NCBI GenBank assembly: GCA_004367365.1
Contig: SESX01000007.1
Location: forward strand, 1 to 35,106
Reading direction: 5' to 3'
Length of the DNA stretch: 35,106 nucleotides
From: Candidatus Acetocimmeria pyornia
GTDB taxonomy: Bacteria; Bacillota; Sulfobacillia; UBA3575
Shown here: positions 1 to 35,106 of the stretch, piece after piece
Numbering within the stretch: position 1 is the first letter of the stretch
Layout: each line of letters starts with the position of its first letter
The notes under the pieces: generated by a model
Database searches by the model: none
Seen by the model: only the letters and a program-made list of their open reading frames with translations
What the model was told of the DNA's origin: nothing
Made by a program: the position numbers and the translations under genes

Positions 1-570
1 GCCAAGGACGTTCACGAGATCAAAAAAGATTACCAACGGATTATTACAGGCCTTGACCGGATTATGAAACGGAAAGACCTCGAACCGGAAATGCGGTTTT
101 CCGATATAGTAGCCTTGGTAGAAAGCTCAAACGAGTTGTACGCCCGTCACTTAGGCAAAAAGATCCGCTTTGTGACAAGGCTTCATCAGGATTTTTCCAC
201 ACCCCACTATCGGAACTGGGTATCAATTCTTAACAACCTGGTTACTAACGCTGTGGAAGCCTCTGGCCCCCGGGGACGAATAGAAATCTCAGCTCGGCTG
301 GCTGAAGACAACATCATAGTGGAGGTTTTGGATGAGGGGAAGGGCATCCCACGGGAAGACTGGGAAGTTGTGTTTAGTCCCGGCTACTCGACCAAGGCTG
401 ACCATAAGAGTGGCAAAATAGCTACGGGGATTGGCTTAACCCACGTACGCAGTTTAGCAGAGGAATTTGGGGGTCGTGTTCAGATCGTGGAATCTTCAAG
501 CCCGGGAGCATGTTTTCAAATCGTGGCTCCCTCCAGGACGACTAAACCCGCCGAACCAGATTTGGCATGA
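1..570 (+). CDS. Sensor histidine kinase, C-terminal part (5' truncated by window); HATPase_c domain
   Basis: Frame is open from base 1 (AKDVHEIKKDYQRIITGLDRIMKRK...). N-box-like NNLVTNAVEAS and G-boxes DEGKGIP and GIGLTHVRSLAEEFGG. Confidence 0.85.
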   Translation, partial: AKDVHEIKKDYQRIITGLDRIMKRKDLEPEMRFSDIVALVESSNELYARHLGKKIRFVTRLHQDFSTPHYRNWVSILNNLVTNAVEASGPRGRIEISARLAEDNIIVEVLDEGKGIPREDWEVVFSPGYSTKADHKSGKIATGIGLTHVRSLAEEFGGRVQIVESSSPGACFQIVAPSRTTKPAEPDLA

Positions 571-597
571 GTTTCACGGAAACGGCGGGCTTAATTT
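547..597 (+). terminator. Possible Rho-independent terminator overlapping the kinase stop
   Basis: CCCGCCG (547-553) pairs with CGGCGGG (583-589), followed by CTTAATTTT. The loop is long (29 nt). Confidence 0.4.
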
Positions 598-686
598 TGG
601 CTTAACGATGCTGTAAGTGATTCTCAGATAAAGGATATAGTATACTAGCCAGCTATAGCGTTTCTCCCTGGTGGTGTCAGCCTGCT

Positions 687-1817
687 TTACTGGTGTTCGA
701 GTGCCTTTAGTCCCGTTCCTGTCAAAGGCACCACCACGTCTTCGTCTTCCCTGATCTGACCTGAGTACCTTAACTTCTTGAGTCCAGCCACCGCCACGGC
801 TGAGCTCGGCTCGACGAAAATGCCTTCCGACCCCAGTTCCTTGACGGATTCATCTATCTCTTCCTCGGAGACTATTTCTACTGCTCCCTTTGTTTCTCGG
901 AAGGCCCTAAGGATTTCCCGGCTCCTCACTGGCATTCTGCAAGCGAGAGCCCCGGCCTTGGTAGGACCTTGAACCGAAACAGGCTTCAGAACTTCACGTT
1001 CCTGTCGCTGGAATGCGCCGAAGAGAGGCGCTATATTTTGAGGCTGGACCCCGAACAGCCTTGGAATAGAGGAAATCTGACCGGAAGAGAGGAGTTCGAA
1101 GTATGCCTTGTAGGCTCCGAGAACAAGACTACCGTAGCCTACCGGCATAACGATACACCGGGGGACGGTAAAATTCATCTGCTCCCAGATTTCCAGGGCG
1201 AAGGTTTTTACTCCCTCGATAAACAGCGGCTGCCAGTTGTGACTGGCATAAAAGGACCGGCTAGCATCCTGTCGCGACCGCCGGGCAGTCTCCTCGCGGT
1301 CTCCTTCAATTTCAACCACTGTGCCACCGTATGCCCTGATCTGAGCTTTTTTTGCTTGCGGGGTTTCCTGTGGCACGTATATTTTAACGTCAATCCCTGC
1401 TCGGGCGCAGTACATGGCGATCGAAGAGCCTGCGTTTCCTGACGAGTCCTCAATCACCTGGGTTATGCCGGCTGCCTTCAGGGCATTGACCAGAACAGCA
1501 GTGCCTCTATCTTTGAAGGAACCAGACGGAAAAAGGAAGTCCAGTTTATACCTAACCCTGGGCATGATGCGGCTTTCAATTAAAGGGGTCATACCCTCGC
1601 CAAAATAGGCTGCGATCTCCGAGGGGCTGCCGGCAATTGCGTGGCTATACCGCCAGAACGAGCCTTCATCCTTCCCTATTTTTTCTTTGCCAAAATCCGT
1701 TACAGAAGGACAGCTGAGATAGCCTCCACACCGGCACCGCCAAACGAGGTCCCGAAGGTTATACCCCGTACCACAACGTGAACACACCATCAAAGATACC
1801 ACACAAGTCACCCCCAA
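687..1817 (-). CDS. Threonine synthase-like PLP-dependent enzyme with N-terminal zinc-ribbon
   Basis: CSRCGTGYNLRDLVWRCRCGG zinc-ribbon; PLP-lysine motif PSGSFKDRGT; SSGNAGSS; GTGLK near the C-terminus. The true start may be the internal ATG near 1790 (MVCSRCG). Confidence 0.85.
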   Translation of the reverse strand: MGVTCVVSLMVCSRCGTGYNLRDLVWRCRCGGYLSCPSVTDFGKEKIGKDEGSFWRYSHAIAGSPSEIAAYFGEGMTPLIESRIMPRVRYKLDFLFPSGSFKDRGTAVLVNALKAAGITQVIEDSSGNAGSSIAMYCARAGIDVKIYVPQETPQAKKAQIRAYGGTVVEIEGDREETARRSRQDASRSFYASHNWQPLFIEGVKTFALEIWEQMNFTVPRCIVMPVGYGSLVLGAYKAYFELLSSGQISSIPRLFGVQPQNIAPLFGAFQRQEREVLKPVSVQGPTKAGALACRMPVRSREILRAFRETKGAVEIVSEEEIDESVKELGSEGIFVEPSSAVAVAGLKKLRYSGQIREDEDVVVPLTGTGLKALEHQ

Positions 1818-2086
1818 AGATTTCCGGGAGAACTCAAACCCAAAGTCCGGAGTTTGCTATGTACCCTTGGCGAAACGTAAGGGGCTCGGATGCCACGGGC
1901 TCAATTCCGATATCAGAGACTGCTCCTGTCATGGTAATTTCGGGTTTCCCAGTTAAACCCTCTCATACTTTGTACTTTGAACCATGGTGATTGTGTTACC
2001 TTCGCTCTTATCAGTGCTCAACTTACCCACGCTCTCCGAACGAAAGCTCCTCTGAAGGTGACCAGGGCCTTACTAGGTTTTTGACT

Positions 2087-3361
2087 TTAAATCAATCTCC
2101 CTTTGCCCGTGAAACCCATGGGTTCAAGGCTGCCTAGAATCTCGATGTTCTCGTTGCCTTGTGCCTCCGGTAAAAGGGCCTCGGATATTTCAATTTCCTC
2201 TAGTTCCATGGTATTTTTTATTCGAACAACCTTGGCGTCGGGAGGTTCTACCTGGTTGCACGTTTTGAGGGCAACGACAATGGCCTGCAGGTCGTTTTCC
2301 ATGGCCATGGGAATGGCACCACCGCGAAGAACAGTGGAGGTAATGACATTTGCATTGGTTTTATCGAAGTCTATCTTGCTGAGTACTTCCTTGGTGATCA
2401 GGTCTGCATCACCGATTCCGGTGGCATTCCCGTGGGTTTCCTCGGTAAGCCCAAGCACTACGATCTTTTGGACACGGGGTTTGGGATCAAGCTGCATCAT
2501 GAAAGCTTCAGAGTAGCGTCCGGTAACATTGGGGTCCATCCCGGAACCACTGATGTTTTTGCCGATTTCGTCGACAATAAGAAGATCAAGCTCGTCGAAA
2601 AGGATTTTAGGCATTGCTTCATGGGCGACCTTCAAGAGCTCGATATCTGTTTCCTCGATTTTGTCTGGAGTCACAGCACGGATAATCATCTGTTCATGGT
2701 ACCCGTTTTCAACCAAGGCCAACCCACAGGTGATGGGCGCCCGTTCTATGATGGCCCGCCCGACTTCTGGAATGAGGGTCCGAAAACGCTGGAAACCCAG
2801 CTTGTGGACATAGGTGGCCCCGCGGTGCTTACCGAGTCCTATAACCATCATCTTCATCAGGCCGCTTTCCACGGGCCCGCGAAAGTTGGTATGGTTTTTC
2901 ACCCGGGCGGCCACAACAACACCGTCTGCTTCGTAGGCAGGTTTGCTGAAGTAGACTGGGGTGCCGCTTTCTGTTTCTCCGAGCTGGACGACCTCCATGC
3001 TGGCCTCGATGGATACGCCCATGGTCTCTTCAGTCACACCGTAGCTGGCCAGGACCTCTTTCTGGCCCTCCGGGGTAGCCCCGCCGTGGCTTCCCATGGA
3101 TGGAATAATAAAGGGTTGGGTGCCAAACTCCTTAAGTTTATCAACAATCGCCCTTGTAACCTCGGCGATACTTGCTACCCCGCGGCTGCCTACTGTAACG
3201 GCAATCCGCTGTCCCCTTTTGAAGCACCTCCGGATCTCGTCGCGCTCCAACTCGGCAAAAACCGTTTCCCGGACGTTTTCGATCCTATCGGCCCGAAATT
3301 TCTGTTTAACCTTTATCATCCGGGGAAACTCAATATCAAACCCACCGTCCACGAGAGGCAT
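2087..3361 (-). CDS. LarA-like protein (lactate racemase N-terminal domain family, DUF2088-type)
   Basis: 424 aa ORF with VGSRGVASI, PSMGSHGGATPEGQ and VKNHTNFRGPVESGLMKMMVIGLGKHRGA, which I recognise as LarA-family style motifs. Confidence 0.7.
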   Translation of the reverse strand: MPLVDGGFDIEFPRMIKVKQKFRADRIENVRETVFAELERDEIRRCFKRGQRIAVTVGSRGVASIAEVTRAIVDKLKEFGTQPFIIPSMGSHGGATPEGQKEVLASYGVTEETMGVSIEASMEVVQLGETESGTPVYFSKPAYEADGVVVAARVKNHTNFRGPVESGLMKMMVIGLGKHRGATYVHKLGFQRFRTLIPEVGRAIIERAPITCGLALVENGYHEQMIIRAVTPDKIEETDIELLKVAHEAMPKILFDELDLLIVDEIGKNISGSGMDPNVTGRYSEAFMMQLDPKPRVQKIVVLGLTEETHGNATGIGDADLITKEVLSKIDFDKTNANVITSTVLRGGAIPMAMENDLQAIVVALKTCNQVEPPDAKVVRIKNTMELEEIEISEALLPEAQGNENIEILGSLEPMGFTGKGRLI

Positions 3362-3424
3362 ATCTCCACGGTCCTCCTTTGAGCATCTAAATTCAGTTAG
3401 TACAGGATCAGGTGCTTCTCTATA

Positions 3425-3592
3425 TTACACTATGTACACCCAGAATTCCATTAACCACGAGTTTCCTTCCCCTGGGAAAGGAGATGGTTCCAGTTTGCTC
3501 ACACCTAAAGACTGTACCCTCAAGGGCCTTTCTTGGACCACGCCTTGCGTATTCTTAATGGTGATCTCAGCCGCCATATTAGTTGCGTCCAT
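3425..3592 (-). CDS. Possible small protein (55 aa), unknown
   Basis: Minus-strand ORF MDATNMAAEITIKNTQGVVQERPLRVQSLGVSKLEPSPFPGEGNSWLMEFWVYIV, upstream of the LarA-like gene. Below the length cutoff of the supplied ORF track. Confidence 0.25.
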   Translation of the reverse strand: MDATNMAAEITIKNTQGVVQERPLRVQSLGVSKLEPSPFPGEGNSWLMEFWVYIV

Positions 3593-3750
3593 GACAGCCC
3601 ATTCTTGCTCTTGGGGCTGAGTTTTTCAGAAGAAATCTCCCGTGCTGGCTACAATAAGTCAGACGGCACCATCGCGATTAAAGTTCACCGTAGAAATGTT
3701 CTTGTTTGGCGCTTTAGCCAATGACTTTTTAATTCATAAATTTATGAAGG

Positions 3751-4410
3751 TCAAGCCAGATTCCAAAAAGAATAACCTTCTTGGGTCACGATCCTGGGTC
3801 TTGATGATTTCAGGTGTTCTTCAAGAGATGTTTTATGGAAAATGGGGCCGTCCACAACGAGGGTGTGGTACTCCCCGAATTCCCCTGAAGGTGAAATGCC
3901 CAGGTTTGCCAATTCCTTAATCAGAGCTGGATCTAGGTTTTTCCCTAGGTATTGACTCCCTAGCTTATCTTGCTTTACAACTATGATCACTGTCTGAAAA
4001 CCAGTTTCAATGAGTTCGTCCAAGAGCTCTTCTTGGGTACTTCCATGGAGGGGATGAACTGCGTCAAGACCGATATCAGCACAAACCTTCCGGCACCACT
4101 CGATGTGTTCATCAAGGTCAATATCTCCAAAGATGCACCCGACAACACCCTTCCTCTTAAGTGTAGAAAGTATTTTCTTAAATTCATCCTCATAAGTTTC
4201 CCAGCTGGCAATACCCTCTACGAGAGGAATGCCCATTGCTTCAGCCTGTTTTTGTACCAATGTACGTGGTATGCGGTGAGACTTTGAAAAACTGTCAGGA
4301 GAAAACATGGTAAATAGATAAGAGACCTGCATCCCTTCGGATTGTGCCCTATGAAGCGCCAGTGCCGAATCCTTTCCTCCACTCCACGAGACAACAAAGC
4401 TATTATTCAT
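3751..4410 (-). CDS. Diphthine-ammonia ligase family ATP pyrophosphatase (COG2102-like)
   Basis: N-terminal PP-loop VSWSGGKDSALALHRA; GDIDLDEHIEWCRKVC; C-terminal GEFGEYHTLVVDGPIF. Confidence 0.85.
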   Translation of the reverse strand: MNNSFVVSWSGGKDSALALHRAQSEGMQVSYLFTMFSPDSFSKSHRIPRTLVQKQAEAMGIPLVEGIASWETYEDEFKKILSTLKRKGVVGCIFGDIDLDEHIEWCRKVCADIGLDAVHPLHGSTQEELLDELIETGFQTVIIVVKQDKLGSQYLGKNLDPALIKELANLGISPSGEFGEYHTLVVDGPIFHKTSLEEHLKSSRPRIVTQEGYSFWNLA

Positions 4411-4682
4411 TACATTTCCCGTCCTGACAAAACAATACTTTTAGCGGTGGCCTCAACAAAATATTATTCTAGCCTTTACTTGACTTCCAAGGGGGGTGGC
4501 GTCTCCGGGCTATCTTCGAAAATCTCCAGGTCGAAAAAGTTCCCATGATTATTGTGGCGCCCAAGGATTGAAGACCACCTCATTGGAAGTTCGCCCGTAA
4601 ATAAACTTCCCCCTCGAGCGCCCGCTTTCCTGCCTTTGAGGCAAAGGTGTAGGAGGAGTAACTCCTGCCTCATACCGCCCCT

Positions 4683-4774
4683 GAAGCGGCACTACGGCCC
4701 ATGAAAACTGGAGCCGGTACCCGGCGGGCCTCGCTCGGGTGGCACCACCAAAAGTTGCACGCCAGGGGTGCTCC
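4683..4774 (+). repeat. Dispersed imperfect repeat, copy A (similar to 17249-17319)
   Basis: Shares G-AGCGGC..TAC.., ATGAAAA-TG..G-CGGTA and the 21-mer GTTGCACGCCAGGG(G/T)TGCTCC (20/21) with copy B. Confidence 0.5.
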
Positions 4775-4845
4775 AAAGGGACCCTTTAATGCTGCAGGAC
4801 CAGAGGGGCGAGGGATCATACACAGGATCATGATTGAAGAAGGAA

Positions 4846-4875
4846 TAGCCCCCTTGGTCACGAACCAAGGGGCTA
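4846..4875 (+). promoter_or_regulatory. RNA hairpin directly 5' of the Shine-Dalgarno of the molybdopterin oxidoreductase
   Basis: TAGCCCCCTTGGT-CACGA-ACCAAGGGGCTA (12 bp, one bulged C), followed directly by AAGGAGGG and the GTG start at 4891. Confidence 0.5.
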
Positions 4876-4890
4876 AAGGAGGGAACTGCC

Positions 4891-6993
4891 GTGACTGAAG
4901 TTATCCGGACAGCTTGTCCCAGGGACTGCTGGGACACATGTACCTTGCTGGTGGAAGTCACTGATGGCAGGGTGACGGGTGTGCGCGGGGACCCAGAGAA
5001 CCAGGTCACCAGGGGATACGCCTGTCCGAAAGCGGGATACGAGCTTGAAAGGCTTTACAGTCCCCAGCGGCTACTTTCCCCCCTCATCAAGAAAGATGGG
5101 ACCTGGAAAGAGGCTGCGTGGGAAGAGGCCCTTGACCTGGTGGCAGACAAACTCCAACACTACCGGAGTGAATTCGGGCCTTTGTCTGTGATGCACTACT
5201 CGGATGTCGGCAGTATGGGCTGGCTTCATGACCTGGACAAGCGCTTCTTCAACCTTTTTGGAGGAGTAACCCTCCCCGAGGGTTCCCTTTGTGCCCAGGC
5301 CGGGAGTACAGCCCAGGCCCTGGATTTTGGGGCTGTCATTGCCCATGAACCATCGGACCTCGTCAACGCGAAAACCATCCTCATCTGGGGACGCAACCCT
5401 GCCCATACCAATATCCACCTTATACCTTTCCTTAAAGAAGCCAGAGAAAACGGGGCTTATGTAGTCCTCATCGACCCGGTCCCTACCAGGACTGTACGGC
5501 TCTGTGACCAGCACATTGCGCCACGGCCAGGGACTGATGGGGCCCTGGCCCTGGGAATGGCGCGGGTCATTGTGGAGGAAGGTTTGGAAGACAAGGATTT
5601 TATCGAAAACCACGTTACCGGCTTTCCTGAGTTTTCCCACCTCCTAAAAGACTACCCCCTTTCCAGGGTCGCCGGGATCACCGGTATCCCGGTGGGGACG
5701 ATCCGCCAGCTGGCTCTCCGGTACGCCTCACACAAGCCCAGCACCATTCTCCTGGGGTACGGGGTTCAAAGGTACGAAAACGGTGCCGAGACCGTGCGTA
5801 CCATTGACGCCTTGGCTGCTCTTACCGGAAACATTGGTGTCCCGGGGGGAGGTGCTAGTTACGCCTTCCACTGCACCCGGCATCTTAGGCCAGATATCTC
5901 GGCGGAAGATCAAAGGAAGCACCACCGTTCGTTTCCCAAGCCTGCCGTCGCACGTTATATTCTGCGGGCTTCCGACCCACCTGTCAAAGCCCTTTTCGTG
6001 ACCAGGGCCAACCCGGTCGCTCAGCTGCCCGACACCCACGCAGTCAGGCGGGCCATGGAATCGATAGAGTTCAAGGTGGTCATTGACCTGGTGCTGACTG
6101 AGACGGCAGAAATGGCGGATGTAGTCCTGCCGTGTACTACTTTCTTCGAACAGGAAAATGTCTTCTCCGCCTGGGGGCACAACTACATTATCTACGGCGC
6201 AAGGGCGATCCCTCCCCTGGGGCAAACTAAGGACGACTGGGAAATCTTTGGTGAACTGGCACGGCGTTTGGGCTTTGGCGCAGACTACGGCACGGCCGAC
6301 CAGTGGTTGGATACCCTCCTCCAGCCCTTTTTGCCCGAAGGGGCCAAGCGGGAAGACCTAAGAGGAAAGTCCTTTCGCTGTCCAGGGGCACCTTACGTGC
6401 CCTGGGCTGACCGCAAGTTCAAGACCCCGAGCGGCAAGTATGAACTTTACTCGGAAAGGGCCGTAAAGATGGGCACCGACCCCCTCCCGGTCTACCGGGA
6501 GCCGGCCGAAGGTTTCCAGGCAGCGGCCGGTCTAAGCCAGCAAGTGCCGAACAGGGTGAAACCAGGTACCACAAACAGGACGCCACCAGCCGGCCCGGGG
6601 GGAAAATATTCCTTCCATCTTTTGACTCCGGCCCACTTCCGGACCATCCATTCCCAGTACTACGAGAAAGTTGAACCCGGTACCCTGCCCCTCGTTCACC
6701 TGGCGACCTCGGCGGCAGCCAAGAGGGGGATCCAAGAAGGCTCACTGGTCCAAGTGGTTTCAGTCCGCGGAAGCTTAACCGGGCAAGCAAGGCTTCACGA
6801 TGATTTTCGGGACGATGTTGTTTTCATTTATCACGGCGGCTCTGCCAGGGACAGCAAGGGGGTCAATGTCTTGACACCCGATAGGGTCACGAATATTGGG
6901 TCCTGTGCCACTTACTACGACTGCATGTGTGATGTGAGGCTCCACGGTGAGGCGCCGGAAAGTCACGTTGGTCTCCCGCCCACAGGGGAATGA
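4891..6993 (+). CDS. Molybdopterin (bis-MGD) oxidoreductase, DMSO-reductase superfamily, with N-terminal [4Fe-4S] motif
   Basis: TACPRDCWDTC...GYACPKAGYELERLYSPQRL; ILIWGRNPAHTNIHLIPFLKEARENGAYVVLIDP; LTGNIGVPGGGASY; C-terminal molybdopterin-dinucleotide-binding domain. GTG start with strong SD. Confidence 0.92.
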   Translation: MTEVIRTACPRDCWDTCTLLVEVTDGRVTGVRGDPENQVTRGYACPKAGYELERLYSPQRLLSPLIKKDGTWKEAAWEEALDLVADKLQHYRSEFGPLSVMHYSDVGSMGWLHDLDKRFFNLFGGVTLPEGSLCAQAGSTAQALDFGAVIAHEPSDLVNAKTILIWGRNPAHTNIHLIPFLKEARENGAYVVLIDPVPTRTVRLCDQHIAPRPGTDGALALGMARVIVEEGLEDKDFIENHVTGFPEFSHLLKDYPLSRVAGITGIPVGTIRQLALRYASHKPSTILLGYGVQRYENGAETVRTIDALAALTGNIGVPGGGASYAFHCTRHLRPDISAEDQRKHHRSFPKPAVARYILRASDPPVKALFVTRANPVAQLPDTHAVRRAMESIEFKVVIDLVLTETAEMADVVLPCTTFFEQENVFSAWGHNYIIYGARAIPPLGQTKDDWEIFGELARRLGFGADYGTADQWLDTLLQPFLPEGAKREDLRGKSFRCPGAPYVPWADRKFKTPSGKYELYSERAVKMGTDPLPVYREPAEGFQAAAGLSQQVPNRVKPGTTNRTPPAGPGGKYSFHLLTPAHFRTIHSQYYEKVEPGTLPLVHLATSAAAKRGIQEGSLVQVVSVRGSLTGQARLHDDFRDDVVFIYHGGSARDSKGVNVLTPDRVTNIGSCATYYDCMCDVRLHGEAPESHVGLPPTGE

Positions 6994-7021
6994 GCAAAGA
7001 TGAACGCGGATAATGATGCAC

Positions 7022-7060
7022 GCGGCCTGGTAAACGGCGTACCAGGCCGCAGGTATTTTT
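7022..7060 (+). terminator. Rho-independent terminator after the molybdopterin oxidoreductase
   Basis: GCGGCCTGGTA (7022-7032), loop AACGGCG, TACCAGGCCGC (7040-7050), then AGGTATTTTT. Confidence 0.85.
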
Positions 7061-7568
7061 ATCGACCCCTTCCCAGGTTGAACTGACCCTACTCAACGCC
7101 CACTTTAGCTGGATCGCTGTCACCCTGGCCCTCCGGCAAACATCGTCCCGTTACAAGACCTGCCCGGAAAAAGGCCCTGAGACCGGCTGCAGTCAAAGCA
7201 AGGAGAACCTGTCGACCGATGTTGCCATAAAATTAGGAAAAGCGGCACCTTTTGCATTTTTGCAGAAGGAATTCTGGGGGTGCCATGGAATATTATAGGA
7301 GGTGGTTCCGGCCAATTTGTTTGTGAAAAGGCAAGACTTGTGATCCTGTAAGCAGCCCCCCTTCTTTGCTGGGGCTGAAGCGAGGTCTCCCCGGGCCGGC
7401 GCCGGTGTACAGTTTTGTGAAATACGAGGCGATCTTTTCCTGCGGCCCTGGCACTGCCGGACGTACGCGGCAGGGTGACCGCTTGAAAAAAATTATACAT
7501 AAATCCATCTAGGTTTTTATATACATTGAAATACAATGGTAGTTTTTGGTGGCAAGGAGGAAAAGGAG

Positions 7569-9521
7569 ATGAAAAAACCGCTTTGGGAACCATCAGAGGG
7601 CCGCAAGAGAAATACCAATATGGCCCGTTTTCTGCACTTCGTGAACAAGAGATACCGCAAGAGCTTTACATCTTACGGCCAGCTGTACCACTGGTCGATT
7701 AACAAGATCCCTGAATTCTGGGCCGCAATGTGGGAATTCGGAGGTATTAAAGCCTCCCGCACCTATGACCGGGTGGCCAGCAACCTGAGGGATATGCTGG
7801 ATTGTAAGTGGTTTGAGGGTGCCAGGCTGAACTTTGCCGAAAACCTGCTTCGCTACCGCGACAACCGTACCGCTATTGTATTTCAGGGTGAAAATCAAGG
7901 GCCGGTGCGAGTCACCTATGCTGAGTTGTACAACACGGTGGCGCGCCTGGCCGCATCCCTGCGCCAAGCGGGGGTGGAAAAAGGCGACCGGGTAGCCGGG
8001 TTTATGCCCAACATGCCCGAAACCGTCATCGCCATGCTTGCTAGCACCAGCATCGGCGCCATCTGGTCGTCGTGCTCCCCTGACTTTGGCTTCGGCGGGG
8101 TCATGGACCGGTTCGGGCAGATTGAGCCTAAAGTACTCTTTACAGCTGACGGCTATTTTTACAACGGTAAGAAGCACGATTCTCTGGAAAGGGTGGCCAG
8201 GGTCAAGGAGGAGATTGCTACGATAACGAAAGTGGTGGTGGTACCCTATACGGAAGAAAAACCGGATCTAAGGGCCATACCTGGAGCGGTTTACTACCAG
8301 GATTTTCTTTCTACACAAAGTACTCAAGAAATCCAATTTGAACAACTGCCCTTCGACCACCCGGTATACATCATGTACTCCTCCGGTACGACCGGTGCAC
8401 CAAAAAGTATTGTGCACGGTGCCGGCGGAACCCTCATCCAACATCTAAAAGAACTAATCCTTCACTCCGACCTCAAGCGGGATGATACCATTTTCTACTT
8501 CACCACCTGTGGTTGGATGATGTGGAACTGGCTGGTAAGTTCCCTGGCTGTGGGTGCAACCATTGTACTGTTCGATGGCTCGCCCTTTTACCCTGATGCA
8601 GGTACACTCTTTAAGCTGGCCCAGGACGAAAAAATAACTGTGTTCGGCACCAGCGCCAAGTACCTTACCGCGGTAGAAAAAGAAGGTTTGAGACCTGGCG
8701 AGGAATATGACTTGAGCAGCCTCAAGGCCATTCTTTCCACCGGATCACCCCTCTCGGTGGAAAGCTTTGAGTACGTTTACCGGGACATCAAGCAAGACCT
8801 GTGTCTCTCGTCCATTTCTGGGGGAACGGATATCATATCTTGCTTTGCCCTGGGCAATCCCATGGGCCCGGTTTACGCCGGCGAGCTCCAGTGCCGGGGA
8901 CTGGGTATGAAAGTAGAAGCCTACGACGAAAAAGGAAATCCCGTGTACAATCAAAAGGGCGAGTTGGTCTGTACGTCCCCCTTCCCCTCAATGCCTGTCG
9001 GTTTTTGGAACGACCCTGACGGCAAGAAGTACAGGAGCGCCTATTTTGAAACTTACCCAGGAGTCTGGCACCACGGCGATTTTATTGAAATTACCGAGAC
9101 CGGGGGGGTTATCATCTATGGCCGTTCCGATGCCACCTTAAACCCGGGTGGTGTACGCATCGGCACCGCGGAAATTTACCGCCAGGTGGAGGTATTGCCT
9201 GAAGTTAAGGACAGTATCGTAGTTGGTCAAGACTGGGATAACGATGTACGGGTTATTCTCTTCGTCAAGCTGGCTGAAGGCATCGAACTGACAGGTGAGT
9301 TAATTGAAAAAATCAGGACTACCATCAGGGAAAACACCACGCCCCGCCACGTCCCGGCCAAGATTATCCAGGTGGCAGATATACCATACACCATCAGCGG
9401 AAAAAAGGTAGAGCTTGCCGTCAAGAAAGTGATCCACAACGAACCTGTCCAAAACCGGGATGCCTTGGCCAACCCGGAGGCACTGGACCTGTATAAAGAT
9501 ATCCCGGACCTGAAAACTTGA
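7569..9521 (+). CDS. Acetoacetyl-CoA synthetase (acetoacetate-CoA ligase)
   Basis: ANL-family motifs YSSGTTGAPKSIVHGAGG, SGGTDIISCF, YGRSDATLNPGGVRIGTAEIY and TISGKKVE. SD GGCAAGGAGG lies just before ATG 7569; the 7536 ATG is less likely. Confidence 0.9.
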   Translation: MKKPLWEPSEGRKRNTNMARFLHFVNKRYRKSFTSYGQLYHWSINKIPEFWAAMWEFGGIKASRTYDRVASNLRDMLDCKWFEGARLNFAENLLRYRDNRTAIVFQGENQGPVRVTYAELYNTVARLAASLRQAGVEKGDRVAGFMPNMPETVIAMLASTSIGAIWSSCSPDFGFGGVMDRFGQIEPKVLFTADGYFYNGKKHDSLERVARVKEEIATITKVVVVPYTEEKPDLRAIPGAVYYQDFLSTQSTQEIQFEQLPFDHPVYIMYSSGTTGAPKSIVHGAGGTLIQHLKELILHSDLKRDDTIFYFTTCGWMMWNWLVSSLAVGATIVLFDGSPFYPDAGTLFKLAQDEKITVFGTSAKYLTAVEKEGLRPGEEYDLSSLKAILSTGSPLSVESFEYVYRDIKQDLCLSSISGGTDIISCFALGNPMGPVYAGELQCRGLGMKVEAYDEKGNPVYNQKGELVCTSPFPSMPVGFWNDPDGKKYRSAYFETYPGVWHHGDFIEITETGGVIIYGRSDATLNPGGVRIGTAEIYRQVEVLPEVKDSIVVGQDWDNDVRVILFVKLAEGIELTGELIEKIRTTIRENTTPRHVPAKIIQVADIPYTISGKKVELAVKKVIHNEPVQNRDALANPEALDLYKDIPDLKT

Positions 9522-9727
9522 CTTGCTTGGTTGGCTCTGTAACCAACATTCATACGGTAATGGTTTTTAGGGAATTTGACCTTGCTTTATCCTTAAAGGG
9601 TTTTCATGGGAGTTCATGGCCTTAAGGAACGAAAGGGGTTTAACAAAAAAATGTGACACACACAGGCTCTCAGGGTTCATGTGCTACAAGCTTTTGAATA
9701 TGCAATTTTAAGGTGAGGTGGATACTC

Positions 9728-10648
9728 GTGGAAAAAAGGATCATAACTGCTGCCATCACAGGTGCCATACACACCCCTACCATGTCGCCCTATTTACCCA
9801 TTACGGCGAAACAAATTGCAGAAGAAGCCGTGCGCGCCCACGAGGCGGGGGCGGCGGTAGCACATATTCACGTTCGAGACGAAGAGACCGGGCGTCCGGC
9901 ATCTGATATGAATCTTTTCAGGGAAGTAGCTTCTTATGTAAAAGCCCGCTGTGACATGATAATTTGTTTCACTACCGGCGGTCGTCTCGGGGCAAGTGTA
10001 GAAGAGCGCATCAAAGTTGTGCCTACATTTGAACCAGAACTAGCGTCTTGCAACTTCGGTTCTATTAACTTTGCACTCTTTCATGTTTTAGAACGCCTAA
10101 AAGAAGTTAAGTATTCTTGGGAAAAAGATTACTTAGCCATGACAGAGGACTTTATTTTTCCGAATACCTTTAAGACTTTAAAAGATTACTCTAGATATTT
10201 TAAGAAATACAACACCAAGGCTGAAATGGAAATTTATGATGTGGGCATGATTAACAACGCAAGTTTTATGATTAACAGGGGGTTTTTTGAAAAACCGGTT
10301 TATCTTCAGTTTGTGATGGGGATCTTAGGGGGAATCCAACCATCAATCGAAAACCTGTTGTTTCTGTATAACAATGCAAAAAAACTTATCGGGGATTTCC
10401 AATGGTCAGTTTGTGCTGCCGGGAAACATCAGACAAATATGTGCACGGCTGCCTTGCTCATGGGGGGGCATGTCCGGGTAGGCCTGGAGGATAATTTATA
10501 CTTGGAAAAAGGCGTGATGGCGAAAAGCAATGCAGAACAGGTGGCCAAGATTGTTCGTATTGCACGTGAATTGGGGATAGAACCAGCTAGTCCCCAAGAG
10601 GCACGCAAAATCCTAGGCCTCAAAGGGTTAGATAAAGTTAAATTCTAG
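9728..10648 (+). CDS. Beta-keto acid cleavage enzyme (BKACE, DUF849; 3-keto-5-aminohexanoate-cleavage-enzyme-like)
   Basis: ITAAITGAIHTPTMSPYLPITAKQIAEEAVRAHEAGAAVAHIHVRDEETGRPASD; FTTGG; GGHVRVGLEDNLYLEKG. Likely GTG start at 9728 after AGGTGAGGTGG. Confidence 0.92.
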   Translation: MEKRIITAAITGAIHTPTMSPYLPITAKQIAEEAVRAHEAGAAVAHIHVRDEETGRPASDMNLFREVASYVKARCDMIICFTTGGRLGASVEERIKVVPTFEPELASCNFGSINFALFHVLERLKEVKYSWEKDYLAMTEDFIFPNTFKTLKDYSRYFKKYNTKAEMEIYDVGMINNASFMINRGFFEKPVYLQFVMGILGGIQPSIENLLFLYNNAKKLIGDFQWSVCAAGKHQTNMCTAALLMGGHVRVGLEDNLYLEKGVMAKSNAEQVAKIVRIARELGIEPASPQEARKILGLKGLDKVKF

Positions 10649-10657
10649 CTTCTTTCA

Positions 10658-10686
10658 CTCCTCCTGCTCCTTGGGAGCAGGAGGAG
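10658..10686 (+). promoter_or_regulatory. Perfect 13-bp inverted repeat in the BKACE / hydroxyacyl-CoA dehydrogenase intergenic region
   Basis: CTCCTCCTGCTCC-TTG-GGAGCAGGAGGAG, with no following U-tract. Confidence 0.6.
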
Positions 10687-10713
10687 AAACCTTAGACGCG
10701 AGGAGATTTGCTG

Positions 10714-11679
10714 ATGATGAAACTGGAAGAGATGCGGAATATCTCTGTCATCGGTGCTGGCATTATGGGCCATGGTCTTGCTCTTACCTACGCCTTAGGG
10801 GGCTATCAAGTAATTCTAAATGATGTTAGCGACACAATTCTTGATGCTGCACTGGAGCAGGTGAGAGACATTCTGGAACTTTATGCAGAAAGGAATCTCA
10901 TCCAGGGAGCCGAGATAAAGGGTGTGCTTTCACGGATATCTGTCACAACCGACTTGCACGAAACAGTAGCAAGTGCTGATTTTGTTACAGAGGCGATTGT
11001 TGAAGACATTACGGAAAAAAGAAAGCTTTTTAAGATGCTTGATGCAATGTGTCCAGGACACACCATTATCGCAAGTAATACTTCATCACTGCTAATTAAG
11101 GATTTTGCTGCAAATATCACAAACCTTGAGAGATTGAACAAGATCTTGATTACCCACTGGTTCAATCCACCGCACATTATACCGGTTGTCGAAGTTGTCC
11201 AGGGAGATCATACCTCAGAAGAAACCGTCAATCTTGTTTGTGAACTCTTAGAGAAAGTGCGGAAGGTACCAATAAAAATAGCACGGGAAATCCCCGGTTT
11301 TTTAGTAAACCGGGTACAGTCGGCCATGTTTCGTGAGGTTCTGTCTTTATGGGAACAAGGAGTAGCCACTATAAAAGATATTGATCTGGCCATAAAGGGA
11401 AGTATGGGGTTTCGTCTGGCCAGCTTTGGCCCCTTTGAAATAGCTGACTTAGGGGGTGTAGATACATGGTACCGGGTTGCTGAAAACTTGTTCAAGGTAC
11501 TTGATAATTCACGCCAACCACCAAGACAACTTAAAGAAATGGTGGACAGAGGAAAACTAGGTTTGAAAACCGGAAAAGGGTTTTATGATTACAGCGAGGA
11601 CTCTCCTCAAGAAAAGCGGGGTAACAAAATTAAGGCAAGGGATATCGAATTCTTGGAGCGCCTAAAACGTTTATATTGA
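10714..11679 (+). CDS. 3-hydroxyacyl-CoA dehydrogenase family protein
   Basis: Rossmann motif ISVIGAGIMGHGLALTYALGGYQV; ASNTSSLLIKDFA; THWFNPPHIIPVVEVVQG; IPGFLVNRVQ; GKGFYDY. SD AGGAG at 10701. Confidence 0.9.
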   Translation: MMKLEEMRNISVIGAGIMGHGLALTYALGGYQVILNDVSDTILDAALEQVRDILELYAERNLIQGAEIKGVLSRISVTTDLHETVASADFVTEAIVEDITEKRKLFKMLDAMCPGHTIIASNTSSLLIKDFAANITNLERLNKILITHWFNPPHIIPVVEVVQGDHTSEETVNLVCELLEKVRKVPIKIAREIPGFLVNRVQSAMFREVLSLWEQGVATIKDIDLAIKGSMGFRLASFGPFEIADLGGVDTWYRVAENLFKVLDNSRQPPRQLKEMVDRGKLGLKTGKGFYDYSEDSPQEKRGNKIKARDIEFLERLKRLY

Positions 11680-11760
11680 TCAAGGTAGTCGAGCCCTAGG
11701 GTTGCTTTTAAGCTGCCCTGAGCCAAGAAATATAGATCTGACACTGGGAGGTCATCTTAA

Positions 11761-12729
11761 ATGACTAAACTCATTACCGGTGGAACTGGCTTTATTGGAG
11801 CCGAGCTTGCACGGATACTTGTTGAGCGAGGCGAAAATGTAGTCCTCTTTGATATCGCGCCGAATTATAATCGCCTGGAAGGTATCGAAACAAAAGTAAA
11901 AGTAGTTCAGGGAGACTTGAGTAACTGGTCCGAGGTTTTTAATGTTGTTAAAGAAAATAGTATTCAATGCATTTATCACCTGGGCGGAATGTTAAGCGTC
12001 CCATCAAATGCAAACCCATGGGCTTCCTTTAGAGCTAATGTTTGCGGAACTTTTCATGTCTTGGAGGCTGCTCGTCTTTTTGAGGTTGAAAAAGTAATAT
12101 TTTCAAGCACCTCCGCCACCTATGGTTTAGACACCGAGCCGGTCGTTACAGATAAATCAGTCCAGCGGCCGACCACCATGTACGGGTGCGGCAAGGTCTA
12201 CGGTGAACTTCTCGGCAGATTTTACCTGAACAAATTTGGATTAGATTTTCGTTCCGTACGGTATCCTTCGATCATTGGTCCAGGCGTGAAAACCCCAGGA
12301 GTCGCCCAATATAACTCCTGGATGATTGAACATGCTGCCCTCGGGAAGCCCTTTGAATGTGATGTAACCGAAGAGACAACAATACCGGTCATGTATTTTA
12401 AGGATGCAGCAAGATGTGCGGACATGATATGTGAAGCACCGAAAGAAAAAATAAAAACAGTGAACTATAATGTGAATGGAATTTCACCGCAAAAAACTGC
12501 CAAGGAAATTGAATTAATCATAAAAAAATATCTTCCGGAGGCTGTTATTACTTATCATCCTAACCCTGAAATCATGAAATTCTATAAATCATTAAACATG
12601 GAAACATACGATGATACTAATGCTCGTGAAGAGTGGGGTTGGACTCCTCTCTATCAAACCTTTGAAAAAGTAGTGGCTGACTTTATTGAGGAAATTCGTC
12701 AACACCCGAAGCGGTACGGGATCACGTAG
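11761..12729 (+). CDS. NAD-dependent epimerase/dehydratase family protein (extended SDR, L-threonine 3-dehydrogenase-like)
   Basis: GGTGFIGAELARILVERGENVVLFD; FSSTSATYG; YGCGKVYGELL. Confidence 0.85.
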   Translation: MTKLITGGTGFIGAELARILVERGENVVLFDIAPNYNRLEGIETKVKVVQGDLSNWSEVFNVVKENSIQCIYHLGGMLSVPSNANPWASFRANVCGTFHVLEAARLFEVEKVIFSSTSATYGLDTEPVVTDKSVQRPTTMYGCGKVYGELLGRFYLNKFGLDFRSVRYPSIIGPGVKTPGVAQYNSWMIEHAALGKPFECDVTEETTIPVMYFKDAARCADMICEAPKEKIKTVNYNVNGISPQKTAKEIELIIKKYLPEAVITYHPNPEIMKFYKSLNMETYDDTNAREEWGWTPLYQTFEKVVADFIEEIRQHPKRYGIT

Positions 12730-12737
12730 AACTGAAC

Positions 12738-12789
12738 AGCCACGGGTGTTCCTTTGAGACCAGCAATCAAAGCTGGCCTTGGCTTTTTT
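12738..12789 (+). terminator. Rho-independent terminator ending the BKACE operon
   Basis: AGCCACGG (12738-12745) pairs with CCTTGGCT (12777-12784), inner stem CCAGC/GCTGG, then TTTTTT. Confidence 0.7.
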
Positions 12790-13164
12790 GGTCAGGCGAA
12801 TAACGTGCCCGAAGACGGGGTAGCGTGCAGCTGACAAGTCGCCTTCTACAGGCCTCAAGGGCTCACCATCACATCATCTCAGGTGTTGTGTTTTTTTCCT
12901 GCCCTCTACCAGCCAACTACGGGAGGCTGCCCCGTCCTCGGCTCGACCTTTTGGTTTCCATCTGCCGGCTTCGAGGAGGGCCTTTGTTGCAGTAGACTTG
13001 GATTCCACCCAGACCTTTCGACCTCTGATCATCTAGTGGCCGCTTGGACCCTGCAGCACCTAACCAACCACCACATGCAACCACCACATGTATTGAACCT
13101 GGACAGGCCTTATATGGGTCGAAGCCTGAGCATGCGCGGGTACTTTGGGCTCAAAGGGGGAGGG

Positions 13165-14901
13165 ATGTGCTTGTTGGTTCAAGATATGGTTGATGTTCCA
13201 CTGGCAGCAATGGTGGTGCTGCCGGTCCACACCTCTCCTAGCGAAGCTCTGAAGATCTTGGATGCCAACGGTGAAAGTGTCGGCGTCGTGGTGGACAAGA
13301 AAGGCTGCTTGCTGGGCAAGGTGAGGAGAGACCTGTTGCTGTCGGAAAGTGACCATGAGAACCTACGTCCTTTTCTGGAGCCTGTGGAAAATATCGTGCG
13401 TACTTTCGAGAACGCAACAGTTTTGGTTTCTTCCTTTCGAGACGGCCGTAGGAAGAAGGTGTACGTGGTAGATGAGGATGGCAACTTGGTTGGTGCCGTA
13501 TCCTCAAGGAACAACGGTCTTAACACCTTGGTCAAGGCGAGCAGTTTACTGCCCATTCCTGACATTTTTGATGCCATGCATGATGCAATCATTGTCATCG
13601 ATGAAACAGGAACCATTGTCTACGCCAACCATGCTTATTCACGCATCATCGGAGTCCAGGTGGGAAAAATTTTGGGCAAGAGAATGCAAACAGTAGAACC
13701 TACTTCACCCTGCCTAGGGGTTTTGAATGGTGATCCACCGATTCTAAACCGGTGTATACGGATTCAATCCCTTGGAATTGAAGTAATAGCCAGTATTACC
13801 CCAATTTATCAAGGTCAGAAAAAAGTAGGTGTTATTTCCGTTTTTCGCAGTATTGATGAGACCCTCAGGCTGAGCATCGAGCTGCAAAGGCTGAAGAACG
13901 CGGCCTCGAACCTGCAGCGAAAATCAAAACGAGAGCGCAAGCTCCCCCCGGCTTTTGCACATTTTGTGGGGAAAAACAAGCGTTTCCTGGATACCCTGGC
14001 CTTGGCAGCCAAGGTGGCGCCAACGGGTGCTACGGTGATGATCCGGGGAGAAAACGGTGTGGGCAAAGAGATTCTGGCCAAGGCGATCCATAACAGCAGC
14101 CCACGCAGCAGCCGTCCCCTGGTTAAGGTAAACTGTGCAGCTATCCCTGAGCAGTTGTTGGAGAGCGAACTTTTTGGCTATGAAGAAGGTGCATTTACAG
14201 GGGCCAAAAAGGGAGGTCGGATCGGGAAATTTGAATCGGCCCATAAGGGTACGCTCTTTCTAGATGAAGTGGGGGACATGAGCCTGGCCATGCAGGCCAA
14301 GCTTTTGAGGGCAATCCAGGAAAAGGAGATTGAGAAAATTGGTAGCAACCGGGTAGTACAGGTAGATGTACGGATAATTTCGGCTACCAATAAAGATCTG
14401 GAAGCCATGGTGGCCCAAAAGCGCTTTCGGGAGGACCTTTATTACCGCCTCAATGTAATGCCGATTATGATCCCGCCCCTACGGGAAAGAAAAGACGATA
14501 TACCGTTACTGGCAGAGCATTTTATGAAGCAGTACTGCAGTGAACTGGGGAGAAAAGAAATCGTGATTTCCTCTGAGGTTATGGAGATATTCATAGCCTA
14601 CAGGTGGCCAGGGAATATTCGAGAGCTTCAGAATGCTGTGGAGCATGGAGTTATCCTGTGCACTGACGGTGTCATGACTCCCGAGCACCTACCTTGGTAC
14701 TTGCAGAAGGTATCGAGTCGAGTTCAGGTTAGTCAACCCAGCGGTGTGACGGCACTGCGCAAGCTGGTTGCCCAGGTGGAAAAGGAGGCCATCGTGGAAG
14801 CTTTACGGATGTGTAATAACAACAAGAGTGCAGCCATTAAGGCACTTGGCATTAGTCGGCGCACATTTTACGAAAAGATGAAGAAGTACCGGATACGGTA
14901 G
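13165..14901 (+). CDS. Sigma-54-dependent transcriptional activator (CBS-like N-terminus, PAS, AAA+ with GAFTGA, Fis-type HTH)
   Basis: GENGVGKEILAKAIHNSS Walker A; EGAFTGAKKGG; GTLFLDEVGDM; C-terminal NNNKSAAIKALGISRRTFYEKMKKYRI. The open frame extends to 12883, but the segment before ~13165 does not look domain-like. Confidence 0.92.
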   Translation: MCLLVQDMVDVPLAAMVVLPVHTSPSEALKILDANGESVGVVVDKKGCLLGKVRRDLLLSESDHENLRPFLEPVENIVRTFENATVLVSSFRDGRRKKVYVVDEDGNLVGAVSSRNNGLNTLVKASSLLPIPDIFDAMHDAIIVIDETGTIVYANHAYSRIIGVQVGKILGKRMQTVEPTSPCLGVLNGDPPILNRCIRIQSLGIEVIASITPIYQGQKKVGVISVFRSIDETLRLSIELQRLKNAASNLQRKSKRERKLPPAFAHFVGKNKRFLDTLALAAKVAPTGATVMIRGENGVGKEILAKAIHNSSPRSSRPLVKVNCAAIPEQLLESELFGYEEGAFTGAKKGGRIGKFESAHKGTLFLDEVGDMSLAMQAKLLRAIQEKEIEKIGSNRVVQVDVRIISATNKDLEAMVAQKRFREDLYYRLNVMPIMIPPLRERKDDIPLLAEHFMKQYCSELGRKEIVISSEVMEIFIAYRWPGNIRELQNAVEHGVILCTDGVMTPEHLPWYLQKVSSRVQVSQPSGVTALRKLVAQVEKEAIVEALRMCNNNKSAAIKALGISRRTFYEKMKKYRIR

Positions 14902-14980
14902 GGCGTTGATTAAGCGCGCCCAGCGCAATTTTAGAACCTGTTGATGAAGGTAAAAGAGCTTGTGGGGGCCATGGAGATTA

Positions 14981-14991
14981 TATACATTATA
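14981..14991 (+). repeat. 11-bp direct repeat TATACATTATA, copy 1 (candidate enhancer site)
   Basis: Exact copy at 15089-15099; lies ~240 bp upstream of the -24/-12 promoter. Confidence 0.35.
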
Positions 14992-15088
14992 GCCGTACGT
15001 CTAAAAAGTATACAAAGAAAGGAGTGGTGTTGCGCTGTTTCATAAGGATGGGCTTCTAACAATTTAACCAAGAAACCTGTCTACAATC

Positions 15089-15099
15089 TATACATTATA
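15089..15099 (+). repeat. 11-bp direct repeat TATACATTATA, copy 2 (candidate enhancer site)
   Basis: Exact copy of 14981-14991; lies ~130 bp upstream of the -24/-12 promoter. Confidence 0.35.
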
Positions 15100-15218
15100 T
15101 ATCTAATCTAAATATAAACACGGTGCTGAGGGTGCCTTGCGGGGTTTAGATTTAGATAAAGGTTGCGAGTGGTCGGGTGGAACCGCGGGGCAGGTATTCC
15201 TTCTGGTACTTGGTAATC

Positions 15219-15235
15219 TTGGCGCGATTTTTGCG
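15219..15235 (+). promoter_or_regulatory. Sigma-54 (-24/-12) promoter for the BCCT transporter
   Basis: TTGGCGCGATTTTTGCG against consensus YTGGCACGRNNNTTGCW: GG and GC elements present with exact spacing. Immediately downstream of a sigma-54 activator gene. Confidence 0.75.
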
Positions 15236-15484
15236 ATAAAGGGTTTGTGTGGTAGTAGCTGTAACCCAAATCAAAACCTACCTACCGCGGGTCTACGTGT
15301 ACTTGGAGGAATGTCGAGAAACATCAAGCGGCATGCCTTGGCGCAAGAAGGGAGGGGGTAAAGGAAAGCAAGAGATATGCGAATTTTCGAACGATGGAGT
15401 AGTGACAGAGGCGATGCAGCTGAAGAAGTTCAGAAAGTGGTATTAACAACAAATTACAAAATCTTGTGATCGGAGGTAGGTGTG

Positions 15485-17068
15485 ATGCAAAAAACCAGTG
15501 TGGATTGGCAAACATTTTTACCCACGCTAATTGTCTTGGCATTACTCTCTGTCTCCATTGCCATTAATCCTGAAGGAGCGGGCGAAGCTGTCAATTCAAT
15601 GTTGGCCTTTATTACAAATCAATTTGGCTGGTCTTTTGAACTTTTTGTCCTGGGGATATTTTTCTTCTTGATGTGGTTAGCTTTTGGACCTTACGGAAAA
15701 GTAAAGCTGGGTACACCTGATGATGAGCCGGAGTTTTCATATTTTACCTGGATCGCGATGTTGTTTTGCAGTGGAATTGGTACTACCTTGTTGTACTGGT
15801 CTATTATCGAACCGATGTATTATCTCCAAGGACCACCGGTAGGCGTACAGCCTGGTTTTGAAGCAGGCTCGACTGTTGCAGCGGAATGGGCCGCCACGTA
15901 CGGGTTATTTCACTGGGGGTTCTCCGCGTGGGCTGTGTATGCCATTCCGACACTACCAATCGCTTATGCACTTTACGTAAAGAAAATACCGGTTCTGAGG
16001 TTAAGTGCTGCCTGCAGGGGTGTCCTAGGTAAGCATACAGATGGTGTTATTGGTATAGCTATCGATGTACTCGCCATGTTTGGTATCGTAGGTGGTGTTG
16101 GAACTGCATTAGGTCTTGGGGTCCCGCTGATTTCGACTGAAATCAATGAAATCTTCGGCATCCCAGATACTTTCGGGCTGCAAATAGCGGTAATCTTGAT
16201 TTGGTTGTCCATCTTTGGAACCAGCGTGTACCTAGGTTTATATAAAGGAATCGCAAAGCTGTCTAATTTCACCGTATACTTGGCCCTTGGCTTACTTGCA
16301 TACGCATTCCTGGCTGGCCCCACGATGTACATCCTGAACCTAGCTACCAACAGTGTTGGCTTAGTCTTTGATAACTTTTTCCGCCTCAGCATGTGGACTG
16401 ACCCAATAGCAGAAGGAGGATTTCCACAAGGCTGGACAACTTTTTATTGGGCCTGGTGGCTTGCTTTGGCGCCTTTGATGGGTATCTTCGTTGCTCGAAT
16501 TTCAAAAGGGCGGACCATAAAGGAAGTAGTAATTGCTGAAACGGTATGGGGAACCCTGGGTTGCTGGGTGTTCTTCTTCGTTTTTGGTGGCTATACACTT
16601 AATTTGGAGCTGAACCAGATATTGTCCGTCAGCTCCATCATGTCAGAAAGCGGGACAACAAGGGCTGTTGTTGAGGTTCTCAAGACGTTACCCCTGCCAG
16701 GGCTCGTGATGCTCGTAACTTTGGTAATTTCATTTGTATTTTCTGGAACCACGTATGATTCCGCGGCCTATACGCTTGCCAGCGGCACAACTAAGGGCAT
16801 CGGTCTTGGACAGGAACAACCTCCACGGTGGTTCAGGGCGCTGTGGGCGGTTATTATTACAGTTGTCGCAATTGCATTAATGCTCATCGGTGGATTGAAG
16901 GTTCTTCAGCTGTCATCTGTCGTCGCGGCATTTCCGTTAATACCAGTGTTTGTCATCATGGCCGTATCGTTTGTGAAATGGCTCCATGAAGACCATGGCA
17001 AGTACCTAGCTCCCTCGGCACGCAGTGTTGACCTGGGCAGCGGTTCAAGTCCATCGCTGGATGCTTAA
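15485..17068 (+). CDS. BCCT-family transporter (betaine/carnitine/choline type)
   Basis: ~12 hydrophobic segments; GIGTTLLYWSIIEPMYYLQGPP; WAATYGLFHWGFSAWAVYAIPTLPIAY; FFVFGG; GTTYDSAAYTLASGTTKG. Confidence 0.92.
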   Translation: MQKTSVDWQTFLPTLIVLALLSVSIAINPEGAGEAVNSMLAFITNQFGWSFELFVLGIFFFLMWLAFGPYGKVKLGTPDDEPEFSYFTWIAMLFCSGIGTTLLYWSIIEPMYYLQGPPVGVQPGFEAGSTVAAEWAATYGLFHWGFSAWAVYAIPTLPIAYALYVKKIPVLRLSAACRGVLGKHTDGVIGIAIDVLAMFGIVGGVGTALGLGVPLISTEINEIFGIPDTFGLQIAVILIWLSIFGTSVYLGLYKGIAKLSNFTVYLALGLLAYAFLAGPTMYILNLATNSVGLVFDNFFRLSMWTDPIAEGGFPQGWTTFYWAWWLALAPLMGIFVARISKGRTIKEVVIAETVWGTLGCWVFFFVFGGYTLNLELNQILSVSSIMSESGTTRAVVEVLKTLPLPGLVMLVTLVISFVFSGTTYDSAAYTLASGTTKGIGLGQEQPPRWFRALWAVIITVVAIALMLIGGLKVLQLSSVVAAFPLIPVFVIMAVSFVKWLHEDHGKYLAPSARSVDLGSGSSPSLDA

Positions 17069-17100
17069 ACCTCTCGGGGTTCTTGAAGACGGGATTTCTT

Positions 17101-17131
17101 GGTGGAACGTACGTTGTTCCACCTTTCCTTT
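17101..17131 (+). terminator. Rho-independent terminator after the BCCT gene
   Basis: GGTGGAAC (17101-17108), loop GTACGTT, GTTCCACC (17116-17123), then TTTCCTTTGTCTT. Confidence 0.65.
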
Positions 17132-17248
17132 GTCTTGATCTGTGCCAGGAGTTGTTCCTTCGGGTCCAGCTTCGAGAGGATCGCCACGACATCCCGGCTG
17201 CCAGGACTAAAGCCAGAGACTGTCAACTAGTCCTCCATGGCGCCTTGC

Positions 17249-17319
17249 GGAGCGGCGGTACCATTGAGGATGAAAATTGACGGCGGTATTGTGCAAAGGT
17301 TGCACGCCAGGGTTGCTCC
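17249..17319 (+). repeat. Dispersed imperfect repeat, copy B (similar to 4683-4774)
   Basis: GGAGCGGCGGTACC..ATGAAAATTGACGGCGGTA..GTTGCACGCCAGGGTTGCTCC; the terminal 21-mer matches copy A at 20/21. Confidence 0.5.
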
Positions 17320-17449
17320 GGAGCGAGACCGGTTATGCGTCAGCCACAAAATCCAGGGTGGAGCCGGCATTTTCAGCAGGCAGCTCAGGGCTCAAAAGGG
17401 GTTAGATTCGCCGAAGAACGATCCTGTTTATGGAGAGGATGAGGACTAC

Positions 17450-18259
17450 ATGGACAGTAATGAAAAACTAAGAATTTCTTCAGAAATCCTGAGAAAGGCC
17501 AAGGAATTTGATGCTACTTTGGTTGGCATTGCGAGTGTCGAAGAACTCAAGAGAGCGCCTTCTTTTACTGTAGCTCCCAAGATGCCTGAATACAGCGGAG
17601 TTGGCGCGGATAAGGAGAAAATACCTGGCCTTGGAAGTGGAGAGGTGGTATGGCCAGAAGGGGCAAGATCGGTCATTGTGATCGCTTTTGCCCACCCAGA
17701 AAACCAACCTGAACTTGATTACTGGTATGGTAGTATTAGCCCCATTGGTAACAGAAGGCTGATGGCGACGATTAATAAGCTTGTGAAATGGCTAAACGAA
17801 ACCTATGATGTGCGTCCATGTCATCTGCCGTATCATGTAGAAAGGGGAGGCATATTTTTAAAAGATGCTGCAGTACTGGGGGGCTTAGGGTGTATTGGGA
17901 AGAACAATATGCTTGTTACTCCTGAGTATGGACCAAGGGTGAGATTGAGAGCTATGACTGTAAATATAGATCTGCCTTCTACAGGACCTCTTAATTTCGA
18001 CCCTTGCGCCGGTTGTGATGAGAGTTGTACCAAGGCATGCCCAGAAGAGGCTTTCAGCAAGCAGTTGTATAAAGCGAAAGAATACGGGAGAGAAGAACTC
18101 CCTGGAAGAAGGGGTAATTATGACCGTTTGGCTTGTAATATTCAAATGAAACTAGATGAGAACATCGCTGAGATCCAAGAAGCTGAGGATTGTGACCAGC
18201 CATTAAGAGTGGTAAAGTACTGTCGAAAATGTGAATTTGCTTGTTGGGTCGGGAAATAG
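17450..18259 (+). CDS. QueG / reductive-dehalogenase-like Fe-S protein (epoxyqueuosine-reductase-like fold)
   Basis: HVERGGIFLKDAAVLGGLGCIGKNNMLVTPEYGPRVRLRAMTVNIDLP; ferredoxin motif CAGCDESCTKACP; second C-rich tail CRKCEFACWVGK. ATG 17450 after GGAGAGGATGAGG. Confidence 0.75.
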   Translation: MDSNEKLRISSEILRKAKEFDATLVGIASVEELKRAPSFTVAPKMPEYSGVGADKEKIPGLGSGEVVWPEGARSVIVIAFAHPENQPELDYWYGSISPIGNRRLMATINKLVKWLNETYDVRPCHLPYHVERGGIFLKDAAVLGGLGCIGKNNMLVTPEYGPRVRLRAMTVNIDLPSTGPLNFDPCAGCDESCTKACPEEAFSKQLYKAKEYGREELPGRRGNYDRLACNIQMKLDENIAEIQEAEDCDQPLRVVKYCRKCEFACWVGK

Positions 18260-18392
18260 AAGCTCCATGTCCAGGTGCAGCTTTGAACTTGGCGGGAGCA
18301 ACTAACACTGGAGGACGGTGTGGACCGCGGGCCTGGGGGGCGAAGGGCTTGTGTAGAAACAGGCTTAGTCAATTTGGGTTTAGTAAAGATGA

Positions 18393-18453
18393 ATACGGCG
18401 GGGTGAAGACGGGGTACGGCTTACCTGAGACGGTGGCCGTATCTTTTTGTCTG
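18393..18453 (+). terminator. Possible terminator/attenuator after the QueG-like gene
   Basis: ATACGGC (18393-18399) or TACGGC (18415-18420) pairs with GCCGTA(T) (18436-18442), followed by CTTTTTGTCTGTT. Confidence 0.4.
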
Positions 18454-18470
18454 TTCACCCTTCAGTGAAC

Positions 18471-18500
18471 TTGTGAATCACGTCTTCACTGTGATATACT
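18471..18500 (+). promoter_or_regulatory. Candidate sigma-A promoter for the AbrB-family gene
   Basis: TTGTGA (18471-18476), 18-nt spacer, TATACT (18495-18500). The spacer holds the ATCAC-N9-GTGAT inverted repeat. Confidence 0.45.
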
Positions 18501-18679
18501 TCCGATCGCAGCCTGTGTCAAAAGAGGCCGGGCTTAACCAAGACGCGCCCCTGTAAATGCCCAGTGAGCGGTGACCCCGGGGGAGCGGTTTGTGTCACTG
18601 GCCGGGAGTAGTGGGAAACTGCGGTCCCTGGAGTAGACTCTTGCTGACTTCATTCCATGCTAAGAAAGAAGCTGGTTTG

Positions 18680-19801
18680 GTGACGGATTTGATTAGTATT
18701 TTTGGGGTGGGAGCTGCCGGGTGGGTACTGGCCAGGCTAGCCAGGATGCCTGCCCCGGCTATTATCGGTTCCATGTTGGCGGTTGGGCTGGCCAAGGCAT
18801 CCGGTTTTGACTTTGCCCCGCTGCCGGCCTATTATCGACAGGTGGTCCAAATTGGTATCGGTACGGTTGTAGGGTTAAGGTTTACAGCCGGTACCTTCTG
18901 GCAGCTAAAACTAATGCTGGGTCCTGCGCTTTTGGTTGCCACCTGGATGGTGTTTACCGGCTTGGGAGCAGGATATGCCTTGCTTGCGGTCACCAACTTG
19001 GATCCTGCCACTGCGTTATTTGGTTCTGTCCCAGGTGGTATTGCCGAGATGTCCGGGATAGCTATTTTCTTTGGTGCTGACGGCGCCAAGGTTGCCCTTC
19101 TTCAGCTGTCGCGAATTCTCGTCGTGAGCTTCGTTCTTCCTCTTGTTGGCGAAAGGGTCGCCCGGCCAGAGTGTTCGGGTTCTGAAGTTGTGCTGAAGGA
19201 CCTGGTAGCTGCTGCTGAAAACGATGCCCCACGCCCCAAGGCCGGTCCGCTCCCGGACGATTTTTCATGCCGGACGGTCCCTGGAGATGAGCCGGCGTTC
19301 TGCATTAAAACTGTACTGCCGAAAGCCTTGACCGTTACGGCTGGTGCCATTGGAGGGATCATCGTATCATTGTTGGGCGTTCCAGCTGGTGGAATGGTCG
19401 GCGCCATGTTGACCGTGGGCTCTTTGAAGGCGGCAGGTGTTAGTCTTGAAACACCCTTTCCCTGTTTCCAGGAGGCTGCTCAGCTGGGAATTGGCTGTCT
19501 CATCGGGATGAGCTTTTCGCCCGAAACCTTGTTGGCAATGACCGGAGTGGCTCTACCTGTTGCTGTCCTTACTACGATCATGCTGGGCAGTGGCTTGCTT
19601 CTCGCCCGGGTTCTGCGGCTGCTCACAGGTTGGGATCCTGCTACCTGCCTCTTTGGGACGGCTCCAGCTGGTTTCACCCTGATGGTTCTGCTTAGTGAAT
19701 TTTACGGGGGTTCCAGCTCCCGTGTAGCAATGCTGCACTTGGTTAGGTTAACGAGTATGATCCTGATCATGCCCGTTGTCTTTGGGTACTTGGTAAAATA
19801 G
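18680..19801 (+). CDS. AbrB-family integral membrane protein (duplicated AbrB domain; putative transporter)
   Basis: Two related hydrophobic halves: PAPAIIGSMLAVGLAKASG..QIGIGTVVGLRF and PAGGMVGAMLTVGSLKAAG..QLGIGCLIGMSF, with LFGSVPGGIAEMS / LFGTAPAGFTLMV. GTG 18680 is the preferred start. Confidence 0.8.
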   Translation: MTDLISIFGVGAAGWVLARLARMPAPAIIGSMLAVGLAKASGFDFAPLPAYYRQVVQIGIGTVVGLRFTAGTFWQLKLMLGPALLVATWMVFTGLGAGYALLAVTNLDPATALFGSVPGGIAEMSGIAIFFGADGAKVALLQLSRILVVSFVLPLVGERVARPECSGSEVVLKDLVAAAENDAPRPKAGPLPDDFSCRTVPGDEPAFCIKTVLPKALTVTAGAIGGIIVSLLGVPAGGMVGAMLTVGSLKAAGVSLETPFPCFQEAAQLGIGCLIGMSFSPETLLAMTGVALPVAVLTTIMLGSGLLLARVLRLLTGWDPATCLFGTAPAGFTLMVLLSEFYGGSSSRVAMLHLVRLTSMILIMPVVFGYLVK

Positions 19802-19910
19802 GGCTTAAAGGGCTGGTGACGGAGACATCGACCGTGGTGTACTTTATTCGAAAGTGGACTAGGTTTTCTGAGAAGCTAAGGACGGTTCGGGTCTTTTTTT
19901 TATTTCCGAG

Positions 19911-19945
19911 GGAAAGCAGGGGAAAGGTTTCTGTCCCTGCTTTCC
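19911..19945 (+). terminator. Hairpin downstream of the AbrB-family gene (possible terminator, weak U-tract)
   Basis: GGAAAGCAGGG (19911-19921) pairs with CCCTGCTTTCC (19935-19945), followed by ACTTTATC. Confidence 0.4.
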
Positions 19946-19951
19946 ACTTTA

Positions 19952-20080
19952 TCAACCTTTCTCATCATTTCTCCCGCCAATGAACACACCTAACAAATCT
20001 CCGACAACGTAGATCCCAAGGGTGAAGATAGCCCCAACTTGTTCGAGATCTGACCGGGTCAAGGCCGCGAAATTGAGCAT
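19952..20080 (-). CDS. Small single-TM ORF or C-terminal remnant of a membrane protein (42 aa)
   Basis: MLNFAALTRSDLEQVGAIFTLGIYVVGDLLGVFIGGRNDEKG*, read by eye on the minus strand in an otherwise ORF-poor gap. Confidence 0.3.
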   Translation of the reverse strand: MLNFAALTRSDLEQVGAIFTLGIYVVGDLLGVFIGGRNDEKG

Positions 20081-20500
20081 GACGCACAAGGAACTCCTGG
20101 CGCAGGCGGGCGAACTAACTGGCGATTCATGAAATTACAAATAAGCACACTTTTTTGAAGGATATTTAAAAGACAGCGTCGAAATGCATTATTGCCCACT
20201 TCTAGCTCAATATGGACATTATATCTAAGAATTAAAACATCCGGACTGCACCTTAGTTCTGCCGTGCTGACGTGTTAGGTATTGCACAAAGAATTTAGCG
20301 AAAATGAAAAGTTAAAGGGAGGCATTTTATACACCATAGGCCTACGTGTTGTGGGTACGGCGAAGATACGGGTAATTGTTAAGAAATTTCGGTGAAAAAG
20401 GGGGGAAGAAATGAGGGGGATAACTTGATATTCCTAGGAAGATCGCATTCGAAATTGTCATGTAAAACCAAAAAGATCAGTAAGGGGGTCCGCGTCTTAA

Positions 20501-21616
20501 GTGAAAAGTAAAATAATTGCGATAGCCTTGCTTTTTCTGTTTGCCATCACCCTTTTCGGCTGCGCCCAGGCTGAGCAAACAACAACTGATAACGACAATA
20601 CTACAGCGCAAGCAGAACCCAAGGAAGTTATTACATGGAAAGTACAGGGTTTTACACCTGCAGGAACACTTTATGATGATTGGGGCAAGCACCTGGCAAA
20701 TCTAATTACCGAACTTTCAGGTGGCCGTTTGGTTATTGAGTGGTATCCATCAGGCGCTATTGTCCCAGCTTTTGAGGCTCCCGCTGCTGTTCGCGATGGC
20801 ATCTTAGATGCTGAATTCGGTTATTCGGGTATCTGGGCAGGCATTAAGTTTGCTGCCCCGTTGTTTACCGCTACTCCCGGACTTTTCAGTGATGCTCGCG
20901 ATATGCTAATGTGGCTCTGGCATGGTGGCGGAATGGAGCTATGGAGTGAGATGGTGGCAGACTACAACGTTGTGGTTTTCCCGGCCGGGCTCATTGATAG
21001 CGAGATTTTTATGTGGTCAAATGAACCCTTACGTACCCTGGAGGATTTGAAGGGCAAGAAGCTGCGTATGATGCCGCTGATGGGCAAGATCCTGGAGGAG
21101 AAAGGTTATTCCGTGGTCTTCTTGCCTGGCGGTGAGATTATTCCTAGCCTTGAAAGAGGGGTTATAGACGCTGCTGAATATAGTATACCAGCTTTCGATA
21201 TCACCTTGGGCTTTCAAGATGTGGCAAAATACTACCATTTCCCGGCCATTCACCAGCCTAGTGGTGTGCAAGAGTTCGTGATTAACAAGGATAAGTGGAA
21301 CGCCTTGCCTGATGATTTGAAGCGAATCGTAGAGTATGCGACCCAAATCAATTTGTTATACACCTGGACTCAGCAAGGAGCTCTAAATATAAAAGCGCTG
21401 GAAGAATTTGAGAAAATGGGCTTGGAGAAAGTTGTCATGGAAGAAGAAGCAGTAAAAGAAATGATGAGATGGATAGACGAATGGTTCGCAGAAAAAAGTA
21501 AAGAAGATCCCTTCTTGGCTCGGGTTCGTGAGTCTCAGATTGAGTTTGCTAAGTGGTGGTTTCCATATAAGCAATCAATGATGCTTCCATATCCTGACTG
21601 GGCTTTAGAAGAGTAA
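20501..21616 (+). CDS. TRAP transporter substrate-binding protein (DctP family, 2-oxoacid/monocarboxylate TakP-like), lipoprotein
   Basis: Signal peptide with lipobox LFGC; WYPSGAIVPAFEAPAAVRDGILDAEFGYSG; LKGKKLRMMPLMGKILEEKGYSVVFLPGGEIIPSLERGVIDAAE. Confidence 0.9.
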   Translation: MKSKIIAIALLFLFAITLFGCAQAEQTTTDNDNTTAQAEPKEVITWKVQGFTPAGTLYDDWGKHLANLITELSGGRLVIEWYPSGAIVPAFEAPAAVRDGILDAEFGYSGIWAGIKFAAPLFTATPGLFSDARDMLMWLWHGGGMELWSEMVADYNVVVFPAGLIDSEIFMWSNEPLRTLEDLKGKKLRMMPLMGKILEEKGYSVVFLPGGEIIPSLERGVIDAAEYSIPAFDITLGFQDVAKYYHFPAIHQPSGVQEFVINKDKWNALPDDLKRIVEYATQINLLYTWTQQGALNIKALEEFEKMGLEKVVMEEEAVKEMMRWIDEWFAEKSKEDPFLARVRESQIEFAKWWFPYKQSMMLPYPDWALEE

Positions 21617-22068
21617 ATATGCAAGCTAGACCTTTCAAGAGGATCTGCTGACCTTAAAGGGCGGAGAAGGAGTCTAGAAGAATACATCCGGAGCCAGGCG
21701 TCCTCGGTACAGGTCAAATCTCTTACGATGCACTTAGCTGCCGAAGGGCAGGCAGGAGAGAGATTTCCCCCGAGGGGGCCTGGCTCATTACCCAGGGTTA
21801 CCCACCGGTTCTTCTAGGCTTGCCCGGGGCAGATAGGATTTTCTTGTGTGGCCGGGCGGGAGAGGTACTTGCGGCGAGCACAACCATCAGCCCGAAAGAT
21901 CGCCTGCTTCGATGAGCACCCGTCCGGAGCTCGGCCGAAGCCAGGCGGTGCTTAGTGAAGCTGGAGGCCGATAAAGGGGTTACCCTGGAGGACACGTGGT
22001 GCTGGACTGACCAATAGGAACTGGCCCGTAAGCAAGAACGTCAGAAGAAAGGATACAAGTAAAGGAAG

Positions 22069-22599
22069 ATGACTATGAAAAAACTAAAATTTTTACTTGG
22101 CTTAATAAGCAGGTTTAACGAAAGAGTAGGAAGTTACTTTGCTTGTTGGCTGATCTTCCCCTTGATACTGGTAATCACTTACGATGTGATTTTTCGCTAT
22201 TTTTTTAACAAGACTAGTATCTGGGGTTATGATATGGCATGGATGCTTTACGCTGCGTTTGTTTTTCTAGGTGGTGCCTATACACATGTCCATGAAGGCC
22301 ATGTAAAAGTTGATATCATTTACAACCTTTTTTCGGCACGTGTTCGTGCATTAATAGATGTTATTTGCCACCTAGTGTTTTTCTTTCCTGCTTTTATTGC
22401 GTTAACTCTCACCAGTTACAACCTGGCGTACAAAGCCTGGATATTTTCAGAACGCTCTCCCTATACTAACTGGCAGCCTCATACCGGACCGATAAAGACT
22501 ATCTTAGTGATAAGTATCTTACTCATGTTGTTTCAAGGGATAGTAGTATTTTCCACTCAATTGATAACTCTAGTGAAAGGAGAAGACCATGAGTCCTGA
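22069..22599 (+). CDS. TRAP transporter small permease (DctQ)
   Basis: Four hydrophobic segments; VIFRYFFNKTSIWGYDMAWMLYAAFVFLGGAYTHVHEGHVKVDIIY. Confidence 0.9.
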   Translation: MTMKKLKFLLGLISRFNERVGSYFACWLIFPLILVITYDVIFRYFFNKTSIWGYDMAWMLYAAFVFLGGAYTHVHEGHVKVDIIYNLFSARVRALIDVICHLVFFFPAFIALTLTSYNLAYKAWIFSERSPYTNWQPHTGPIKTILVISILLMLFQGIVVFSTQLITLVKGEDHES

Positions 22600-23905
22600 A
22601 ATTTTAACTCTACTGATGTTCTTGGGGATTTTAGTTGGAGTATTTGCCGGCTTTCCTATTGGTTTTACCCTGGGTGGGTTAGCTCTTATCTTTGGTTATC
22701 TCGGCTGGGGCCCTCAAATTGTCCCCCTTTTTGCCTCCCAAGCCTACGGCTTAATGACGAATTTTGTGATCATTGCTGTTCCCTTGTTTGTATTTATGGG
22801 ATGTATGCTGGAACAGTCTGGAATCGCCGAGCAGGCCTTTGATGTGATCTATAAGTGGTTTGGCAGAATAAAAGGAGGACTAGCTTTAGCTACTGTAGTA
22901 ATTAGTACACTATTTGCCGCCTGTACTGGTATTGTGGGAGCTTCAGTGACCACGATGGGCCTGATAGCTTTACCTTCAATGTTAAGCCGCGGTTACGATA
23001 AATCCCTAGCTACTGGCACTGTAGCTGCCGGAGGGACCCTGGGAATATTAATACCACCCAGTATTATGCTTATTCTCTATGGTCCGATGGCAGGTGTCTC
23101 TGTTGTGGAACTTTTTGCTGCTGCCATTATCCCGGGTTTACTTTTAGCCGGACTTTATTCTTTATATATCTTCATTAGATGCCAGTTACAACCTGATTTA
23201 GCCCCTATCAGCCCTGAAGAAGGCCGTGAGACAATATCACTAATTTCCCTACTGGTCAGCATGAAGACCTTTCTTCCTTTTATAGTTCTTATATTAGCTG
23301 TTTTAGGAGCGATTTTTTTCGGTATTACTGCTCCTACAGAGGCTGCTGGTTTAGGTGCTCTCGGCAGCATCATTATTGCAGCAGCTCATCGTAAATTAAC
23401 GTTTAAGACGATGTACGAAGTGAGCAAAACTACGCTACGAGTATCTTCCATGATCATCTTTGTTGCCTTGGGTGCTTACACCTTTACCGCTGTCTTTTTT
23501 GGTATTGGTGGTGGGAGAATTGTCGCTAACTTTATCAGCGGGTTAGGCCTAGGTGCCTACGGGGTTTTGGCTGTTGTCTTGTTTCTTACTTTCTTACTGG
23601 GTATGTTCATTGACTGGGTAGGTATTTTGCTGATTATTGTTCCTATCTTTATCCCGATTTTGAAGATGTATGGATTTGATCCTTTATGGTCGGGTATGCT
23701 CATCATGATTACCTTACAATCATCTTTTCTTACTCCGCCGTTCGCTTATGCACTTTTTTATATTAGAAGTATAACATCCAAAGAGGTAGAATTAATTGAT
23801 ATTTACAAAGGAGTGGTTCCTTTTGTTTCCTTGCAATTGATAGGACTAGTTCTTTCTATATTATTCCCACAAATTATCACCTGGCTCCCTGGAATCATAA
23901 AGTGA
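22589..23905 (+). CDS. TRAP transporter large permease (DctM)
   Basis: FIAVPLFVFMG-like VIIAVPLFVFMGCMLEQSG; SVTTMGLIALPSML; GGTLGILIPPSIMLILYGPMAGVSV; overlaps dctQ by 11 nt. Confidence 0.93.
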   Translation: MSPEILTLLMFLGILVGVFAGFPIGFTLGGLALIFGYLGWGPQIVPLFASQAYGLMTNFVIIAVPLFVFMGCMLEQSGIAEQAFDVIYKWFGRIKGGLALATVVISTLFAACTGIVGASVTTMGLIALPSMLSRGYDKSLATGTVAAGGTLGILIPPSIMLILYGPMAGVSVVELFAAAIIPGLLLAGLYSLYIFIRCQLQPDLAPISPEEGRETISLISLLVSMKTFLPFIVLILAVLGAIFFGITAPTEAAGLGALGSIIIAAAHRKLTFKTMYEVSKTTLRVSSMIIFVALGAYTFTAVFFGIGGGRIVANFISGLGLGAYGVLAVVLFLTFLLGMFIDWVGILLIIVPIFIPILKMYGFDPLWSGMLIMITLQSSFLTPPFAYALFYIRSITSKEVELIDIYKGVVPFVSLQLIGLVLSILFPQIITWLPGIIK

Positions 23906-24551
23906 TGGGGATAACCGTTTGATGATCAATCGAAGCCTTCTCAAGCTCAACCCCCCGATTAGCCAGGTACGCAACCAGAGCCTTGTTGGTCGGGGAGTTT
24001 TTTTCTGCTGGGTGCCAAACTCCCCCTGGAGACTGGCGTCGTCCTCACCCACCGACGTCAGGCGGTCAAGCTTCTCGAGTTGCTTCCGTCGTGCCTGCCA
24101 AGTAGATGGATGACATCACGGTTGTTGAAAATCTTAAAAGCGCTCATACAGTGAGCTCTCAGCCTGTAACGTTTTCGTGGTTATCCATGGTCTTGTGCCA
24201 CTTTGCAATATTTTGAGAGCCTAATCCTTACATTTGCCTGCCAGGACAACCGTCAAGTCACCTTAAGACCCTCTGCTTCAAGCCAGTCTCCCCTCCCCTC
24301 ATGCTGCACCACAAGAATATCACTTCATCATCCACGGAGGTTCTTAACGTCCGGCGCTGTTTCATTGGTCTTGATCCCGGATGCGGCATTCGGCGTAAGC
24401 CTCCAGTCCCCAGGTTTTCAGAAATCTTTGGCATACTTGCCATCTTTTGCAAATAGAATTTACTGAGAAGTTGTTGGTGATGCCGCTGGCTGCTGGTCGC
24501 GGCACCGGCGCAATAATGAAAATAAGTCAACTTACCGGGAGGTGAGAACCT

Positions 24552-25604
24552 GTGAAGCTCTTCAATTTAGGGACTGTCCCCAATTTTGACTCCATGGTTA
24601 GCTTCCACGCCCTGGCGCGCATGGGAATCGAGTCCTTGGTGGTGGTTTCACCGAAAACCCCCTACGTGAGTGTGGGGTATTTTCAGGACACGGCCAGGGT
24701 TTTAGATGTCGACCGGTGCCGGGCCTTGAACTTGCCCATTATCCGGCGGGAAGTAGGTGGAGGGTGTGTCCTTCTTGATGAGAACCAGGTGTTTTATCAC
24801 GTGATTCTTAGAAAGGATAATCCCATCCTCCCAAGGACCATCGACGGGATTTACCGCAAGTTTTCCCAACCGCCTATCAACACCTATGCTCACTTTGGGG
24901 TAAAGGTTCATTTCAAACCAGTTAATGACTTGGTTACTCCTGAAGGTAAGAAAATCGCGGGAGAGGGAGGCGCCAATATTGGCGATTGCATGGTCTTTGT
25001 AGGGAGCATCATCATGGATTTTAACGTCAAGATGATGGCCCAGATTTTACGGCTTCCTGACGAGAAATTTCGGGACAAGGTTTACAAGACCATGGAAAAC
25101 AGTATTTCATCCCTGAAGGAAGAACTGGGGCAGACTCCGCGCCGGGAAGAGGTAGAAGAGGTGCTGGTGGAGGAGTTTCGTAAAATCCTCGGCCCGCTGG
25201 AAGAGAGTTCATTAACCCCTGAAATCAAATCCCAAATGCAACTGGTGGAAAAAGAACTCACCGCAGAAAACTTTTTATTTGACGAGCGTTTCCAACGCCA
25301 TGAGGCGATAACCATCAAAGCCGGTTCCTATATCGGATACGGTAATTACAAGGCCAAAGGGGGCCTGATTTCCACTACCGTCACTCTCAACGATGACAGA
25401 ATAGAGGCAGCGAGCATCTCGGGGGACTTTACTCTCAACCCCAAGGAGGCCATAACCCTCTTGGAAAGATGCCTGGATGGGGTTGCTCCATGCCAGGAGG
25501 CGGTGCACCGAGCCTTCAGGCGTGTCATTGAAGCCAACCATTTAAGTATTCCCGGGGTCGACGCTGAGGATTTGAGCCGTGCCGTAATGGATGCCATCGG
25601 GTAG
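24552..25604 (+). CDS. lplA: Lipoate-protein ligase A family protein
   Basis: PIIRREVGGGCVLLDENQVFYHVIL; catalytic-lysine region NDLVTPEGKKIAGEGGANIG; C-terminal accessory domain. SD GGGAGGTGAG. Confidence 0.85.
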   Translation: MKLFNLGTVPNFDSMVSFHALARMGIESLVVVSPKTPYVSVGYFQDTARVLDVDRCRALNLPIIRREVGGGCVLLDENQVFYHVILRKDNPILPRTIDGIYRKFSQPPINTYAHFGVKVHFKPVNDLVTPEGKKIAGEGGANIGDCMVFVGSIIMDFNVKMMAQILRLPDEKFRDKVYKTMENSISSLKEELGQTPRREEVEEVLVEEFRKILGPLEESSLTPEIKSQMQLVEKELTAENFLFDERFQRHEAITIKAGSYIGYGNYKAKGGLISTTVTLNDDRIEAASISGDFTLNPKEAITLLERCLDGVAPCQEAVHRAFRRVIEANHLSIPGVDAEDLSRAVMDAIG

Positions 25605-25883
25605 TTGCTGGAGGACCAGGCCCTGACCGCGGCAACAAGGTGCTCAAGGGGGTGGATAACGGGGAAAGCTGGCGCCCCCTCGAGGGGCCCAAAAAAAGGG
25701 TGCGGCATGATCAATGTGAGGGATTACGATGGCGGTACGAGTAGGACTGGTATCGGTTCATGGAGGCTTGTGTTCAGGGTTTGAAAGAGCCGGATGGCAC
25801 CAGGCAGTCCATGCTGATTAACCTTGTGGCCAGTAAGGCATGGTACTTTGCTAGAACCCATTGAGAACCGGGGAGGGAGAATA

Positions 25884-26846
25884 ATGGCGCTTTCTCAAGA
25901 GAAGCTCCTTGAACTTTACAGGAAAATGGTCACCATCAGGGTGTTCGAGGAAAACACGGCAGAGCTTTTTGCAAAGGGCGAGATTCCCGGCTTCGTCCAC
26001 CTCTATGTTGGTGAAGAGGCGACGGCAGTCGGGGTTATTGCCCACTTAAAGGATCATGACTACATTGCCAGCACCCACCGGGGCCACGGCCACCTCATTG
26101 CCCGTGGTGGTGACGTGAAGCAGATGTATGCTGAGTTGTTCGGCCGAAAAACCGGCTACTGCAAGGGAAAAGGAGGTTCCATGCATATTGCCGACTTGAG
26201 CCTGGGCTTTTTGGGGGCCAATGGTATTGTGGGAGCTGGTCTGCCCCTGATTGCCGGGGCGGCCTTTGCCTGCAAGTACCGCGGAGACGATGGTGTGGCC
26301 GTATGTTTCTTTGGTGATGGTGCTTCCAACCGGGGTACCTTCCATGAAGCCTTGAACATGGCGTCTATTTGGAAACTGCCCGCGATTTTCGTTTGTGAAA
26401 ACAACATGTACGCAATTTCTCTCAGCCAAGAGCTGCACCAAAACATTGATGACGTGGCTGACCGGGCAGCTGCCTACGGCCTTCCGGGCATCAGCGTGGA
26501 TGGTAACGACCTCTTTGCCGTTTACGAGGCGGCGGAAGAGGCGGTCAAACGGGCCCGTAACGGCGACGGGCCAACCTTGATCGAAAGCAAGACCTACAGG
26601 TGGCGCGGGCATTTTGAAGGCGATCCCGTTGTTTACAGGACGGAAGAAGAACTCCAAGCCTGGAAGAAGAAAGACCCGATTGAACGGGCCAAAAAGCGGA
26701 TGATGGAAACAGGTGTTTTGACCGAGGAGGAAGACAAGGCCATTTGGGAAGAAGTCAGGAGCGAGATCCAAGAGGGTATTGAGTTTGCCAAGAACAGCCC
26801 GTTGCCTGAAGAAGAAAGCCTCCTGGAAGATGTTTACTGTGAATAG
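25884..26846 (+). CDS. Thiamine-diphosphate-dependent 2-oxoacid/acetoin dehydrogenase E1 component, alpha subunit
   Basis: GFVHLYVGEEATAVGV; STHRGHGHLIARG; GKGGSMHIAD; ThDP motif GDGASNRGTFHEALNMASIWKLPAIFVCENN. ATG 25884 after GGGGAGGGAG. Confidence 0.95.
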   Translation: MALSQEKLLELYRKMVTIRVFEENTAELFAKGEIPGFVHLYVGEEATAVGVIAHLKDHDYIASTHRGHGHLIARGGDVKQMYAELFGRKTGYCKGKGGSMHIADLSLGFLGANGIVGAGLPLIAGAAFACKYRGDDGVAVCFFGDGASNRGTFHEALNMASIWKLPAIFVCENNMYAISLSQELHQNIDDVADRAAAYGLPGISVDGNDLFAVYEAAEEAVKRARNGDGPTLIESKTYRWRGHFEGDPVVYRTEEELQAWKKKDPIERAKKRMMETGVLTEEEDKAIWEEVRSEIQEGIEFAKNSPLPEEESLLEDVYCE

Positions 26847-26878
26847 ACTCTGGGACAAAGAGTAAAGGGGTGAAATAA

Positions 26879-27850
26879 ATGCCGGAGATGACCTACCTGG
26901 AAGCGATTAACACCGCCCTGCGGGAGGAAATGTCCCGGGATCCCAGTGTTTTTGTCCTTGGTGAAGATGTAGGGGTGTTTGGGGGTTGTTTTGGGGTTAC
27001 CCAGGGGCTGCTGGATGCCTTCGGACCGGAACGGGTCTTGGATACCCCCATTTCCGAGACGGCCATCATCGGGGCCTCGGTGGGCGCAGCCGCCGCCGGG
27101 TTAAGGCCGGTAGCCGAAATCATGTTCATGGACTTCATGGGTGTCTGCATGGACGAAATATTCAACCAGGCAGCGAAAATACGCTACATGTTCGGTGGTA
27201 AGGCAGCCATTCCGATGACCCTTCGAACCCCTTGTGGGGCGGGTCTTGGGGCAGCGGCCCAGCATTCACAAAGTATGGAAGCCTGGTTTGCCCATATCCC
27301 TGGTCTAAAGGTGGTCATGCCTTCGACCCCTGCTGATGCCAAGGGGCTCCTCACCAGTGCCATTAGGGATGACAACCCCGTGATCTTTATTGAGCACAAG
27401 ATGCTCTACGGTGTCAAAGGTTCGGTTCCGGACGGCGAGTACGCCATTCCCCTGGGCAAAGGGGATGTCAAGCGGGAGGGAAGTGACGTGACAGTGGTGG
27501 CCACCTCCCTGATGGTGCACAAAGCCCTGGCTGCCGCGGAGACCTTGGCTGAGGAAGGGGTCGAGGTCGAAGTGGTTGACCCGCGTTGTCTTGTGCCCCT
27601 GGATCAGGACACGATTCTCAAGTCGGTGGCGAAGACGGGTAAGCTGGTGGTGGTCCATGAAGCAGTCAAGAGCGGTGGTATCGGCGGTGAAATTGCTGCC
27701 ATCGTGGCTGAAGAGGGTTTTGATTTCCTGGATGCACCCATCAGGCGTATCGGGGCGCCCTTTGCGCCAATTCCCTTTGCTTCGAACCTAGAAAAGGCCT
27801 ATATCCCCAGTGAAGAGACCATCATTGAAGCGGTAAGGTCTTTAGCATAG
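26879..27850 (+). CDS. 2-oxoacid/acetoin dehydrogenase E1 component, beta subunit
   Basis: [76 protein letters not shown]. Confidence 0.96.
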
Positions 27851-27940
27851 CTGGCACGTGGTTGGGAATGGACGGCTTCAGGGTGGAAGCCTGGGCCGTT
27901 CATTCCCTCTTTGTGCAGAATGCGGGGAAGGGGTGTCAGA

Positions 27941-28954
27941 GTGCCCACTGTCGGGATTATTGCCAATCCGGCCTCCGGCAAGGATATCAGGCGTTTGGTG
28001 GCCCACGCCACTGTCTTTGATAACCTTGAGAAAGTGAATATTGTCCGGAGAGTTTTGCTCGGCCTTGAGGCGGTAGGGGTTACCCGGCTCTTATTCATGC
28101 CTGACTATTTTGGCATTATCCAGCGGGCCCTGGAAGGGCTTACCGGTGACTACTCTCTGAAGATGGACGTGGAATGCTTGAAAATGCCCCTTACCGGAGA
28201 ACAAGAGGACTCCCTGGTGGCGGCTAGGCTCCTGGCAGAAGAGAAGGTCGGGTGTATCGTCACCCTGGGTGGGGATGGGACCAACCGGGTGGTAGCCAAA
28301 GGCTGCCGGCAGGTACCGCTTGTACCGATCTCTACCGGGACCAATAATGTTTTCCCATCCATGGTGGAAGGTACCATCGCCGGCATGGCCGCCGGCTTGG
28401 TGGCCACCGGGAAGGTTGCGCCGGAGGTGGCCCTGACCAGGAACAAAAAGATTGACATTTACGTTAACGGCTCCTGGGAAGACATGGCCCTGGTTGATGT
28501 GGTAGTCCTGAAAGAACAATTTGTCGGCTCACGGGCTATTTGGCATGAAAGGAAAATCAAACAAGTTGTCGCTACCTGCGGTGAAGCCACCAATCTTGGC
28601 ATCACGTCCATGATCGGCGCCTTGCATCCCCTCCCGCCCGCTGACCCCCGGGGTATGGCTGTGAAGGTCGGTACCGGCAGGACCAAAGTGTTGTCTGCCC
28701 TTGGACCGGGTTTGATAAAATCCGTGTCTATAGCTGAATACCGTTTTCTTGACCCGGGTGAAAGGGTGGTGGTGGAGACCATACCGTGTGTGATGGCTGT
28801 TGATGGTGAACGTGAGGTGGAGGTCGGAAGCCGGGACCGGGTGGAACTGGTACTCAACTGTGATGGTCCGCTTGTTGTAAATATTAAGGCTACCATGGAT
28901 GCAGCTGCCCGGCGGGGTGTCTTCAGGTGTACCCAGGGTCATGGGAGCTCGTAG
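27941..28954 (+). CDS. acoX: ATP-NAD kinase-like protein, AcoX type
   Basis: VGIIANPASGKDIRRLVAHATVFDN; GCIVTLGGDGTNRVVAKG; PISTGTNNVFP; located between E1 and E2 genes. GTG 27941 start. Confidence 0.85.
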   Translation: MPTVGIIANPASGKDIRRLVAHATVFDNLEKVNIVRRVLLGLEAVGVTRLLFMPDYFGIIQRALEGLTGDYSLKMDVECLKMPLTGEQEDSLVAARLLAEEKVGCIVTLGGDGTNRVVAKGCRQVPLVPISTGTNNVFPSMVEGTIAGMAAGLVATGKVAPEVALTRNKKIDIYVNGSWEDMALVDVVVLKEQFVGSRAIWHERKIKQVVATCGEATNLGITSMIGALHPLPPADPRGMAVKVGTGRTKVLSALGPGLIKSVSIAEYRFLDPGERVVVETIPCVMAVDGEREVEVGSRDRVELVLNCDGPLVVNIKATMDAAARRGVFRCTQGHGSS

Positions 28955-28972
28955 TTTCTCTTGGAGGGGAGA

Positions 28973-30562
28973 ATGATGGCCGTAAAAGTAGTGATGCCGA
29001 AACTCGGTCTCACCATGAAAAAAGGGAAGGTTGCCAGGTGGCTCAAAGAAGAGGGCCAGGAGGTTACCAGGGGCGAGGACCTGCTGGAGATTGTAACGGA
29101 GAAAATTGCCAGTACGATGGAAGCCCCGGCCAGCGGTATCCTCTACAAGATCCTGGCCCCAAAGGGGAGTATTGTCCCCGTCGTCTCCCCGGTTGCCGTC
29201 ATCGCCGAACCGGGTGATGATGAAAAGACCCTCCAACAAATGGTAAAAGAAGCTGAGGCTGAACTGGCCAACACCCGGGTGGAGGCCAGGGAGGCGAAGA
29301 AGACCGTCAAAGAGCCCAAGAAAAGAGGGGTTGACCTCATCCGGACGGGGAAGGCCCGCAGGATATCCCCGCGGGCCCGGCGCCTGGCGGAGGGAAAAGG
29401 GGTTGACCTGGATTACGTGCCCGGTACGGGTCCCGGCGGGAGGGTGACGGAAAAGGACGTCAGGGAATACCTCGAGGAACTAGACCGGGAGAAAGAGCCA
29501 GAAGTAATTCCGTTGGAAGGGATGCGCGGTATTATTGCGGAGCGCATGACCGAAAGCCACCACCGGGCGGCAAGGGTCACCATTTTGCAGGAGGTGGATG
29601 TTACCAATCTTCAGGACCTGAGGGTCAAGATCAATGAGGTCTTCCAGCAGCAGGGCCGAGGCAAGGTGTCCTATACAGACCTGATTGCCGTCCTGGTTGC
29701 CCAGGCCCTTAAGGAACATCCCCGGCTTAACGGCCGGGTACTTGAAGACAGGGTTGAACTTTACAGCGGGGTCAACATGGGCATCGCCGTTGCCCTTGAT
29801 GACGGGCTCGTGGTACCGGTGATTCACAAGGCACACCGCCTTTCCCTGGAACAAATGTCGGAAAGGATCAAGTCTGCGGCCCAAAGGGCGAGGGACGGGG
29901 ACCTGGAACCGGAAGAACTCGAGGGTGGTACCTTTACCCTTACCAACCTGGGGATGTTCGGGGTTGAGGGCTTTACACCCCTCATTAATCCCCCCGAAAC
30001 GGCCATCCTGGGTCTTGGCACCATTTCCGAAAAACCGATGCTCAAGGATGGAATCCTGGAGCAGCGTCTTTGTATGACCCTGAGCCTCTCCTTTGACCAC
30101 CGTGCTGTTGATGGAGCGCCGGCGGCCCTGTTCTTGAGCCGGGTAAAGGAGATGATGGAAAACCCTCATTTGCCCTTTCAGATGGATGCCCCCCAAGTGA
30201 GTCGGCCCCTGGTGGCCGCTGGAAGGCGGGACCCTCGGGCCTTGGTCCAGGCCTTTGCTGATGGAATGGAGTGGCTGAACGACGAGGCACCAGACCTGGC
30301 CCTAGGCTTCGATGCTTTGATGGCCCCTGTTTTTGCCGAGGGTGAGCTTTCCACCAGGGTGAAAGAGCTCATTGCGGTAGCCCTCTCGGTCCATATCAGG
30401 TGCGAGTACTGTATTCCCTACCATGTTCACAAAGCTGTAGAGGCCGGAGCTCATCCTGATGAGATCCTGGAAGCGGCCGCGGTGGCATTGGGCTTTGGCG
30501 GCGGGTCGGCCATGGCCTACGTGGTAACCCTGGTCAAGGAATGTATCGAGGCCTTTTCTTAA
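28973..30562 (+). CDS. Dihydrolipoamide acyltransferase (E2) with lipoyl, PSBD and catalytic domains, fused to a C-terminal AhpD/carboxymuconolactone-decarboxylase-like domain
   Basis: Lipoyl domain EIVTEKIASTMEAPASGIL; PSBD ISPRARRLAEGKGVDLDYVPGTGPGGRVTEKDV; E2 active site DHRAVDGAPAALFL; then a CMD-like tail VKELIAVALSVHIRCEYCIPYHVHKAVEAGAHPDEILEAA. One uninterrupted frame. Confidence 0.93.
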   Translation: MMAVKVVMPKLGLTMKKGKVARWLKEEGQEVTRGEDLLEIVTEKIASTMEAPASGILYKILAPKGSIVPVVSPVAVIAEPGDDEKTLQQMVKEAEAELANTRVEAREAKKTVKEPKKRGVDLIRTGKARRISPRARRLAEGKGVDLDYVPGTGPGGRVTEKDVREYLEELDREKEPEVIPLEGMRGIIAERMTESHHRAARVTILQEVDVTNLQDLRVKINEVFQQQGRGKVSYTDLIAVLVAQALKEHPRLNGRVLEDRVELYSGVNMGIAVALDDGLVVPVIHKAHRLSLEQMSERIKSAAQRARDGDLEPEELEGGTFTLTNLGMFGVEGFTPLINPPETAILGLGTISEKPMLKDGILEQRLCMTLSLSFDHRAVDGAPAALFLSRVKEMMENPHLPFQMDAPQVSRPLVAAGRRDPRALVQAFADGMEWLNDEAPDLALGFDALMAPVFAEGELSTRVKELIAVALSVHIRCEYCIPYHVHKAVEAGAHPDEILEAAAVALGFGGGSAMAYVVTLVKECIEAFS

Positions 30563-30679
30563 GGGTAGTGATCAAGGAACCCTGCGACCACGGGCGCCAG
30601 GTGGCAGCCGGTTGTTTGCGCGGTTCGAGGGGGGCCAAGCGGGCAGGGCGCAGGAGCAGGAGAGGGAGGGGGAAGGGTC

Positions 30680-31393
30680 CTGGCAGGTAAGGTTTCTTAT
30701 CTGAACCTTGGTTTCATGGATTACGGGAAGGCTTACTGGATTCAAAAACGACTTCACCAAAGGCGGGTAGCCGGGCTAACCAGGGATGTGCTCATCCTGG
30801 TGGAGCATGCCCCGGTGCTTACCATGGGGCGTGACGCTGGGAGAGAGCATATCCTGGTCGGGGATGACGTGCTGCAAAGACACGGCATCTTAATCTACCA
30901 GGTGGAACGGGGCGGTGACGTAACCTACCACGGGCCTGGGCAGTTGGTAGGGTACCCGGTTCTTGACTTAACCCGGTGGGGCAGGGACCTGCACGGCTAC
31001 GTGAGGCGGCTCGAGGAAGTTATCATCAGAACCCTAGCCTGTTACGGGGTGACAGCGGGGCGTCGAGAGGGTTACCCGGGTGTCTGGGTAGGTGACAAAA
31101 AGGTTGCTGCCCTGGGGGTAGCGGTGAAGAGATGGGTGACCATGCACGGGTTCGCCTTCAACATCAACAGCCACCTGGAACACTTCCAGTTCATTGTGCC
31201 CTGTGGTATTTCCGAGTACGGGGTTACTTCCTTGGCCGAGGTTCTGGGCCAAGAACAGGATTTTCGGGAGGTGTCCCGGGTGCTCAAGAAGCAGTTTGCG
31301 GGGGTTTTTGGGATCGAACTGGTTCCGGTGGCCCTGGATGGTCTTCTTTTTGGGGACAAAGGTCTTCCGAAGACGGGTGGACCCAGCCCCTAG
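30680..31393 (+). CDS. lipB: Lipoyl(octanoyl) transferase
   Basis: VEHAPVLTMGRDA; QVERGGDVTYHGPGQLVGYPVLDL; GVWVGDKKVAALGVAV; IVPCGISEYGVTSL. The only ATG is 30716, but the conserved N-terminal strand SYLNLGFMDY begins upstream, so 30680 (CTG) is proposed. Confidence 0.9.
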   Translation: MAGKVSYLNLGFMDYGKAYWIQKRLHQRRVAGLTRDVLILVEHAPVLTMGRDAGREHILVGDDVLQRHGILIYQVERGGDVTYHGPGQLVGYPVLDLTRWGRDLHGYVRRLEEVIIRTLACYGVTAGRREGYPGVWVGDKKVAALGVAVKRWVTMHGFAFNINSHLEHFQFIVPCGISEYGVTSLAEVLGQEQDFREVSRVLKKQFAGVFGIELVPVALDGLLFGDKGLPKTGGPSP

Positions 31394-31644
31394 CGAATTC
31401 TCACCCCTTTTGCTGGTGCTGCCGAGGGGGACGGGAAAAGACCCTGGAAGACTTGGGTTAAGGATGTATCCGCCCACGTTTTCAGGGTAAGAACTGAGGG
31501 GCGTAGTGAAGGAGATGGAACCGAAGGGCCTCCAGGCCGGCCAAAAGCCCTTCGTCCGGATGGTGTCCAATTGGCCCGTAGGCACCGAAGATAGGGAGTG
31601 CCCTGGAGGAGTGCCTTCTGAATGAAGGGGTTGAACGGTAATGG

Positions 31645-32574
31645 GTGACAAGGAAGATGAAAAGGTGGCTCAGTTTTTCCAAGAAGCCCATAAAATACAG
31701 CCAAGAGCGGGGGCCAAGGCCGGCGTGGCTGAAGGTACCTGTTCCCGACCAAGGGGCACTGCACGCGATGGAGACCCTGCTGCGTGGTGCCGGCTTGCAC
31801 ACGGTGTGTGAAGGGGCCTTGTGCCCCAACATTGGCGAGTGTTTTGCAAAAGGGACGGTTACCTTCATGATCCTCGGTGACACCTGTACCCGACACTGTC
31901 GTTTTTGTGGGGTGGGCAAGGGCCAGCCCCAAGTGCCCCGGGAAGAGGAACCCGAGAAGGTGGCCTGGGCGACACGGCAGCTGCGGCTGCAGCACGTGGT
32001 GATTACTGCGGTGACCCGGGATGACCTGCCCGAGGGTGGGGCAGAACACTTTGCCCGTACGGTGAAGGCCATTCACAGGATCGCGCCTGGAACAACGGTG
32101 GAGGTGCTGGTTCCAGATTTTCAAGGTTCCGAAAAGGCCCTCAGCCTAGTGGTGGATGCCCAACCGGAAATAATTGGCCATAACGTGGAAACCGTACCTC
32201 GGCTCTACCCTGAGGTGAGGCCAGGCGCGGATTACGGGCGCTCCCTGAACTTGTTGGAAAGGGTGAAGAGGCTGGACCCTGGTATCAAGACCAAATCGGG
32301 GATGATGCTGGGATTGGGAGAGAAGGAAGCAGAGGCTTTGGGGGTATTGAGGGATTTAAGGGGAGTCGGCTGTGATTTTGTCACCTTGGGGCAGTACCTG
32401 CGGCCCACGGGAAAACAGCTGCCGGTACGGCAATACATCACCATCCAGGCCTTTGCGGAGTTGGGACGGCGGGCCAGGGAAATGGGCTTTGCCCACGTGG
32501 TATCCATGCCTTTGGCCAGGAGTTCGTACCAAGCTGGGGAAGCTGTTACAAGCCTTGCTGGGGGAGAGAAGTAA
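31645..32574 (+). CDS. lipA: Lipoyl synthase (radical SAM)
   Basis: Auxiliary cluster CEGALCPNIGEC (CX4CX5C) and radical SAM CTRHCRFC (CX3CX2C); TAVTRDDLPEGGAEHF; LGQYLRPT. Start is GTG 31645 or ATG 31657. Confidence 0.96.
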   Translation: MTRKMKRWLSFSKKPIKYSQERGPRPAWLKVPVPDQGALHAMETLLRGAGLHTVCEGALCPNIGECFAKGTVTFMILGDTCTRHCRFCGVGKGQPQVPREEEPEKVAWATRQLRLQHVVITAVTRDDLPEGGAEHFARTVKAIHRIAPGTTVEVLVPDFQGSEKALSLVVDAQPEIIGHNVETVPRLYPEVRPGADYGRSLNLLERVKRLDPGIKTKSGMMLGLGEKEAEALGVLRDLRGVGCDFVTLGQYLRPTGKQLPVRQYITIQAFAELGRRAREMGFAHVVSMPLARSSYQAGEAVTSLAGGEK

Positions 32575-32737
32575 GGGGGTATCAAGCTGAGCTACAAGAA
32601 ACCGAGGAGCAGTCTCCTTTAAAAACCTGCTGGCGGCATGTTCTGTTCCTACATAACTTTATCATGGATACCCATTGAGGGTGAGGAGGACGGAAGAAGA
32701 AATCCCTCGGAACAACGTTGGTGGAGGTGTGAACCAG

Positions 32738-33178
32738 ATGGCCGTCGTCAAGGGTTACGAAATTCCCGAAGGGCTTTACTATACCAAAGACCACGCCTGG
32801 CTCAAAGTTGAGGGTGGTAACAAGGTTCGCGTTGGTTTAAACGATTTTGCCCAAAAGCTAGCGGGCAAGATCTCTTATGTTAAGGTGCCAAGGGTCGGTA
32901 AGGAGGTAACCCATGGTAAGGTCCTTTTCTCGCTGCAGGCGAAAAAATGGACCGGTAAAATCATGGTGCCCCTGGCCGGGATGATTGTGGAGGCTAACCG
33001 GGACTTACTTCGTCGTCCTGGGCTGCTAAACCAGGACTGTTACGGAAAGGGCTGGGTGGCTGTCATCAAGGCTGCCAACCTGGCGCAGGATTTAGCCCGG
33101 CACTTGACCGGTGAAGCCGCTCACCGTTGGATAAGGAAAGAAGTAGCCCGGGTGGAGGCTGAGAGGGGAAAGAAGTGA
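32738..33178 (+). CDS. GcvH-like lipoyl carrier protein
   Basis: LYYTKDHAWLKVEGGNKVRVGLNDFAQKLAGKISYVKVPRVGKEV; putative lipoyl-lysine in LQAKKWTGKIMVPLAG at the expected -8 offset from the P-x-x-G turn. Confidence 0.85.
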   Translation: MAVVKGYEIPEGLYYTKDHAWLKVEGGNKVRVGLNDFAQKLAGKISYVKVPRVGKEVTHGKVLFSLQAKKWTGKIMVPLAGMIVEANRDLLRRPGLLNQDCYGKGWVAVIKAANLAQDLARHLTGEAAHRWIRKEVARVEAERGKK

Positions 33179-34647
33179 TTCAGCTACCCAAGAACCTAAA
33201 GGAACGGTTTGGGTCACGATGCACAGATTCACGGTTTGAATGTTCCTTTTACGGCCGAGATGTTGCCTACATTCCACCTTTCTTGGTGCGGCTCCTCACC
33301 CGGCCGGTACCAGACATGGTCTTCAGACCCCTTTGTGCCGAGGAAGTGAGTGAAATCATCGCCTTTGCAGGCCGCCGGAGGCTGGCGGTGACCCCCAGGG
33401 CCGGAGGTTCCACGGCCCTGGGAAGCTGTGTGCCGGTCAAGGCCGGCATCGTCATTGATTTGAATGGTCTGAAAGGTGTACTAGGTTTTGAGGCGGGCAA
33501 GGAAAAGGTCAAGGTGTTGCCTGGTACCACCTGGGCAGAACTGGACGGTTACCTGCGGCGCAGAGGTTATTGTGTGCGTTCCTATCCCAGCAGTTTCCAT
33601 GTTGCCACCATCGGTGGGTGGCTCTCCGGGGGAGGATGCGGGGTCGGCAGTCTTCGTTATGGTCCCCTGGTGAACCAGGTGAGTTCCCTGGAGGTGGTTC
33701 TTCCTTCAGGGGAAATAAGGAGGGTAACTAGGCATTCCCAGCCCTGCGTGTCGTGGTTTGCCGCCGCTGAAGGGACACTTGGGGTCATCACAGGGGTAGA
33801 ACTCAAGGTGAGGACGCTGCCTGAAGCGACGCGGCATTTCTTGCTGGCCAGCAAGGAACCTGGCGGCCTTTTTGAAGCGGCCAGGGATTGTGCCCGCGGG
33901 TTGGCCCACCCTGTCTACAATCTCCATTACAACAGCCGGTCCCTGAACTGGGCCTTGCAAACGGGTGGACTGGCACCTGAACCACTGGGCAGGTACCATA
34001 CCTTGGCCGTGAGCTTGGAGGGAACCCCGACAGACCTGGACCGGGCAGGGGAGTCTATCTGGTCGATGGTCAAAGGGTATGGATTGACAATGTTGGATGA
34101 CTCTTTGGCCCTCGAAGAATGGGAGAACAGGTTCCGGCTTTTGCGCATCAGGCGTCTTTACCCTTCCCTGCTTGCCTGTGAACTGCTGGTGCCGACAGCC
34201 TCCTGCCAGCAATACCTTGAGGAGGTGGAGAACCTGGGACGGCAGGCCGGGGTCAGGATGCTCACCTATGCTCACATCATTTCCCGGGACCAGGCCCTGG
34301 TGATGACCCTCTATTACTCAGATGAGGGAAACCCCTTCAGGTACCTATGCGATGCCAGCTTAACGGCCCGCATTTACCGCACCGGGTGCAGGCTTGGGGG
34401 AGGACCCTACACCATTGGTTTCTGGAATACACCTTACTTGCATTTACAGAAAATCCACCACCCGGACAGACTGCAGGAATTGCGGCAGCGCAAGTTGTTG
34501 CTTGATCCCCAAGGGATTCTGAATCCTGGGAAGGTTTATGGGCCAACACCCCTTTTATCCCCGGTACTGTTCGGAATCGGGCTCAAGGCGGCAGGGTTTT
34601 TGCGGGTATTTCTCCACGAGAGGGTGCGGTGTGATGGTTGGGAATAA
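33175..34647 (+). CDS. FAD-linked oxidase (GlcD-like, FAD_binding_4 / VAO type)
   Basis: PRAGGSTALGSCVPVKAGIVIDLNGLKGVL; GTTWAELDGYLRRRGYCVRSYPSS; TIGGWLSGGGCGVGSLRYG. Overlaps the upstream stop (GTGA). Confidence 0.9.
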   Translation: MIQLPKNLKERFGSRCTDSRFECSFYGRDVAYIPPFLVRLLTRPVPDMVFRPLCAEEVSEIIAFAGRRRLAVTPRAGGSTALGSCVPVKAGIVIDLNGLKGVLGFEAGKEKVKVLPGTTWAELDGYLRRRGYCVRSYPSSFHVATIGGWLSGGGCGVGSLRYGPLVNQVSSLEVVLPSGEIRRVTRHSQPCVSWFAAAEGTLGVITGVELKVRTLPEATRHFLLASKEPGGLFEAARDCARGLAHPVYNLHYNSRSLNWALQTGGLAPEPLGRYHTLAVSLEGTPTDLDRAGESIWSMVKGYGLTMLDDSLALEEWENRFRLLRIRRLYPSLLACELLVPTASCQQYLEEVENLGRQAGVRMLTYAHIISRDQALVMTLYYSDEGNPFRYLCDASLTARIYRTGCRLGGGPYTIGFWNTPYLHLQKIHHPDRLQELRQRKLLLDPQGILNPGKVYGPTPLLSPVLFGIGLKAAGFLRVFLHERVRCDGWE

Positions 34648-35106
34648 GGCTCTCTTTCAAGGCCTGGAAGCTGAAGTAAGGGCCTGTGCCACCTGTGGTT
34701 CCTGCCGTTCGGCTTGTCCTGTGTACAGTGAAATCGGATGGGAATCGGCGGCTCCCCGGGGGAAGATAACCATGGCGAAAAGGATTCTTGTCGACAGGCA
34801 AAAAGGTGTTCTTTCCGAGCAGTACGTCAAGAGGGTGTTTCAGTGCACCCTGTGTGGTGGTTGTGCCGTTGTTTGCCCTGTTCAGATTGATACCCGGGAA
34901 TTGTTGCGTGGGCTGCGGAGGTATCTCGAAAAGCGCGGCCGGAACCCCCGGGTTTTTGATGAACTATCGGCCCGGATCCGTCAGAACAGGAATATCTCCG
35001 GCCAGGCAAATGAAGGGCGCTTGGACTGGGCTGAAGACCTGGAAGAGCCGGTGGGTATCGTGTCCACTGGGGCACCGGGTTTCCAAGACGACCCTTGGGA
35101 AACCAA
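34634..35106 (+). CDS. Fe-S oxidoreductase, GlcF/HdrD-like, two [4Fe-4S] ferredoxin motifs (3' truncated by window)
   Basis: ATG 34634 opens MVGNKALFQGLEAEVRACATCGSCRSACPVYSEIGWESAAPRGKI...CTLCGGCAVVCPVQIDTRELL..., open to the window end; overlaps the FAD gene by 14 nt. Confidence 0.88.
   Translation, partial: MVGNKALFQGLEAEVRACATCGSCRSACPVYSEIGWESAAPRGKITMAKRILVDRQKGVLSEQYVKRVFQCTLCGGCAVVCPVQIDTRELLRGLRRYLEKRGRNPRVFDELSARIRQNRNISGQANEGRLDWAEDLEEPVGIVSTGAPGFQDDPWET

Follow-up and report, generated by a model that had tools for sequence, protein, structure and literature searches.

In textbook 2-oxoacid and acetoin dehydrogenases, E3 is required for the transfer of electrons from lipoic acid to NAD+. 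The locus described here raises the question of how a lipoyl arm might be discharged when the E2 that bears it continues into an AhpD-like thiol domain and the operon around it has no E3. It lies on a stretch of 35,106 nucleotides (the window), which is an entire contig of a 2.75 Mb genome assembled in 327 contigs.

An E2 in one frame with an AhpD-like domain

The E2-CMD fusion gene (28973..30562, + strand, as are all features below) is a single open frame of 529 aa, with ATG codons at 28973 or 28976 as options for the start, preceded by GGAGGGG, and a stop at 30562. Four Pfam domains lie on the one chain: a lipoyl domain (28985..29203; PF00364 Biotin_lipoyl, residues 5–77, E 6.7e-12) with the modifiable Lys44 (TEK) at 29102–29104; a peripheral subunit (E3)-binding domain (29360..29464; PF02817 E3_binding, residues 130–164, E 7.2e-14); an E2 acyltransferase catalytic domain with the motif DHRAVDG (29492..30172; PF00198 2-oxoacid_dh, residues 174–400, E 2.3e-80); and, after a linker of ~20 aa with predicted disorder (30173..30232; pLDDT <50 at residues 401–416), a CMD/AhpD-like domain (30290..30541; PF02627, residues 440–523, E 1.5e-17). 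The last scored 63.8 bits (cut-off 23), and the NCBIfam AhpD core domain model TIGR00778 matched residues 457–505 (42.7 bits, cut-off 27.8). The open frame, Pfam and TIGR00778 thus bear out the original prediction that a complete E2 continues in frame into an AhpD-like CxxC domain, so that lipoyl donor and CxxC acceptor share one polypeptide. The C-terminal extension is present as described; its length had been put at ~125 aa, and the CMD part is closer to ~110 aa because it begins near residue 420.

The proposed catalytic spacing E-x11-C-x2-C-x3-H is exact, with Glu465 (GAG at 30365), Cys477 (30401), Cys480 (30410) and His484 (30422), the CEYC motif spanning 30401–30412. By sequence, the nearest solved structures to the CMD are PDB 3bey and the AhpD of 5dik. 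In an AF2 model the CMD is all-helical (pLDDT ~95), the lipoyl domain is equally well predicted (pLDDT ~95) and the binding domain is confident; the linkers are of low confidence and the E2 core is poorly modelled (thin alignment). A fold search of the PDB gave only E2 structures among the 50 matches listed and is therefore silent on the CMD. Judged by its sequence, the protein is an E2, having the lipoyl Lys, the subunit-binding and catalytic domains and HxxxDG, and acyltransferase activity is predicted; the core domain model, the predicted all-helical fold and the E-x11-C-x2-C-x3-H set likewise place its C-terminal part in the AhpD family, with a putative lipoyl-dependent reductase/peroxidase activity.

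A search for the same architecture across genomes recovered the fusion in 11 further genomes, giving 12 with the window, all of the phylum Bacillota and from several families: five came from 399 sampled Bacillota genomes and six from the order of one of those five. Sampling of the window's own class (154 genomes) turned up no further fusion. The concern that close relatives might lack the fusion is therefore answered at the level of the phylum, yet the class itself contributed no other case. A frameshift or chimeric contig as the source of the fusion was ruled out by the 11 independent genomes with the same single-frame arrangement. In the alignment, 12/12 fusions retain the lipoyl Lys, DHRxxDG and E-x11-CEYC-x3-H. 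Known parts are combined in a new, conserved arrangement, and searches of the open-access literature turned up no E2-CMD or E2-AhpD fusion.

In a tree of 118 CMDs, which rests on 119 columns and whose deep forks are unsure, the 12 fused sequences group together as a clade (support 100/94), with five separate Bacillota cmd genes from E1-E2 loci as its sister (support 94/79). Since the fused E2s are likewise monophyletic in the E2 tree (support 100/99), a single fusion event is the simplest reading. A separate cmd gene immediately follows E2 in four loci (L184, L188, L193 and L229), and in Pelosinus (L070) it lies a few genes downstream of E2 in a locus whose other gene content nearly matches that of the window. 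More distant separate E2/CMD pairs occur in Thermodesulfobacteriota and Rhodospirillales. E1-E2 with a separate CMD was also seen in L074–L076, L081, L082, L093 and L095 (Thermodesulfobacteriota and relatives), and in L077 (3479–6920) an acyl carrier protein stands between the two (E2-ACP-CMD). CMDs of the Thermodesulfobacteriota type have Gln in place of the motif Glu (8/8). Fusions in Thermodesulfobacteriota, hinted at by tblastn spans, were rejected, E2 and CMD being separate genes there. Many Clostridia carry a different set, MarR - CMD - lipoyl-E3 fusion - LplA (e.g. L122, 3386–7029), and 42 of the 118 CMD rows adjoin an E3. Around control CMD loci of lower similarity (L222–L228 and L230), lipoyl genes were mostly not nearby; a plasmid search gave six CMD relatives, all below 60% identity.

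An acetoin dehydrogenase-like operon

Upstream of the fusion gene, the operon begins with an LplA-like lipoate-protein ligase (24552..25604; PF21948, E 4.1e-34), followed by the E1 alpha subunit of a thiamine diphosphate dehydrogenase of PDH/acetoin type (25824..26846; PF00676, E 6e-103; TIGR03182, 401.1 bits, cut-off 393.85), the E1 beta subunit (26879..27850; PF02779 and PF02780, with NF006667 over its cut-off) and an AcoX-like protein of NAD-kinase-like fold (27911..28954; PF01513, E 5.1e-10), so labelled by family resemblance and operon position. Downstream lie LipB octanoyltransferase (30716..31393; TIGR00214 over cut-off), LipA lipoyl synthase (31645..32574; TIGR00510 over cut-off), a GcvH-like lipoyl carrier (32675..33178; PF01597, E 4.3e-31) whose Lys is conserved in the alignment, and a GlcD-like FAD-linked oxidoreductase (33175..34647; PF01565 and PF02913). 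Relatives have a GlcF/HdrD-like CCG protein after the GlcD-like gene (L179–L181, L188, L193 and L229), and the window's contig ends before that position. Since a distinct GcvH sits beside the glycine cleavage P-protein (GcvP) on another contig of the genome (C157), the GcvH-like protein of the operon is a second such carrier. Scans for promoters and terminators gave signal no better than chance.

AcoX and LipA genes stand beside E2 in all fusion loci, and the E1 alpha-E1 beta pair is found in every one with enough contig, that of L181 stopping at AcoX. The LplA, GcvH-like and GlcD/GlcF-like genes mark the window's subgroup of fusion operons; eight fusion operons are without adjoining GcvH, GlcD or GlcF. 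Downstream of the E1-E2-CMD genes of L184, HdrA-HdrB-HdrC-like genes accompany a GcvH-like carrier (1503–6046). Further joined frames occur in the fusion operons: LipB and LipA share one in seven of them (L182, L183, L213–L216 and L219), and L181 has an 836-aa LplA-LipA frame (3799–6306).

Containing both E1 genes alongside AcoX and E2, the operon looks like that of acetoin dehydrogenase minus E3, and the AcoX-like protein and the types of E1 and E2 suggest, indirectly, acetoin as the substrate. The acetoin dehydrogenase system (acoABC, acoX, acoL; Pelobacter carbinolicus, Bacillus subtilis) likewise has E1 alpha/beta, AcoX, a lipoyl E2 and linked lipoate-synthesis genes, with acetoin/butanediol genes near some of the copies considered here: an acetoin reductase scoring over its cut-off adjoins the fusion operon of L216, and zinc alcohol dehydrogenases, by sequence resemblance, lie near L070 and L188. 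Unlike that system, the fusion operons have no E3 (AcoL), and their E2 bears a C-terminal CMD.

E3 at the locus and in the genome

No E3 is found within the window's operon; a linked E3 (AcoL) is likewise missing from the rest of the window and from each of the 11 further fusion loci. The window's organism itself is not without E3, a possibility ruled out by its single canonical Lpd, which adjoins glyA. Across loci, E3 is present in 0/27 with a CMD and an E2 versus 9/21 with an E2 and no CMD (Fisher p 1.8e-4, kinship being ignored and locus lengths differing; the latter count becomes 10 if an incomplete E3 where the L066 contig ends is included). As the remaining 12 of these 21, about half, are likewise without E3, a missing local E3 is weak evidence when taken alone. 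More weight falls on the closest E2 operon without a CMD (L232), whose order E1a-E1b-AcoX-E2-E3-LipB-LipA places E3 in the slot beside E2, and on the genome-level result, which together outweigh the absence of E3 from any single locus.

With the Lpd of the window's genome as query (17 genomes, E 1e-40), Lpd was found in every genome except G485 and G555, both of them fusion genomes of one family; 10/12 fusion genomes thus carry Lpd elsewhere. The sole Pyr_redox_dim proteins of G485 and G555 have no CxxxxC disulfide and resemble enzymes of the CoA-disulfide-reductase type. Lpd mostly tracks GcvP in the tested set: GcvP was not found in G485, G555 or G545, the last of which retains Lpd, and GCV_H matches in G485 and G555 were only weak. 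A missing contig is unlikely to account for the result in G555, as this genome consists of one contig with a completeness rating of 100%. Fusion of E2 to AhpD where the operon has no E3, together with the two genomes without recognisable E3, suggests that lipoic acid may give up its electrons by a new route.

Where the dihydrolipoyl electrons may go

Our preferred interpretation, to which we assign a probability of roughly one half, is that the protein is an acetoin-dehydrogenase-type E2 core whose CMD takes the dihydrolipoyl electrons, standing in for E3. E1 would load an acetyl group onto the lipoyl arm and E2 would pass it to CoA, leaving dihydrolipoyl; the arm would then visit the CxxC of the CMD on the same assembly instead of the flavoenzyme E3, the Cys pair being reduced and the lipoyl re-oxidised, and the reduced CxxC would pass electrons onward. 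Of the two functions originally offered, an alternative step of dihydrolipoamide oxidation and a thiol peroxidase, the former is favoured by the E3 slot, by the lack of E3 from every one of the 27 loci with CMD and E2, and by the two fusion genomes in which E3 was not found, and re-oxidation of the lipoyl arm by the CMD in place of E3 is the most economical reading. It is supported by the repeated presence of CMD relatives in loci with E1-E2 (Pelosinus, Thermodesulfobacteriota, Rhodospirillales) or next to lipoyl-E3 (Clostridia), and by the mycobacterial precedent, cited below, of an AhpD that receives electrons from a lipoylated E2. As counterpoints, the E3-binding domain is retained, the Lpd encoded elsewhere in most fusion genomes could serve the complex, and the eight fusion operons without GcvH/GlcD/GlcF show no evident acceptor.

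More tentatively, and with a chance somewhat below even, the operon may encode a complete E3-free lipoyl dehydrogenase complex, in which thiol electrons would run from the AhpD domain built into E2 to the second lipoyl carrier and on to a GlcDF/Hdr-type oxidoreductase, so that acetoin electrons would bypass NAD+. Under the preferred interpretation too, electrons in the window's subgroup would probably pass to the GcvH-like lipoyl carrier and the GlcD/GlcF-like flavin/iron-sulfur proteins (HdrABC-like in L184), consistent with the conserved Lys of the carrier and with the adjacency of these genes to CMD-E2. Lipoate-dependent sulfur oxidation by sHdr-LbpA (PMC6067878) similarly has a GcvH-like carrier with dedicated lipoate-assembly genes, and the HdrABC-like proteins of L184 add to the likeness. 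The carrier here, in contrast, is tied to an E1-E2 complex and its partner in the window is GlcD-like rather than Hdr-like; of the gene set that defines that system (Hdr-like genes plus LbpA), the window holds only a GcvH-like and a GlcD-like gene.

The main rival is the thiol peroxidase, a self-contained antioxidant in which the CMD would use lipoyl-arm electrons on peroxides or protein disulfides, with a shared E3 re-oxidising the rest. Its precedent is the Lpd-DlaT(SucB)-AhpD-AhpC chain of Mycobacterium tuberculosis, which has a lipoylated E2 with an AhpD-type CxxC and the same Glu/Cys/Cys/His set, and in which AhpD receives electrons from lipoylated E2 (Bryk 2002, as cited in PMC8945050). 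Lipoylated proteins supply AhpD with electrons, and in C. glutamicum it can pass them to OsmC (PMC8945050). The identity of the catalytic set, the Lpd of 10 fusion genomes and the clostridial gene sets, many of which place this CMD subfamily next to a MarR regulator and lipoyl-E3, all agree with such a role. We nevertheless regard it as less likely than replacement of E3. The mycobacterial AhpD is separate and works with AhpC and E3, whereas here it is fused to E2 and the locus has no E3. Judged by eye, none of the three PF00578 matches of the window's genome (two ResA/TlpA-like and one redoxin-like with an in-frame TGA) looked like a typical AhpC. Nor was a peroxidase gene recognised in the fusion operons; and where E3 is missing from the genome as well as from the locus, reducing power would come from the substrate only. 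The clostridial sets, whose closely related CMD adjoins a lipoyl domain, differ in that this domain is on E3 and there is no E1/E2. They suggest that electrons can run from NADH through lipoyl to CMD, probably in the reducing direction, which speaks against our preferred reading, and may form a compact NADH-lipoyl-AhpD reductase system.

Two other roles for the CMD appear less probable again. It could act as a redox sensor or repair domain, for instance freeing lipoyl-protein mixed disulfides, with an NAD-linked E3 borrowed from the glycine cleavage system; the retained E3-binding domain and the general co-occurrence of Lpd with GcvP, from which Lpd could be shared, fit this idea, which we consider quite improbable given that G555 and G485 keep the fusion operon without GcvP or a canonical Lpd. 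There is only a slight chance that the CMD is not redox-active on lipoyl, and instead acts on a substrate (as carboxymuconolactone decarboxylase does) or merely shapes the assembly. PF02627 does take its name from a decarboxylase, and one CMD gene, which lies close to acoABX on a plasmid of Sphingobium and was given without a function, has been weighed for a step of the metaldehyde pathway, a proposal labelled speculative (PMC9676059). However, the PcaC decarboxylase model TIGR02425 gave no match to the E2-CMD protein at E 0.001 while the AhpD core model was over its cut-off, CxxC and Glu/His are strictly kept in 12/12 fusions, and the association with lipoyl genes recurs.

If the CMD does stand in for E3, the E2-AhpD fusion would be a second route for lipoyl arm discharge, one that could let anaerobes send electrons elsewhere. 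The fusion also offers a fused, testable form of the mycobacterial lipoyl-to-AhpD electron transfer, and it hints at what a widespread CMD subfamily, for which a decarboxylase family name is usually all that is given, might do.

Several features outside the operon may be recorded. The redoxin-like frame with an in-frame TGA is a candidate selenoprotein (own genome C13:4384–4788; also L211, about 1315–1971). A second CMD of the window's genome has an in-frame TGA near the position of the second active-site Cys (CEP*; L002 788–1117, C47:839–1072) and is a candidate AhpD-like selenoprotein. Within the window, acetoacetyl-CoA synthetase-like, BKACE-like, 3-hydroxyacyl-CoA dehydrogenase-like and BCCT transporter genes occupy 7536–17068, a set that, read by eye, looks like one for carnitine or betaine breakdown.
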